DNA of 64,000 bases from Pseudomonadota bacterium (GTDB lineage: Bacteria > Pseudomonadota > Gammaproteobacteria > Steroidobacterales > Steroidobacteraceae), in the NCBI GenBank assembly GCA_021792755.1, contig JAJYUA010000001.1:124001-188000 (forward strand), written 5' to 3'. The notes beneath the pieces are model-generated. The model was not told the origin of the DNA. It did no database searches and saw only the letters and a list, made by a program, of their open reading frames with translations. Each line of letters opens with the position of its first letter. Positions within the stretch are counted from its first letter, which is position 1. Shown piece after piece: positions 1 through 64,000 of the stretch. Position numbers and translations under genes: made by a program.

Positions 1-1128
1 TGCCTGGGCGCGCGTCCCGAGCGTATCCTGGAGCGCCATCCGCGGGTTCTCAAGGTCACCGGTCCGCAGAGCCCTGCCGAGCTCATCCGGGCCATCCATG
101 AGCACCTGCCGCCGCAACACGACCCGTTCCTCGACCTGGTGCCTGCGCAGGGTGTTCGGCTGACGCCGCGCCACTATGCGTACCTCAAGATCTCCGAGGG
201 CTGCAACAACTCCTGCAGCTTCTGCATCATTCCGGCGCTGCGCGGCAGACTCTCCAGCCGCCGGATCGACGAGGTGCTCGGGGAAGCCGAGCGACTCGCG
301 GCGGCCGGCGTCAAGGAGATCCTGGTCATCTCTCAGGACACCAGTGCGTACGGCGCGGACATCGGTTACGCCCGCGGCTCGTGGCGCGACACGCAGTACC
401 GGAGCCGCTTCATCGACCTCGCCCGCGCCTTGGGCACTCTGGGCATCTGGATACGGCTCCATTACGTCTATCCCTATCCCCACGTAGACGAGGTCATTGC
501 GCTGATGGCCGAACGGCGTGTGCTGCCCTACCTCGATATCCCGTTCCAACATGCAAGCCAGACGGTCTTGAAGCGTATGCGGCGGCCGGCCCACGCGGAA
601 GACGTACTGGTACGCATACACGGATGGCGGCAACAGTGTCCCGACCTGACGCTGCGCAGTACGTTCATCGTCGGTTTCCCCGGCGAGACCGACGCGGAGT
701 TCGAGGCGCTGCTCGAGTGGCTCGATGAGGCACAGCTCGACCGCGTGGGCTGCTTCAAGTACTCGCCCGTCGAAGGCGCCGCCGCCAACGAACTGGCCGG
801 TCATGTGCCTCCGGAAGTCCAGGAGGAACGCTACGCACGCTTCATGGAGCGCGCGGCCGCCATCAGCGCACAGCGCTTGCAACGGCGCATCGGGCAGCGG
901 CTGCGCGTGCTCGTGGATCTTGCGGGGGAGCACGAGGCCGTCGCCCGCAGTGAGGCCGATGCGCCCGAGATCGACGGCGTGGTGAGGATAGAGAGCGCGG
1001 CGGGACTGCGCACCGGCGACTGGGCCGACGTCGAGATCACCGCCTCCGATGTGTACGACCTGCACGCCCGGCTGGTGCACGGGACGGCTCCAGAGGCTGC
1101 GGGGCATCGCGCGACGAAGCGAGCCTGA
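1..1128 (+). CDS. rimO: ribosomal protein uS12 methylthiotransferase RimO, 5' end missing
   Basis: Radical-SAM enzyme that adds a methylthio group to the conserved aspartate of ribosomal protein uS12. The frame is open from base 1, so the N-terminal UPF0004 domain and its cluster cysteines lie outside the window. The first visible residues, CLGARPERI, are typical of the family. The radical-SAM cluster motif CNNSCSFC (C-x3-C-x2-C) is about 68 residues in, and a TRAM-like RNA-binding tail occupies roughly the last 70 residues. An in-frame GTG at 139 is internal and not the start. The gene stands alone here; the next gene begins about 150 bases downstream on the same strand. Confidence 0.95.
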
Positions 1129-1280
1129 TGCGCGAGAATCGGGACCCGGCCCGGAAAAGGGACGGTTCTCCCAGAGCCGTCGCATGGCCCGGACGGCGGA
1201 CGATGAGCGCCCCGGACGGCGCAGGACGCCCGTCGCTATACTGACCGGAAATGGGACGGCACTCGGACATCGGCACGGAC

Positions 1281-2333
1281 ATGCAGCGCGGCGTGCTCTA
1301 CGCGCTGCTCGCCGCCGTCCTGTTCGGCGCGAGCACGCCGTTTGCCAAGGTGCTGCTGACTGATACGCCGCCGGTGTTGCTGGCCGGCCTGCTCTACGGC
1401 GGCAGCGGTATCGGCCTGAGCGTGTGGCTGACGCTTCGTCCCCGCCTTCAGCCCCGCCGCCGGCCTCCCAGGGTCGCATGGCGCAAGCGCGAGGCGCTCT
1501 GCCTCGCGGGGGCCATCGCGGTGGGCGGCGTACTGGCCCCGGTCATGCTGATGGCGGGACTCGAGCGGATGCCGGCAGCCAGTGCCTCGTTGCTGCTCAA
1601 CATGGAAGGGGTGTTCACCGCACTGCTCGCCTGGCTGGTTTTCCGGGAAAACTTCGATCGCCGCATCCTCGCCGGCATTCTGGCCATCGTTGCCGGCGGC
1701 GTGGTGCTCGCCTGGCCGCAGCGCGTAGCGCTCGGCGGCGGCGAGGGCGCCGCCTGGGTCGCGGGGGCCTGCGCCTGCTGGGCGCTGGACAACAACCTGA
1801 CACGCACGGTGTCGGCAGGCGACCCGGTGGTGATCGCGGCTCTGAAAGGGCTGGCCGCAGGGGCCGTTGACCTCGGCATCGCCGCCGCTCTCGGCGCGCA
1901 TTGGCCGGCCGGTCCGCGAATCCTGGCCGCGACGCTGGTTGGCCTGGGAGGCTATGGCGTGAGCCTGGTTTTGTTCGTGCTGGCCCTTCGCCACCTGGGC
2001 GCCGCCCGCACCGGTGCCTATTTCGCCACCGCGCCGTTCATCGGCGCCGCGGCGTCAATACTGCTGTTCAGGCAGATGCCCGGGGTGATCTTCTGGATCG
2101 CCGCAGTGCTGATGGGCGCGGGCGTCTGGCTGCACCTGACCGAGAGGCACGCTCATCTGCACGCCCATAGGCAAATTCGCCATGCGCACAGTCACGTGCA
2201 CGACGCACATCACCAGCACAGCCATGATCTCGACTGGGACGGCCGCGAACCCCACGACCACGAGCACACGCATCTGCCGCTGACCCACTCACACGCGCAT
2301 TATCCCGACATCCATCACCGGCACGAGCATTGA
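1281..2333 (+). CDS. EamA/DMT-family permease with histidine-rich C-terminal tail
   Basis: Inner-membrane permease of the drug/metabolite transporter superfamily; substrate unknown. About ten hydrophobic helices cover the first 280 residues, with the repeated EamA architecture (RGVLYALLAAVLFGASTPFAK at the start). After the last helix comes a hydrophilic tail of about 62 residues with over 20 histidines, many as HxH or DHEH pairs, suggesting divalent-metal binding. I chose the ATG at 1281 because it opens directly into the first helix; an ATG at 1251 would add ten polar residues. A TATACT box at about 1238 could be a -10 element, which would fit the 1251 start better. Metal specificity is inference. 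Confidence 0.85.
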   Translation: MQRGVLYALLAAVLFGASTPFAKVLLTDTPPVLLAGLLYGGSGIGLSVWLTLRPRLQPRRRPPRVAWRKREALCLAGAIAVGGVLAPVMLMAGLERMPAASASLLLNMEGVFTALLAWLVFRENFDRRILAGILAIVAGGVVLAWPQRVALGGGEGAAWVAGACACWALDNNLTRTVSAGDPVVIAALKGLAAGAVDLGIAAALGAHWPAGPRILAATLVGLGGYGVSLVLFVLALRHLGAARTGAYFATAPFIGAAASILLFRQMPGVIFWIAAVLMGAGVWLHLTERHAHLHAHRQIRHAHSHVHDAHHQHSHDLDWDGREPHDHEHTHLPLTHSHAHYPDIHHRHEH

Positions 2334-2375
2334 CTGCGTGATCGGCCGGCGATGATGGCGCACCGCAGGCAAAGA

Positions 2376-2993
2376 TCACGCTTCGCGCGCGCGGGATGGG
2401 CGGGCGGCGGCTCGCTCGATCCGGTACACGGCCGCCGGCGGCAGATTGGTCACGACCCAGCCGATCCGCCTGGCGCGCAGGCCGAGCCGCTTCAGGATCG
2501 CCGCGGGAACCGGGCATCGCGGACCGTAGGTGAATTGGTAGAACGCCCCGTCCCGGCGTAGCCGGCGGAAGGCTCCACTCAGCACACCCAGGACTTCGCG
2601 GCGGCGCATCGACAGCAATGGCAGCCCGCTCACGACCGCCCCCGCCGCCTGACCGTGCAGCGGATCCAAGCGGCGCAGCCGCTGAGCCTGGACCGCCAGC
2701 ACTTGCGCCGCAGGAAAACGCTTCTGTAACAGCCGTGCGAAATGAGGATCGGCCTCCACCAGCACAAGCTGCGCCTCCGGCACCCCGCGCGTGAGCAACG
2801 CGCGCGTGAACGCTCCCGTGCCGGCCCCGAGCTCGATGATCGGGCCCTTGTTCGCAACGATCTCGGAGGTGATGAGCTTGGCCAGCGCCCGCCCGGACGG
2901 CGCCACGGCGCCGAGGCGACGCGGCTTGCGCAAACCGGCGCGCAGAAACAGCAGCAGATCGAGCGGCGGATTTACCGATAGATTTCTGGACAT
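2376..2993 (-). CDS. class I SAM-dependent methyltransferase, phospholipid N-methyltransferase-like
   Basis: Small cytoplasmic methyltransferase of about 205 residues. The SAM-binding motif I is visible as IIELGAGTGAFTRALL near residue 55 and motif II as LVLVEADPHFARLL. The N-terminus (FLRAGLRKPRRLGAVAPSGRALAK) matches the segment preceding the SAM fold in bacterial phosphatidylethanolamine N-methyltransferases (PmtA type) and rRNA-adenine-methylase-like proteins. Start chosen at 2993 (MSRNLSVNPP); the frame is open further upstream but the extra residues are low-complexity. No operon partner. The lipid substrate is inferred from family resemblance only. Confidence 0.8.
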   Translation of the reverse strand: MSRNLSVNPPLDLLLFLRAGLRKPRRLGAVAPSGRALAKLITSEIVANKGPIIELGAGTGAFTRALLTRGVPEAQLVLVEADPHFARLLQKRFPAAQVLAVQAQRLRRLDPLHGQAAGAVVSGLPLLSMRRREVLGVLSGAFRRLRRDGAFYQFTYGPRCPVPAAILKRLGLRARRIGWVVTNLPPAAVYRIERAAARPSRAREA

Positions 2994-3312
2994 ATCTTCC
3001 GCCAATTCAGGGTGTCGGGAGAGCCCGACAGTCGCGAGGTGGCACGCTCGGGCGGATGCCACGCGTCTGCAGGCCGAATGTAGCCAAGCCGGTCGGTGCG
3101 ATCAAGCCGCATGTAATGGCCTCAGCGCGGTCTGTTCCATGCATGCTCCGGAGGGGGTACACCGTCTTCGTGACCGCCACTTTCGTGCTCATTCGGTTCT
3201 GCGCCGATCGCCTCGCGGCCGAGGGAGCGGTTTTGCACGGCGCAAAGCGCCGCGGCCCCGAAGGGGCGAGTCCCAGGATGTGACGAGCACAGGCGCACCA
3301 CCCGAGCGGGGA
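2994..3312. other. intergenic region, nothing recognised
   Basis: About 320 bases between the divergent ends of the methyltransferase and CBS genes, both on the minus strand. Short frames here have no recognisable domain. I see no convincing promoter, hairpin or repeat. Confidence 0.5.
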
Positions 3313-3978
3313 CTAGATCGATCGGCCCAGTTGCCGCTCGAGCTGCGTGCGGGAAAACAGGCCGCGCACCAGGACACCACTGTGCTTCGCGTATTCGACC
3401 ACGACCACATGGGAGGCTTGGCCGGCCTTGAAGCTGTGAACGATGTCGCCGACGCACGCCGAATTGACCCACCGCGCGTCGAGTGTGGGGACTTTCTCCC
3501 ACGGCGTCATGATGTGATCCACCTGGATCTCGTCGTGGCGGGTGAAGCCCGAGGTGCTCAGGAACTGCAAGGGACGCTCTCCCTGGATATCATAGGAGGT
3601 GATCAGGCCGACGATGAGCTCACCGCGCACCACCAGCAGTGCGCGAACCCCCGCGACGATCATGTCACGCAGAGCGTCGTCGATGAGCCGATCGGGCGCG
3701 ACGGTGACCGCAGGCTCGGCGCTGAAATCAGTCATCACGTGCACCGCCGGGTCCTCCGGCGCCACCCGCCTGACGGGTCCTGAGGGCCGCCGCGGCCTTT
3801 CGCTGGAATGCGCGGATGCCGGAATCCCGTGCAGAAAGGCGATGGAGCTGTAAGCGGCTTCCTCGGATTGGCTGTCGAACATTTCGTGCACTCCACGGGT
3901 CTCGATGGACGGCCGCGCGCTCGCCGGCGGGGCCGTGAATGTCGCGCTCTGCAGCGCGGGGTCCGTGACTTTTCTCAT
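3313..3978 (-). CDS. CBS-domain protein
   Basis: Cytoplasmic protein of about 221 residues with a CBS pair in its second half: the first module around HVMTDFSAEPAVTVAP...GLITSYDI, the second around DHIMTPWEKVPTLDA...RGLFSRTQLERQL. CBS pairs usually bind adenosyl nucleotides and sense energy status. The first 80 residues are polar, with no recognised domain. Start at 3978 (MRKVTDPAL) is preceded by a GAAAGTG Shine-Dalgarno-like stretch; upstream in-frame codons are arginine-rich and unlikely. No partner domain, so the regulated target is unknown. Confidence 0.85.
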   Translation of the reverse strand: MRKVTDPALQSATFTAPPASARPSIETRGVHEMFDSQSEEAAYSSIAFLHGIPASAHSSERPRRPSGPVRRVAPEDPAVHVMTDFSAEPAVTVAPDRLIDDALRDMIVAGVRALLVVRGELIVGLITSYDIQGERPLQFLSTSGFTRHDEIQVDHIMTPWEKVPTLDARWVNSACVGDIVHSFKAGQASHVVVVEYAKHSGVLVRGLFSRTQLERQLGRSI

Positions 3979-4172
3979 ATCACTTTCGCGGCGATCGGGC
4001 TCGGAGTTCTCTGTGACGAGAGGCACCCTGCCCGCCCCCAAAAGAGAGAGACGCCGGCCGCGCACATCCCGCGTCCGATCCGCATGCCTCGGCCGCATTC
4101 ATGTGACCGTGTCCGGGGCCATCGGTTCAAACGACGCTGCGCCGATGCCGCGCAACTGGCGCCCTGCGCTCG

Positions 4173-4628
4173 TCACGCCTGAGGACCCTTTTGGGGAGAG
4201 AACACCCCGGTAAGGCTCCTTGCGAGCACGAGCAGGACCACCACGATGCACAGACCGATCATCTGTCCGGGTGAGAGCGCGTTCGCATACAGCTTGACGA
4301 GCAATTCCCGGAGCGCGAACACCACCGTGACATCCAGCAATTGAGTCAGGCGGACGTAGTGCGTCTTCACGTAGCCGGTGAACGTGCCGAACAGCTCGAT
4401 GAGCACAAATACGTCCAGCACGTTGACGATCAGGTCCTTGAAATCCTCCGCATTGACGCTGTTCGCTTTCAGGACCGGCACGAGATCCCATACGTTTCTC
4501 GCCACGTCGAAGAACGCGAATGCCATCACCGCGATCATGACCAGAACCAATCCGATGACGATGACTTCGATGGCCCGGGCGTAGATCGTGAGGATCAGGT
4601 CTTTCAAGACTGGTGGGCCGTGCCGCAC
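4173..4628 (-). CDS. PsiE-like phosphate-starvation-inducible membrane protein
   Basis: Small integral membrane protein with four hydrophobic segments: around AIEVIVIGLVLVMIAVMAF, DLIVNVLDVFVLIELFGTF, the TQLLDVTVVFALRELLVK segment and MIGLCIVVVLLVLARSL. The pattern and the FVLIELFGTF/TYVK-type motif fit the PsiE family, whose function is unknown apart from phosphate-starvation induction in enterobacteria. There is no good ATG. Candidates are GTG at 4628 and TTG at 4607; the long arginine-rich extension further upstream is unlikely to be coding. It lies beside the CBS protein gene on the same strand, with a 194-base gap. Confidence 0.7.
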   Translation of the reverse strand: MRHGPPVLKDLILTIYARAIEVIVIGLVLVMIAVMAFAFFDVARNVWDLVPVLKANSVNAEDFKDLIVNVLDVFVLIELFGTFTGYVKTHYVRLTQLLDVTVVFALRELLVKLYANALSPGQMIGLCIVVVLLVLARSLTGVFSPQKGPQA

Positions 4629-4829
4629 ATCAATGGCAACGTGGGCGCGATGAGCTGATGTGCCGCGAAAGCCGGCGTGCGACTGCGACCGGTGTCTCGA
4701 TGAGACCGCGAGCGGGCGCATGGCGCACCTCGCAGCCGAAGGCGCGGCCGAGCCGGCATCCCCGCAGCGCCCGTTCGCGGTACGGGCGGTCCCGGCCGGG
4801 GCCGGTTGCACTCGGGTCCGTCTCGACTG

Positions 4830-5861
4830 TCAAACCGTCTTCGTCCACCCGTGCATGTCGCGCGACTCGCCTCGCTGGACGGCTACCAGCCGTTCCCGCA
4901 GCTTGCGCGTGTGCGGTCCGACTTCGCCGCTTCCGACCCTGTACTCCTCGCCGTGGTAGACGAGGGTTCCGACACCCGCAAGCACCGCGGCCGTGCCGGA
5001 AAGCGCGGCCTCGCCGTCGCGGACCCACTTGAGCATCTCGGCAACGTCGAAGACCCGCTCCTCGACCCGGTAGCCCTCCTGCCGCGCCAGAGTGAGCACG
5101 GAGTCGCGGGTCACGCCATGGAGGAAGGTCGAGTCGAGGCTGCGAGTGAGCACCCGGCCCTCGCTGATGAGCAGGAAGTTGGACGCGCCCGTTTCCTGCA
5201 CCGAGCCGCCCGGACAGAACAACACCTGATCGACGTTGTACCGGCGCCGCGCCTCCAGGGTCGGGCCGAGGGCCGCGGCGTAATTGCCGCCCGTCTTCAC
5301 CTTGCCGGTCTGCGAGGCCGTGCGGGCATTGACGTCCTCGACGTAGATGCGCAGCGGCTTCATGCCGCCGGCGAAATAGTCCCACACCGGGCTCGCAAGC
5401 ACGATGAGAGTCGCCTCGGTCGCCGCGGCGCCGGCGGCGCCGATGTTGGGCGTGGTGCCGAAGAGGATCGGCCGCAGATAAAGCGCCCCCGGCGCCTCGG
5501 GCACCGCGTCGCGGTTGTGGTCGATGGTGGTACGAATCATCTGCTCGAGCTGCCGCGGGTCCGGCTCCGGCAGGACGAGCGCCTGCGCGCTCTGGCGCAT
5601 GCGCTCTATGTGCGTGTCCATCCGGAACACGTTGATGCTGCCATCGGCCCATCGGTAGGCCTTGAAGCCCTCGAAGCAGGTGCTGGCGTAGTGCAATACG
5701 TGCGCGGCCGGATGCAGCTCGATTGGCGCGCAGGGGCGAACGTCGAAGCGCCCCCATTCGCCGTTCTGGAAGCGGGCCAGGGTCATCGTGGGCGCGAGCA
5801 CGGTTCCAAACGCCGGGCGCGGCTCTTGCGAAGCTTTCGGGATGCTGCTCATGGCCGCCAT
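4830..5861 (-). CDS. ilvE: branched-chain amino acid aminotransferase
   Basis: PLP-dependent fold-type IV aminotransferase that interconverts branched-chain 2-oxo acids and leucine, isoleucine and valine with glutamate. About 343 residues, the usual length for the class II form of IlvE. Visible family motifs include LHYASTCFEGFKAYR near the substrate-binding loop, KTGGNYAAALGPTLEA with the PLP-binding lysine, the EETGASN-like VQETGASNFLLI, and LSGTAAVLAGVGTLVYHG near the end. Two adjacent starts are possible, ATG at 5861 and ATG at 5852. No operon partner is adjacent. Confidence 0.95.
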   Translation of the reverse strand: MAAMSSIPKASQEPRPAFGTVLAPTMTLARFQNGEWGRFDVRPCAPIELHPAAHVLHYASTCFEGFKAYRWADGSINVFRMDTHIERMRQSAQALVLPEPDPRQLEQMIRTTIDHNRDAVPEAPGALYLRPILFGTTPNIGAAGAAATEATLIVLASPVWDYFAGGMKPLRIYVEDVNARTASQTGKVKTGGNYAAALGPTLEARRRYNVDQVLFCPGGSVQETGASNFLLISEGRVLTRSLDSTFLHGVTRDSVLTLARQEGYRVEERVFDVAEMLKWVRDGEAALSGTAAVLAGVGTLVYHGEEYRVGSGEVGPHTRKLRERLVAVQRGESRDMHGWTKTV

Positions 5862-6053
5862 TTTAAGCCGGCGGGGCCCGCCGTGCATCATTACCGTGGC
5901 CACACAACCGATGCCGCGCCGGCTCGGGCGAGAGCAGCAACAGCGCTCGTCGGCCGCCGGGGCCCGAAAATGCCTGACCGCGAGCCCCCTGCCGGACGAC
6001 CGCGACCGTGGATTCTCCCGGCCCGCATCTTGGCGAATCGGCGCCGGATGTCA

Positions 6054-6560
6054 TCACCCCGGGCAGTTCATCGGCTCCCCGGAGATGGCCGGAAACCTGA
6101 CGTAGATCTCCTTGAGCACCGCGGCTGCCGGCCCGGTGCCGGCCGGGGTCGTCGCTTGCGCGGCGGCTTTGAGGATTGCCCGCTCGCTATAGTCGGCCAT
6201 CGGGTGATGATCGGCGATGAACAGCGCATCGTAGCCCGCGTCCGCCCCCGCCAGCCGCGACGCGACTTCTCGGAGCAACCGGCGTTGACTCCCCGGCAGA
6301 GAATGCACATCGACGCCGGTGAGGCTCTCCATGTCACGCAGCACGTCCGGATTGCTGGCGCCGCATGAAGCCGCCCAGGCTTTCCGACCGAGGGCCAGCT
6401 CCAGTCGCGCAACGGCGCGCACCGTGCCAGAGGTGGGAGGCTTGACGGGCCGCGTCGCGCTCCACAGCTCCCAGCCGAGTCCGGCGGCAACGATGGCCAG
6501 CGCAACGGAAATCAATGGGCAGATCGCTTTTTTCACTTTGCCGCTCCCGGGGGTCGTCAT
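6054..6560 (-). CDS. hypothetical membrane-anchored protein
   Basis: Unrecognised protein of about 168 residues. It begins with a short basic stretch and one hydrophobic segment (ICPLISVALAIVAAGLGWELW, residues about 12-32), so it is probably anchored with its remainder in the periplasm. The rest is alanine-rich with two cysteines near the middle and one close to the C-terminus, and contains ADHHPMADYSERAIL. Start at 6560 has a GGAG Shine-Dalgarno six bases upstream. I recognise no domain and propose no function. Confidence 0.6.
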   Translation of the reverse strand: MTTPGSGKVKKAICPLISVALAIVAAGLGWELWSATRPVKPPTSGTVRAVARLELALGRKAWAASCGASNPDVLRDMESLTGVDVHSLPGSQRRLLREVASRLAGADAGYDALFIADHHPMADYSERAILKAAAQATTPAGTGPAAAVLKEIYVRFPAISGEPMNCPG

Positions 6561-7194
6561 TGGCAGCTCCGACCGCAGTCGTTGCCCGTTCGCCCAAATT
6601 GTCCGAGCAGTCTCGAGGTCCGAGTCATTTCGTCCTCCTGATGGCGGTTCCTGAAATCGCCCCCCGCCGTGCGGCCGGGCCAAAATCCCGGCGTGGCGGT
6701 ACCATAAGGTTGATTCGCCCTTGCGGAGCGAACCGGCACGGCCGATAGGGCCCGGCCTGCCGCCGGCGCCGGCAACAAGCCAGCAACTGCGGCACCTGGG
6801 ATGTCTCGGCGCGAACGGCCGACCGCATGGCAGATCGGCGAGGCGCAGGCAGTGCCGGACTTTAGCACGACGAATGTGTGGACCAAGCCGAGGCCGGGCG
6901 ATCGAGAGCTTCTCCTCGACCCGCTCCCAAGGCCCACGGTGGCGTCCAAGCCCGGCCTCCGGAGCGGCCGTCCGCGGTCACGCCCACGCTTGGCGCAGGA
7001 CGCTCGCAAAGCGCTGCCGGCCCCGGGCCCCGAAGCGCTCCGCCGCCGCCGCCGAGCCCGGGCGATCTCGCCAGCCGCACGCCTCGCCACGGTCTTCGCC
7101 GCAGGCCCAAAGCGTCCGGCGCCGTCCGTGCATGAGCACTCGAGGAAGGCCGCCTGGAGAGCACGGCGCGACATCGCGCAAACTGACGTCGCCC
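6561..7194. other. gene-poor stretch, nothing recognised
   Basis: Open frames exist on both strands because GC content is high, but they are arginine/serine-rich, overlap each other, and lack recognisable motifs or good ribosome-binding sites. I see no RNA gene, repeat or mobile-element signature here. Confidence 0.4.
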
Positions 7195-7464
7195 TCAGAG
7201 CCGGTGCCAGTAGGCGTTCTCGATGGAGGGGATCTGACCGACCTTTGCGGCGATCACGGACAGGCGCCGCTCCGTGACACCTGCGACGTCGACCCGGATG
7301 TGCAGCCTTTCATCGGTCCCGAACTCGGCGAGGACCCGACGCGGCGTGACATTCAGGGTTTGAAAATAGGCGACGACGCGCGCGAGCGCGCCCGGATCAG
7401 CTTCGCCGCAGACTCGCAGACACAAGGGCGCTACGGCCTTTTGGAGTTCTTCTTCGCTCACCAT
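7195..7464 (-). CDS. small ACT-domain-like protein
   Basis: Peptide of 89 residues. The segment LHIRVDVAGVTERRLSVIAAKVGQIPSIENAYW has the beta-alpha-beta pattern of an ACT domain, the amino-acid-sensing fold found as a stand-alone subunit in, for example, acetolactate synthase small chains (IlvM). The protein is about the size of a single ACT unit plus a short N-terminal helix. Start ATG at 7464 has GAGG about ten bases upstream; a GTG follows immediately. It is not next to an ilv operon (ilvE is 1.3 kb away), so partner and ligand are unknown. Confidence 0.6.
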   Translation of the reverse strand: MVSEEELQKAVAPLCLRVCGEADPGALARVVAYFQTLNVTPRRVLAEFGTDERLHIRVDVAGVTERRLSVIAAKVGQIPSIENAYWHRL

Positions 7465-7929
7465 GGAACCTGGTCCTCATCTCTGTTGCAGCCGAATCGA
7501 GCGCGAGACACCCCCGGCTTTCCGCGAAAGCCGGGCAGGTAATCAGGCCGATCCGGTGAAAGAAGACCATGAATGAATTATGCCGTCCGTCGCCTCGAAA
7601 GTCACGCGGCCTGCGGCGCGCGGGACCGGCGAAGAGCTGCAGTGGGTGCGGAGAAATGCAGGCGGAAAAGAGCTGTAGGAATTCCTCGAGGCGAGAGGCG
7701 CGCCCGCGAGCTCGATTCGCCACGCAAGCTCGAGTCAGGTCGAATGCCGGCGGGACGGTGTTCATTCCGGGGCAGCGACGTCGATTTCGTGCCGCCTGTT
7801 TGTGGGCATGAACTCGAGCCGTTTCCCGGGCGTACAGATCGTGCCGGAAAATTCCCGATGACCGCCAAGGGGGCAAGCTGAGGTCGTTACCGAAGTTGCG
7901 AAGGACCCTGCATCGTTTCGCGGGCAGGG
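7465..7929. other. intergenic region, nothing recognised
   Basis: About 465 bases between two minus-strand genes. Small overlapping frames on both strands look like chance openings. I see no clear promoter or repeat. Confidence 0.4.
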
Positions 7930-8979
7930 TCACGCATGCTGCTCGTTCAGGAAGCGAACGGTGGCGAGCACGAAGCTGACCAGGACCGGACCGAACACCA
8001 GACCCAATATTCCAAACGCGCTCACGCCACCGATGGCGCCCACGAATACCGCCAGCGTCGACACCTCGGCGCGATGAGCCGTCAGCAACGGCCGCACCAC
8101 ATTTTCCACGAGGAGGAGCCCTGCGCCCCAGGAGGCGAGGAATGTAGCCGAGCCCCAACGGGCCTGGATCAACAGATACGCGACCGCCGGCACGAGAACG
8201 ACCGTCGCCCCGGCGGGCAATAGCGCGGCAATCATTGCCAGGACTCCGAAGACGAGCGGAGCGGGAACACCTGCCAGCGCGAATCCCGCCGCCACGAACA
8301 AACCCTGGATGACGGCGGTGATCGTGGAGCCATAGACGACCGCGAGGGTGACGTCCCCGAGGTACCTCAACAGACGCTCACGCCGATCGGGCGCAAGGGG
8401 GATCAGTCCGGCAGCCTGCTGCAGAAACATTTCGCCATCGCGCAGCAAGAAGAACAGCAGGAACAGCGTCATGAAAAAGCCGATCACGGTCCCGAAGAGG
8501 CCGAAGGCAACGTTCCCGCCTGCGGTTGCGGCTGACGTCAGCAAGGCCGTAGTGACTCCCGTGAACCATGCGTGGACATCGACCGCCTGTGCCGGAAGAT
8601 TGCGCGCGATCCACTGCATGGCCGTTCCGACCAGCGGCAGGTGCTTGAGTCGGACGATCAAGGCCGGAAAGCCGATGAAAGGGCGGCGCTGCACGTCATG
8701 GAGCAGGCCGACGGCCTGCCCGGCGAAAAGCACCGCGAGAAAAGACAGCGGCGCCAGAACGACAAGCGGCGTTGCGACCGTGAAAACGCCGGCCGATAAT
8801 GCCTGCCGTCCCTTCAGAGCCCTGGCGAGACGCTTGTGCAGAGGATGGAGCATGAACGCGAGCACCATCGCCCACCCCAGCGCCTCGTCCAAGGGCGCCA
8901 ACACCTGCAGCAGCAGGTAGCCGAGAGCCGCGGCAGTCACGATCGCAAACAGCCGGCGGTAGAATGGCGAATCGGTCAT
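7930..8979 (-). CDS. AI-2E-family (PerM-like) permease
   Basis: Integral membrane protein of 349 residues with the typical AI-2E transporter layout: two N-terminal helices (LFAIVTAAALGYLLLQVLAPL and ALGWAMVLAFMLHPLHKRL), a long central soluble segment, then paired helices ending in GGVSAFGILGLVFGPVLVSFV, the family signature. Members export small molecules or act as sodium/proton antiporters; the substrate here is unknown. Start is the ATG at 8979 (MTDSPFYRR); the frame is open upstream but those residues are not membrane-like. It stands alone. Confidence 0.85.
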   Translation of the reverse strand: MTDSPFYRRLFAIVTAAALGYLLLQVLAPLDEALGWAMVLAFMLHPLHKRLARALKGRQALSAGVFTVATPLVVLAPLSFLAVLFAGQAVGLLHDVQRRPFIGFPALIVRLKHLPLVGTAMQWIARNLPAQAVDVHAWFTGVTTALLTSAATAGGNVAFGLFGTVIGFFMTLFLLFFLLRDGEMFLQQAAGLIPLAPDRRERLLRYLGDVTLAVVYGSTITAVIQGLFVAAGFALAGVPAPLVFGVLAMIAALLPAGATVVLVPAVAYLLIQARWGSATFLASWGAGLLLVENVVRPLLTAHRAEVSTLAVFVGAIGGVSAFGILGLVFGPVLVSFVLATVRFLNEQHA

Positions 8980-9675
8980 CGCGATGGTGGTCTCCGTGTG
9001 CCCGGCGCTCCAGACTTTCCGGTGGCGCTGCGACGGGCGGGGATTCAAGGAGTCAGGCGCAACGGCGCCTGGCGAGCCTGTCTTTCGATGCCGCAGCGAA
9101 AATCTCGATGAGCGAGGCGCGCGAGCGCAGCTCCGCCACCGCCAAGCTCGGCCGGGCGGCAATCCGCGCGATGATGCGTGCCGGCGCGAGCCGCGCGGCG
9201 AGCACGAGGGCCGGCGGCAATCCGAGCCCGCGGCGCGGACATCGGAGCGTCGCGCGAAGCCGGCTGAGCACAAGACAACCCCCGACGAGCAGGACTCTCG
9301 CCGCGACGACGCTTGTGGCGATGGGCCACCCGGCATACGCGGACCTCACCGCAGCGAGCGCGCCCGGGACCGCCCCCGCCGAAGCCGCAGGTCGGCGATC
9401 CGGCGCACAAAATGGCCACATGGGGCGCGAACGCAATGAAGCGTGGGGCTCGAGGGGGCATACCGATGTTCCAATCGTCGCGGCCGGGCTGGCGGATCAA
9501 CCTGGATCTTAGCGAAATCGAGCCCGCCATGCGCGGCGCCGACCAAGGACTGGCGAGCCAAAAAAGTCCCGGGGCCGACACATCGGCCGCGGCGCCCCTT
9601 GGCGAGCCAACGTAGGATAATCTGCTCGCGAGGACGTATACTCGAGGCAGGCAAAGTTGAGCCAAGAGGAATCCC
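8980..9675. other. gene-poor stretch with one doubtful minus-strand frame
   Basis: About 700 bases. The longest plausible frame is on the minus strand at 9053-9436 (127 residues) with one or two weakly hydrophobic segments (ATSVVAARVLLVGGCLVLS). It has no recognised motif and a poor start context, so I do not call it a gene. Nothing else is evident. Confidence 0.3.
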
Positions 9676-9783
9676 ATGAGCAAGGGCATGGATAAGAAGA
9701 AGGAGACTAAGAAAAAGCCGGCCAAGACCTTCGACGAGAAGCGGGCGGCAAAGCGCGAAAAGCGGCAGGTCAGAGGTCGCTGA
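9676..9783 (+). CDS. small lysine-rich protein, 35 residues
   Basis: Very short gene encoding MSKGMDKKKETKKKPAKTF followed by a basic tail to the TGA at 9781. It is preceded by AAGAGGA seven to eight bases before the ATG, a strong Shine-Dalgarno that supports translation. Short lysine-rich peptides with the pattern MSKG-D-KKxTKKxPAKT are recurrent in proteobacterial genomes; their function is unknown, and nucleic-acid or ribosome binding is only a guess. It has no obvious operon partner and marks the left limit of the accessory zone. Confidence 0.7.
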   Translation: MSKGMDKKKETKKKPAKTFDEKRAAKREKRQVRGR

Positions 9784-10286
9784 GAAGCGACCGTCCCGGC
9801 TCGCTGCGGCCGCCCCGGCAGGCTGGGCGCATCGCGTCCGTCGGCCTCACGTTCCGTGGGTGCGCGCGGTGCACTTGGCAGAGCTCACCGTCGAGCCGCT
9901 GGCCGAAAAGGCTGAATCGCTGCGGTGGAACGTCTACATTGAGTGCCATCACGATCTTGGCGATCAGCCGTTGCCGGGGACGCAAATGCGCCAGTTCGCG
10001 CGCAGCGCGGGGCAAATCGCGGCGCCGCTCGGTTTTGGCGCGAGCGCCTGCAAGACTCGGCCGCGCGATGCGACGATCGGCTGGAGCCACGAGCGACGCC
10101 AGCGCAGCTTGCCCCTGGTTGTCGACAACGCCCGTTTCCGCATCCTGCCGCGGATCCGCTGAAAAAATCTCGCTTCGCGGATCCCGGCGCCGACGGCGCG
10201 CCGTAACCGGTAAGCCGTAGGCGTTCTTCCTTCTCGCGCGTAGCGGCCGAGAATGGCCCTCCAGTATCCCCTGACTGGAGCGAACG
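9784..10286. other. intergenic region, nothing recognised
   Basis: About 500 bases with overlapping chance frames on both strands and no recognisable protein motif. It precedes an IS66 tnpA relic and may be decayed DNA, but I see no homology to support that. Confidence 0.35.
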
Positions 10287-10580
10287 ATGCACAAGATGAT
10301 TCGGCGGCGAAGCATTGAGAGCTGGCGGGAGCCAGTGGCGCGGCAGGTCCGTAGCGGGCTCTCGGTGCAGGCCTTCTGCCGCCGGCAGCGGCTCAATACG
10401 TGACTTTTTACGGCTGGCGATCACGGTTGCGCCAGAGGACGGCAGTGCCTGAGACTGCTGCGGCGGACGGACCGACCGAGCCGGCCGCGGGATTCATCGA
10501 TCTTGGGGCACTGAGCAGGAGCTCGTCGCGGTACGAGATCCGCCTGGATCTCGGTGGCGGGGGGGTGCCGCAAGTGGCGC
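10287..10580 (+). pseudogene. IS66-family tnpA relic, frameshifted and truncated
   Basis: Remnant of the small accessory gene tnpA of IS66 elements. The first frame from ATG 10287 reads HKMIRRRSIESWREPVA, then RSGLSVQAFCRRQRLNT, and stops at about 10403. The family pattern resumes one frame over with FYGWRSRLRQ and continues to YEIRLDLGGGGV around 10560, which is the usual TnpA C-terminal strand. The break is a single-base slip in AATACGTGACT. Downstream, tnpB and tnpC are absent; the sequence runs straight into the 3' side of a truncated hydrolase gene on the other strand. No terminal repeats found. Confidence 0.65.
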
Positions 10581-11157
10581 GCGCCGAGAAGCGGGCGCCA
10601 GAGAGCGCCAGCTTCGTCCAGGGCGACAGCACCGCAGCGCCTCGGGGTGGCGGAATTTCCTTCGCCTCATCGGCCGAGAGGATCGACGACAGCGCAAGCC
10701 CGCCGCCCGCCGAGTCGCCAGCGACGACGATGCGATCGGCCCCGTCCGCGACAAGACCTCGATAGGCGCCGAGCGCATCGTCAATCGCCGCCGGAAACGG
10801 GTGCTCGGGCGCAAGGCGATAGTCGGGCACAAACGTCTCTGCACCGGCGCGTGCGGCGATCTGGCCGGCAAAGGGAGTGAACGCGCGCGCCGAGCCGAGC
10901 ACGTAGCCCCCGCCGTCCAGAAAGAGTACACGCGCGCCCGGGTTGGCGTGGCGCGGCCGGCACCAGAAGCCCGCAATGCCGCCGACCGTCGCCGCGTGCA
11001 CGCGAACGCCCAGCGCCGCGGGCGCCGCGGCGAGCATGGCGCCGAACATCGCTCGCGCGGTAGGGTCGAGCGGCTCGCCCTTGTGGGCCAAAGCGCCCCG
11101 TCGCATTTCCGCCGCGGCAACCGCATCTTGCTGCGCAAGGGAATGAATGGTTGTCAT
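10580..11157 (-). pseudogene. alpha/beta hydrolase (HSL family), C-terminal third missing
   Basis: Hormone-sensitive-lipase-type esterase. From ATG 11157 the protein is colinear with the family: VLFLDGGGYVLGS (oxyanion-hole region), VPDYRLAPEHPFPAA, and the nucleophile motif VAGDSAGGGLALS, up to VLSPWTKLALSG. After that the homology stops, so the catalytic aspartate and histidine region is lost; the remaining frame is antisense to the IS66 tnpA relic. The oxyanion motif is DGGGY where HGGGY is usual. Truncation probably came from insertion or deletion associated with the IS66 element. The exact junction near 10580 is estimated. Confidence 0.65.
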
Positions 11158-11214
11158 GATGTCTCTGCCGTGAACACTTGCGAGCCGGGGTTCAGCCCCT
11201 CGCCCACTGGGCGG

Positions 11215-11391
11215 CGGCCTCTTGAGCAAAGGCGCTATAGGATCGAGGCGCGCGGCGACAAGAAGGCCGCCGCAGACTGCTGCCGCAAGGTCATCGAGCT
11301 CGTCCGCGCCCACCCGGACCGGTACGAACCTGCCTTTACGGTCACCTTCCAGCAGATGGTCGACGCGCTCGAGCCATCGCCGGCCGGCTGA
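11215..11391 (+). pseudogene. possible C-terminal gene fragment of unknown type
   Basis: A plus-strand frame encodes RRYRIEARGDKKAAADCC followed by RKVIELVRAHPDRYEPAF and ends at the stop before 11392. Its helical, charged composition looks like genuine protein, perhaps a TPR-like or small helical protein, unlike the surrounding chance frames. The frame extends upstream only as antisense to the hydrolase relic, with no good start, so I read it as a leftover fragment. I do not recognise the family. Confidence 0.35.
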
Positions 11392-11908
11392 TCAAGCCGA
11401 CTCCGCCCGATCAAGATAGCTGAGGGCGTCCCGTCCCGTTCTCTCATCAACCGTGATCAGAATACCCGGGCAACACCCCAAGTCTGGAAGCGCACGCTCA
11501 ATTATCGCCAACGGCCGTGTAACGGCTGATTCTGTCGTGTCAGCATTCACTCGCTATCGCCTGCGGCTCATGTAAGATGCGCTTAATAGAACGCCTTCAG
11601 ACCGCCAAAGCGACAGCCGGAATTGAGGCCGTCTTTTCGTTTCAGACAGACACCTTTGCCATTTTCGGACTCTCACCCTCGGTGGAGGTTGCGGAATCGC
11701 CGAATAGGCCATCTCACGCCGGAATCACAGGCTCCGTAGCATCGGCCGCCGGAAGTTTACGCACCTGACGGGTGTACGCTGTGCGCGTTTTCCGGCGCAT
11801 TTTGGCGACGCCGCACGCAACGGCACCTGCGCTCGATTTGGTAGAGTCCAAGATGAAAATGCTTTATCGTCCGTGCCGCTTCACTCAAGCGGCGTATCGG
11901 GGTCGAAA
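11392..11908. other. intergenic region upstream of fkbM, nothing firm
   Basis: About 500 bases. A short plus frame at 11577-11768 begins MRLIERLQTAKATAGIE, vaguely like an IstB-type ATPase segment, but it does not continue as one. Repeated GCCGGAA/GCGGAATCGCCG strings resemble IS21-type debris. I would not call a gene. Confidence 0.3.
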
Positions 11909-12724
11909 ATGAGAAACATTGCAAGGCCAATAGCATTCATTATTGCTTCAACCAACCACGGAACCCTCATAGTCAATAGAAATGACTACAGAATGGTTGA
12001 GAAAGACAGAGGGTATGGCGTCGGGTTCCAACTTCTCAGCACGTCGAATTTCGACCCGTCGGAAGTGGAACTCGAGGGCGCTCTCCTGTTGAAGAGACTG
12101 CAGTATTTTGGCAAGGGAGTGGTAGCCGTAGATTGCGGCGCCAATATCGGCGTTCGCACGATTGAGTGGGCGAGATTGATGTATGGTTGGGGGATGGTGC
12201 ATTCGTTTGAAGCGCAGGAGAAGATATTCTATGCGCTAGCCGGAAACATCGCGATCAACAATTGCCTCAATGTAATCGCCAAGAATGTGGCGGTAGGCGA
12301 AAAGTGCTCCACGTTGAAAGTTCCCGAGCCGGACTATCTGTCCCCGGCGTCTTTCGGGAGCCTCGAGTTAATCAAGAAAGAAGGCACCGAGTTTATTGGG
12401 CAGCACATCGACTACGATAAGACTCGCGAAATTCAACTCATCTCGATCGACTCGTTGAGGCTTGACAGATTGGATTACATGAAAATCGATGTTGAGGGAA
12501 TGGAGGAGGCGGTGCTTGCCGGAGCAATCGAATCCATCGCGAAATTCAAGCCAATACTGTTCGTAGAGAACATCAAATCGAATAAAGAAAATCTAGAGTC
12601 ATACTTTGCACGGCATGGATATAAGGCATACCGCATCGGGATGAATACCTTGGCGATTCACGCCACGGACCCGACCATGAATCATTTGACGGCCCAGGGA
12701 AATTCGCTGAACTTTACATCGTGA
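11909..12724 (+). CDS. FkbM-family SAM-dependent methyltransferase
   Basis: Methyltransferase of about 271 residues. The SAM-binding loop is VVAVDCGANIGVRTIEWA near residue 70, followed by VHSFEAQEKIFYALAGN; later ISIDSLRLDRLDYMKIDVEGME and PILFVENIKS are FkbM hallmarks. Such enzymes O-methylate sugars, polyketides or surface polysaccharides; the acceptor here is unknown. Start at ATG 11909 with a GGGGTC stretch upstream; a GTG at 11873 is an alternative. Codon and base use is visibly more AT-rich than the neighbours, it stands alone, and it sits among IS debris, all consistent with recent acquisition. Confidence 0.85.
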   Translation: MRNIARPIAFIIASTNHGTLIVNRNDYRMVEKDRGYGVGFQLLSTSNFDPSEVELEGALLLKRLQYFGKGVVAVDCGANIGVRTIEWARLMYGWGMVHSFEAQEKIFYALAGNIAINNCLNVIAKNVAVGEKCSTLKVPEPDYLSPASFGSLELIKKEGTEFIGQHIDYDKTREIQLISIDSLRLDRLDYMKIDVEGMEEAVLAGAIESIAKFKPILFVENIKSNKENLESYFARHGYKAYRIGMNTLAIHATDPTMNHLTAQGNSLNFTS

Positions 12725-13273
12725 CAATTGAGTGAGCATGAATGCCCGCGACCCCGTCGGCGCAAGTCATTTGCACAGCGTTCCGACACGACGCCAAAGA
12801 TGACGTCGTGTTTGAACGCGTAGCAGGGTGTCCGACGGCTGTTAGAAGGGTGTCCGGCCGGTCTATTGTTGGCACCGATGGGCGTCCCATGCGCCCATGG
12901 CCGAGCAGACGTAACCGGCAGCTTATTCGCGACCATATGTTCACGTGGCGCCACGCGCCCCGGCAGGATCGTCGTGTCATCCTCTGACACGGCAGTCAGA
13001 CTCCAGCCGGGCGAGCGCAATCAAGCTTGCCTCGGGCAGCTCCGGGCAGCATTATCAACAACGGCATCCTCATTACACCGCCCGTTTCGCGAGGCGGTAG
13101 GCGCCAATCAAGGGTATCGGCGCGCGCTGGGCGGGACCGGAGGAGGCCGAGACCTCACCGCAGGCCAAAGTGGGCCGGAACGATCCGTGCCCGTGAGGAT
13201 CAGGTTGGAAGTACAATGAATGCTGCGGATCGGCGGTGGGATAGGTCTGCAAGTCCGAGCGAGGATCGAGATC
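12725..13273. other. intergenic region with AGGGTGTCCG direct repeats
   Basis: About 550 bases after the fkbM gene. It contains two identical decamers, AGGGTGTCCG at 12825 and 12847, 22 bases apart, of the kind found near IS21-type ends. No recognisable protein is encoded on either strand. Confidence 0.35.
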
Positions 13274-13655
13274 ATGAGCGTTCAACTCAATCACACGATC
13301 GTCTGGTGCCGCGACAAGGCCCGCGCAGCGCGCTATGTCTGCGAAATACTCGGCCGGCCGGAGCCGGCACGCTTCGGACCGCTTCTTGTCGTCGAGCTCG
13401 ACAACGGCGTGTCGCTTGATTTCCACGATACCGACGACGCGATCGCTCCACAGCATTATGCGTTTTTTGGTTTCGGAGAAGGAGTTTGATGAGATCTTCG
13501 GACGCGTTCAGGCGCGTGGGATCGCCCATTGGGCCGACCCTGCCCGGAGGCGGTCCGGCGAGATCAACCACAACGACGGCGGACGGGGCGTCTACTTCCA
13601 GGGGCCGGACGGACATTTTCTCGAAATGCTCACCCGGCCCTACGGAAGCGGATGA
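13274..13655 (+). pseudogene. VOC-family (glyoxalase-like) protein, frameshifted
   Basis: A single-domain vicinal-oxygen-chelate protein of about 127 residues if repaired. The first frame from ATG 13274 (MSVQLNHTIVWCRDKA) runs through LLVVELDNGVSLDFHD and QHYAF, then meets a stop at about 13489. The homology continues one frame over with LVSEKEFDEIFGRVQARG and VYFQGPDGHFLEMLTRPYG to 13655. The shift is explained by one extra T in the six-T run at 13463-13468. Putative metal ligands (H near the start, E near the end) are retained. It is either a real phase/decay mutation or a sequencing error. Confidence 0.75.
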
Positions 13656-13846
13656 CGTTTTTCAATTAAGCAACGTTTCTGACCTGCGCTCCTGAGTCGG
13701 CCCGAGCTGCGGGCGCGCACCGCACGACGGATGAGCTACCCGTTTCGATTCTGGGTCATGAACGCAGCCGCCGGTTCATAGGCCGCCCGCCGCGTCTCGC
13801 CGCCTTCATCGCAGCCCGACAACGGGGGTCTGACTGGAGACGAAGC

Positions 13847-14160
13847 TCACGAACGCTTTGGATGCGGTCTTTCGATTCCCGGAATGCTGCCGATCCTGTC
13901 CACGAGAAAATCGACCAGCAACCGGACTCGGGCAAAGCGTATCGGCTGGCGGACAAGCCGGCATGCTGGCGGCATTTCTCGATACCGGCGGCATCAGGCA
14001 GGTGGACATCATGGCCAACGACAGCGGTGGAGCGGCGTACGCGAGGGGTGTTCGAGCAGCCCCAAGACCCCCTGCCCGACGGCACTGGACAGCGCCGCGG
14101 CGGCGAGGCATAAGGGCTCGGCGAAGCTGCCTCCGACGGCGCTGCGCAGCGAGGGCCCGA
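13847..14160 (-). pseudogene. LysR-type regulator relic (C-terminal end)
   Basis: On the minus strand the last part of a LysR effector domain can be read from about 13950 down to the TGA at 13847: RFARVRLLVDFLVDRIGSIP and then GIERPHPKRS, matching the usual R-x-R-x-F-V-D-F-L tail. Upstream, another frame gives LRSAVGGSFAEPL, the segment expected about 60 residues earlier, but stops and shifts intervene. No DNA-binding domain is found. I read this as an old decayed gene; the upstream limit is uncertain. Confidence 0.4.
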
Positions 14161-14600
14161 GGTCTGACGCCAATCAAACTGCCCGGGCCTTCGTCTCTCG
14201 CGCGTCTCGTGCCTTCGGCATAGCCGAAGCAGACAGAACCGACCCCGGGGCACAGGTGCGCACATCCCCCAAGCATTCAGTCGCACCGGTAGATCTTTGC
14301 CTGGCCTGAACGGCCGGTGAGACTGCGTCGCCGCTGCGCGGCGACGCGCAGGAGCACGACGTAGAAAGTACAAATCGGAAGAAGACGCCGGCGAACCCGG
14401 CAGCCGCGGTCACCTCAAAACCGTGCCCAATCCCCAGAATCAGCCGGTTTCTGGTCACCGCTCACACGACTGCGGAAAAATGTCCGCGGCATGACCCGTG
14501 ACGGCGCGCGCGCACTTTTCCGAGCGCAAACTGTACGCTGGCGCACGGATGGACCGCGTGGATTGCGGCATGCTTCAGCAAATCCCACGAGGCGGTACCC
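14161..14600. other. intergenic region, nothing recognised
   Basis: About 440 bases between the LysR relic and the ferritin-like gene, with only chance frames. Part of it may once have belonged to the LysR gene. Confidence 0.35.
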
Positions 14601-15146
14601 ATGAACAGTCAACCGACGCTGACCGACACCTCGACATTGCGCGAGCGTGCCCGCAAACACATAGACGCCGGCGCGGTAACTTTAGGATATACGGCTGACC
14701 GAGCGGAAGTGGTGCGCCAGCTCAACGCGGCCCTGGCCACGGAACTCGTGTGCGTGCTGCGCTATAGACGCCACCACTTCATGGCCAGGGGCCTCGACGC
14801 GAAGAGCACCGCCGACGAGTTTCTGGTGCATTCGAACGAGGAACAGATCCATGCGGACCAGTTGGCGACGCGCATCGTTCAGCTCGGCGGCGAGCCGGAT
14901 TTCGCGCCCGATAGCCTGAGCGGTCGCAGTCACGCCGAGTATGTTGCTGGAAACTCGCTGCTGGAAATGATCCGCGAAGACCTGATCGCCGAGCGCATCG
15001 GCATTGACAGCTACCGCGAACTGATTCAATACCTCGCCGACAAAGACCCCACCACCAGTCACATGCTGCGCTCGATATTGGCGAAGGAAGAGGAGCATGC
15101 CGAAGAGCTCTCCGACCTCCTGGTGAGCCAGCCGGAACGCCGGTGA
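14601..15146 (+). CDS. ferritin-like (bacterioferritin-type) protein
   Basis: Four-helix ferritin-like protein of 181 residues. Diiron-type ligand motifs are visible: the glutamate in ALATELVCVLRYRRHHF (helix A), EEQIHADQLATRI (helix B, E-x2-H), a glutamate in EMIREDLIAERIGIDSYR (helix C) and LAKEEEHAEELSDLL (helix D, E-x2-H). This fits bacterioferritin-related proteins that store or detoxify iron and peroxide. It overlaps the OsmC gene downstream by four bases (GTGA), so the two are translationally coupled and probably form an oxidative-stress operon. Confidence 0.85.
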   Translation: MNSQPTLTDTSTLRERARKHIDAGAVTLGYTADRAEVVRQLNAALATELVCVLRYRRHHFMARGLDAKSTADEFLVHSNEEQIHADQLATRIVQLGGEPDFAPDSLSGRSHAEYVAGNSLLEMIREDLIAERIGIDSYRELIQYLADKDPTTSHMLRSILAKEEEHAEELSDLLVSQPERR

Positions 15147-15565
15147 AAAAGTCCGCGCGCGTTGTTTGGACGGGTGCTATCAAGAAAGGCGTCGGTTTGA
15201 TCACGACTGACTCCGGCGCGCTCCGTGCCGCACCGTACGGCTTCAACTCACGCTTCGAGGGTGGAAAGGGATCGAACCCCGAGGAGCTGATCGCCGCGGC
15301 GCACGCAAGCTGCTTTTCGATGGCGCTTGCCCTGACGCTGGACGAAGCCGGCCTCACGCCCACGCGCATTACGACCGATGCCGAGATTACACTCGAGAAG
15401 GGCGCTGTCGGCTTCGACATCACCGGCAGTCACTTGATTGTGGTGGCCGACGTGCCCGGCGCCGACCCGGCGCAGTTCGAAGTTCTCGCCCAGAGGACCA
15501 AATCCGGCTGCCCGGTCTCCAAGGTGCTGCGTGCGCCGATCACGATGACAGCTCGACTCGCATGA
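15143..15565 (+). CDS. OsmC-family peroxiredoxin-like protein
   Basis: OsmC-type thiol peroxidase of 140 residues that reduces organic hydroperoxides. The first catalytic cysteine is in ELIAAAHASCFSMALA and the second in RTKSGCPVSKVLRA, the paired cysteines of the family. The GTG start at 15143 overlaps the stop of the upstream ferritin-like gene (GTGA). Pairing of an iron-storage fold with a peroxidase supports a joint role in peroxide defence. Confidence 0.9.
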   Translation: MKKSARVVWTGAIKKGVGLITTDSGALRAAPYGFNSRFEGGKGSNPEELIAAAHASCFSMALALTLDEAGLTPTRITTDAEITLEKGAVGFDITGSHLIVVADVPGADPAQFEVLAQRTKSGCPVSKVLRAPITMTARLA

Positions 15566-15842
15566 CCGAGCACCGCAGCCGCGCGTCCGTCCACGCAGTG
15601 TCTCGTCTTTGCGCCCTCGGCCATCTCTGCACTCAAAAGGGAGGGAATGACGGGCAGTAAAAGGGCGATTTTGGACGGGATCAGGCTGAACAAAGGAATG
15701 GTTTGTCCTCAAGGATAGGCGACGCCTTTGGTATCGGTGTAACGTTCATGCTGCCCGCGGCACGCGGAGGGCGCGCCTCCGAGCTGCCGGGTGACGCCGG
15801 GGATAATGTCTGGCACTGCTTCGGCTGCGGTGCTGCGCGGGC
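15566..15842. other. intergenic stretch with an isolated HCFGCGA zinc-finger-like motif
   Basis: Plus-strand frame around 15781-15837 reads GDAGDNVWHCFGCGAA, which resembles the CHC2 zinc finger of phage-type primases, but nothing else of a primase surrounds it and the frame breaks into the ISL3 relic at 15840. It is probably a fragment or chance; no gene is called. Confidence 0.25.
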
Positions 15843-16000
15843 GTGGTCGACAAGTTCCATGTGATCGCCCATGCCTCGGGTGCGATCGATAAGAGGCGCC
15901 GCATCGATCAGTACTTCGACCTGAGTCCCGAGGGACTGCGCCGCGCGCTGCCGAGGGATCGCAGCAAGCGCACCTGCACGATCGCCGGCATGCGCGACCT
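15843..16000 (+). pseudogene. ISL3-family transposase fragment
   Basis: The plus-strand frame VVDKFHVIAHASGAIDKRRR followed by LRRALPRDRSK matches the catalytic-core segment of ISL3 transposases, where the aspartate in the (V/A)DKFHV motif is the second acidic residue of the DDE triad. Both the N-terminal zinc-binding half and the C-terminal half are missing, and similarity fades at about 16000, before the 3' end of the Crp/Fnr gene on the other strand. An IS relic without visible ends. Confidence 0.55.
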
Positions 16001-16071
16001 CTCTTGCATTGGCCGCTACGGCGCCGTGTACCCCGCTCGTTTTTCAATAGGGCCGGTTTCGCGAGCCGCCG

Positions 16072-16779
16072 TCAGTCTCGCATCAGCCGATCCGTTTCCT
16101 TTTTGACCACGGTATAGCATTCACAGCACAGAGTCTCGAGCCGCGGTCGGTCAAGCACCGTGATATGTCCGCGCTGGTAGTGTATGACGCCGAGCCGCTG
16201 CAGTTTTCCCGCGGCATCCGTGACGCCCTCACGCCGTACGCCGAGCATGTTGGCGATCAATTCCTGGGTCATATTCAACTGATCCGAGGGTAAACGATCG
16301 AGCGACAGTAGTATCCATCGACACAGCTGCTGGTGAACCGTGTGATGCCGATTGCACACCACAGTTTGCGCCATCTGAGTGATGAGGGCTTGTGTGTAAC
16401 GCAGAAACAGTCCTTGCAGTGTGTCGTTGCTGTGAAATTCCTCCTTGAGTCGCGGCCCCGGCAGGCGATACGCATGTCCCGCGCTCTGCACGAGCGCGCG
16501 GTTGGACGTCGTCTCTCCACCCATGAACAGCGGAATGCCAACCAGCCCGTCGTTGCCCACGATGGCAATCTCCGCGGATGAGCCGTCCAGAAGCACATAC
16601 AGAAGCGAGATGATGCAATCGATCGGAAAATACACATGGCGAAGTGCCTCGCCGGACTCATAGAGCACGGTGCCGAGCGGTAGTTCGATGCGCTCCAGAT
16701 GCGGCAGCAGCCGCACCATTGAGTCCGCAGCGAGCGTCCTGAGGAGGTGATTCTCGGTTGGAACGTGGGTTGCACTCAT
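16072..16779 (-). CDS. Crp/Fnr-family transcriptional regulator
   Basis: Regulator of 235 residues with an N-terminal cyclic-nucleotide-binding-like beta barrel (PLGTVLYESGEALRHVYFPIDCIISLL) and a C-terminal winged helix (LNMTQELIANMLGVRREGVTDAAGKLQ). It lacks the Fnr N-terminal cysteine cluster, so oxygen sensing by an Fe-S cluster is unlikely; the signal is unknown. ATG at 16779 overlaps the stop of the upstream PAS gene (TGATG), so the two are coupled. The protein may receive input from that PAS partner. Confidence 0.9.
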   Translation of the reverse strand: MSATHVPTENHLLRTLAADSMVRLLPHLERIELPLGTVLYESGEALRHVYFPIDCIISLLYVLLDGSSAEIAIVGNDGLVGIPLFMGGETTSNRALVQSAGHAYRLPGPRLKEEFHSNDTLQGLFLRYTQALITQMAQTVVCNRHHTVHQQLCRWILLSLDRLPSDQLNMTQELIANMLGVRREGVTDAAGKLQRLGVIHYQRGHITVLDRPRLETLCCECYTVVKKETDRLMRD

Positions 16780-17393
16780 CAAGCAACCGGTGTCTGCTTT
16801 GTCTGGCCGATCCCCATCAATCCGATCAGGAATCCTCCGCCGTCAGGGTCCCGGCACGCCGAAGCGTGCACGCAGCGAGGGTCGCCGTCCGGCGCCGACT
16901 GCAGGCGAAGGTCGGCAAATGCAGTGGCGGCGCCCTCGACAACTCGAGCGAGCATCGTGCGCAGGGTCGGCACAGCCTCCGCCGCGAGGAAACTCTCCAG
17001 CGACTGGCCGCGCAACGAGTCAGGCTCCGAGCCAAGCAGGGTCGCACCCGTCCGGTTCAGTTCGAGAAGCATCGCGTTGCCGTCCACCACGAAATGACCC
17101 ACCGGGGCATAGTCGTAGAGTTGAATCCGACGGTTGAGCGCGTTCTCGAGCTCAACGCGCGAGCGCCGCAGCTCCTCCTCCTGCAGGTCCACTTCCACCT
17201 GGTGGACCTGTAGCTCATGGAGCAACGCGAGCGCTTTGGGAGCGGTAGTCGGCGAGGAAGCGAACTCGTAGAGCACGCGCAGCGCGGCCAATGGGTCGGC
17301 GCATGCCTGGGCGTCGGGTCCCTTCAAGCGAGCGACTGCGCGCGAACGCAGGCTATCCGTTCGGCTGCGCTTGCGAGCAACTGTCGTCATCAT
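16779..17393 (-). CDS. PAS-domain protein
   Basis: Cytoplasmic sensor-like protein of about 204 residues. Residues about 50-80 (LALLHELQVHQVEVDLQEEELRRSR) form a coiled-coil-type helix, followed by a PAS domain (YDYAPVGHFVVDGNAMLLELN, then LLGSEPDSLRGQSLESFL). There is no kinase, GGDEF or EAL output domain. It ends one base into the start of the Crp/Fnr gene, and the pair probably forms a sensor/regulator operon. Two adjacent ATGs (17393, 17390) can start it. Confidence 0.8.
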   Translation of the reverse strand: MMTTVARKRSRTDSLRSRAVARLKGPDAQACADPLAALRVLYEFASSPTTAPKALALLHELQVHQVEVDLQEEELRRSRVELENALNRRIQLYDYAPVGHFVVDGNAMLLELNRTGATLLGSEPDSLRGQSLESFLAAEAVPTLRTMLARVVEGAATAFADLRLQSAPDGDPRCVHASACRDPDGGGFLIGLMGIGQTKQTPVA

Positions 17394-18150
17394 GCCACCT
17401 CGCTGATCGTGCGGTACCGGCACCCTTGGTTGTGGCGACAGTCTACCTTTTTATTCGCAGGCTTTTGAAGCGGTCGCGCCGAGACGGGCAATAGCTTCGG
17501 CGGCGATCGCCCACGGGCCGCGTGTGACGCTCTCGCGGTGACTGCACCGGAGCATCACCCGCGCCGGCGATCGGCATCGCATCCTCCCCCCACGTCCCCG
17601 GTCGACTTCCGGGGCGATCCGATCTTCTCCTGCAAGGCAGGCAGTTCGCCACGTTCCTCTACGAGCTCGTGCGCGCCCGGATGGAGCGATTCGGGGGCGG
17701 AAAGGACGCGAGTTCCCGGTCGCCTGCGTCAGGGCACTCGTCGTAGTTCTGGCAGCTGGGTACGGCAGGGCTGGTTTGCCCTGCTTTGGGGTTCCCGTTG
17801 CGGCGGGGAGTGGAACTCGCGCCTGGCTCCACTCCGCCAGGCGCTCTGGAAGCGCACCTCGGTCCGGCACGAGCGGACCAGCTACGGGGCCGAAGGACTC
17901 AGTCGCACCGTCACACTCATCAAGCGCCACACCGGCGGATAACGCAATCCCGAGTCGTCCCTGACATGATCCGTCTCCCGGTCGGCGACTTCGATATCCC
18001 TGCGCAGGCTGCGGGCACTTTACGAACACTCCGCTGGCGCACGAGACAGCAACTCACCTCTTATCCCTGAAGGTACGGTTGAAATGGAGGCACCCGACGG
18101 CACGTGGCGCCATCTCGAGCGCGAGCGTCTGGAGGCGGCGATGGGGGTCG
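17394..18150. other. gene-poor stretch, nothing recognised
   Basis: About 750 bases between the PAS gene and the end of the CheB-CheR gene. Frames on both strands are long but compositionally odd and unrecognised, for example a plus-strand segment DLLLQGRQFATFLYELVRAR around 17620-17680. It may be decayed DNA. No histidine kinase is found here. Confidence 0.35.
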
Positions 18151-20721
18151 TCAACGCGGCGCCTCTTGGCGATTGCGCAATCTGGCCTCCAGCTGTTTGG
18201 CTACGGTGATATCGACGAAGGTGATCACGGCCCCCTGGATGACGTTGGCTACCGTGCGGTACGGCATGATGCGCACCTTGAACCACCGCGCATCACTGGT
18301 CGAGATCTCCTTTTCGCTATACGCGAGGGTGCGCAACGTTTCTTTGGCGTCGGCGTCGAGTTCGGGATAGTTCAACGTCGTAGTGAGGTCGCTCAGCGGG
18401 CGGCCGATGTCCGCCTCCCGTAGATTGATGAGGCGCTTGATCTGCTCAGTGAAGCGGCGTACGTTCAAGTCGTTGTCGAGGAACAGCGTGGCGATGTCGG
18501 TGCTGTTGAGCAAATTCTGCATGTCACTCTGCGCGAGCGCAAGGTCGTCGAGCTTGGATTGAAGTTCGGCGTTGATCGTCTGCAATTCCTCGTTCATCGA
18601 CTGGGCCTCTTCCTTGGAAGTCGTGAGTTCCTCGTTTGCGGACTGCAGCTCCTCGTTCGTCGATTGCAGCTCCTCGATGGCCACCTGCCGCTCCTCGTCC
18701 GAGGCGCGCATGGTTTCGCGCAAGGCCTTGAGTTCTTCCTGGCAGCGGGTGAGCTCGGCGGCGATCGCAGGATCGACCGCACCCACGTCTTTCTTGCGCC
18801 GAGACTTTTTGGCGATCGGAGCGGCAACCTCCCGAAATACGACCATCACCATGCCGCCGAGTGGGTTGGGCTCGTCGATCGGTTCGACGGTGATGTCGAG
18901 CTGGTGGGTGAAATTATCGTCCATGCGAAGGCCCCGGATCTCGACCACTGTGCGCTCTTTGATGGCCCGCCACAGGGCCGCGGCGAGCGGAGTCCGTATG
19001 GCGGGACGGGCCATGACATGGATGTTCCAGTTGGCCTTGCCGGCCGCCGGCTCGAGATACCGGCCGGTATGCGCGCTGACATAGAGAATGTCGCCAAGTT
19101 CGTTCACCAGAACGGCCGGAGGGGAAAATTTCTGCAACAGAAATTGGTCGGCCAGCGCCTGGACGTTCGCCGTCTGGGAAATTTGCGGTGACAAAGGTAA
19201 CTCCTGCGCGGGCGCGCGCGCTGAGACACGGCGACCAGTAGGAAAATCGACGGTGCGGGGCATGGTCGCCGCCTGGCTGCGGCGGTAAAGACGGGATTTC
19301 GACGACACAGTCGGAAATAGATTCTGCACCGGTCCCACGGTTTCCGATCCGCCCAGCATCAGAATTCCGCCTGGAAGCAGGCTGTAGTGGAACAGCGGCA
19401 GAAGGCGCTTTTGCAACGCCGCGTTGAAGTAAATCAAGACATTGCGACACAGCAGCAAATCGAGTCGCGTGAACGGCGGATCCATGATCAGATCGTGCTG
19501 GGCGAACAGCACCCGTTCGCGGATTCGTGGGTCGATGAGGTAGCCGTCACCCTGCGTGCGAAAAAAGCGGTCCAGACGCTGTGCGGAGACATCTGCGGTT
19601 ATGGAGCCGGGGTAGCGTCCTCGGCGGGCGGAGGCTATCGCGTCGGCATTGAGATCCGTGGCGAAGATCTGTAACGTTGATGTGCCCGTCAAGGCCAGTC
19701 GCTCGCGTGCTTCCGTGAAGACCATCGCGAGGGAGAATGCCTCCTCGCCGGTGGAGCAGCCGGCGACCCAAGCACGGTACTGCTTGTCGGGGCCTTCGCG
19801 CGCGAACAGTTCCGGCAGCGCAACGGAGCTTAATTCGTCCCAGGCCGCTGGATTGCGAAAAAAACTCGTGACCCCGATCAGCATTTCCTTGAAGAGCAGA
19901 TCGAGTTCCGTGGGGTTTGCGAGCAAGAGGGCGGCGTATGCGTCGATGGTCGTGACGCGATGTATGGCCATGCGCCGCTCGATGCGGCGCCGCAGCGTGC
20001 TTGGCTTATACAGCGTCAGGTCATGCTTGCTGCGCGCACGCAGCAACGCCAGCACCGAGTCCAAGTCGGCGGTCGCGTCGCCATTGTTTTGCCCGGAAGC
20101 GAGAGCATGCGTTTGCGGGCAAATGACCTGAAGAATACGCTGCGGCATCTCGGAAGGGAGTGCCACGACATCGGCCACGCCAGCCGTGACTGCGCTCTTC
20201 GGCATCGAATCAAACTGTGCCGAATGCGGCTCTTGCGCGAGCGTCAAGCCGCCTTGGCTCTTGATCGCCTGCAGACCGAGCGTCCCGTCCGACCCCATGC
20301 CTGACAGGACGACCCCGATGGCTCGGGCTCCCTGATCCCCAGCGAGGGAGCAAAGCAGCACGTCGATGGGCAGGCGCATCCCGCGCGGCTCGCTCGGCTT
20401 CGCGGGACGCAGGAATCCGCCCTTCACGGACAGCTCGGTGTCTGGGGGGATCACGTACACGACATCGCGTTTCACCCGCATGGACGCCGTCACCTCGCGC
20501 ACGGGCATGGACGTCGTCCGTTGAAGCAGGTCGGGCAACATCGCTTTGTGCGTCGGATCCATATGCTGCACGACAACATAGGCGACGCCGCTCGGCACCG
20601 GCACATGACTCAGGAACTCTTGCAGTGGCTGCAGGCCACCCGCGGAGGCGCCCAGTCCCACGATGTGCGTCGGGGCTCTGTCCTCTTCCGGGGAGTCGCT
20701 CGTGGGTGTCAGCGGGGTCAT
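18151..20721 (-). CDS. CheB-CheR fusion protein with C-terminal PAS domain
   Basis: Chemotaxis-type fusion of 856 residues. Residues about 18-200 are a CheB methylesterase: catalytic serine in GLGASAGG, histidine in VVQHMDPTH, aspartate in LSGMGSDGT. Residues about 225-490 are a CheR methyltransferase: SAM motif AGCSTGEEAFSLAM and LLLCRNVLIYF. A long coiled coil follows (repeated EELQSTNEELQSANEEL-type heptads, about 650-725), then a PAS domain to the end. Many relatives carry a histidine kinase after the PAS; here the protein stops. No mcp or che gene lies nearby, so it is an orphan that may modify an unusual receptor or signal through PAS. Confidence 0.92.
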   Translation of the reverse strand: MTPLTPTSDSPEEDRAPTHIVGLGASAGGLQPLQEFLSHVPVPSGVAYVVVQHMDPTHKAMLPDLLQRTTSMPVREVTASMRVKRDVVYVIPPDTELSVKGGFLRPAKPSEPRGMRLPIDVLLCSLAGDQGARAIGVVLSGMGSDGTLGLQAIKSQGGLTLAQEPHSAQFDSMPKSAVTAGVADVVALPSEMPQRILQVICPQTHALASGQNNGDATADLDSVLALLRARSKHDLTLYKPSTLRRRIERRMAIHRVTTIDAYAALLLANPTELDLLFKEMLIGVTSFFRNPAAWDELSSVALPELFAREGPDKQYRAWVAGCSTGEEAFSLAMVFTEARERLALTGTSTLQIFATDLNADAIASARRGRYPGSITADVSAQRLDRFFRTQGDGYLIDPRIRERVLFAQHDLIMDPPFTRLDLLLCRNVLIYFNAALQKRLLPLFHYSLLPGGILMLGGSETVGPVQNLFPTVSSKSRLYRRSQAATMPRTVDFPTGRRVSARAPAQELPLSPQISQTANVQALADQFLLQKFSPPAVLVNELGDILYVSAHTGRYLEPAAGKANWNIHVMARPAIRTPLAAALWRAIKERTVVEIRGLRMDDNFTHQLDITVEPIDEPNPLGGMVMVVFREVAAPIAKKSRRKKDVGAVDPAIAAELTRCQEELKALRETMRASDEERQVAIEELQSTNEELQSANEELTTSKEEAQSMNEELQTINAELQSKLDDLALAQSDMQNLLNSTDIATLFLDNDLNVRRFTEQIKRLINLREADIGRPLSDLTTTLNYPELDADAKETLRTLAYSEKEISTSDARWFKVRIMPYRTVANVIQGAVITFVDITVAKQLEARLRNRQEAPR

Positions 20722-21313
20722 GGGTTTCCTGGAGACATTGTCCGGCGAAACGAGTGTCAGTGCGCCCGAGAATACTGGTCCCCGGAAGGTTTGGGCAAAT
20801 TCATTCTCGGCCGCACCGCCGAGGAGACCGGTCTGTTGGAGCGGGGCGCGGGTGGCTCGAAGCGGGCGGGAGCGGGACGAGTTTTAGGCTTGAACGGTCG
20901 GGATCGATTCCTGCGGATGAGTTTTGTGGAGCAGGGAGGGGCGCTCCCGGGCGGGTGCAGCTGCTCCGGAGCGTGCTGTACCGAGGATGAGGGAAAGGCA
21001 AGAACTGCCCTCTACTTTATTCGCCGGCACATGCGGGGCAAGGGCGGCGGACAGTCCGTACCGAGGCAAGCTGCTGACCCATGGGCGCGAGCGCTACCAC
21101 ATCGGCACGGCAACGTTAACGCTCGAGTACTTCGGCTGTCGGCAGCACCGCCGCACATGCTGCCGCGAGGCGCTGAAGGCCACGCAGCTGCCGTGCGGGC
21201 GCGCGCGCCCCGCCGTGGCAATGCAGGAGTATCTAGAGCGGATGTTCAAGCAATCTCTTACGCCGCCGTCACTGCACAACGTTGGGACAGTAGTGTGCGC
21301 AATTATGTAATGA
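20722..21313. other. intergenic region, nothing firm
   Basis: About 590 bases. A plus frame near 21040-21309 (RGKLLTHGRERYHIGTATLT, later AVAMQEYLERMFKQ) has protein-like stretches but no identifiable family or start, and may be a decayed gene. It ends at the ATGA that precedes the structured element. Confidence 0.3.
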
Positions 21314-21522
21314 ACAGGCCAGCCGCTGAAGCGGGTGGTTTCGAAGACGCGCATCAAGGCGTGCCGTCGGCCGCAAGGGCCGACGGGTACTCTGACTTGA
21401 GGCTTGCGCCTCCAGACACCCTGATCAGCGGCAGCGTACGCTGGATAGGGGACTTGCACCCCCAAGCTGTCGAACATGCTCGGCACACGTAACCATCCCC
21501 CGGCAAAGCCGGGGGCTTTCAA
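21314..21522 (+). ncRNA. structured RNA candidate, omega-RNA/HEARO-like IS200/IS605-type remnant
   Basis: In about 210 bases there are seven hairpins. Arms CCAGCCGC/GCGGGTGG at 21319-21338 (one mismatch) close a TGAA loop. CCGTCGGCC at 21364 pairs with GGCCGACGG at 21378. GAGGC/GCCTC at 21399-21412 is flanked by TCTG/CAGA. CAGC/GCTG is at 21432-21443, GGGG/CCCC at 21448-21462, and CCCCCGGC/GCCGGGGG at 21497-21515 with an AAA loop. A weaker ACGC/GCGT pair is at 21347-21362. The block is preceded by ATGA (21310) and the last hairpin is followed by TCAA (21519). Those features fit an IS200/IS605-superfamily element whose RNA remains without iscB or tnpB. Class assignment is from memory of HEARO features; strand is likely but not certain. 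Confidence 0.4.
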
Positions 21523-21547
21523 ATGTGAGCCGCTCAAAGCCGCTATC

Positions 21548-21597
21548 CGGGGTCGCTAACGCGGCCCCGACCCGATCGGGCCACCAATAGGTGGCCC
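21548..21597. repeat. two strong adjacent hairpins
   Basis: Directly after the structured element lie two further inverted repeats: CGGGGTCGC/GCGGCCCCG at 21548-21569 (one G-T wobble, TAAC loop) and GGGCCACC/GGTGGCCC at 21578-21597 (AATA loop). Neither is followed by a T-run, so they are not ordinary intrinsic terminators. They may belong to the same mobile remnant. Confidence 0.5.
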
Positions 21598-21888
21598 ATC
21601 ACCTCAACAGGTTCATCTGCTCCAGTCGTTCGTCTTCGCGCTCCTTGTTACGTCCTCTAGTATCTGAGGCGCAACGCCTTCCGTTTTCCCGCGCTCGTCC
21701 GGCACTCTTGAACGAGCATGTCCGGTTGCAGTTCGAGACGATCCAGCCGAGGGCTGGGGTTCGCTGCCGTGGAGATCGTGGGACAGGGTGGGCAGCGCTG
21801 GCCGAGGACGGTCGGTTCGGTGGTCTTGCCAGGTTCCGGGCCGCATCCGCTCTCTGGGTGTCACGGATGAGATAAAGTACGCGGCCTC
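21598..21888. other. intergenic region, nothing recognised
   Basis: About 290 bases between the hairpins and the SEC-C frame. Frames on either strand have no recognisable motif. Confidence 0.35.
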
Positions 21889-22060
21889 ATGAGTACCCAG
21901 ACCGTTGGCCGAAACGCCCCTTGCCCCTGCGGCAGCGGGCTGCCGTACAAGCGATGCTGCCGGGAAAAAGACCGAGCCGAGCAGTCCGCGCGGGATCGGG
22001 CTCGGTCCATCGCGGAGCGAGAGCGGCAGGAGGCAGCACGGCAAGCTGCGAGCGCGCCCA
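21889..22060 (+). pseudogene. SEC-C motif protein, truncated at a junction
   Basis: N-terminal fragment starting [17 protein letters not shown] with the full SEC-C zinc-binding motif [13 protein letters not shown], followed by a charged helix ([20 protein letters not shown]). The frame continues to 22128, but beyond about 22055 it is simply antisense to the ParB-like gene (its FLQDLGAL segment), so the original C-terminus has been replaced. SEC-C motifs occur at the end of SecA and in small proteins of unknown function. Confidence 0.6.
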
Positions 22061-22787
22061 GATCCTGCAGAAAGCGTTGTGTAGCCGAGGGCGGCGCCGG
22101 GGTCCGCGCCGCCTGCGCCTGCAGATAGATCTGCGGGCTATGCAGGATCAGCTCACGCGTGCGTTGTGTGCCGGATTGCCAGCCGCCATACAGCGCCCCC
22201 ACTTCCCGCGTCGTCGGCTTCAGCGCTGTGAGAGCCCCCGCCAGCTGCTGCACGGCAGCTGCGTTGGCGCGCGCCAACGGCACCAAATACTTCATGGCCG
22301 CGTGGGCGCTCACGGTGCCCACGCGCACCTGCTCCTGGATGGTTGCCGGCAGGACCTGCAACAGTGCTAATCGCCGGCTGACCCAGCTTTTGCTGTGTTC
22401 AAAACGCCGCGCGAGTTCGTCCATCGAGCAGTGAAATCGTTCCTGTAACTCCGCCATCAACCAGGCTTGGTCCAGTGCATCCTCGGTCCCCCGGCGCAGG
22501 CCTCGCTCCAATAAAAGCGCCTCGACCTCCGCGACCTGCCAACACGTGGCCCGCACCGTATCGCGCGCCAGACGCTTCAGCGCTCGCACGCGCTTGTAGC
22601 CGTCGATCAGTACAAACCGCTCGGTTTCGCTCACCACCACAATCGGCAACAGCTGCTCGCTCTCCGACAGCGAGCTCAGCAGCGCCCGCTCTTGCCGGGG
22701 GTGGCGCTTGCGCAAATGCTCGTAGCGCAGCGTCAGTTGATGCAGCTCCACCTGCAGAGCCCCTCGTGGATCGGATATCCCGGCCAT
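22055..22787 (-). CDS. ParB-like nuclease-fold/HTH protein, probably 3'-truncated
   Basis: DNA-binding protein with a ParB/sulfiredoxin-type N-terminus ([20 protein letters not shown] with the GYKR motif, residues about 45-65) and a helix-turn-helix ([21 protein letters not shown], about 125-145). From ATG 22787 about 244 residues are family-like, ending at RFLQDLGAL; the frame then runs on to 21861 but as antisense of the SEC-C frame, so the native C-terminus appears lost near 22055. It lies 55 bases downstream of the zinc-ribbon gene on the same strand. It is not the chromosomal ParB (that is at 38944). Likely part of a mobile element, role unknown. Confidence 0.65.
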
Positions 22788-22832
22788 GCATCCCACGATA
22801 CGAGCGCTGCCCCGCAACGCCTATCGAGTACT

Positions 22833-22993
22833 CTCTTTGCAATCATCCCCTCGGCGGCAAGTCCCTTGATATCGCAGTGATTTTCACCGTCCACGCGTTC
22901 CTCTTTGCAATCGGCTCTTCCGCCACAGGCGTGAGCACGTAAGTGCCGGAAAACTCAGGGCCGATCGCCTCCGACGCGTTCCTCTTTGCAATC
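22833..22993. repeat. direct DNA repeats containing CTCTTTGCAATC
   Basis: An identical 20-bp sequence, ACGCGTTCCTCTTTGCAATC, occurs at 22893-22912 and 22974-22993, and its 12-bp core CTCTTTGCAATC recurs at 22833-22844. On the minus strand the repeats encode IAKRNA twice inside the zinc-ribbon protein, and the third lies at its stop codon, just ahead of the ParB-like gene. They could be binding sites for the ParB-like protein, which is inference. Confidence 0.6.
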
Positions 22994-23295
22994 ACGCCTG
23001 AACCCTCCCGGGCACCTCGACGCGCATTGCGCACCCGCTGCTGCTGGCGGTTGCGTTCACTGTATCGGGGATGTTGGCGTCGGTACTCGCGCCAGTACTC
23101 GCGGTGGCGCTCGCTCCAGGCGCGCTGCGCACGGGCCTGGTTCTCGCGGTAATCCGCATCCGTCTGGCGCTTGCCGCGCTTCCACCGCCGCCGGCGTTCA
23201 TGCTGGCAGTCCGGCTGACCACAGAATCGCTGCTCGGGAATTTGCGGGCGCGGCCGAAAACTCGCCCCGCAGGCTGCACACCGCCGGCACTGCAT
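22843..23295 (-). CDS. zinc-ribbon, arginine-rich protein next to ParB-like gene
   Basis: Protein of 150 residues. The N-terminus has a C4 zinc-ribbon (CRRCAACGASFRPRP ... RFCGQPDCQ) followed by a very basic helix (HERRRRWKRGKRQTDADYRE and RRQHPRYSERNRQQQRVR), typical of nucleic-acid binding. The C-terminus contains the peptide IAKRNA twice, at about residues 106 and 136. Start ATG 23295 has a run of six G five bases upstream. It is the gene closest to the Tn7-like right end of element 1, transcribed away from it, and precedes the ParB-like gene. Function unknown; the pair recurs in mobile DNA to my recollection. Confidence 0.7.
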   Translation of the reverse strand: MQCRRCAACGASFRPRPQIPEQRFCGQPDCQHERRRRWKRGKRQTDADYRENQARAQRAWSERHREYWREYRRQHPRYSERNRQQQRVRNARRGAREGSGVIAKRNASEAIGPEFSGTYVLTPVAEEPIAKRNAWTVKITAISRDLPPRG

Positions 23296-23740
23296 GGCTA
23301 CCCCCCGGGACGGACCCGTCACGCCATGGCGCCGTTCGTGCGCTCAAAGTCGGTAGAAGATCAATACCTCTTGGGCGGCTCCGACCCGGCCATCCGCGCG
23401 ACCGTACCGGCGCAGCAGTGCCGCTGACTGAGCAGGAACTTCTGCTCCTGCTTGCCCCCGACCTTCTCTCGCCATCACCGGCCTTTCCCCACGCCCCAGT
23501 CTGATGGCGACGGAAGAAGCTCCCCTAGCCGCCGACTACCGGTCCAACTCGCGTAACCAACCAGACACTTTCATCGCCCCTGTAACACGACGGGCCAGGG
23601 GGGGGACTGCTTCTCGCAAGCACGACAGGGCTGATTTTGGAAAGCGCCTCAGGTGACTGAAAACAGTCGCACACTCAAATTCAGCAGTCATGGATTCGAG
23701 AGGGAGTAGGCGGCGCAGCGAATCGGCCCCGCTGATGCCT
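23296..23740. other. non-coding leader next to the right end of element 1
   Basis: About 440 bases between the zinc-ribbon gene and the 20-bp repeats. No recognisable gene. It probably contains the promoter for the zinc-ribbon/ParB-like pair, but I cannot pick one out convincingly. Confidence 0.4.
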
Positions 23741-23760
23741 TGATTATGTCGAATTACCAG

Positions 23761-23846
23761 GAAACGACTTTGTTTCGTGGGTAACGACTTTAATTCCCAG
23801 GAAAGGACTTTAATTTCCGGGTAATGACTTTAATTCGGTCGCACAA
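23761..23846 (+). repeat. Tn7-like right end of element 1: four 20-bp TnsB-type sites
   Basis: Four direct repeats start at 23761, 23781, 23801 and 23821 with exactly 20-bp phasing; the consensus is G-W-A-A-Y-GACTTTAATTC, with GACTT invariant at positions 6-10. A degenerate fifth copy precedes at 23741 (its second half, AATTACCAG, matches). The last repeat is followed by GCACAA, so read inward the end begins TTGTGC. Tn7 right ends likewise contain four close-packed TnsB sites, and the outermost site aligns without gaps with both ends of element 2. Confidence 0.75.
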
Positions 23847-23851
23847 CAAAT
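23847..23851. repeat. candidate left 5-bp target duplication of element 2
   Basis: CAAAT lies between the end of element 1 and the TGTGG that opens element 2. The corresponding five bases after element 2 (27044-27048) are AAAAT, four of five identical, as expected for a slightly decayed Tn7-type 5-bp duplication. Confidence 0.45.
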
Positions 23852-24002
23852 TGTGGGCCCTAATTAAAGTCGTTTCCCGAGCGCGGTTGGTGCCCGAGAA
23901 ATTTCGCTTTTTCAGCCTACCGCCAAGACCAAAGTCGTTACTCTTTATTACGCCGAGCTCGTTTAGGTGCAGGAAACCGTCATGGATCCGGGAACATAGT
24001 CG
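23852..24002. repeat. Tn7-like left end of element 2: three sites spaced 65 bp
   Basis: Inverted copies of the site (AAAGTCG orientation) occur with AAGTCG at 23867 and 23932 and a weaker TAGTCG at 23997, each exactly 65 bases apart, about six helical turns. Tn7 left ends also carry three spaced TnsB sites over about 150 bases. The outermost is preceded by the terminal TGTGGGCCC. Confidence 0.65.
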
Positions 24003-24050
24003 CTCCGCCATTATGTAGCGAACGATTACCGCTGTTCCTTGGATCCACCC

Positions 24051-24401
24051 TCAGCGCCAGCAATTCAGCACGTGAAAAACGCCGGTAATCGTCACGCCGG
24101 AGGTTTCGAGGCGGCGGATAGCCGCCGCGATCTGTGCGTGGTTCATGTTCTTGCGCGGATCGGCGTCCCGGTGGACCGCCATGATGCCACGATGATCTGG
24201 CCGTTCACTGTGCAAGTGGTGAAAATCTTCCGTGTTGTGAGTCAGTAGCACCCGCGCGAGCGACTGCGCGAGGTCGAGTACTTCCGGATCGGGTGTTCCG
24301 TTCTTGCCAAGCTCGCCGATGGCTACTACATCGTGTCCGTCGGCACGTAGGATATTGAGCTGTGCGCGAGCCTGCGAGTCTTCATCGACCAGGATTCTCA
24401 A
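24051..24401 (-). CDS. PIN-like toxin (DUF5615 family)
   Basis: Putative RNase toxin of 116 residues. MRILVDEDSQARAQLNILRADGHDV and VLLTHNTEDFHHLH show the acidic residues of the Mut7-C/PIN-like DUF5615 fold, the toxin partner in VapBC45-like modules. It starts with TTG at 24401, overlapping the TGA stop of the upstream antitoxin gene (TTGA), so expression is coupled. It is the first gene inside the left end of element 2 and probably stabilises the element. Confidence 0.8.
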   Translation of the reverse strand: MRILVDEDSQARAQLNILRADGHDVVAIGELGKNGTPDPEVLDLAQSLARVLLTHNTEDFHHLHSERPDHRGIMAVHRDADPRKNMNHAQIAAAIRRLETSGVTITGVFHVLNCWR

Positions 24402-24910
24402 GCGGGCGCCCTAGCCTCGACATCGACGTTCGCTCGTTTCAAGCGCTGCCGTTCTTCGTTGGCTTCAGATTCGATCAGCGCTTTATTGGCCTCGCAATAA
24501 GCGAAGATCTCCTCACAGGCTTCCAAAGGCAGATCCCAATTTGTCGCGGCCTCGCGCGGGGCCATGGCGTTCGTCAGTGCGTCAAGCCACACGGCCGATG
24601 CCAGCAGCTTACGTCCCTTGACCCAGAGCTGCCGGCGCCAGGGATGAGGACGCTCGACGAGCCAGCGCCATTGTCCATGCGCTCGGGCCTCGAGCTCCGG
24701 GATTGCCACGCGCACGGCGGTGGAAGGGCTCTTGCCGACGAAGAGCCGATTGCCCTGCTTGACCTCGTCCAAGAGCAAAGTCGTCAGTTGCGCCGCTCTT
24801 AATACCGCCTCTTTGGTGCTGGAAGCAGCCAGCTGGGCGCGCAAATTGGCCAGCAACTCTTCCTGCTCCGGAGACAGGTCAAAGTTCGCGCGCTTTGTGG
24901 TAGCAGTCAT
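24398..24910 (-). CDS. DUF433-type antitoxin with N-terminal dimerisation/DNA-binding region
   Basis: Protein of 170 residues, partner of the DUF5615 toxin. The N-terminal part (FDLSPEQEELLANLRAQLAAS ... EAVLRAAQLTTLLLDEVKQG) looks like a ribbon-helix-helix-type DNA-binding region. The C-terminal part (HPWRRQLWVKGRKLLASAVW, ATNWDLPLEACEEIFAYCE) is DUF433-like. Start at ATG 24910 (MTATTKRANF). A 23-bp perfect palindrome containing the promoter lies just upstream, consistent with autoregulation. Downstream toxin overlaps by four bases. Confidence 0.8.
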   Translation of the reverse strand: MTATTKRANFDLSPEQEELLANLRAQLAASSTKEAVLRAAQLTTLLLDEVKQGNRLFVGKSPSTAVRVAIPELEARAHGQWRWLVERPHPWRRQLWVKGRKLLASAVWLDALTNAMAPREAATNWDLPLEACEEIFAYCEANKALIESEANEERQRLKRANVDVEARAPA

Positions 24911-24931
24911 AGACGACGCCGGTTCTGTTCC

Positions 24932-24969
24932 ATATGAGTATATTATACTCATATTTCGAGCAATGACAA
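24932..24969 (-). promoter_or_regulatory. promoter and palindromic operator of the toxin-antitoxin operon
   Basis: On the minus strand a -35 box TTGTCA (24964-24969) is 16 bases from a perfect -10 box TATAAT (24942-24947). The -10 lies inside a perfect 23-bp palindrome, 24932-24954, centred on 24943 with 11-bp arms starting ATATGAGTATA. Binding of the antitoxin there would block RNA polymerase directly. The antitoxin ATG is 22 bases further downstream. Confidence 0.75.
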
Positions 24970-25182
24970 GCACGTACGGGGACGACCGCCAGTGCTTTCG
25001 TTCCTGCGCTGGACCAGAGTCGCTTGGGGGCAGTACCTACGCAGCGCAGCTATTGGCCAGCGGTCCGCTCGACGCCGCCCCCCCCGGCTCCGTCTTCTAC
25101 GAAGGAAGGCGAGCCCGGCTCTGGATCCAGGCACTCGCCGCGCTGATTGCCGCCTTCGCAGCCGCCCCCGTCCCCGGCTCAG

Positions 25183-25746
25183 TCAGACCGGGTTCTCCGG
25201 CTGCCGCGGCACGCGAGCCTGAAGACCGTCCCAGGCTATCTGGCAGACCAACTCGGTCAGTGCCTGCCGCTCCACGTACGGATGCGCGCGCCACCAGAGT
25301 GCCAAGCCGTGCAGCGCTGATTTGATGCACTCCGCCGCAGCAATTCGCGTCCAGCCCTGCGCCACCGGCCAGATCGTTTCCAAGAAAGCCGCGATCCCAG
25401 CGGAAGCTCGGTTCTGAACCGCGCGCCAGACGTGCTCGGCCGCTGCATCTTCGTGTGGCTCATGCAGCAACACCCGGATCGCGCAAGGCTGCTCCTGAGC
25501 GAAACTGAAGAACGCGTCGACTGCGGCACGGAACCGCTCCTCAGGGCCGCGGAGCTCTGAGGAGATGGCGGCGCCGCGCGACAGCAGCTCGCCGCGTATC
25601 GATCCGAGAACCGCCTGATAGAGTGCGAGCTTGGATGCAAAGTGGTCATAGAGGACCGGTTTTGTCACACCCGCCGTTCGCGCGATCACACCGACCGAGG
25701 CGCCGCCAGAGGCGGCGCAATACCCAGGGGCTTCTGGTTCTCTCAA
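25183..25746 (-). CDS. TetR-family regulator lacking the start of its HTH domain
   Basis: The frame has SVGVIARTAGVTKPVLYDHFASKLALY, the recognition helix region of a TetR protein, followed by a normal ligand-binding domain to 25183 (about 187 residues). Helix 1 of the DNA-binding domain is missing: the frame opens with REPEAPGYCAASGG. The only start is TTG at 25746, which overlaps the TGA of the upstream tetR gene (TTGA). Either the 5' end was lost when the two genes were brought together, or it is made as a truncated protein by coupling. DNA binding is doubtful. Confidence 0.6.
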   Translation of the reverse strand: MREPEAPGYCAASGGASVGVIARTAGVTKPVLYDHFASKLALYQAVLGSIRGELLSRGAAISSELRGPEERFRAAVDAFFSFAQEQPCAIRVLLHEPHEDAAAEHVWRAVQNRASAGIAAFLETIWPVAQGWTRIAAAECIKSALHGLALWWRAHPYVERQALTELVCQIAWDGLQARVPRQPENPV

Positions 25747-26351
25747 GCGACCGTGCTCTTGCGCGCGCGCCCTGCATCTGCCCGAGGGGCGATCGCCTGG
25801 AACGTCGACCGGATCAGCTCATCGACGAGCGGCGGGGGCGCTTCCCGCCGTTTGAGATGAGGCTTCACCGCCGCCAGCGGCACCTCCAACAGCACGAACG
25901 CCGCGCGCCGCATCTGTCCCGAACCGGTCGCGCCAAAGGCCAGGCGCGCAAAGCGAGTCAGCGCATCCTTCACACGCTCGGCCTGCTCACGGACGCCTTT
26001 GCGCAAGGCGCTGGGCCAGTCCCCGGCGACGAAATCTTCCCGGCTGTAAAGGAGCAGAAGGCAGGCGTCATCCAGGTGTTCACGCGCCCAGGCTGGAGTG
26101 TGCAGGGCGGCGCCGAGGCCGTCATCGGCATCGATGGCGGCCATGAAACCTTCCTGATAGGCGACGGCCGATTGCAGCCACAACTCACCGAGAAGTGCGT
26201 CGCGGGATGCAAAGCGATAATAGAAGGAACCCTTCGGCGCCTTGAGCCGCTGCGTCACCGAGTCGACGGTGACCATCGCCGGGCCCCGCTCGATCACAAG
26301 CTGGCGGGCAGCAGCGAGAAACTGGGCGTTGTCGAAAGCGGAGCGTGCCAT
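25743..26351 (-). CDS. TetR-family transcriptional regulator
   Basis: Complete TetR regulator of 202 residues: HTH at residues about 10-55 (AARQLVIERGPAMVTVDSVT then LKAPKGSFYYRFASRDALL) and an alpha-helical ligand-binding domain. It is divergent from the flavin-oxidase-like gene, with a palindromic operator between them, so it probably represses that gene and itself. It runs straight into the truncated tetR gene downstream. Confidence 0.88.
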   Translation of the reverse strand: MARSAFDNAQFLAAARQLVIERGPAMVTVDSVTQRLKAPKGSFYYRFASRDALLGELWLQSAVAYQEGFMAAIDADDGLGAALHTPAWAREHLDDACLLLLYSREDFVAGDWPSALRKGVREQAERVKDALTRFARLAFGATGSGQMRRAAFVLLEVPLAAVKPHLKRREAPPPLVDELIRSTFQAIAPRADAGRARKSTVA

Positions 26352-26357
26352 GATATG

Positions 26358-26378
26358 TAGACTAACAGGTCTAGACCT
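26358..26378. promoter_or_regulatory. TetR operator candidate
   Basis: Between the divergent tetR and oxidase-like genes lie overlapping inverted repeats: TAGAC (26358-26362) with GTCTA (26369-26373), and the perfect 12-bp palindrome AGGTCTAGACCT (26367-26378). Dyads of TAGAC/GTCTA spacing are typical TetR-family operators. A TATAAG box follows at about 26394 and could serve the plus-strand gene. Confidence 0.6.
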
Positions 26379-26429
26379 AGCGGGCTATATCTGCTATAAG
26401 AGCAGCTCACTCGGGCACTGGATACGTGG

Positions 26430-26936
26430 ATGATGCGGGCAGACGGCGAGAAGGCGCTGGAGGTGGGTCGGCTTCTGGCCGGTGCGGCCCAGGTGGTGGC
26501 TGACGTGCATTATTGCTGGCTCATCGTTCCATCCGGTGAGGGGATGCCGTCGGCGCGTCCGATGGGGCGTCTGATAGGAGAGCTTGGAAACGCCGACTGG
26601 GTGATCCGTTTCGTGGTGGACGCTGGGTCGCGCAAGGTTGCAGCTTTGCGCCGCACGGGCATCCTCGCCCTGACATTCCAGAAAGGGGCGGACGACGCCT
26701 TCGTGCTGCTCGCCGGCAATGCCACGCTCCTGAGCGAGCCTGCCGATGTCCGCAGGCATTGGCGGAGCCGGTTCAGCGCCTATTTTCCGACCGCGGAGGA
26801 TCAGGCGAGGGCAGCATTCATCGAAATGCGGGTTGCGCGCATGGAGCTCTGGATCCGCGGCGTCACGCCGGAGCCTTTTGGCACGCGTCCGACGACTCTC
26901 GAACGCGGCGCCGATGGCGCCTGGCGGTTGCCGTGA
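26430..26936 (+). CDS. pyridoxamine 5'-phosphate oxidase-like (FMN-binding split-barrel) protein
   Basis: Protein of 168 residues of the general-stress-protein-26 / PNPOx-like type. Visible strands include YCWLIVPSGEGMPSARPMG, WVIRFVVDAGSRKVAALRR, LALTFQKGADDAFVLLAGNA and WRSRFSAYFP, then MRVARMELWIRGV, in family order. It likely binds FMN or F420-like cofactors; the substrate is unknown. Two in-frame ATGs (26430, 26433). Divergent from tetR, suggesting induction by a toxic ligand. It is the gene closest to the right end of element 2. Confidence 0.8.
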   Translation: MMRADGEKALEVGRLLAGAAQVVADVHYCWLIVPSGEGMPSARPMGRLIGELGNADWVIRFVVDAGSRKVAALRRTGILALTFQKGADDAFVLLAGNATLLSEPADVRRHWRSRFSAYFPTAEDQARAAFIEMRVARMELWIRGVTPEPFGTRPTTLERGADGAWRLP

Positions 26937-26998
26937 GTTGCACGTAGTGCAGGCACCCGGCTAGCTATAGCTATGCCGTGACCAGAGTAATTGCTCAG

Positions 26999-27043
26999 GA
27001 AACGACTTTATTCCCGAGGATACGACTTTAATTACATGCCACA
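26999..27043 (+). repeat. Tn7-like right end of element 2: two 20-bp sites plus CCACA terminus
   Basis: Two direct repeats, starting at 26999 (GAAACGACTTTATTCCCGAG) and 27019 (GATACGACTTTAATTACATG), are in exact 20-bp phase and are followed by CCACA at 27039-27043. Further inward copies, if any, are degenerate. The end faces glmS, as the right end does in Tn7. Confidence 0.7.
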
Positions 27044-27106
27044 AAAATGTCCGTCTCTACCGGCGCGTCATTCCACCGTGACGCTCTTCGCGAGGTTCCT
27101 CGGCTG
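27044..27106. other. attTn7: insertion point and glmS 3' recognition region
   Basis: Candidate target duplication AAAAT (27044-27048) is followed by 19 bases and then the glmS stop codon (27068-27070). In Tn7 the protein TnsD/TniQ binds the last codons of glmS and directs insertion about 25 bases past the stop. Both tandem ends here sit at that distance: 24 bases for element 2, and about 25 for element 1 if element 2 is removed. Confidence 0.75.
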
Positions 27107-28900
27107 ATCGACGTCCGTGCCCTTGAGCACGGCGACGTGGTAGGCGAGCAGCTGCAGCGGTACCGTGTAGATGGCGGGTGCCTGGAACCAGGTCACGTGC
27201 TTCGGCATCTCGATCACGGTGACGCCGTCGCTCGCCCGGATCCCCGACTCCGGGTCGGCGAACACGACGAGTTCCCCGCCGCGGGCACGGACCTCCATGA
27301 GGTTGGATTTGAGCTTCTCCAGCAGATCGTTGTTCGGCGCCACCGCGATCACCGGCATGTCGACATCCACCAACGCCAGCGGCCCGTGCTTGAGCTCGCC
27401 CGCGGGATAGCTCTCGGCGTGGATGTAGGAGATTTCCTTGAGCTTCAGCGCGCCTTCCATGGCGATGGGATACAGCGCTCCGCGGCCGAGGAACAGCGCA
27501 TGGCGCTTGTCGGCGAAACGCTCTGCGAGCCGGTGGATGACGGGGTCGAGGGTGAGCGCCTTTTCGATGAGGCCCGGCAGTTCCACGAGGCGCGTCACCA
27601 GGCCATGCTCGCGCTCGGCGTCGGCGCCGTGGTGGCGGGCGAGCGCGACGGTCAGCATGGACAGCGCGGCGAGCTGGGTCGTGAACGCCTTGGTCGAGGC
27701 TACGCCGATCTCGGGGCCGGCGCGGGTCAGCATGACCAGCTCCGACTCGCGCACCAGCGAGCTTTCCGGCGCGTTGCAGATGGCAAGCGCGGACAGATAG
27801 CCCGATTGCCTGGCGAGGCGCAGCGCCGCGAGCGTGTCCGCGGTCTCGCCCGACTGGGAGATGGTGACGAACAGCGAGTTGGGCGGCACCAGCGGGTTGC
27901 GGTAGCGATATTCGCTGGCGATGTCGACGGCGCAGGGTATACGGCAGATCTGCTCGATGAAGTAGCGGGCCACGCAGGCCGCGTGGAAGCTGGTCCCGCA
28001 CGCCACGATGTGCACTCCGGCGACCCGCTTGAACACGTCGGTCGCGGCCGGGCCGAAAGCGGCCTCGAAGAGCCTGCCGTTGGCCACGCGCTCGGCCAGG
28101 GTGTCGGCGAGGGCCCGCGGCTGCTCGTGGATCTCCTTCAGCATGAAATGGCGGAACGGCCCCTTCTCGGCGCCATCGGCGCTGAGCTCGCTCTCGCGCA
28201 CCGGCCGATCGGCGATGTTGCCGTCGCGGTCGATGACGCGCACCGCCTTGCGGCGGATTTCCGCGACATCGCCCTCCTCGAGGAACTGGAATCGCCGCGT
28301 CACCGGCAGCAGCGCCGCGACGTCGGAGGCGACGAAGTTCTCTTCCAGCCCCAGGCCGATCACGACCGGACAGCCCTCGCGCGCCGCCACCAGGCGCTCG
28401 GGGTCCCGCTCGCTCACCACCGCCAGCGCGTAGGCCCCTTCGAGCTCCGCCACGGTGGCGCGCACGGCCTTGAACAGATCGCCCAGCGTGTCGAGGTGGT
28501 AATGGATGCGGTGCGCGACGACCTCGGTGTCGGTCTCGGACTCAAAGCGGTAGCCGCGGCGCTTCAGGTCCTCGCGCAGATCCTCGTGGTTCTCGATGAT
28601 GCCGTTGTGGACGATGGCGAGGCCCCCGAGAGAGACATGGGGGTGGGCATTACGCTCGCTGGGCACCCCGTGGGTCGCCCAACGGGTGTGGGCGATGCCG
28701 ACGTGGCCCGCCACCGGGGTGCTCTCGAGCGCCTCCTCGAGCACCCTGACCTTGCCGACGGTGCGCAGGCGGGCGAGCCTGCCGGACTCGATCACCGCGA
28801 GGCCTGCCGAGTCGTAGCCGCGGTACTCCAGCCGGCGCAGGCCTTCCATCAGGATGGGGACGATGTTCCGCTCGGCGATCGCTCCGACGATTCCGCACAT
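27068..28900 (-). CDS. glmS: glutamine-fructose-6-phosphate aminotransferase
   Basis: First enzyme of hexosamine synthesis, making glucosamine 6-phosphate from fructose 6-phosphate and glutamine. 610 residues, full length. The N-terminal glutaminase domain starts with the nucleophile cysteine MCGIVGA and contains [16 protein letters not shown]; two SIS sugar-isomerase domains follow ([43 protein letters not shown]). The C-terminus [13 protein letters not shown] is the conserved Tn7 attachment sequence. It lies downstream of the atp operon and glmU on the same strand, separated by the CHAD gene. Confidence 0.98.
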
Positions 28901-29060
28901 ACTGGGCAGCTCTTACCGCTCGAAAAGGCGCAGTTTGCCTGATTCTGCGGCCGCAAGGCGAGGCGCAGCGCTGCGGAACGTGAAACTGTGCTCGAGCGGC
29001 GACGCACGCTGCGGTGGCTGCGGATGGACCGAGGGACGAGCCGCGCCGTAGCCTACCCGT

Positions 29061-30044
29061 ATGACCAAGTTGCACCGGCGCGAGGCGGGCACACAGGCCG
29101 CTCGGCGGATCGCCTGCGCGCAGATCACCGACGCGCTGCGCGCGCTCGAGCGCCGGCCCTTGTCGGATGGAGACGTGCATTCGGCCCGCAAGAGCCTGAA
29201 AAAAGCCCGCGCCATGCTTCGCCTGCTGCGCCCGTCGATCGGCGATCGGGCGTATCGCAGGGAAAACACCCTCCTGCGCGACGCCGCCCGTCCGCTGAGC
29301 GCGGTGCGCGACGCCAAAGTGCTCCTGCAGAGGCTCGAGCGCCTGCAGCGCTGCTTGCGGGCTCGGGGCGGCCCTTCGCCGCCGGTGGAGCTTCAACGTA
29401 TACTGCGCCGTGAGCGCATCGACCTGCGGCGCAAACTGTCGCGAGACTCCAAGCCGTTCGCCGGACAGCTCGAGGTGCTGCGCGAAGGGCGAGGCCGCGC
29501 GAGGCGGTGGCGCGTGGGGCGGAAGGGTTGGTCCCTATTGGGCGCGGGACTTGCGCGCGTTTACACTCAGGCCCGCCGGGCGCGCTCCCGCGCCGAGGCC
29601 GATCAGACCGCCGAGACTCTGCACGAGTGGCGCAAGCAGACCAAGTACCTCTGGCACCTGCTGCAGGTCCTCGAGCCTCTGGGCGCCCCGGTCGGACGGC
29701 TGGCGCAGACGGCGCACGGCATCGCAGACGCGCTCGGCGAGGATCACGATCTCTGGGTCCTTCGCGCCAGGATCGCAACGGGCGTAGCCGCGCGCGCCGG
29801 CCGCCGCAGACTGCTCTCACTGATCGAGCGCCGCTCGACTCAGCTCAGGGCGCGGGCCTTCGCCCTGGGGCGTCGACTGTACGCCGACTCCGGGCCGGCC
29901 TTCGAGGCGCGCCTGCACGCGCTCTGGCGGGCCTGGCGGCGCAAGCCGCACGCCCGCACAGCCGCAGGAGAACTCAGGTCTTCGTCTGCTTCACGGGCCG
30001 GGTCCACCCCTCGACCGTCGTCTGGCGGGCGCGGGCAACGGTGA
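29061..30044 (+). CDS. CHAD-domain protein
   Basis: Alpha-helical protein of 327 residues with conserved histidines in the CHAD pattern: DVHSARKSLKKARAMLRLLR near residue 37 and LHEWRKQTKYLWHLLQVLEPLG near 190, then DALGEDHDLWVLR. CHAD domains bind polyphosphate and associate with polyphosphate granules. The basic tail after about residue 300 (SSSASRAGSTPRPSSGGRG) overlaps the 3' end of glmU on the other strand by 71 bases. Inserted between glmU and glmS in opposite orientation; ATG at 29061. Confidence 0.85.
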   Translation: MTKLHRREAGTQAARRIACAQITDALRALERRPLSDGDVHSARKSLKKARAMLRLLRPSIGDRAYRRENTLLRDAARPLSAVRDAKVLLQRLERLQRCLRARGGPSPPVELQRILRRERIDLRRKLSRDSKPFAGQLEVLREGRGRARRWRVGRKGWSLLGAGLARVYTQARRARSRAEADQTAETLHEWRKQTKYLWHLLQVLEPLGAPVGRLAQTAHGIADALGEDHDLWVLRARIATGVAARAGRRRLLSLIERRSTQLRARAFALGRRLYADSGPAFEARLHALWRAWRRKPHARTAAGELRSSSASRAGSTPRPSSGGRGQR

Positions 30045-31368
30045 GCTTGCCGGCAGGGACCTCCCCGGCCACCGTGGAGCCGGCGGCGATCGTGGCTCCC
30101 TCGCCCACGGTGATCGGCGCGACCAGCACGCTGTTGGACCCGGTATGGACATCGTCCCGGATGACGGTGCGGTGCTTGTTGGCGCCGTCGTAATTGGCGA
30201 TGATGGTGCCGGCGCCGATGTTGACGCGCGCGCCGACTTCAGCATCGCCGACATAGGAGAGGTGGTTGGCCTTGGACTGCTCTCCCAGGGAGGCATTCTT
30301 GACCTCGACGAAATTGCCGATGTGCACTCCATCGGCCAGAGTGGCGGTCGGGCGCATGCGCGCGAACGGCCCGATCCGGGCGGAGGCGCCGATCGCCGCG
30401 CCGTCGAGCACGCAGAAGGGGAAGATCTCGGTGTCATCGCCGATCTCGCTGTCGCGGATGACGCAGCCGGGGCCGATGCGCACGCGGTCCCCGAGCTTCA
30501 CGTGTCCTTCCAACACGACATTGACGTCGATGAAGACATCGGCGCCGTGCGTCACCCGGCCGCGCACATCGAGCCGCGCCGGATCCGCGACAGTCACCCC
30601 GCCCAGCATCAGACCGCGTGCGGCGGTGTGCCGGCACACCGCCTCCAGAGAGGCGAGCTGAGCCTTGTCGTTGACACCCAGTGCCTCGATCGGATCGGCG
30701 ATCAAGAGGGGACTGACCGTGACGCCCTGCCCGACCGCCATCCCGACGATGTCGGTCAGGTAGTACTCTCCCTGGGTGTTGTCGTTGCCGAGGCCTGCGA
30801 GCCAGGCCTTGAGCAGCCGGGCCGGCGCGGCCAGCACCCCCGTGTTGCACTCGCTCAGGGCAAGCTCGGCGGCCGAGGCGTCCTTTTGCTCCACGATGCG
30901 CGCGACGTGGCCGGCCGGATCGCGGACGATCCGGCCATAACCTTCGGGGCTCTCCGGCCGCATGGTAAGCAGCGCCAAGTGTCCGCGACGGCCGAGGGCG
31001 ATCAGCCGCGAGAGCGTGTCCGGGCCGAGCAGCGGCACGTCGCCGTAGAGGACGAGCACGAGATGATCGTCCGGAACGTGCGGCATCGCCTGCAGCACCG
31101 CGTGACCGGTGCCCAGGCGCTCGGCTTGCTCGACCCACCTCACCGGCTCGGCGGACAGCGCCTCTCGCACCCGCTCGCCGCCATGGCCGTATACGACCTC
31201 GATCGCCTCCGGGCGCAGCGCGCGGGCGGTGTCGATGACGTGCTTGAGCAGCGGCCGCCCGGCGAGCAGCTGCAGCACCTTCGGCAGGCGGGATTTCATC
31301 CGCCTGCCCTCGCCGGCGGCGAGGATCACGACCGAAAGAGGCGGCGGGGCGGAGGTCGATCGGCTCAT
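29974..31368 (-). CDS. glmU: bifunctional UDP-N-acetylglucosamine pyrophosphorylase / glucosamine-1-phosphate N-acetyltransferase
   Basis: Makes UDP-GlcNAc for peptidoglycan and LPS. About 464 residues. The N-terminal nucleotidyltransferase domain shows VVILAAGEGRRMKSRLPKVL and LVLYGDVPLL; the C-terminal left-handed beta-helix has hexapeptide repeats (GDRVRIGPGCVIRDSEIGDD ... GAGTIIANYDGANKHRT). ATG at 31368 is preferred; a GTG at 31386 is in frame. It lies 32 bases downstream of atpC and is likely co-transcribed, followed by glmS after the CHAD insertion. Confidence 0.97.
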   Translation of the reverse strand: MSRSTSAPPPLSVVILAAGEGRRMKSRLPKVLQLLAGRPLLKHVIDTARALRPEAIEVVYGHGGERVREALSAEPVRWVEQAERLGTGHAVLQAMPHVPDDHLVLVLYGDVPLLGPDTLSRLIALGRRGHLALLTMRPESPEGYGRIVRDPAGHVARIVEQKDASAAELALSECNTGVLAAPARLLKAWLAGLGNDNTQGEYYLTDIVGMAVGQGVTVSPLLIADPIEALGVNDKAQLASLEAVCRHTAARGLMLGGVTVADPARLDVRGRVTHGADVFIDVNVVLEGHVKLGDRVRIGPGCVIRDSEIGDDTEIFPFCVLDGAAIGASARIGPFARMRPTATLADGVHIGNFVEVKNASLGEQSKANHLSYVGDAEVGARVNIGAGTIIANYDGANKHRTVIRDDVHTGSNSVLVAPITVGEGATIAAGSTVAGEVPAGKLTVARARQTTVEGWTRPVKQTKT

Positions 31369-31400
31369 GGCGCCATCACGGTCCACGACGGCTGCCGTGC

Positions 31401-31829
31401 CTAGCTGTGCTGCTTGCGCAGCCGCGCAATGATTTTCAGCTGCGCCGCGGCTCGGGCCAGCTCCGCCAGCGCCTCGGCCTGCGTGATGTGGCCGCTGCGG
31501 TCGTTGAGAGCCTCCTCGGCCCGCTGCTTTGCGGCGAGCGCCGCCGCCTCATCGATGTCCTTGGCGCGCAGCGCCGTATCGGCGAGCACCGTGACCTTGG
31601 TGGGCTGTACCTCTATGGCGCCGCCGCCGACGAAGAAGAACTGCTCGGTCCCGTCCGGCAGGTGAACCCGCACCTCGCCCGGCTTGAGCATCGAGAGCAG
31701 CGGCGCGTGCCTCGGCGCCACGCCGATATCCCCCTGGGAGGCCGGCGCGACCACCAGGGTCGCCGGGCCGCAGAAGATCTCGCCCTCGGCGCTGACGATC
31801 TCGACTTGAATGGTGTGTCGTTCGGCCAT
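31401..31829 (-). CDS. atpC: ATP synthase F1 subunit epsilon
   Basis: Central-stalk regulatory subunit, 142 residues. N-terminal beta-sandwich (QVEIVSAEGEIFCGPATLVV, GDIGVAPRHAPLLSMLKPGEV) and a C-terminal helical hairpin (DEAAALAAKQRAEEALND) that can inhibit ATP hydrolysis. Last gene of the atp operon, 13 bases after atpD. Confidence 0.97.
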   Translation of the reverse strand: MAERHTIQVEIVSAEGEIFCGPATLVVAPASQGDIGVAPRHAPLLSMLKPGEVRVHLPDGTEQFFFVGGGAIEVQPTKVTVLADTALRAKDIDEAAALAAKQRAEEALNDRSGHITQAEALAELARAAAQLKIIARLRKQHS

Positions 31830-31842
31830 CCGGGTGTTCCTA

Positions 31843-34157
<2,315 letters not shown>

Positions 34158-34167
34158 GGGCTTGCCT

Positions 34168-35709
<1,542 letters not shown>

Positions 35710-35820
35710 GTATGCCTCATGCGCCTCGCGCAGGTTTCAACGGGATTCGCGCGGACGGAACCCCGACCATGGAGCGGCGCGCAAGGCGCGCCGGGAAGAT
35801 GAAGCCCTTGTGACCGCCGC

Positions 35821-36354
35821 TCATGCCGTCAGCTCGTAAGCGATGCGGTGCAGCCGGGCAAGGAGCGAGCCGTCGATCACCAGATCGCCGGCGCGCAGCA
35901 CCGCCCCGCCGATGAGCTGCGGGTCCGTGGCGCATTGCAGCCGCACCGTGCGCTTCAGCCTGCGCTCGAGCGCGGCGCAGAGCTCCCCGCGCTGCGCCGC
36001 GCTGAGCGGCACGGCGGAAGTCACCGCGACATCGATGGTCCCCTCGGCTTCGGCCTTGAGCTGCTCGAAGCGCTTGGCGATTGCCGGCAGGCAGTCGAGG
36101 CGGCGATTGTCCGCGAGCAGGCGGATGAAGTTGCGCCCGTGCTCGTCGAGCCCGCCTCCGGCCACATCGATCACCAGATCGGCGAGCTGCCCGGGCAAAA
36201 CCCGGGGGTTGCCGAGCAGCCTGCCGACCCTCGGGTCCGTCACGACGCCCGCGGCCGCGCGCAGCGCCTGCGCCCAGGGGCCGAGACGTGCCGTGCCCGC
36301 GGCTTCGAAGGCGGCCTTCGCGTAGGGCCGGGCGATGGTGCTTTTGTCAGCCAT
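35821..36354 (-). CDS. atpH: ATP synthase subunit delta
   Basis: Peripheral-stalk subunit joining F1 to the b-dimer, 177 residues. Family pattern: ARPYAKAAFEAA at the N-terminus and the C-terminal LKRTVRLQCATDPQLIGGAVLRAGDLVIDGS signature. The gap to atpA (about 110 bases) is the longest inside the F1 part of the operon. Confidence 0.95.
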   Translation of the reverse strand: MADKSTIARPYAKAAFEAAGTARLGPWAQALRAAAGVVTDPRVGRLLGNPRVLPGQLADLVIDVAGGGLDEHGRNFIRLLADNRRLDCLPAIAKRFEQLKAEAEGTIDVAVTSAVPLSAAQRGELCAALERRLKRTVRLQCATDPQLIGGAVLRAGDLVIDGSLLARLHRIAYELTA

Positions 36355-36365
36355 CGGGTCCCCTG

Positions 36366-36836
36366 CTAGATCTGCGCCGCAAGCTGATCGATCAGCGCCT
36401 CGTGCGCGCGCGGATCGATCTCCCGCTCGAGAAGCTTGGAGGCCGCGGCGACCGCGATCTCGCCGATCTGGCGGCGCAGCTGCTCGCGGGCCTGCGTCGC
36501 CTCGAGCTCGATCTGCTGCTGCGCGGCGTTCAGCACGCGCTGGCCTTCCTGACTGGCGGCGGCTCTGGCTTGCTCGATGATCTCGTTGCCGCGGCGCTGC
36601 GCCTGGTCGATGATGGCGCCGGCCCGCTCGCGTGCCTCCCGCACGATGCTCTCTGCGCCGGCGCGCGCCTGCTTGAGCTCCTCCTCGCCCCTGTCGGCCG
36701 CCGCCAAGCCCTGCGCGATCCTGCGCTCGCGTTCCTGCATCGGGCCGAGAATCATCGGCCAGACGAACTTCATCGTGAACCAGATGAGCGCGGCGAATGC
36801 CAGCATCTGGACGAGGAGCGTCAGATTGATGTGCAC
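36366..36836 (-). CDS. atpF: ATP synthase Fo subunit b
   Basis: Peripheral-stalk membrane subunit, 156 residues: one N-terminal helix (LVQMLAFAALIWFTMKFVW) and a long charged dimerising helix (REARERAGAIIDQAQRRGNE ... REQLRRQIGEIAVAAASKLL). GTG start at 36836, as the frame begins GTG-CAC-ATC and no upstream ATG fits. Confidence 0.96.
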   Translation of the reverse strand: MHINLTLLVQMLAFAALIWFTMKFVWPMILGPMQERERRIAQGLAAADRGEEELKQARAGAESIVREARERAGAIIDQAQRRGNEIIEQARAAASQEGQRVLNAAQQQIELEATQAREQLRRQIGEIAVAAASKLLEREIDPRAHEALIDQLAAQI

Positions 36837-36876
36837 AGTCGCCTCCTTCCGGACAACTCTCTAGCGGCGCGCCGGC

Positions 36877-38525
<1,649 letters not shown>

Positions 38526-38943
38526 CCAAATTCACATTGGCGGAACTCGCCGGGGCGATTTCCGCAAGACCCTATACAGTTGCCGCGCCGCCCTGCCCGT
38601 CCCTGAGGACAGGACACCGTTTCCCAGTCCCGCATCCGACTTCCCGGTTGCCGGTCTCGGAGACCCGCGCAATCCCGCACGGTCGTTCGCTGCTGCGCAG
38701 CTCTGCCGCTGCGCCTCGCCCCCGGCGCCACGCGCCGCGAGCGCTCGGCTCGCGAGCTCGAGGACCCGCCGGGCCGAAGGGCCGCGCGATTATATTGACC
38801 GGCCGGAGGGGAGTCTACTGCACGAGCGTGTGAAATCCCGTGTGAAATCTAGGGATTTCTACCTATCCTCGAAGCGGCGCGAAGGCCCTGGATTTTTGTG
38901 CCGAAACAGAGCAGTGATGGCCGCACCGGCGCCGTAAGTATGA
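38526..38943. other. parB-atpI intergenic leader
   Basis: About 420 bases without a gene. It contains the predicted atp promoter at 38789-38817 and, further upstream on the minus strand, the repeat GTGTGAAATC twice and an inverted repeat GAAATCCC/GGGATTTC at 38832-38859. The operon leader would be about 260 bases. Confidence 0.6.
38789..38817 (-). promoter_or_regulatory. predicted sigma-70 promoter of the atp operon
   Basis: On the minus strand TAGACT (38812-38817, -35) is separated by 17 bases from a perfect TATAAT (38789-38794, -10), reading toward atpI. It is the only good sigma-70 match in the parB-atpI gap. Confidence 0.65.
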
Positions 38944-39855
38944 CTAATTGATGTGTGCGAGAATTCCGTCGAGCTCGTCCAGGCTGTTATAGCTCACCAC
39001 CAGCCTGCCCTTGCCCGCCCCGGTATGATGGATGGCGACTCTGGCGCCGAGCTTCTCTGCGAGCTCCTGCTCCAGGCGGCGTACGTCCGCATCGCGTGGC
39101 GCAGCGGCCTGGGTGTCGCGGTCCCCGTGCTGCTGCATGCGCCGTACCAGCGCCTCGGTTTCCCGGACCGACAGGCCCTTCTTCGCCACGAGCAGCGCGA
39201 TCTCGTTCTGGTGGTGGCGCTGCGAAAGTCCCAGCAGCGCGCGCGCATGGCCCATCTCGATCTGGCGCCGCTCGATGAGCTCGCGGACCTCGGGGCCGAG
39301 CTCCAGCAGTCGCAGCAGGTTGCTCACGCCGGCGCGGGAACGCCCGACCGCGTCGGCCGCCTGCGTGTGGGTGAGGTCGAACTCGCCGATGAGGCGCTGC
39401 AACGCGCGCGCTTCCTCGAGGGGATTGAGGTTCTCCCGCTGGATGTTCTCGATGAGCGCCACGGCGATCGCGGCCTCGTCCGGAATCTGCCGTACGATCG
39501 CGGGAATCTCATCGAGGCCGGCCATCTGCGCGGCGCGCCAGCGGCGCTCGCCGGCGACGATCTCGTAGCGCTGCGGCTGTCCGGGGCCTGAGGCGAGCGG
39601 ACGCACCACGATGGGCTGCACCACGCCCTGGACCTTGATCGAGCCCGCCAGCTCCTCGAGCGTCTCGGGATGCATGTCGAGCCGGGGCTGGTACTTGCCG
39701 CGCTGCAGCACATCGAGCGGCAGCCGGGTCAGCTGCTCGCCCGGCGTGGGACCCCGGGCAGGCGCGTCCTCGCCCGGGGCGGGGCTCGGTGCCGGGCCGC
39801 GGGTGCCGAGCAGATCGGCAAGGCCGCGGCCCAAAGTGGGCTTTTTCTGGCTCAT
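38944..39855 (-). CDS. parB: chromosome-partitioning protein ParB
   Basis: CTP-dependent DNA clamp that loads at parS and spreads, 303 residues. ParB/Srx domain with [20 protein letters not shown] and [42 protein letters not shown], and a C-terminal dimerisation region. Start ATG overlaps the parA stop by four bases (ATGA). I did not find a parS-like 16-mer in the window. Confidence 0.96.
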
Positions 39856-40691
39856 GAGGGGATACCCGGCGCGCCAGCCTCGAGATCGGGCTCCTCGGAC
39901 ACTTCCCCCTCTTGCCGTCGCTGCTCCTCATCCCGCCTGATCATCTCGCCGGCGAGGGCCAGATAAGCGAGCGCGCCCCGAGAGTCTTTGTCGTGGAACA
40001 GCACCGGGCAGCCAAAGGACGGCGCCTCGGCCAGGCGGATGTTGCGCGGAATGATGGTGCGGAAGACTTTGTCATTGAAATGCATGATGAGCTGGGCGCT
40101 CACCTCGTTGGCGAGATTGTTCCGCGGATCGAACATGGTGCGCAGGATGCCCTCGATCTCGAGCGGCGGGTTGGCCGTGGCGCGGATCTGCTCGATGGTG
40201 CCGATGAGCGCCGACAGCCCCTCCATGGCGTAGTACTCGCACTGCATGGGGATGAGCACGCTGTCGGCCGCCACCAGCGCGTTCACGGTGAGCATGTTGA
40301 GCGCCGGCGGGCAATCGATGAGGATCACGTCATAGCCCTCGCGCACCGGGACGAGCGCTTCCCGCAGCCGGCCCTCGCGCCCGGCGCTCATGCCAAGCAG
40401 GCGCACCTCGGCGGCGGTGAGGTCCTGATTGGCCGGTAGCAGCGCGTAGCCGCCTCGCTCGACGGAGCGCAGGCTGGCACGGAGCCCGGCCTCGCCAAGC
40501 AACACTTCGCAGGTGCCGCTCCCGAGCCGGGCCTTGTCGATGCCGCTGCCCATGGTCGCATTGCCCTGGGGATCGAGGTCCAGAAGCAGCACGCGCCGCT
40601 TGGTGGCCGCGAGCGAGGCGGCCAGGTTGACCGCGGTGGTGGTCTTGCCGACGCCGCCTTTCTGGTTGGCAATGGCGATGACGCGCTTCAT
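39852..40691 (-). CDS. parA: chromosome-partitioning ATPase ParA (Soj)
   Basis: Deviant-Walker ATPase driving origin segregation, 279 residues. [18 protein letters not shown] carries the signature lysine, [14 protein letters not shown] is the Walker A' region, and [20 protein letters not shown] is Walker B. Translationally coupled to parB. In most gammaproteobacteria rsmG lies just upstream; here a dehydrogenase and an lrp gene intervene. Confidence 0.96.
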
Positions 40692-40770
40692 GGGCGCGCA
40701 GTGTACTAGGAGCCTCGGGCCGATTGGCTATTGCGTGAGCGGCCAGGCTCGGCCAAAGAGGGGATTTCCC

Positions 40771-41817
40771 CTAGGCGGCGCGCGTCAGCCGCTCTCGGGC
40801 CATCTGGTCGGCCACCACGCTGGTCGGGCGCTCCTCGCACCGCGCACGCTCGAAGATCTCGGTGAGGCGGCCGGGAATCTTGCCGATGTCGGCGCGCACC
40901 CGCGCCTCACAGGCCCCTCCCCGATACTCGTGCGCCACATTGATGATGCCGCCGGCATTGATGACATAGTCCGGCGCATAGAGAATGCCGGCCCTCATCA
41001 GCGCATGGCCATCCTCTTCGCGTGCCAGCTGATTGTTTGCCGCGCCGGCCACGACCCGTGCGCGCAGGGTCGGGATGGTGCGCCTGTTCAGCACCGCTCC
41101 GAGGGCACAGGGAGCAAAAACGTCCGCCGCCTCGACGACAATGTCGTCGGCGGGGACTACTTCGGCGCCGAGCTCATCTCTGAGCTGCTCGGCCGCGCCC
41201 GGGCGAACATCGGCCACCTTGAGACGCGCCCCGTCTGCCGCGAGCAGCCGGCACAACGGCCGGCCGACCCCGCCCAGCCCCTGCACGGCCACGGTCAGCC
41301 CGGCAAGATCCCGGTCCAGCTGAAACGTCACCGCCGCCTTGATGCCGAGATACACCCCGAGAGCGGTCTGCGGCCCCGGATCGCCGCCCACTTCCCCCTC
41401 CTTACGGGACAGGCCGCTCACGTACCGGGTCACGCCCGCCACCCACTCCATGTCCGTGGTGGTGGTGCCGACGTCCTCGGCAGTGAGGTACCGGCCGCCG
41501 AGCGAATCGACCAGCCGGCCGAATGCCTGGAACAGCTGCGGGGTTTTCCCTCGGCGCGACTCCCCCAGGATGACGGCTTTACCGCCGCCCAGCGGCAGCT
41601 CGGCCATGGCATTCTTGTAGCTCATGCCGCGTGAGAGCCGCAGCGCATCGGTGAGCGCTTCCCGGGTGCAAGCGTACGGCCACATCCGGCAGCCGCCGGC
41701 GGCCGGTCCGAGCGTAGTGGAATGAATGGCGATCACCGCGCGCAGACCCGTGCTCGCGTCATAGCCGAAAACCACCTGCTCGTGGCCGTCGAAGTCCGGC
41801 AATTCGTACAGATCCAT
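40771..41817 (-). CDS. leucine dehydrogenase-like Glu/Leu/Phe/Val dehydrogenase
   Basis: NAD-dependent oxidative deaminase of 348 residues, the length of leucine dehydrogenases. Visible: GPAAGGCRMWPY, the catalytic lysine region MSYKNAMAELPLGGGKAVIL, TAEDVGTTTTDMEW, and the nucleotide-binding loop VAVQGLGGVGRPLCRLLA; APDYVINAGGIINVAHEY follows. It would convert branched-chain amino acids to 2-oxo acids. Divergent from an Lrp/AsnC regulator with a palindrome between them, which points to Lrp control. ATG at 41817. Confidence 0.92.
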   Translation of the reverse strand: MDLYELPDFDGHEQVVFGYDASTGLRAVIAIHSTTLGPAAGGCRMWPYACTREALTDALRLSRGMSYKNAMAELPLGGGKAVILGESRRGKTPQLFQAFGRLVDSLGGRYLTAEDVGTTTTDMEWVAGVTRYVSGLSRKEGEVGGDPGPQTALGVYLGIKAAVTFQLDRDLAGLTVAVQGLGGVGRPLCRLLAADGARLKVADVRPGAAEQLRDELGAEVVPADDIVVEAADVFAPCALGAVLNRRTIPTLRARVVAGAANNQLAREEDGHALMRAGILYAPDYVINAGGIINVAHEYRGGACEARVRADIGKIPGRLTEIFERARCEERPTSVVADQMARERLTRAA

Positions 41818-41924
41818 CGATAGGGCTCCGCTTCTGTGCAGGGCATGCCCGCCCCGGCAGCGGGCACCATACGCGGGCAGGCGCGCACGGCGTCTCACTA
41901 AAGCTTGCTCTATTTAGCGGGAAG

Positions 41925-41937
41925 ATGAATCATTCAT
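41925..41937. promoter_or_regulatory. palindrome between the dehydrogenase and lrp genes
   Basis: ATGAATCATTCAT is a perfect 13-bp palindrome in the 151-base divergent intergenic region, in its most AT-rich part, about 30 bases before the lrp start. It is a plausible Lrp operator controlling both genes. Confidence 0.5.
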
Positions 41938-41968
41938 TGCATATCATGGTCAGTGAGCGAGACGATCG

Positions 41969-42460
41969 ATGCAAGCAGACCTCGACCGGGGCGATGTTCG
42001 CATCCTGGACCTCATCCAGAGCCATGGCGACCTGTCGGCGGCGGAGATTGGCGAGCGGCTGGGAATGACCGCCTCCACCTGCTGGCGGCGGATGAGCCGT
42101 CTGCAGGGGCTGGGCGTGATCCGCAGCCGCGTGGCGCTGCTCGAGCGCGAAAAGCTGGGCTTGAACGTGCTGGTGTTCTCGCAGGTCAAGCTGACCGGAC
42201 ACGGACGCGATGCGCTGCTGAAGTTCGAGGAGGCGGTCCGCGAGCACCCCGAGATTCAGGGCTGCTACACGCTCATGGGCGAGACCGATTTCCTGCTGCG
42301 CATCGTCTGCCGCGACATCAAGGCCTACGAGGCGTTCTTCCTGGACCATCTGTCGCGCTTTCCCGGCGTCCAGTCGGTCCATTCCTTCATTGCGCTGTCG
42401 GTGATCAAAGAGACCACGGCGTTGCCGCTGGTGGCGGCGACCAAAGCGGGAGCGCGTTAA
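41969..42460 (+). CDS. Lrp/AsnC-family transcriptional regulator
   Basis: 163 residues: N-terminal HTH (DLSAAEIGERLGMTASTCWRRM) and a C-terminal RAM/effector domain (VREHPEIQGCYTLMGETDFLLRIVC). Lrp proteins respond to amino acids and often control adjacent catabolic genes, here the divergent leucine-dehydrogenase-like gene. Its last 56 bases overlap the convergent rsmG gene. Confidence 0.93.
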   Translation: MQADLDRGDVRILDLIQSHGDLSAAEIGERLGMTASTCWRRMSRLQGLGVIRSRVALLEREKLGLNVLVFSQVKLTGHGRDALLKFEEAVREHPEIQGCYTLMGETDFLLRIVCRDIKAYEAFFLDHLSRFPGVQSVHSFIALSVIKETTALPLVAATKAGAR

Positions 42461-43100
42461 GAACGATCACACACCGCTCCTCGCCGAGCCCCGGGATGGT
42501 GAGCGGGTGCAACTGCGCCTGCCAGCCGGCGGGCAGGGCCGCGATCTCCTCTGCCGGCCGCCTGCCCTTCAGGGCGAGCACGCGGGTGTGCAGGCCGCAA
42601 AGCGGCGTGATGAGCTCCAGCATCTCGGGCAACGGCGCGAATGCGCGCGCCACCACGGTGTCGAACGGTCGGTCCGGCCGCAGCGCCTCCACCCTGGCCT
42701 GAAGGGTCTCGACGTTCACCAGCCCAAGGGTCCGCAGAGCGTGGCACACGAAGCGGATCTTCTTGCCGTTGGAGTCGATCAGGGTGAAGCGCCGCTCGGG
42801 GTTGACGAGCGCGAGCGGCAGTCCCGGGAATCCCGCTCCGGTGCCGACATCGGCTACGGTGTCTCCCTGCAGATACCGGCTCACGGCCAGACTGTCGAGC
42901 AGGTGGTGCGTTACCATGTCCGGACCGTGCCTGATCGCTGTCAGATTGAAGCGTCGGTTCCAGCGAGCCAGCTCTTGCAGCAGCTGCAGCAGCCGCAAAG
43001 CATCGTGCTCCGTCAACGCCACGCCCAGCACGGCGGCGTCGTGGACGAGTGCGACGGTCTGTTGTGCGGGAGTCGCCGCGGGCACGGCAGAGCAGCTCAT
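42405..43100 (-). CDS. rsmG: 16S rRNA (guanine-527-N7) methyltransferase
   Basis: SAM-dependent methyltransferase (GidB), 231 residues. Family motifs: WNRRFNLTAIR near residue 50, HHLLDSLAVSRYL, VADVGTGAGFPGLPLALV and TLIDSNGKKIRFV, then VVARAFAPLPEMLEL. mnmG, its usual upstream neighbour, is absent; a divergent two-component system follows instead. Confidence 0.96.
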   Translation of the reverse strand: MSCSAVPAATPAQQTVALVHDAAVLGVALTEHDALRLLQLLQELARWNRRFNLTAIRHGPDMVTHHLLDSLAVSRYLQGDTVADVGTGAGFPGLPLALVNPERRFTLIDSNGKKIRFVCHALRTLGLVNVETLQARVEALRPDRPFDTVVARAFAPLPEMLELITPLCGLHTRVLALKGRRPAEEIAALPAGWQAQLHPLTIPGLGEERCVIVLNALPLWSPPPAATPWSL

Positions 43101-43199
43101 GGGTCAATTGGACCGGAACAGGCATTTTGGCAGAGGCCGCGGGGGATGGAGCGGCAAATTCCCCGCCCGGCGCGCGCACCGGCAAGGTATTGAATTGAA

Positions 43200-43859
43200 A
43201 TGAGACTGCTTCTCGTGGAAGACGACGCCATGATCGGCGAGGCCATCCGTGCGGGGCTGAGGAAGGATGGCTTCACCGTGGACTGGGTGCATGACGGGGA
43301 GACCGCCGAGGCGGTGCTGCGCACCGAGCCGTTCGACCTGCTGCTGCTTGACCTGGGGCTGCCCCGAAAAGGAGGGCTCGGGGTGCTCAGCGCTCTGCGG
43401 GAGCGGGACGATGCGCTGCCGGTGATCATCCTGACGGCGCGGGATGCGGTCTCCGACCGGGTCCAGGGTCTCGATGCCGGCGCCGACGATTATCTGGTAA
43501 AGCCTTTCGACCTCGATGAGCTGGCCGCGCGCATCCGCGCCCTGCTGCGCCGCAAGTCGGGGCGCGGCGCGCCGGCCATCGAGCACCTGGGCGTGGTGCT
43601 CGACCCCGCGGCCCACACCGTGCGGCGAGACGGGGAGGACATCGCCATCTCTCCCAAGGAATTCGCGCTGCTGCAGCTGCTGATGGAGCGTCCCGGAACC
43701 ATCCTCTCCCGGGCGCGCATCGAGGAGCGACTCTATGGCTGGGGCCAGGAGGTGGAAAGCAATGCGGTCGAGGTGCACGTGCACGGCCTTCGCCGCAAGC
43801 TGGGCGCGGATTACATCCTGACCGTGCGTGGCGTCGGCTACCGGGTACGGCCGGCATGA
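43200..43859 (+). CDS. OmpR/PhoB-family response regulator
   Basis: 219 residues. Receiver domain with acidic pair LLVEDDAM, phosphoacceptor aspartate in DLLLLDLGLPRKGG, and the conserved lysine in DDYLVKPFDLDEL; C-terminal winged helix ending in TVRGVGYRV. Closest in look to QseB/PmrA. The stop overlaps the start of the sensor kinase gene (ATGA), so the two form an operon. Confidence 0.95.
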   Translation: MRLLLVEDDAMIGEAIRAGLRKDGFTVDWVHDGETAEAVLRTEPFDLLLLDLGLPRKGGLGVLSALRERDDALPVIILTARDAVSDRVQGLDAGADDYLVKPFDLDELAARIRALLRRKSGRGAPAIEHLGVVLDPAAHTVRRDGEDIAISPKEFALLQLLMERPGTILSRARIEERLYGWGQEVESNAVEVHVHGLRRKLGADYILTVRGVGYRVRPA

Positions 43860-45178
43860 CCATGGGCTCGCTGCGGGCGCGGCTGCTCGCCTGGCTCCTC
43901 GGCGGCATTTCGATCGTGGGCCTGACCGGCGGCCTGGTGGTCTATCACAACACGCTGCGGCAGTACGACAGGTTCTTCGACTACCACCTGAAGGAGATGG
44001 CCCTCGTGCTGCGCGACCAGCCGGTGGAATACCTCTGGCCGCTGTCGATTCCCTCGCGCGCCGCCGCCTACGGTTTCGTGGTGCAGGTCTGGACCATCGA
44101 CGGCCAGCGCATTTACCTGTCCCCGGCGCACGCCGTGCTGCCGAACTTCACCACCATCGGCTTTTCCACCGTCAAGACCAGCGAGGGCCGCTGGCGGGCC
44201 TATGCCGTGGAGTCCCCGACGCGGGTAATTCAGGTGGCGCAGCTGATGAGCGTGCGCCGCCATCAGGCCATACAGCTCGCGATCAGGACGCTGCTGCCGT
44301 TTGCGCTCGCCGTGCCGGTGCTGGTCTTTCTGGTGTGGTTCGCGGTGGGCCATGCGCTGCAGCCGCTGCAGCGGCTGGCCTCTTCGGTCAAGGCGCGCCG
44401 CGTCGGCGCATTGGAGCCGCTCTCGAGCGAGCGGCTGCCCGAGGAGGTTCAGCCCCTGGTGAGCGCCCTCAACGGCCTGCTGGCGCGCCTGACGGCGGCG
44501 CTCGACCGCGAGCGGGCCTTCATGGCCGACGCGGCCCACGAGCTGCGCACGCCGCTCGCCGCGCTGCACCTGCAATTGGGCGCGCTGGAGCGCGCGGCAA
44601 CGGATGGGGAGCGCGCGGAGGCCATGAGCAAGCTGTCGGAGGGCGTACAACGCTCCATCCGTCTGGTCGAGCAGATGCTCTCCCTCGCCCGCCAGGAGCC
44701 GCGTGCCGAGCCGGCGCACATCCGGATCGCTCTCGATGAGCTCGCGCGGGATGTGGTGGCCGAGCTGGTACCGCTCGCGGATGCACGGGGGATCGATCTT
44801 GGCATCTCGGAAGCGCTGCCGGCGTTCGTGCAAGGCGACCGGGAGGCGCTTGCGACTCTGATCCGCAACCTGGTCGACAACGCGGTGCGCTACACCCCCT
44901 CGGGCGGCCGGGTGGACGTCTCGGTGGAGCGATCCGCCGCAACGCCCACCCAGGTGCTGTTGAGGGTCACCGACAACGGCCCCGGCATCGCGCCCGAGGA
45001 GCGCTCGCGCGTGTTCGACCGCTTCTACCGCCGGCCCGGCACGGCCGCGCCCGGCAGCGGGCTCGGGCTCGCCATCGTCAAGGCCATCGCCGATTCGCAC
45101 GGGGCGCGCATCGAGTTGGGAGAAGGCGGGGGCGGCCGGGGACTGTCGGTGAGCGTGGCGTTCGCCTCCGACGGGTGA
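43856..45178 (+). CDS. sensor histidine kinase, QseC-like
   Basis: 440 residues. N-terminal helix (LLAWLLGGISIVGLTGGLVVY), a periplasmic domain of about 120 residues, a second helix (LLPFALAVPVLVFLVWFAVG), HAMP-like region, then HisKA with the phosphohistidine in DAAHELRTPLAAL and an HATPase domain (LVDNAVRYTPSGG, DNGPGIAPEERSRVFDRFYR, GSGLGLAIVKAI). Translationally coupled to the response regulator. Signal unknown. Confidence 0.94.
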   Translation: MTMGSLRARLLAWLLGGISIVGLTGGLVVYHNTLRQYDRFFDYHLKEMALVLRDQPVEYLWPLSIPSRAAAYGFVVQVWTIDGQRIYLSPAHAVLPNFTTIGFSTVKTSEGRWRAYAVESPTRVIQVAQLMSVRRHQAIQLAIRTLLPFALAVPVLVFLVWFAVGHALQPLQRLASSVKARRVGALEPLSSERLPEEVQPLVSALNGLLARLTAALDRERAFMADAAHELRTPLAALHLQLGALERAATDGERAEAMSKLSEGVQRSIRLVEQMLSLARQEPRAEPAHIRIALDELARDVVAELVPLADARGIDLGISEALPAFVQGDREALATLIRNLVDNAVRYTPSGGRVDVSVERSAATPTQVLLRVTDNGPGIAPEERSRVFDRFYRRPGTAAPGSGLGLAIVKAIADSHGARIELGEGGGGRGLSVSVAFASDG

Positions 45179-45211
45179 GCCGGCCGCGGCGCGAGCGCCG
45201 CGCGCCCTCCC

Positions 45212-47161
45212 TCAGGGAGCGCCCTTCTTCGCAAGGCGGGTCAGGAACTGCGCCGCGGTCGCGAAGAACGCCGCGCGATCGGCGGGCGGACTGAAATCGT
45301 TGCCCGCATCGCCGGCGGTAAGCAGCCATACCTTGTCATGATGAAAGCGCAGCAGGTAGGCGAGCTGGCGCGATTCCGCGGCCCGGGAGCCCCTGCCGTC
45401 GAGGCCTTGCACGATGAGCACGGGACTGCGGATGCGCTGCACCTCGCCGAGCGGCGAGATATGGCGCAGAAATCGCGCGACCGGCGGGTCGTCGGTATCG
45501 CCGAACTCCGCCATGCGCCGCTCGATCCGGCCCGCGGGCGCATGGGTCACATAATCGGCCAGGTCTGCGATTCCGGCCACATCGATCGCGCCCCGCAGGT
45601 GGCCGTCGAACGTCGCCAGCGAATCCAACGCCAGCCACCCCCCGTAGCCGCGGCCCATGAGCACGACATGATGAACGTCGAAGCCCGGCTGCAATCCGAT
45701 CCACACCAACAGCGAGCCGATGTCCCGAACGGCGTACTGGCGCCGCCGGCCGTCGGCGAGATCACGGAAGGGCGTTCCATACCCCGAGGAGCCGCGCACG
45801 TTGGGCGCGATCACCACGTAGCCGAGCTCGTTTACCACGAACTGGATGAACGGACGCCAGCGCGGGCGGAACTGCGAGTGCACTCCGGCGTGCAGCAGGA
45901 TCAATACCGGAGCGGGCCCGGGCGCCGGCGGCAGATACACGTAGGCTGAGATCATCCGCCGCTCGCCGTTGACCCGGTCCCAGGTCGGGTAGTGGATCAG
46001 CCGGGCGGCGGCGAGCAGCCGGGTCTTGCGCTCGCCGGCGGGCGCGGTCCAGCGCGCCAGCACTCTGCGGCCGGGATCATAGACATACACGCCGGGCGGG
46101 TGCCGCGCCGACTGGTAAGTGAACGCCAAGCGGTCCCTGCAGTCGAAGCGCATGTTTCCGATGAGCCCATCGCGCAGCCAAGGGATCGGCAGAGCGAGCT
46201 TCAGTCGATTGTCGATGACGGTGAGGATACTGCGGCCGTCCTCATCCACGGTATAGGCGACATAGCGCCCGTCGCGGCTGACCGCGAGCTGTTCGACGTC
46301 CCAGGAAGCCTTGGGGGATACGGGCTGGAGGACGTGCGTGCGCAGGTCGAAGCGGAACAAGCGCTCGAACTGCCCACCCTGATCCGAAAGCAGGTAGATC
46401 GCCGAGCCTCCGGGAGCGAAGCGGGCCGCGGCGATGCGTGCGGGGGGCACCGGCAGCCGCTCGAGCGAGCCGCTCTTCACCGCAAGAAGATACAAGACGT
46501 TGCCTTGCGGCCGAGTGACATCGCCAAGCAGAAGCCGCCTGCCATCCCGCGACCAGTCGAGCAGCCGCCAGCGGCCGCTCAAGGCGCCGACCACCAGCCG
46601 CGGCATCCCGCCCTGCGCGGTGTTCTCGATATACACCGCGCCGCGCCCATCGGCAGGGCCGGCGCCGTAGAACGCGAGACTTGGGCCGGCGCCCGACCAC
46701 AGTGGGGTACCGCGCAGCACATCGCCTCCTGTCACCTGCCGCGCCGGGGCGGAGCCTGCGCGCAGGTAAAGCTGCGCATGTCCGTGCGAGCGCCGTACAA
46801 AGGCGAGCAAGTCGCCCCGGGACCGGATCCAGGGGACCGGGCGCCTGAGGGAGGTCAGCGGCCGAGGCTTGGCGAGCGCGCCGCTGAGCCGAGCGAGGCG
46901 AACGGACCGGCAGGAGCGGATCGCCACCAGCATGCCTGCGTGCGGCAACCACTGGAGAAATCTCGTTCCCCGGCAGGGCATGTAGCGATCGACGCGCTTT
47001 TCCACCGCAGGGCTCAAAGGGGGGATGCCGTCGAAGGTCAGCGCGCCCAGCGTACGGTAGTCTGCGGACTGGGCCCGGGCCGGTGCGCCCGGGGCAATGC
47101 CTAAGGCAAGGGCAAAAGCCACCGGCGCCGCGGCGGCGAGCGCGCGGCCGAAAATATTCAT
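45212..47161 (-). CDS. secreted S9-family (prolyl oligopeptidase-like) protein with degenerate catalytic triad
   Basis: About 649 residues with a signal peptide (GRALAAAAPVAFALALGIAP, cut after APARA). An N-terminal beta-propeller-like half (repeats such as WSRDGRRLLLGD and VSRDGRYVAYTVDED) precedes an alpha/beta-hydrolase domain (VLILLHAGVHSQFRPRW, NVRGSSGYGTPFRDLADG). The nucleophile motif, normally G-x-S-x-G-G, reads GRGYGG: serine replaced by glycine (codon at 45647-45649). The usual GHGF histidine is asparagine in AGNDF (45299-45301), and the aspartate site reads QGLDGRG. All three triad positions look altered, so it is probably a non-catalytic binding protein. Monocistronic. Confidence 0.85.
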   Translation of the reverse strand: MNIFGRALAAAAPVAFALALGIAPGAPARAQSADYRTLGALTFDGIPPLSPAVEKRVDRYMPCRGTRFLQWLPHAGMLVAIRSCRSVRLARLSGALAKPRPLTSLRRPVPWIRSRGDLLAFVRRSHGHAQLYLRAGSAPARQVTGGDVLRGTPLWSGAGPSLAFYGAGPADGRGAVYIENTAQGGMPRLVVGALSGRWRLLDWSRDGRRLLLGDVTRPQGNVLYLLAVKSGSLERLPVPPARIAAARFAPGGSAIYLLSDQGGQFERLFRFDLRTHVLQPVSPKASWDVEQLAVSRDGRYVAYTVDEDGRSILTVIDNRLKLALPIPWLRDGLIGNMRFDCRDRLAFTYQSARHPPGVYVYDPGRRVLARWTAPAGERKTRLLAAARLIHYPTWDRVNGERRMISAYVYLPPAPGPAPVLILLHAGVHSQFRPRWRPFIQFVVNELGYVVIAPNVRGSSGYGTPFRDLADGRRRQYAVRDIGSLLVWIGLQPGFDVHHVVLMGRGYGGWLALDSLATFDGHLRGAIDVAGIADLADYVTHAPAGRIERRMAEFGDTDDPPVARFLRHISPLGEVQRIRSPVLIVQGLDGRGSRAAESRQLAYLLRFHHDKVWLLTAGDAGNDFSPPADRAAFFATAAQFLTRLAKKGAP

Positions 47162-47278
47162 CGACGTCATATTAGCGCGAACGATTCAGGGAACTCAGCC
47201 GTGGCATCGAAAACGCAGCCGCAGAGCGACCGCAGAAATAATGGCGGTTAAGCTATCGCAACCCGCTACCATCTGTAC

Positions 47279-48247
47279 ATGCAAAACGAAGTCTCCTCGC
47301 TGCCTGCTGCGAGATTGACGCGCCATCCGGACGCCATCACGGCAGTGGACACAGAGTATCTGTACCCCGGGCACGCGGCCGCGCATATCGTGCAACACGC
47401 CGGCCGCGCCGCCTTCGTGGACGTCGGCACCAACGACTCAGTGCCGTATCTGCTCTCGGCGCTGCGTGAGCTGACCCTCCCGCCCTCTGCGGTCGATTAC
47501 CTGCTGCTGACCCACGTCCACCTGGATCATGCCGGCGGAGCGGGAGCTTTGATGCGCGCGCTCCCGAACGCCGTGGCGGTGCTGCACCCGCGAGGCGCGC
47601 CTCACATGATCGACCCGGCGAAGCTCATTGCCGGCTCGAAGGCCGTCTACGGGGAAGAGCGCTTCCGGCGCCTGTACGGAGATATCGTCCCCATGCCCGC
47701 CGAGCGGGTGCGGGTGACGCAGGACGGGCAGCGGCTGAGCCTGGCAGGGCGGGAATTCGAGGTCCTGCACACCCCGGGGCATGCCCTGCATCATCAGGTG
47801 TTCGTGGACTTGGGCGCCGGCAACATCTTCACCGGCGACACCTTCGGCATCTCCTATCGCGAGCTCGATGGTGCTGCCGGCGCCTTCATCGTCCCGACCA
47901 CCACCCCGACGCAGTTCGATCCGGAGCAACTCTGCGCCTCCATCGACCGAATGCTCTCGTACGCGCCCAAGGCGATGTACCTGATGCACTACAGCCGCGT
48001 AACGGATGTGACTCGGCTGGCCGGATCGCTGAAGGCGCAGATCCGCGAGCTGACTCGCCTGACGCGGGCCAGCGCCGCCGCGAAGGACCCGCACGGGGCG
48101 ATCCTCGAGGGCATGTGGGCGCTGTGGCGGGATCTGGCTCACCAGCAGGGCTGTCCGGTCTCCGATGAGCGGCTGCGGGAGCTTCTTCGTGGCGATCTCG
48201 AGCTCAATGCCCAGGGGCTGGCACACTGGCTCGAGCGGCGCGCATGA
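47279..48247 (+). CDS. MBL-fold metallo-hydrolase
   Basis: 322 residues. The metal-binding motif THVHLDHAGG is near residue 80, with further ligands in HTPGHALHH and FTGDTFGI, giving a complete di-metal site. C-terminal helical extension of about 100 residues. Related to glyoxalase-II-like hydrolases of unknown substrate. Divergent from the S9-like gene with about 110 bases between. Confidence 0.9.
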   Translation: MQNEVSSLPAARLTRHPDAITAVDTEYLYPGHAAAHIVQHAGRAAFVDVGTNDSVPYLLSALRELTLPPSAVDYLLLTHVHLDHAGGAGALMRALPNAVAVLHPRGAPHMIDPAKLIAGSKAVYGEERFRRLYGDIVPMPAERVRVTQDGQRLSLAGREFEVLHTPGHALHHQVFVDLGAGNIFTGDTFGISYRELDGAAGAFIVPTTTPTQFDPEQLCASIDRMLSYAPKAMYLMHYSRVTDVTRLAGSLKAQIRELTRLTRASAAAKDPHGAILEGMWALWRDLAHQQGCPVSDERLRELLRGDLELNAQGLAHWLERRA

Positions 48248-48324
48248 CCGGGAACCTGTGAGCCGGGGAACCGTATGACACTATTAAGAAGCGCTGGATC
48301 GGGGCATCGTGCCCCGCCCAGCGC

Positions 48325-48358
48325 CGTTGAGCCCAAAAGCGTGGTTTTCGGCTCAACG
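48325..48358. repeat. long imperfect hairpin upstream of the Do protease
   Basis: Arms CGTTGAGCC and GGCTCAACG enclose AAAA and TTTT, giving a stem of about 13 pairs with one C-C mismatch and a GCGTGG loop. There is no T-run after it. It lies between the MBL gene and the protease gene and may be a transcription end or an operator. Confidence 0.5.
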
Positions 48359-48536
48359 TCCGCCACCTGCGGCGGCGGGGCACACTCCCTGTGCCTGGGC
48401 AGCCGCTCGTGCCATGTCATGACTCGGGGTCGACCGGCGGTCGAGCGGAAATTTTTAAGCGTCACTTAAGCTTGCTTCGCCTATTCTCAGACCCCAATCC
48501 ATCCGTAATCCAAAGACAGGACTTCCAGAGGCTGAT

Positions 48537-49991
48537 ATGACCATCAGGACCGCACTTCGAAACCCGTTGGTCGCCGCGGCGTTCGGCGCGCTGCTCGGCG
48601 CCGCACCGCTGACGGCCATTTACACCCTGCGTCCCGCCGAGGCGGCCAATATGGCCGTGACTGCGGCCCAGCCTCCCGGCGACGTGTCCGTGGCGCTGCC
48701 GGACTTCACCCCCCTGATCAAGCGCTACGGCCCGGCGGTGGTGAAGATCAGCGTGATCGAGAAAGCCGCCGGATCGAGCACCGGACAGAGTCAGAATCCG
48801 TTCGGGCCCAGTAGTCCGTTTGCGCCGTTCTTCCACGGCTTCCCCTTCCAGGCTCCGCAGGAGGCTCCGGTGCGCGGTGAAGGCTCGGGCTTCATCATCC
48901 GTCCCGACGGGGTGATCCTCACGAACGCGCACGTGGTCGCCGGCGCCAGCAAGGTGACCGTGGAGCTGCGCGACCGGCGCGAGTATCCCGGCAAGGTGAT
49001 CGGCATGGACAAGGTCTCGGACGTGGCGGTGGTCAAGATCGATGCCAACGATCTGCCCACCGTGCAGATCGGCAATTCCGCGTCGCTGCAGGTGGGCCAG
49101 TGGGTGCTCGCGATCGGCGCGCCGTTCGGGTTCGACAACACCGCCACGGCGGGCATCGTCAGCGCCAAGGGCCGCCTGTTGCCGGACTCGAATTACGTGC
49201 CGTTCATCCAGACCGACGTGCCGATCAATCCCGGCAATTCGGGCGGGCCTCTGTTCAACATGGCCGGCCAGGTGGTCGGCATCAACTCCCAGATCTACAG
49301 CCGCTCGGGCGGCTATATGGGCCTGTCGTTCTCCATCCCGATCAACGTGGCCATGCATGTCGCCGACCAGCTGTTGGCAAGCGGCCACGTCCGTCGCGGC
49401 GAGCTCGGCATCCTCATCCAGCCCGTCGATCAGGACCTTGCCGACGCGTTCGGCCTGCCGAAGCCGGAGGGCGCTCTGGTCGCGACCGTCTATCCTGGCA
49501 GCGCGGCGGCCAAGGCCGGCCTCAAACAGGGTGACATCATCCTCGCCATGAACGGCAAGAGGGTGCAGACCTCGCGGCAACTGCCGGTGCGGGTCGCAAG
49601 CCTGCTGCCGGGCACGCTGGTACACCTGACGATCTGGCGCAATCATGCCGAGCGTACGATCGAGGCGAGGCTCGGCTCCATGGGCGCCGCCACGCTCGCC
49701 TCCGCGGGCAATCCGCAGCACCCCGGCGGACGCCTGGGGCTGGTGGTGCGGCCGCTGACACCGGACGAGCGGCAGCAGGCCAACGTTCCGGGCGGACTGT
49801 TGGTTCAGCAGGTGAGCGGACCGGCGGAGGACGCCGGCATCGAGCCGGGGGATATCGTGCTGTCGGCCAACGGACATCCGGTCTCCAGCGCGATGCAGTT
49901 GCACGATCTGGTCTCGAAGTCCCACGGCCATGTCGCGCTGTTGATACAGCGCAATGGGGTTCAGACCTTCGTACCGATCCAGATCCAGTAA
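48537..49991 (+). CDS. Do-family periplasmic serine protease (DegP/DegQ/MucD-like)
   Basis: 484 residues. N-terminal hydrophobic export segment (LVAAAFGALLGAAPLTAIY), then a trypsin-like domain with histidine in ILTNAHVVAGA, aspartate in VSDVAVVKID and serine in PGNSGGPLFN, followed by two PDZ domains (about 290-370 and 395-480). The Q-linker rich in F and P (NPFGPSSPFAPFFHGFPF) is the LA loop. Acts in envelope protein quality control. AT-rich leader (TTTTTAAGCG) upstream. Confidence 0.95.
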   Translation: MTIRTALRNPLVAAAFGALLGAAPLTAIYTLRPAEAANMAVTAAQPPGDVSVALPDFTPLIKRYGPAVVKISVIEKAAGSSTGQSQNPFGPSSPFAPFFHGFPFQAPQEAPVRGEGSGFIIRPDGVILTNAHVVAGASKVTVELRDRREYPGKVIGMDKVSDVAVVKIDANDLPTVQIGNSASLQVGQWVLAIGAPFGFDNTATAGIVSAKGRLLPDSNYVPFIQTDVPINPGNSGGPLFNMAGQVVGINSQIYSRSGGYMGLSFSIPINVAMHVADQLLASGHVRRGELGILIQPVDQDLADAFGLPKPEGALVATVYPGSAAAKAGLKQGDIILAMNGKRVQTSRQLPVRVASLLPGTLVHLTIWRNHAERTIEARLGSMGAATLASAGNPQHPGGRLGLVVRPLTPDERQQANVPGGLLVQQVSGPAEDAGIEPGDIVLSANGHPVSSAMQLHDLVSKSHGHVALLIQRNGVQTFVPIQIQ

Positions 49992-50237
49992 TCGAGTGAG
50001 AGCGGGATCATCCGCCGCCCCGGCGGGTGATCCCACGTCTGGGCCTGGGGAGCGAGCCGCATGCGGCACAGCGCCAGGGTCGCTTGCAGGAGGACAAGCC
50101 GCCGTTTCGGCTCACTCCCCAGGCCGCGTTTCGCCAGCCGGCGATCGCGGCGAAGGCTCCCAGCCGGCATCGATCCGGCCCTTGCCAAACCCAAGCCTTC
50201 GAGCAGGGATCGTGCCCTCGAGCGCGCGTGCAGGCGC

Positions 50238-50954
50238 CTACCGGGCAGAGCTGCGTCTGACGAATCGTTCCGTCAAGTGCAATGGCTTGGCGGTCCAGCT
50301 GAAGTAAGGCCGCGGCACGGTGTGCAGCCCCGGGCTCAGGTGGCTGAAGTAAGCGGCTACCGTCCGGATTTCCGCCGGGGTCAGGGAAGCGGCCATGGCG
50401 TTCATGATGGGATTCTTGCGGTAGCCCGTCTGGTACTCGCGCAGAGCGCGCATGAGGTAGCTTTCGTGCTGACCGGCCAGCGTGGGATACATCGGCGACA
50501 CCCCGATGCCGTCGCTGCCGTGACAGGAAGTGCACAGCCGTGCCGCTTTCGGCACTTGCGACAGGGCCACCGGCTTCGCACTGGCCACCGGCTTGCCGGC
50601 CAGGTAGGTGGCCACATCCACGATTTGCTGCAGGGACAGTGACAGCGCCTGCAGGTGCATGGTCGGATAGGCTCGCGCGCCGCTGCGGTATTCCTTGAGG
50701 GCGTCGATGAGGTATTGCACATGCTGACCGCGCAGCCGCGGTACGGCATAGTTGGGGTAGGCGTTTCGATAGCCCACAATGCCGTGACACCCGAGACAGG
50801 TATATCCGATGACCCTGCCCAGCCGGGCGTTGGCCACCGGCGGCGGATGGGCCGCCGCCGAGGCACTGAGCGCCCCATAGGCCACGGCAAGCAGGGCTGC
50901 CGTGGCGACCCGCACGCCCGAACGCACATAGGAACGCAGCCAAAGTTCCGACAT
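50238..50954 (-). CDS. diheme cytochrome c (c4-like)
   Basis: 238 residues with an N-terminal export segment (VRVATAALLAVAYGALSASA). Two c-type domains each with a CXXCH haem site: CLGCH near residue 53 and CTSCH near 140; likely axial methionines lie in YPTMHLQ and NPIMNAM. Periplasmic electron carrier. Start ATG 50954. No oxidase genes adjoin it. Confidence 0.9.
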   Translation of the reverse strand: MSELWLRSYVRSGVRVATAALLAVAYGALSASAAAHPPPVANARLGRVIGYTCLGCHGIVGYRNAYPNYAVPRLRGQHVQYLIDALKEYRSGARAYPTMHLQALSLSLQQIVDVATYLAGKPVASAKPVALSQVPKAARLCTSCHGSDGIGVSPMYPTLAGQHESYLMRALREYQTGYRKNPIMNAMAASLTPAEIRTVAAYFSHLSPGLHTVPRPYFSWTAKPLHLTERFVRRSSAR

Positions 50955-51052
50955 CGTGATCTCCGGCCAAGTGCGCAAAGCAGTGTCGAATCTTATCGGA
51001 CAGGCAGCCTCGGGCGCCAGCGGGGCGAGCGGACAAACGGGAGCCTAGGCCG

Positions 51053-51505
51053 GTGATCGGGCTCATTCAACGCGTGGCGCGTGCCAGGGTGACCTCCGGA
51101 GGGCGCTGTTTGGGCGCCATCGAGCGGGGGACGCTGGCCCTGATCGGCGTGCGGCGGGGGGATGACCGCCGATCGGCCGACCGGCTGCTCGAGCGGCTGC
51201 TCGCCTATCGCATTTTCCCGGACGAAACCGGCCGCATGAATGTCTCGCTGCGCGAAGCCGGCGGGGGATTGCTGCTGGTGCCGCAGTTCACCCTGGCGGC
51301 GGATACCCACAAGGGCACCCGGGCCGGCTTCAGTGCGGCTGCCGCTCCCGAGGAGGCGTGCGTGCTGTTCGCCTACCTCGTGGAACAGGCTCATGCCAGG
51401 CATCAGCCGGTGGCGGCGGGGGAATTCGGCGCGGAGATGCAGGTCGAACTGGTCAACGACGGGCCCGTGACGTTCTGGCTGGAGGCTCGTAAAGAGCCCG
51501 GCTGA
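51053..51505 (+). CDS. dtd: D-aminoacyl-tRNA deacylase
   Basis: 150 residues, GTG start. Removes D-amino acids mischarged on tRNA. Conserved motifs [20 protein letters not shown] (with the SQF-like PQFTL), and the Gly-cisPro-containing [10 protein letters not shown] at the end. Followed by the tat genes on the same strand. Confidence 0.94.
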
Positions 51506-51623
51506 GTGGGAATCCGCAATTTCCCCTATACGGCTACGCCAAACTTTCTCGGCCGGCGTGCCTCAATTGGCCTATGATGCGTTGCGTTTTCACATTGCGC
51601 GTATCAAGCGGAGTCCAGAGCTT

Positions 51624-51875
51624 ATGGATTTCGATTTCAAGACACTGCTGGTCATTCTGGTCGTGGTGCTGATCATCTTCGGGGGCAAGAAGCTGCGCTC
51701 GATCGGCGATGACCTCGGCCACGCCGTGAAGGGCTTCAAGAAGGCGATGAACGAAGGGGACCACGAGGAGACGTCCGCCTCGACGCGGCAGATCCGCTCC
51801 GAGGGCGCGGATGCGGAGTTCCCCGAGAAGGTCAAGACCGGCACCCCGGCTGAAAAGAGCAACCGGAACGCCTGA
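51624..51875 (+). CDS. tatA: twin-arginine translocase subunit TatA
   Basis: 83 residues: one N-terminal helix ([18 protein letters not shown]) followed by an amphipathic helix ([16 protein letters not shown]) and an acidic tail. Forms the pore for folded proteins. ATG 51624; the 22 upstream in-frame residues are not family-like. tatB follows after 207 bases. Confidence 0.93.
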
Positions 51876-52082
51876 AGTCCCGTGACAGAGGGCCAAAGCG
51901 GCGCGGCCTGCCGGGCTGCGCACGGCAAGCTGCGGCATCTCGCCCCAGGCGAAATCAGCATCTCGGTGCGCTATTCTTGCTGCGCGGGCGCCCGGCTCGG
52001 ACTGCCTGCCCGCCCGCTCGTCGCTGCGCGCCTCGCCGATCGCGAGTGCGCGGGGGCTTAATCAGAGGCTCTCCCGAGCGCC

Positions 52083-52469
52083 ATGTTCGACTTCGGCTTC
52101 TCCGAGATCCTGGTGATTCTGGTCCTGGCACTGATCGTGCTGGGACCGGAGAGGCTGCCGGGCGTGGTCCGCAAGGTCGGCCGCTGGGTGGGCCGAGCCC
52201 GCGCCATGGCGCGCCAGCTCCAAGAGCAGCTCGAGGAAGAGATCGACCTGGACGGCAGCCGCGCGCGGCCGGTATCAGCGCCGCTGCCGCCGGACCCCCC
52301 GGTCTGCACCGAGCCGCTCGAGCCGGCGCAGTCCGAGACGGCCGCCGCGGCGAGCGCCCACGAGTCCGGCGCCGATGCGGCGGTCGGGGAGCGTGCCCAC
52401 GCGCCCGGGACCGATGCGGCGCAGGCGGCAACTCCCCCGGCGCCGGATGCGCATGAGCGAAGAGCCTGA
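52083..52469 (+). CDS. tatB: twin-arginine translocase subunit TatB
   Basis: 128 residues: N-terminal helix ([21 protein letters not shown]) with [19 protein letters not shown], the TatB signature, then an alanine/proline-rich tail. Works with TatC as the signal-peptide receptor. Overlaps the tatC start by 17 bases. Confidence 0.94.
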
Positions 52470-53226
52470 AAGCCTCGCCGAAGGCTCGCTCATCTCCCAT
52501 CTGCTGGAGCTGCGGGAGCGATTGATCCGCGCCCTGCTCGCGGTGGGGGTGCTGTTCGCGCCCTGTGCCTTCTACGCCAATCATCTGTTCACTCTGGTGG
52601 CCCGGCCGCTGATCAGGATGCTGCCCCGAGGCAGCCACCTGATCGCCACCGGCGTGGCCGCCCCGTTCACCACCCCGTTCAAGCTGGCCTTTTTCGTCGC
52701 CCTGGTCGCTGCGATGCCCTACGTGCTCTATCAGGTGTGGGCCTTCGTGGCGCCCGGCCTGTATCGGCACGAAAAGCGCTTCGCCCTCCCCTTGCTCGTC
52801 TCGGCGATCGTTTTGTTCTACATCGGCATGACCTTCGCGTATTTCGCGGTGTTTCCGGCGATGTTCCACTTCTTTGCCGCCACCACTCCCAAGGGTGTGG
52901 CGATGATGACCGACATCACCCAATACCTCGACTTCATCCTGGTGATGTTCTTCGCCTTCGGCGCCGCCTTCGAGCTGCCGGTGGCGGTGGTGCTGCTGGT
53001 GGTGATGAACGTGGTGACGCTCGAGAAGCTGAGGTCCATTCGCGGCTACGTGCTGCTCGGAGTGTTCATCGTGGCCGCTTTCATCACCCCGCCGGATGCG
53101 GTCTCACAGTCCATGATGGCCGTCCCGATGTACCTGCTGTACGAATGCGGCGTGGTAATGGCGCGCATCCTGGTGCGCCCCAAGCGCGGATCATCCGAAG
53201 ACGAGGAGCAGGCGGCGGCGCCCTGA
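52453..53226 (+). CDS. tatC: twin-arginine translocase subunit TatC
   Basis: 257 residues with six helices. Conserved [20 protein letters not shown] at the N-terminus, the [18 protein letters not shown] loop, and [22 protein letters not shown] near the end. ATG at 52453 lies inside tatB. Confidence 0.96.
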
Positions 53227-53295
53227 GCACCCCCCCGGGGGGAAGGGGATGGGGAAGGGGTCGGCGAACCACTCGCAACAAGAAGACGATTCGGC

Positions 53296-54795
53296 ATGAA
53301 TTCAACTCCGCAGACCCTGCAAGCCCCCGCAGCGGATGCCGAGGCGGGCCCGACGCTGTTCGGCCATCCGCGGGGCCTTGCGACGCTGTTCTTCACGGAG
53401 ATGTGGGAGCGGCTCACCTACTACGGCATCCAGTCGATCCTCATCCTGTTCATGGTGGCCGCCTCGGGGCGCGGCGGCCTCGGCTTCGGCGACCGCAGCG
53501 GCAACGCCATTGCCGGGCTTTACTTCGGCGGCACGTATCTGCTCTCGCTCATCGGCGGCTGGGTGGCGGACCGGTTGATCGGGGGACGGCAGGCGGTGCT
53601 GGCGGGCGGCGTGCTGATCACCGCCGGCAACGCTCTGCTCGCCTCGGGCGGCACGCGGTTGTTCTTTCTCGGTCTGACGTTCAACGTGCTCGGCGTCGGG
53701 CTTCTCAAGCCCAATGTCAGCGCCACGGTGGGCGAGCTCTACCCCGAGGGCGGCTCGCGGCGCGACGCGGCGTTCTCGATCTTCTACATCGGCATCAACA
53801 TCGGGTCGCTTCTCGGCCCGATGTTCGTGCCGGTGGTGGCGCGCAAATACGGTTGGCACGCGGGCTTCGCCCTGCCCGCGCTCGGCATGCTGATCGGCGT
53901 GGCGCAGTTCCTCGCCACGCGCCGGTACCTGGGCCGCGCCGGCGCCGCCCCGGCGGCGACCAAGCCCCGCTCCTGGGTGGCCCTGTGGGGCTTCGTGGCC
54001 GTCATCGCCGCGATCACGGCGGTGATGCTGAGCGGCGCGGTGACCGTCGATCCCGTGACGCTCTCCGAGGCGGTGTCGTGGTTGGTCGGCATCATGATGG
54101 GCGGGTATCTGCTGTACCTGGCGCTGTTCGGCGGGCTCGCCGGCGAGGAGCGCAGCCGCGTGTTCGCCATGATGGCGCTGTTTGCCGCCTCGACGGTCTT
54201 CTGGATGGCCTACATGCAGATGTTCGGGTCCTTCACGCTGTTTGCGCAGCGATACACCGATCTCGACATCCTCGGCTGGAGGATGCCGGCCGGCGTCACC
54301 CAGACGATCGACCCGATCTTCATCATCGCGCTGGCGCCGGTGTTCGCGGCGCTGTGGGTGCGGCTCGGACGGCGCGGGCGGGACTTGTCCTCGCCGGTGA
54401 AGTTCGCCTGGGGACTGTTGCTCATGGCGGCGAGCATGCTCGTCATGTACGAGGCGTCGCTGCGCGTCATGTACGGCGCGAAGGTCTCGCTGCTGTGGTT
54501 GACGGCCACCTACTTCCTGAACGCCTGCGGGGAGCTGTGCCTCTCGCCCGTGGGCCTCTCTTCCACCACCAAGCTGGCGCCCGCGCGCTTCGCCGGCCAG
54601 AGCATGGGCCTTTGGTTCCTCACCTTGACGCTGGGGAGCTTCCTCGCGGGCCTGTTCTCGGGCGACTACAACGCCCATCACCTCGCGACACTGCCGGCGC
54701 TGTACCTGAGGCTTTTCTGGTGGAGCGCCATCGGCGGGGTCGTCATGCTGCTGGTCAGCGCGCCGGTGAAGCGGCTGATGGCGGGCGTTCGGTAA
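53296..54795 (+). CDS. POT-family proton-dependent oligopeptide transporter
   Basis: 499 residues, about 14 helices. Shows the POT E-x-x-E-R motif in FTEMWERLTYYGIQ and the PTR2 signature FSIFYIGINIGSLLGP. Imports di- and tripeptides with protons. The next gene, another transporter, starts 26 bases on and may be co-transcribed. Confidence 0.93.
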   Translation: MNSTPQTLQAPAADAEAGPTLFGHPRGLATLFFTEMWERLTYYGIQSILILFMVAASGRGGLGFGDRSGNAIAGLYFGGTYLLSLIGGWVADRLIGGRQAVLAGGVLITAGNALLASGGTRLFFLGLTFNVLGVGLLKPNVSATVGELYPEGGSRRDAAFSIFYIGINIGSLLGPMFVPVVARKYGWHAGFALPALGMLIGVAQFLATRRYLGRAGAAPAATKPRSWVALWGFVAVIAAITAVMLSGAVTVDPVTLSEAVSWLVGIMMGGYLLYLALFGGLAGEERSRVFAMMALFAASTVFWMAYMQMFGSFTLFAQRYTDLDILGWRMPAGVTQTIDPIFIIALAPVFAALWVRLGRRGRDLSSPVKFAWGLLLMAASMLVMYEASLRVMYGAKVSLLWLTATYFLNACGELCLSPVGLSSTTKLAPARFAGQSMGLWFLTLTLGSFLAGLFSGDYNAHHLATLPALYLRLFWWSAIGGVVMLLVSAPVKRLMAGVR

Positions 54796-54820
54796 TGGCC
54801 GCGCCAGCCCCGGAGGCGGC

Positions 54821-56062
54821 ATGAAGCTGATCCGCACCTTCGCCCGGCTGACCCCGGCGCAGCGCCACGCATACTTCGCCGCGCTCGGCGGCTGGACGCT
54901 CGACGCATTCGATTTCTTCATCTTCATTCTCTGCCTCGATGCGATCCGCTCGGATTTCCGCACCACGATCCAGGCGGTGGCGTTCGGCATCACGCTGACG
55001 CTCGCCATGCGCCCCGTCGGGGCGCTGGTGTTCGGCTGGATGGCCGAGAAGTACGGGCGCCGGCCGGTCCTGATGCTGAACGTGCTGTCCTATGCGCTGA
55101 TCGAGCTGGCAACCGCGTTCTCGCCGAATCTGACGGTGCTGATCGCGCTGCGCGCCGCGTTCGGCTTCGCCATGGGCGGGGAATGGGGCGTCGGGGCGGC
55201 ACTCGCGTTCGAGACGCTCCCGGCGGAGGGCCGGGGGTTTTTCTCAGGACTGCTGCAGGAAGGATACGTTCTCGGCTTCCTGCTGGCCGCGGCGCTCTCG
55301 CGGCTGCTGTTCTCCGTGGTGGGCTGGCGCGGGATGTTCGTGATCGGGGCGGCGCCGGCGCTGCTCGTGCTCTACATCCGCCGCGGCGTGGCGGAGTCGC
55401 CGGCGTGGCTCGCCGGCCGCCACCGCAAGCGCGCCTCGATGGTGCAGCTGTGGCGCATCGCCAGAACCAACGTGCTGCTGCTGCTGTACATGATCGTGCT
55501 GATGGCGTTCTTCAACGCCTTCTCGCACGGCTCGCAGGACCTGTACAAGCCATTCCTGTTGAAGCAGCTGCGCCTGGGCAACGCCACGGCCGACGATCTG
55601 ATCATGATCATGAATGTCGGGGCGCTGCTCGGCGGCATCTGCTTCGGGTCGTTGTCCGAGCGCATCGGCCGCCGAAAGGCCATCGCACTTGCGGCCGTGC
55701 TGAGCCTGCCGGTGATCCCGCTGTGGACCTATGCCCCCAGCGTGCCGCTGCTCGCCCTCGGCGCCTTCCTGATGCAGTTCATGGTGCAGGGCGCCTGGGG
55801 AGTCGTCCCCGCCCACCTGAACGAGCTGTCCCCGCCGGGCGTGCGCGCGGTGCTGCCGGCGTTCGCCTATCAGCTGGGCAACCTTGCGATGGCGCTGCTC
55901 GCCCCGGTGCAGGCGGGCATCGCCGAGCGGCACGGCAACGACTACGCGTGGATGCTGGCGTGGACGCTGGGCATCGTCGCCGTCACGCTGACGCTCGTCA
56001 CCCTGGCCGGCCCGGAGGCGAGGAGCCTCGAGCTCTCCGAGTCCGCCGCCACCGGGGGCTGA
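54821..56062 (+). CDS. MFS transporter, carboxylate/sialate symporter-like
   Basis: 413 residues, 12 helices. GWTLDAFDFFIFILCLDAI is typical of the metabolite/H+ symporters that carry sialate or monocarboxylates; GWMAEKYGRRPVL is the MFS loop motif and SLSERIGRRKAIAL its second copy. Substrate unknown. It converges on the methyltransferase-like gene with only seven bases between. Confidence 0.9.
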   Translation: MKLIRTFARLTPAQRHAYFAALGGWTLDAFDFFIFILCLDAIRSDFRTTIQAVAFGITLTLAMRPVGALVFGWMAEKYGRRPVLMLNVLSYALIELATAFSPNLTVLIALRAAFGFAMGGEWGVGAALAFETLPAEGRGFFSGLLQEGYVLGFLLAAALSRLLFSVVGWRGMFVIGAAPALLVLYIRRGVAESPAWLAGRHRKRASMVQLWRIARTNVLLLLYMIVLMAFFNAFSHGSQDLYKPFLLKQLRLGNATADDLIMIMNVGALLGGICFGSLSERIGRRKAIALAAVLSLPVIPLWTYAPSVPLLALGAFLMQFMVQGAWGVVPAHLNELSPPGVRAVLPAFAYQLGNLAMALLAPVQAGIAERHGNDYAWMLAWTLGIVAVTLTLVTLAGPEARSLELSESAATGG

Positions 56063-56069
56063 CGCCGGA

Positions 56070-56996
56070 TCAGCGCGCCGGCGCGCCCGGCTTGATGAAG
56101 CGCAGCGTGTAGTCGTCGGCGTAGCCAATGGCCGCGTAGCGGCGGCGGGCCGCCGGAGTGCTGTCCGCCAACGTCGGCGGCAGGAAGAAGACCGGGATAT
56201 TGCGCGGATCCTTCGGGTTCGCGAGGATCTCGGAGGTCCCACCGAGCTCGAAGCCGGCCTCCTCGGCCTCGTGGATCACGAAAGCCTGAGGCAGCCGCGC
56301 CATCGGGAAGCACTTGGCAAGCGGCGTGCCGGGCGCGGCGCGATGGCCGACGATGCCGAGTATTCCGCCCGGCTTGAGCACGTGATAGGCGTTACGCAGG
56401 AATCGCTCGAGGAAGATTGGCGTCACGTCGCGGTGCACGTTCTCGAACATCAAATCGTGCATGTTGTTGAACGTGACCACCATGTCGGCGGAGTTCGGAG
56501 CCCCGAGATGCAGGTAATTCGGCAATTCGAACGGCTCCAGCCGCACCCTGCCGTACACCGCCGGGTTGGCGGCGAGCATGTGGTAATAGGCCACGGCCGA
56601 GCGATGCGCGTAGCCGCTCGTGCCGGCGACCGGTTGCGTCGCCTCGATCAGCTGGCCACGGGCGCGCAGGAACGGCGCCAGGATCTGGGTGTACCAACCG
56701 GGCGCAGGCAGCACTTCGATGACGCGCATAGTGGGCCGGATCCCGAAGAACTCCAGCGTCTGCAGGGGATGGCGGTACTTGTCGCGCGTGACGAAGGCGG
56801 GCGTGCGCCACGAGCCGTGAATGGCCGCTTGCAGCGCCCGCTGTACGGAGGAGGGCGTGGCCGCGAAGGTTGCCGGAGCGCCGCACGCGAGCGCCGCCGC
56901 GGCCAGGATGCCGGCCGCCGGCTTGAGCGTCGCCAAGATCAATTCCGGGAAGCGGCGGCGGCGGATACGCGAAACGGTCGGGACAGGCGAAGTCAT
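56070..56996 (-). CDS. secreted SAM-methyltransferase-like protein
   Basis: 308 residues with an N-terminal signal-like segment (LKPAAGILAAAALACGAPATFA). The rest resembles a methyltransferase fold: FFGIRPTMRVIEVLPAPGWYTQILAPFL, where the usual E-x-G-x-G-x-G becomes EVLPAPGW, and NAYHVLKPGGILGIVGH. Homologues annotated as predicted methyltransferases are exported in many proteobacteria. SAM binding in the periplasm is doubtful, so the function is unclear. Confidence 0.8.
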   Translation of the reverse strand: MTSPVPTVSRIRRRRFPELILATLKPAAGILAAAALACGAPATFAATPSSVQRALQAAIHGSWRTPAFVTRDKYRHPLQTLEFFGIRPTMRVIEVLPAPGWYTQILAPFLRARGQLIEATQPVAGTSGYAHRSAVAYYHMLAANPAVYGRVRLEPFELPNYLHLGAPNSADMVVTFNNMHDLMFENVHRDVTPIFLERFLRNAYHVLKPGGILGIVGHRAAPGTPLAKCFPMARLPQAFVIHEAEEAGFELGGTSEILANPKDPRNIPVFFLPPTLADSTPAARRRYAAIGYADDYTLRFIKPGAPAR

Positions 56997-57364
56997 GACG
57001 CGGTCTCCGGTTCCGAAAGGGGGCAACGATAGCGCAGATCGCCGCCGGCACCAACTGCGCCGGCGCGGATCGCGCCATGCGTCGCTGCAGTCCCGGCCGT
57101 TCCGTTGAGAGGGTGAAGCGGCTCGCGGGCGCTCATATCGATACTGCTTCGGACGGCGCCTGGTGCCCGCGCCGCTGCGGGTGCTCATCGATTTCATCAA
57201 AGCATCGGCCCCGCCGCAATCCGCTTGCCCGCGCCGCTGAGCCTCCCCGGGGCTGAAGCCGGGCGCGGGCGCGAGCAACGGTCCGCAGACCCGTCGGTTG
57301 CGCAGGCCGCGCTGCGAGGTCATCCTTCAAGCGGCCGCATGGGTGCCGGCGCCGGGGAGTGCGG
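56997..57364. other. intergenic region, nothing recognised
   Basis: About 370 bases between divergent genes, so it must hold two promoters, but no clear -35/-10 pair is visible. Short frames look random. Confidence 0.5.
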
Positions 57365-57991
57365 ATGAGCCTTCATCTTTTTCTTGCCTACTGCCTCGCC
57401 GTTGCGATCCTCGTGCTGATACCGGGACCGGTCGTCACGCTGGTCGTTGCCCGTTCGCTGAGCGATGGCATCCGGTCAGGGCTTGCGACTGTCGCCGGAG
57501 CGAGCCTCGGCAACGCCATCCTGCTCATCGCCACCGCGGCCGGGCTGATCGCATTCTTCGCAGTGCTGAGCGAGATCTTCGCGGTCGTGCGCTGGGCCGG
57601 AGCGGTCTATCTGATCTGGCTCGGGATCAAGGCGTGGAGGGCCCACGGCGGACAAGGAATGGCCCTCGCGCCGGTGGCGAAACGGTCCTGCCGCGCCGTC
57701 TTCCTGCAGGGTTTCCTGGTCGCGATCACCAACCCCAAGGCCATCGTCTTCTACATCGCCTTCCTGCCGCAGTTCATCGATCCGCATCGGCCGGCCGGGC
57801 CGCAGCTGCTCGTGATGGTCGTCACCATGGTCATCATGGGTCTGCTTTCCGACGGCGCCTATGCGCTGCTGGCCGGTCGCGCCCGCGGCTGGCTCACCGC
57901 TCCCGGACGGCGCCGGCTGCAAAGCCGCATCACCGGGACGCTGCTGATCGGCGTCGGCTGCGGATTGCTCCTCGCGCGCCGGGGCGGCTGA
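57365..57991 (+). CDS. LysE/RhtB-family amino acid exporter
   Basis: 208 residues, about six helices. PGPVVTLVVARSLSDGIRSG near residue 25 is the LysE family signature, and FLVAITNPKAIVFYIAFLPQF the second conserved block. Exports amino acids or related metabolites. ATG 57365; GTG at 57359 is also in frame. Confidence 0.93.
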   Translation: MSLHLFLAYCLAVAILVLIPGPVVTLVVARSLSDGIRSGLATVAGASLGNAILLIATAAGLIAFFAVLSEIFAVVRWAGAVYLIWLGIKAWRAHGGQGMALAPVAKRSCRAVFLQGFLVAITNPKAIVFYIAFLPQFIDPHRPAGPQLLVMVVTMVIMGLLSDGAYALLAGRARGWLTAPGRRRLQSRITGTLLIGVGCGLLLARRGG

Positions 57992-58127
57992 GTCCAGTGG
58001 CCACGGCAACCCGGGGTAACCACGGGCGATCGGTGTCATTCTCGCCCGGCTGCTCGCGCGGGACTCCCGACGACGGTCTTCGTGCCGACTGGCACCGCCT
58101 GACATACCATGAACGCTCGAGTACCGA

Positions 58128-59717
58128 ATGACCACCCCGTCCTCCGACGATGTTCCCTTGCGTGACGCCGGCGCACAGGCGCACGAGCTGCTCGCGCTAT
58201 TTTCGGCGTTTCTGGAGGCGCTCTGCGATCCGCAAGGCGGCAGCGCCCTGTATCGAATGCATGCCGCCGATGCACCCGTGCGCGATTGCACGGGCATTGC
58301 GCCGGCGGAGCGCATCGCGGCGGAGGAGTTTGCCCGCCGCCATCGCGACATCAGCCTCGAGGGCGGGGAGCGGCTGCCCCGCTTCTCGGACCCGGTGTTC
58401 CTGCACGCCACCGCTGACCCGGTTGCCTGCGAGGCGGTGGCGTGGTTCGAGGTGTCCGAAGTCCGCCAGCGACGCTCACTGGTGGTGGCGCTGGGCATCC
58501 GCACGATCGCCGGCGCGCAGCGGGTCGTCTGGTGCACGCCGGCGCAAAAGCGCGAGCCGTGGTCGTTTCGCGATGGGCTGCTGCAGTCGCTCGCCGACTA
58601 TCCCTGGATGCGCTCCGCCGATCCGGCCGCGCCCCGGGCGCTGCTCGATGCCGGCTATTTCCGTCGCCATCCCCCCGCGGTCGAGTTCAGCGCACTACCG
58701 GATGCGCGCTTCGGCTGCCGGATGAGCACGGCCTGCTGCAAACACGACTTCGAGATCACTTTGCCGGCCGAGGCGCAGCTGCTCATCGACGCCCTGCCGT
58801 GGCAGACGCTCGAGCCGCGGCTGGCCGGAACGCGGCTGCCGCCGCGGTCCGACGGCAAGGTACAGCTGAAGCGGCTGGATGAGACCTGCCGGTTTCTCGA
58901 CTCCCGCGGGCACTGTCTGATTCACCGGGCGCTCGGCCGGCAGCCCTTCGGCCCGTGTTGCGTCTTCCCGTTCTCCTTCGCGCGCACCCCGGAGGGAATC
59001 GCCGTCGGCCTGAGCCCGGTCTGCGGCAGCGCGCGCCTCGGGCTCGGCATCAGTCCCCGGGACCGCGCCGAGGATCTGCGCGAGCGCCTGGTGCACGCCG
59101 CTCCCCGCTCGACCGACGTGTATCGTCTGGCACCCGGCGTCGAGATCCCCTGGCCGCGCTTCCGTGAGATCGAGCGGGGACTGTGCGAGTGCCTGGCCGC
59201 CGCCGATCTGCCGATGCGGCGCCGTCTGTATGTCGGCGCGCGGCTGCTCGGCGCGCTCAGGAGCAACGAGCCGATCGAGCCGAATGCCTGGAGGGCGGAG
59301 TCGCCGGCGCCGATCAGCGAGCAGCTGAGGGCGGCCGTGCATGGCATGCTGGCGCGCATCATCGGCTGGGACCGCGCGGCGTTGCGCCGCCTGCCGCGCC
59401 AGATCCCGCCCGGGCTCTGCGCGCTCGAGGCTCGCGAGGCGCCCATCCTGACGCAGATCCTGCGCAACACGCTGTACTGCAAGGTGTACTCCTTCCCCTT
59501 CGACCTGACGACGGCTTACAACCACCTGATCGTGCTCTATCTGCTGGCGCTGATCATGCAGGCGGCGTGCACGCCCCTGCCGGAGCAGATGTGGCGTGAG
59601 CTCGGCTCGCTCGGCGTGCACGGCCTGCTTCGGTCCATGCTGCACGAGGGCATGCCGGAGGGCTTTCGCACGCTGCTCGGCACGGCCGATTTCGGTCTTT
59701 GGATGCTTGCCGCCTGA
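58128..59717 (+). CDS. cysteine-cluster protein, YkgJ/FliB-like, with extra N-terminal domain
   Basis: 529 residues. Residues about 190-290 hold the cysteine cluster: C197, C203, C204 in CRMSTACCKHDF, then C254, C263 (CRFLDSRGHCLIH) and C277, C278 (GPCCVFPF), as in YkgJ/UPF0153 proteins and the flagellin lysine methylase FliB. The C-terminal part (ILRNTLYCKVYSFPFDLTTA) also recalls FliB. The first 165 residues look like a separate alpha+beta domain (perhaps NTF2-like) absent from simple YkgJ proteins. Probably binds a metal or Fe-S cluster; methylase activity is only a possibility. No flagellin gene nearby. Confidence 0.7.
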   Translation: MTTPSSDDVPLRDAGAQAHELLALFSAFLEALCDPQGGSALYRMHAADAPVRDCTGIAPAERIAAEEFARRHRDISLEGGERLPRFSDPVFLHATADPVACEAVAWFEVSEVRQRRSLVVALGIRTIAGAQRVVWCTPAQKREPWSFRDGLLQSLADYPWMRSADPAAPRALLDAGYFRRHPPAVEFSALPDARFGCRMSTACCKHDFEITLPAEAQLLIDALPWQTLEPRLAGTRLPPRSDGKVQLKRLDETCRFLDSRGHCLIHRALGRQPFGPCCVFPFSFARTPEGIAVGLSPVCGSARLGLGISPRDRAEDLRERLVHAAPRSTDVYRLAPGVEIPWPRFREIERGLCECLAAADLPMRRRLYVGARLLGALRSNEPIEPNAWRAESPAPISEQLRAAVHGMLARIIGWDRAALRRLPRQIPPGLCALEAREAPILTQILRNTLYCKVYSFPFDLTTAYNHLIVLYLLALIMQAACTPLPEQMWRELGSLGVHGLLRSMLHEGMPEGFRTLLGTADFGLWMLAA

Positions 59718-59737
59718 TCGTCCGTGTGTCGGTAATC

Positions 59738-60343
59738 TCAACGTCCCCGGGTCAGCATGGGCTGCAGATAAGGCCAAAGGGTATCGAGCACCAGCGGCTC
59801 GCCGCGGGCATTGGGATGCAGGCCGTCGGACTGCATCAGATGCGGGTCGAGCGCCACTTTCTTGAGAAGGAAGGGCACCAGGGGCACGTGGTAGCGCCGT
59901 GCCAGCTGCGGGTACATGGCCGCGAACTGCTTGGTGTAGCGTGGCCCGTAGTTCGGCGGGATGAGCATGCCGATCAGCAGCACACGCGCTGCCGCCGTCT
60001 TCGCCATGCGTATCATAGCGGCCAGGTGCTTTTCGGCGAGGGTGAGCGGCAACCCGCGCAGCCCATCATTCGCGCCGAGCTCCAGGATCACGATGCCCGG
60101 CCGGCAGGCCTTGAGCTCGTGCGGCAGCCGCACCAGACCTCCGGCGGTGGTTTCGCCGCTTACGCTGGCATTGACGATCCTGTACCGGTACCCTTGCCGC
60201 CGTAGCCGCCGTGCGAGCAACGCCACCCAACCCTGCCGCAGCCGCAGACCGTGCGCGGCGCTCAGGCTGTCGCCAAACACGAGGATGGTGCGGTTTGCGG
60301 CCGCCGCACACTGGAGCGCGATGAACAGCAAGCCGATGCCCAC
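59738..60343 (-). CDS. tesA: acyl-CoA thioesterase I / arylesterase TesA
   Basis: SGNH hydrolase of about 201 residues, periplasmic after removal of [15 protein letters not shown]. Block I FGDSLSAAHGL with the catalytic serine, block III ELGANDGLRGL, and block V SDGLHPNARG with the Asp-His pair. GTG start 60343 is inferred from the signal peptide; no ATG fits. Divergent from the ybbA ABC gene, the usual gammaproteobacterial arrangement. Confidence 0.92.
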   Translation of the reverse strand: MGIGLLFIALQCAAAANRTILVFGDSLSAAHGLRLRQGWVALLARRLRRQGYRYRIVNASVSGETTAGGLVRLPHELKACRPGIVILELGANDGLRGLPLTLAEKHLAAMIRMAKTAAARVLLIGMLIPPNYGPRYTKQFAAMYPQLARRYHVPLVPFLLKKVALDPHLMQSDGLHPNARGEPLVLDTLWPYLQPMLTRGR

Positions 60344-61106
60344 AGCGACGGCCCACGGCCGCAAAGACCGGGCCGGCGCACGGAGGGAAGCTGCTGCGGG
60401 CGAGGGTGCGCCACACGAGGGGGCGCAAGCGCCCGGGGGAGTCGGCAGTGTTCTCACGGCGCAGCGTCTCTCCAAGCAGGTCGACAGTCCGGAAGGACCG
60501 CTGACTATTGTGCACGACGTCTCGCTCGACATCGCCTCCGGCGAATCGGTAGCCGTCGTCGGTGCTTCCGGCGCGGGCAAATCCACCCTGCTCGCCTTGC
60601 TCGCCGGACTCGATCTGCCGACGGCAGGCAGGGTGCTGCTCGAGGGGCGGGATCTCACGGCGCTCGACGAAGACGGGCGCGCACGCCTCAGAGCTCAGCG
60701 CGTGGGCTTCGTCTTCCAGGCCTTTCACCTGATCCCCGCGCTCACTGCGCTCGAGAACGTCATGCTGCCGCTGGAGCTCGCCGGCCACGGCAGCGCGCGC
60801 GAGCCGGCGCTCGAGACGCTGCGCCGCGTGGGCCTGGGGGATCGGACCGGCCACTATCCCCGCCAACTCTCGGGGGGCGAGCAGCAGCGCGTTGCTCTGG
60901 CGAGGGCCTTCGTCACGAAACCCGCGGTGCTGTTCGCGGACGAGCCCACCGGCAATCTCGACACCGTCACCGGCGCGCGCATCGGCCAGCTGCTGTTCGA
61001 GATGAATGCCGACTCGCACACCACACTCGTGCTCGTGACACACGATCAAGACCTCGCCGCGCGCTGCCGGCGCGTCGTGCACATGGAAGCCGGCCGGCTG
61101 CTCTGA
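60321..61106 (+). CDS. ybbA: ABC transporter ATP-binding protein, YbbA-like
   Basis: ATPase with Walker [19 protein letters not shown], signature [15 protein letters not shown] and Walker [16 protein letters not shown]. Homology begins at about 60440 ([11 protein letters not shown]), but no ATG, GTG or TTG lies there. The nearest in-frame ATGs are 60321 and 60336, inside the tesA 5' end, giving a 40-residue non-homologous extension; a CTG or other rare start is the alternative. One base before the ybbP-like gene, so they are co-transcribed. Confidence 0.88.
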
Positions 61107-61107
61107 C

Positions 61108-63603
61108 ATGCGCCCGGTCCGCTTTGCGCTGCGCATGCTCGGCCGGGAGTGGCGCTCGGGCGAGCTCGGCGTGCTGCTGCTCGCGCTCACCATCGCCGTG
61201 GCCGCGCTCACCGGAGTGGGATTTCTAGTCGGCCGGATCCGCACCGCAGTGGCCATGCAGGCGACCCAGGTGCTCGCCGCGGACCTGCGCGTGGACGCGT
61301 CCCAGCCCGTCTCGAAAGCCGACTTTGCCCAGGCGCGTGAGGACGGCCTGCGCAGCGCCCGCACCGCCGACATGCTGAGCGTAGTGTTCGACGGGCAGCG
61401 GAGCCAGCTGGCGGACATCTATGCCGTCACGCCAGGCTATCCGCTGCGCGGCAGGGTGCTCGTGGCCGATCAGCCCTTCGCCCGCGCAGAGCCTGCCGGC
61501 GGCATTCCACCGCGCGGAGTGGTGTGGCTCGATTCGAGACTGCTCGCCGCGCTCGGCGGTCACGTTGGCTCGCAGGTCAGCGTGGGAGCGGCCACCCTGC
61601 GGGTCGGCCGCGTGCTGATCTCTCGCCCCGATCAGGGCGGAACCTTCACCGGGCTGGTTCCGAGCCTGCTCATGAATGCCGCGGACCTGCCGAGGACCCG
61701 GCTCATCCAGCCGGGCAGCCGCGTGCACTACAGCGCGCTGTTCGCGGGCCGCCGCGCGCCGCTCAAGACATTCAAGACCTGGCTCGAGGCGCACCTGCGC
61801 CCCGGCGAGCACCTGCGCGATGTCGCCCAGGCCAGCCCGCAGATCGAGAGCGCGGTCGAGCGCGCCGGCAGGTTTCTCACTCTGTCGAGCCTGGTGGCGG
61901 TGCTGCTGTGCGCCGCGGCGGTGGCGATGTCGGCGCGGCGGTACGTCACCCGTCACTTCGATGTGGTCGCGCTACTGAAAACCCTGGGCGCCTCTCGCGG
62001 CCTGACGCTGCGCCTGATGGCGCTGCAGCTGGTCGGGGTGGCGTCGCTCGCCACCCTGGCCGGCGCCTCGATCGGCTACCTGGCGCAGGCGTGGCTGGCG
62101 CTTGCGCTGCGCGGCGTGCTCGCCGAGAAGACCCTGCCGGCCGCGAGCCTGACACCCGTCGGCATCGGTGGCCTCACGGCGGTGGCGCTGCTCGCCGGCT
62201 TCGCCCTGCCGCCGCTGTGGCAGCTGTCCCGCACCCCGGCCGTGCGCGTGCTGCGCCGGGACATCGGACCGCCGCCGCCCTCCGTGCTGCTCGCCTTCGG
62301 CCCCGCCGTGGCGGTGATCGGGGCGCTCATCTACTGGGTGGTTCTCGACTGGAGGCTGTTCGCCGAATTCACGGCCGGCCTTGCCGTCTTCATCGGGCTG
62401 CTCACGGCGGCGGGCGCGCTGCTCACGGCGGCGGCGACCCGGCTTCGCGGCCGCGTGGGTGTTGCCTGGCGTTATGGGGTGGCCAACCTCGGGCGGCGCC
62501 GTACCGACAGCGTGGTGCAGATCGTGGCGTTCGGTGTCGGGATCATGGCGCTGCTGCTGCTCGCACTGATCCGAAACGAGCTCGACGCGGGCTGGCGGCG
62601 AACGCTGCCGGCGGATCTGCCAAACTACTTCTTCATCAACATTCCGCCGCGCAGCCGCGGCGCCGTGCTGGACTTTCTGCACTCGCACGGGGCGCGCACG
62701 ACGCGCGTACTGCCGATGATGCGAGGCCGGCTGACCGCGATCGACGGCCGGCCGGTCGGGTCGATCCGCTTCAAGGAGCGGCAGGGCAGGCATTTCGCGA
62801 TGCGCGAGCAGAATCTCACCTGGACCGGCACCCTGGGCGGGGACAACCGCATCGTCGCCGGCCGATGGTGGACACACGCGCAGTTCGGCAAGCCGTTGGT
62901 GTCCGTGGCCACGGAATTCGAGCACTGGCTGGGCCTGCGCCTGGGCGAGGAGCTGACTTTCGACATTGCCGGGAAGACCCTCACCGCGCGCATCGCGAGT
63001 GTCCGCAAGGTCGAATGGGACAGCTTCAAGCCCAATTTCCTCATCGTGTTCCCCCCGGGGCTGCTCGAGAAAGAGACCGGCACGTATCTCACCAGCGCCT
63101 ACCTGACACCGGCGGACGCCCGCTCGCTCGCCGCGTTTTCGAGGCGCTTTCCCGGCGTCTCGATCTTCGACATCGACGATCTGCTCTTCGACGTGCGCTC
63201 GATGCTGGACAAGGCGATCCTGGCCGTGCAGAGCGTGTTTTTCTTCACGCTGCTTGCGGGCCTGACGGTGCTGCTGGCCGCAGTCCAGTCAAGCCGCGAC
63301 CAGCGGCGCTACGAGAGCGCCATGCTGCGCACATTGGGGGCCAGCCGCGCGACGGTCATGAAGGGCGTGCTGGCGGAGTTCGCAGCGCTCGGGGCGCTCG
63401 CCGGAATCCTGGCGGCGGCCGGCGCATCCGTTGCCGCATGGTTCCTCACGACCCGCGTACTGCATCTGCCCTACGCATTCAGTCCGGGAACCTGCGCGGT
63501 TGCAGTCGCCGGCGCAGTCCTGCTGGTGGCCACGAGCGGCTGGCTGGCGACCCGGTCGGTGGCGAGCCAGCCGCCGCTTGTCACGTTGCGGGCGGGATCC
63601 TGA
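61108..63603 (+). CDS. ybbP: FtsX-like ABC permease, YbbP-like
   Basis: 831 residues with the YbbP layout: an N-terminal helix (LGVLLLALTIAVAALTGVGFLV), a large periplasmic domain, and two FtsX-type blocks of helices (SLVAVLLCAAAVAMSARRYV ... and SVFFFTLLAGLTVLLAAVQS to the end). With YbbA and the adjacent TesA it forms a conserved module thought to act on lipids or hydrophobic substrates; the exact role is unknown. Start follows the ybbA stop by one base. Confidence 0.92.
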   Translation: MRPVRFALRMLGREWRSGELGVLLLALTIAVAALTGVGFLVGRIRTAVAMQATQVLAADLRVDASQPVSKADFAQAREDGLRSARTADMLSVVFDGQRSQLADIYAVTPGYPLRGRVLVADQPFARAEPAGGIPPRGVVWLDSRLLAALGGHVGSQVSVGAATLRVGRVLISRPDQGGTFTGLVPSLLMNAADLPRTRLIQPGSRVHYSALFAGRRAPLKTFKTWLEAHLRPGEHLRDVAQASPQIESAVERAGRFLTLSSLVAVLLCAAAVAMSARRYVTRHFDVVALLKTLGASRGLTLRLMALQLVGVASLATLAGASIGYLAQAWLALALRGVLAEKTLPAASLTPVGIGGLTAVALLAGFALPPLWQLSRTPAVRVLRRDIGPPPPSVLLAFGPAVAVIGALIYWVVLDWRLFAEFTAGLAVFIGLLTAAGALLTAAATRLRGRVGVAWRYGVANLGRRRTDSVVQIVAFGVGIMALLLLALIRNELDAGWRRTLPADLPNYFFINIPPRSRGAVLDFLHSHGARTTRVLPMMRGRLTAIDGRPVGSIRFKERQGRHFAMREQNLTWTGTLGGDNRIVAGRWWTHAQFGKPLVSVATEFEHWLGLRLGEELTFDIAGKTLTARIASVRKVEWDSFKPNFLIVFPPGLLEKETGTYLTSAYLTPADARSLAAFSRRFPGVSIFDIDDLLFDVRSMLDKAILAVQSVFFFTLLAGLTVLLAAVQSSRDQRRYESAMLRTLGASRATVMKGVLAEFAALGALAGILAAAGASVAAWFLTTRVLHLPYAFSPGTCAVAVAGAVLLVATSGWLATRSVASQPPLVTLRAGS

Positions 63604-63685
63604 CGGCTCGCCGGTCCCGACCCGCATGTCTCATCCGGATCGCCGGCGCCGCCCCGATGTCCGGCCGCGCACCGCGGCGCTCGGG

Positions 63686-64000
63686 TCAAAGCGGCACGCC
63701 GCAGCGCGCGAGCACCTCGCGCAGGTCGCGCAGCGGCGGAAACACCTCGTTGTTCCAGTCGCCGCCCTGCGCGTCGTGGGCGCGCTGCTCGTATTCGACG
63801 ATTTCCTGGTCCTCGCGGAAAATGTTCTCGGTGAACCAGGTCACGAACGGCCAGACGAGGTGGATGAGGCCCGGTATCGGGGGTTTCTTCACCGACAGGT
63901 AGCCGAAGGTGCGGTTGGTACGGTGCTGCGCATCGAGCGGCGTGTAGCAGAGCCACACGTCGAGCACCGGGTCCTGGGTGTCCTGGATATTGCGCCCCAC
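63686..64000 (-). CDS. Rieske-type ring-hydroxylating oxygenase, C-terminal end (5' end outside window)
   Basis: The frame is open to the right edge and only the last 105 residues are seen. LIHLVWPFVTWFTENIFREDQ and EIVEYEQRAHDAQGGDWN match the C-terminus of the alpha subunit of Rieske [2Fe-2S] aromatic oxygenases (vanillate-demethylase-like group). The Rieske and iron-binding motifs would lie beyond 64000. Stop at 63686. Confidence 0.65.
   Translation of the reverse strand: MGRNIQDTQDPVLDVWLCYTPLDAQHRTNRTFGYLSVKKPPIPGLIHLVWPFVTWFTENIFREDQEIVEYEQRAHDAQGGDWNNEVFPPLRDLREVLARCGVPL

Follow-up and report, generated by a model that had tools for sequence, protein, structure and literature searches.

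The window analysed here, a stretch of 64,000 nucleotides, carries glmS as an open reading frame on the minus strand (27068..28900); the 3′ end of this gene presumably serves as the attTn7 site that a TnsD-type protein recognises. Tn7 inserts just downstream of glmS, with its right end proximal to the gene. We scanned the window with the site pattern GGAAACGACTTTAATT, allowing up to three mismatches, and used 100 shuffles as a control. Seven matches were obtained, every one of them downstream of glmS, at 23760, 23780, 23800 and 23820 (plus strand, 20-bp period), 23862 (minus strand) and 26998 and 27018 (plus strand), whereas 0.01 were expected and none of the 100 shuffles reached seven. The site type at these ends is AATTAAAGTCGTTWCC. 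Two elements can be delimited, element 1 (7801..23845, 16,045 bp) and element 2 (23852..27043, 3192 bp), both of which have TGT...ACA termini and are oriented with the right end towards glmS. Six bp separate the right terminus of element 1 (23845) from the left terminus of element 2 (23852). The first-pass annotation had proposed Tn7-like elements in tandem downstream of glmS, which is borne out by the excess of sites and by the discrete insertion of element 2 described below.

Element 2 is a complete Tn7-like cargo element, as judged from its termini, a second copy in the related genome G134 and an empty site in the relative G079. Its previously described TGTGG/CCACA termini were both found again, and the distance of 24 bp between its right end and the glmS stop codon was the same when re-measured. 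The left end (23852..24007, plus strand) contains TnsB-like sites at 23862-23877 and, 65 bp inside the first, at 23927-23942, as well as a degenerate third site at about 23992-24007 that was read by eye. The right end (26998..27043, minus strand) contains sites at 26998-27013 and 27018-27033 and the terminus at 27043; only two right-end sites, and not four, are recognisable in element 2. Reading of the flanks on the glmS strand gives the 5-mers ATTTG (23847..23851) and ATTTT (27044..27048) as the left and right copies of the target duplication, which are identical at four of five positions.

Five open reading frames were described as cargo of element 2. Pfam matches assign a DUF5615 (PIN-like) protein (24051..24401, minus strand), a TetR-type protein (25183..25746, minus strand) whose match starts only after position 16 of the TetR_N model, a TetR-family regulator (25743..26351, minus strand) and a pyridoxamine-5'-phosphate oxidase-like protein (26430..26936, plus strand). 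The fifth frame in the ORF list (24398..24973, minus strand) is located upstream of the DUF5615 gene, overlaps it and has no Pfam match; it may encode an antitoxin. None of the five proteins was matched by PADLOC, and cas families were absent from the Pfam matches of the scanned ORFs. Among 72,556 plasmid records no match to element 2 DNA was obtained, and a search of viral contigs with one right-end pattern gave no exact match.

Element 1 had been described as represented by a right end with four sites. The four sites are present at 23760..23845 (minus strand, TnsB-like, 20-bp spacing by the site pattern), but the right end does not stand alone, since an end finder together with the flanks places the left end of the element at 7801. 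This left end (7801..7891, plus strand) begins with TGTGGGCATG, followed by two sites 65 bp apart at 7811-7826 and 7876-7891, whose scores of just 11.3 and 9.1 mark it as degenerate. With the 51 loci reversed as a control, the end finder returned no match. Counting outwards from the left terminus, the match to the backbone shared with G079 sets in at the fourth base. Window positions 7924-9022, just inside this terminus, are also found in G079 at 86% identity, where the end finder recognised no left end, so that the left border of element 1 is less secure than the borders of element 2. Part of the body (14467..21251) is shared with contig C27 of G134 at 90-92% identity in a DNA comparison, and the copy there stops at a left end of its own, which abuts another right end. 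The flanks of element 1, TTTGT and AACAG, do not match, i.e. there is no target duplication, and because they differ, element 1 may have arisen when older elements fused.

Excision of element 2 in silico renders the window collinear with G079 through glmS, the spacer and the four right-end sites. G079 thus lacks precisely element 2 and provides the empty site downstream of glmS, and the segment is not one that relatives carry collinearly. The displacement of the backbone is also apparent from a gene at window positions 139-1128, the match to which starts 2.4-2.9 kb past glmS in G110, G235, G304 and G325, as compared to 26 kb here. The whole of element 2 is present in two of 217 genomes of the family. 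The second copy, in G134, occupies the same glmS-adjacent spot in another species and is 99.0% identical (3163/3194 columns) with a length of 3193 instead of 3192 bp, whereas the adjacent glmS 3′ ends of the two genomes are only 82.4% identical (497/603). It is flanked by a perfect 5-bp duplication, ATTAA/ATTAA, that differs from the one in the window. Such identity and equal length in an element without recognised tns genes, next to glmS ends that are 18% apart, indicate that element 2 moved in its present form, and the comparison argues for a recent move without a transposase of its own.

These data bear on two other accounts of the locus. Full Tn7-like transposons might have lost their tns genes after arrival and now be immobile. 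The missing target duplication and the degenerate left end of element 1 would agree with such decay, as would several right ends in the genus in which only one or two sites are recognisable. However, the 3.19-kb element 2, as it was evidently moved as is, contradicts it, and a 12,552-bp element in G324 has a perfect duplication (ATTGC/ATTGC) and no recognised tns gene, so that we regard decay as unlikely. According to the other account, element 2 passed between the species not by transposition but through homologous recombination or transformation of the locus. At the outer right end, the copy in the window indeed agrees better with G308 (30/32 bp) than with G134 (23/32 bp), as if ends had been exchanged, and this difference between the two copies of element 2 implies that recombination has also acted at the locus. 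As an explanation for the spread itself it is nevertheless highly improbable, because the two copies have no common flanks: identity is 82% in glmS and on the other side drops to background exactly at the left terminus, and the G134 copy has its own perfect duplication.

To place the locus in context, we surveyed 50 glmS loci of the genus. Sites of the right-end type start 33-36 bp after the glmS stop codon in 20 of them, as compared to 4 of 4029 random windows, and were not seen in the other 30. A TGT lies 22-25 bp after the stop codon in 19 of the 20 site-bearing loci (all except G211), the one closer to the site being counted where two were possible. At least two sites about 20 bp apart occur in 16 of the 20, three have a single site, and one (G291, contig C323) has a left-end-like spacing. 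The weight matrix of this census was built by eye, mostly from sites of the same loci, and slightly altered for one later scan, so that the in-sample scores are optimistic. A pattern derived from the window, which is independent of the matrix, matched 11 of 296 genomes of the order, its own included, and the reversed pattern matched none. Perfect 5-bp duplications flank two elements, those of G134 and G324; in an element of G247 the flanking duplication matches at three of five positions. It could be argued that the repeats are an array with a regulatory or terminator function for glmS, given that they lie directly downstream of the gene and form inverted repeats. Yet they were not seen at those 30 loci, recur at a fixed offset from glmS where they do occur, and also turn up at the distal limits of the insertions, at distances of 3.2 kb and 19 kb. 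The target duplications in G134 and G324 and the precise borders refute such a function, to which we assign next to no credence, and the tandem Tn7-like interpretation as a whole is supported.

The initial annotation had seen no transposition gene in the window, and searches of the entire assembly for four of the gene families agree: TnsA, TnsD and TniQ (Pfam) and relatives of the Tn7 TnsB gave no match in its 57 contigs. Mu-transpos_C (PF09299) was not matched either, a negative that we down-weight since this model misses even the TnsB of Tn7 itself. Among 58 genomes of the genus, the same searches detected TniQ in 15 and relatives of the Tn7 TnsB in 10; TnsA was detected in 2 of 11. The TnsD model matched R721 but none of the 58 genus genomes or 14 control genomes, and in G324 searches for TniQ, TnsD and the Tn7 TnsB came back empty. 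Three types of cluster occur in the genus. The first comprises TnsA, TnsB, TnsC and a TniQ of roughly 800 amino acids (Pfam-checked in G066; G114 and G146 assigned by DNA similarity; the cluster of G309 runs into a contig end), and the second TniB/TniQ together with a transposase of the Mu type (checked by Pfam in G134, others by similarity). The third, in G271 and G193, combines a TnsC-like ATPase and TniQ with a 916-aa protein that, from its sequence, reads like a TnsA-TnsB fusion. None of the contigs listed for glmS carries one of these clusters. Considered as candidate helpers, they could not be linked to the ends described here, as no site scoring at least 12 was present in the stretches fetched around them.

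A helper with matching ends was not found in the sequence searched, so that mobilisation in trans stays an inference. In an assembly of 57 contigs and 96% completeness, the helper could be unassembled. Our favoured explanation, which we consider likely, is that two non-autonomous Tn7-family cargo elements, moved by machinery acting in trans, came to be stacked at attTn7. Element 1 would have inserted first, and element 2 later between glmS and element 1, right beside the right end of the latter. Both would be cargo-only, retaining TnsB-type ends without recognised tnsA, tnsB, tniQ or tnsD, while TnsABC and a glmS-targeting TnsD/TniQ would come from an element that this assembly does not show. 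TnsB presumably binds the sites, and the machine, bound to the 3′ end of glmS, would bring the two ends of the element together and insert it about 25 bp downstream with a 5-bp duplication. That element 2, nearly identical at the same spot in a second species, has no recognised enzymes for jumping suggests that this smaller element probably uses enzymes borrowed from another one.

Stacked ends with very similar TnsB-like sites bear on target immunity and offer a natural test case. In the available part of PMC12452197, insertion is cited as being reduced at distances of up to 190 kb from the ends of Tn7; element 2 lies 6 bp from a right end with four sites. Two right ends share a contig in the window and in G308 only, and in both arrays the glmS-proximal end is of the form TAATTAAAGTCGT.TCC and the distal end GAAT.AAAGTC.TTACC. 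Stacking might accordingly be allowed because two end types are served by two TnsB proteins, with a Tn7-style immunity that is intact but blind to the neighbour. We hold this to be an open contender at somewhat under even chances; it draws on two arrays, and the AAAGTC core is common to both end types, whose modules appear exchangeable. Returning to cargo elements mobilised in trans, a broader and more tentative proposal, to which we lean against rather than towards, is that attTn7 in this genus serves as a landing strip for satellite Tn7s, with stacking, outer ends exchanged by recombination, a visiting helper and immunity bypassed by divergence of the ends. The same layout is present in a Ktedonobacteria genome, which suggests that such a lifestyle would extend beyond a single lineage. 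Among the literature matches listed (titles and abstract starts, with subscription journals mostly outside), none described natural non-autonomous or stacked Tn7-like elements. In the accessible portion of its text, a large survey of Tn7-like elements names tnsB as a minimal criterion for discovery (PMC8649781), and elements without tns genes would thus be invisible to it. Should such elements be common, more genes would be moved by Tn7 machinery than is currently estimated.

Compared to Tn7 itself, the elements share the TGT...ACA termini, the AAAGTC core and an insertion downstream of glmS in which the right end faces the gene. The 5-bp duplication of Tn7 has a perfect counterpart in the G134 copy of element 2 and in G324, a counterpart with four of five matching positions in element 2 of the window, and none in element 1. 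By eye, Tn7 in R721 (NC_002525) has four adjoining right-end sites at a spacing of 20-21 bp and left-end sites spaced by 64 and 56 bp, and its left end reads TGTGGGCGGACAAAATAGTT; the 20-mer with which the left terminus of element 2 had originally been compared as Tn7 is in fact the right end, on the tnsA side. Element 1 likewise has four adjoining right-end sites, 20 bp apart, and dispersed left-end sites are also present here. Relative to the Tn7-type array of four right and three left sites, element 1 has four right and two degenerate left sites, and element 2 two right, two clear left and one degenerate left site. Unlike Tn7, the elements have no recognised tnsA, tnsB, tnsD or tniQ, their core is flanked by GTTTCC or GTTACC, the left-end spacing is 65 bp and they are stacked at one attTn7. 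The Tn5468-type transposon at glmUS of Acidithiobacillus ferrooxidans, according to the available part of PMC2621215, is similarly a Tn7-like element in the glmS region of a gammaproteobacterium, but contains tnsABCD-orf5, whereas the elements here have no recognised tns genes. Prokaryotic MITEs, which an excerpt of PMC10969869 describes as non-autonomous elements of 50-500 bp relying on the transposase of another element, share the dependence on a helper; with 3-16 kb, several genes and one target site the present elements differ from them, and the class was rejected for element 2, which with 3192 bp and five described ORFs stands against about 50-500 bp with little coding. A further parallel is the engineered mini-Tn, which a plasmid carrying TnsABC-QCascade genes sets in motion again (PMC12452197, in part): as in that construct, cargo lies between the ends and the machinery would act in trans, but the elements downstream of glmS are natural.

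Within the window, GGAAACGACTTTAATT occurs seven times when up to three mismatches are allowed, with all copies inside 23760–27033, whereas shuffled sequences give 0.01. Of these, four belong to the element 1 right end, spaced at 20 bp (23760–23835), while element 2 has two copies at its right end (26998 and 27018) and one at its left end (23862). The glmS gene on the minus strand ends at 27068. Element 2 proved complete, as the first-pass annotation had proposed, with TGTGG/CCACA termini, a length of 3192 bp and a distance of 24 bp to the glmS stop. A comparison with a relative lacking the insertion was provided by genome G079, whose glmS is 96% identical at the protein level and directly followed by an element-1-type right end. 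Since the window, once element 2 and one copy of the duplication are removed, aligns with G079 over glmS, across the spacer and through all four right-end sites, the best reading of element 2 is a precise insertion that came later.

A second copy of element 2 is present in the genome of another species, G134, at 99.0% identity (3163/3194 columns), compared to 82.4% for the 603 bp of glmS next to the element and background similarity beyond its left terminus. This copy spans 3193 bp and carries an ATTAA duplication on both sides, while the window copy is flanked by ATTTT/ATTTG. Some element 2 DNA is matched in 26 of 217 family genomes, the whole element only in the window's genome and G134. Because nearly identical copies differ in flanks and duplications, the element in its present 3.2-kb form, lacking recognised transposition genes, has become inserted in two or more species. 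Hence, we regard element 2 as a natural, non-autonomous Tn7-family element. Its DUF5615 gene and partner are also present, with no other part of element 2, in three other family genomes at 81–83% identity (L183, G247; L184, G372; L185, G376).

For element 1, the first-pass annotation had recognised only a right end; the four sites stand, but the element comprises more than that. A search for left ends, defined by a site with an outward TGT and another site 60–69 bp further in, gave five matches in 51 glmS-oriented loci and none on the reversed sequences of the same loci. One of these is a new left end at 7801, so that element 1 extends over 7801–23845 (16,045 bp). The 5-mers flanking its two termini differ, and element 1 may thus be a fusion of older elements. 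At the 7801 terminus, the backbone common to G079 begins to match at the fourth base outside; the 1.1 kb just inside (7924–9022), however, also occurs in G079 at 86%, which counts against a simple border. The same search recognised no left end in G079. Element 1 is probably an older non-autonomous Tn7-family element of the same kind as element 2 with blurred borders. Within it, three copies of CTCTTTGCAATC, two of these within CGCGTTCCTCTTTGCAATC, lie at 22833–22993 and adjoin a ParB-like gene (21861–22817).

The 6-bp gap between both elements fits a 5-bp duplication plus one base. A contig of genome G308 likewise carries a pair of right ends, and on contig C27 of G134 a right end, apparently without its outermost part, directly adjoins a left end. 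In both arrays that combine two right ends within a single contig (n = 2), the TAATT type occupies the proximal and the GAAT type the distal position. Such stacking could reflect either two TnsB specificities or weak immunity. At its outer right end, the window copy of element 2 agrees with that of a different element in G308 at 30/32 bp versus 23/32 for its own G134 copy, so that end modules appear to have been exchanged between elements.

To place these ends in the genus, 58 genomes were surveyed, yielding 51 loci in which the glmS 3′ end was read; 50 of these, from 47 genomes, had at least 60 bp downstream (three G291 and two G320 loci counted apart). A right-end-type site starts 33–36 bp past the glmS stop in 20/50 loci (17/47 genomes) versus 4/4029 random windows, with at least two sites about 20 bp apart in 16 loci and a single site in three. 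The remaining locus (G291, C323; first 200 bases of L173) has left-end-like spacing adjoining the glmS 3′ end, perhaps a reverse-orientation insertion, and G291 has three different contigs downstream of glmS. At a score of at least 15, 68 sites were found in the 51 loci and none in their reversed copies, the matrix being built mostly from these same loci and hence biased in their favour. A different repeat by attTn7, GACAAATAGTC, was seen in L060 (G316) and L062 (G134, beyond 3821) and, read by eye, resembles the termini of a further Tn7-like family. In G146 (L071, contig C93, 124497–126313), the glmS-downstream region holds a second, divergent glmS-like gene, 44–51% identical, about 14 kb past the first one.

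A stringent right-end pattern, applied to 84,980 species with one genome per species, retrieved seven stretches. Six adjoin glmS: four in genus members, one in another gammaproteobacterial MAG and one in Ktedonobacteria bacterium brp13, whose genome is complete. The brp13 element, about 3.4 kb long, comprises a right end and a left end with three sites at distances of 58 and 55 bp, and its flanking 5-mers match at 3/5 positions by eye; its largest ORF (416 aa), the sole one scanned, matches an ADP-ribosyltransferase family, and a TnsD search of the genome was empty. At 1.3 kb past this element, two ends face each other across a 5-bp gap and form a 24-bp perfect inverted repeat (L211, 5011–5063).

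The first-pass annotation had advised searching the genome for tnsABC and tniQ/tnsD. In our searches of this 57-contig assembly, TnsA, Tn7 TnsB, TniQ and TnsD, as well as Mu-transpos_C, gave zero matches. The same searches were positive elsewhere: TniQ in 15/58 and Tn7 TnsB in 10/58 genus genomes, TnsA in 2/11 genomes (one over the cut-off) and TnsD in R721, with 0/58 genus genomes for the latter. None of the 19 TniQ places in the genus is on a glmS contig among the matches listed, in which G301 and G312 lack a near-full glmS. As many glmS contigs stop inside the insertion, this does not establish that tns genes are missing from those elements. Stronger evidence for a lack of tns genes comes from elements contained with both termini in a single contig, namely element 2 in two species and those of G324 (12,552 bp, flanked by ATTGC on either side) and G247 (6330 bp, with flanks matching at 3/5 positions). 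TniQ, TnsD and Tn7 TnsB searches were empty in both latter genomes, as was the TnsA search in G247, and no Tns protein was found in the 10 of 13 ORFs of at least 150 aa scanned in the two elements. Some of these ORFs matched amino-acid permeases, a hydrolase, RmuC, a STAND NTPase and a transposase of the insertion-sequence type that includes a HipA part; the rest matched nothing. Judged from sequence, mobilisation in trans would be the simplest account; no helper element was seen.

Several Tn7-like clusters occur elsewhere in the genus. A TnsABC-type cluster with a TniQ of about 800 aa is found in L079 (G066:C24, 2911–9774), L131 (G114), L132 (G309) and L133 (G146), adjoining in G066 and G114 a divergent gene reading by eye like a LexA-type repressor. 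A TniB/TniQ cluster, in G134 on a contig other than that of element 2, keeps its neighbour genes in several genus species (L117, G134:C83; L118, G066:C5; L121; L123–L125); no transposon ends were recognised for either of these two cluster types. At a distance of about 0.5 kb from an apparent tRNA gene (by eye), L120 (G271:C75, 1152–6301) and L122 (G193:C65) encode TniQ, a TnsC-like ATPase and a 916-aa protein reading like a TnsA–TnsB fusion.

When compared to Tn7 itself, read by eye from plasmid R721, the site spacing is similar: the Tn7 right end has four adjoining sites 20–21 bp apart and the left end sites 64 and 56 bp apart, and sites of the window's elements lie at intervals of 20 bp in the right ends and 65 bp in the left ends. 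The Tn7 20-mer that the first-pass annotation had set against the window's left terminus actually belongs to the Tn7 right end. Tn7 and the window's elements share the AAAGTC core, whereas the bases flanking this core differ.
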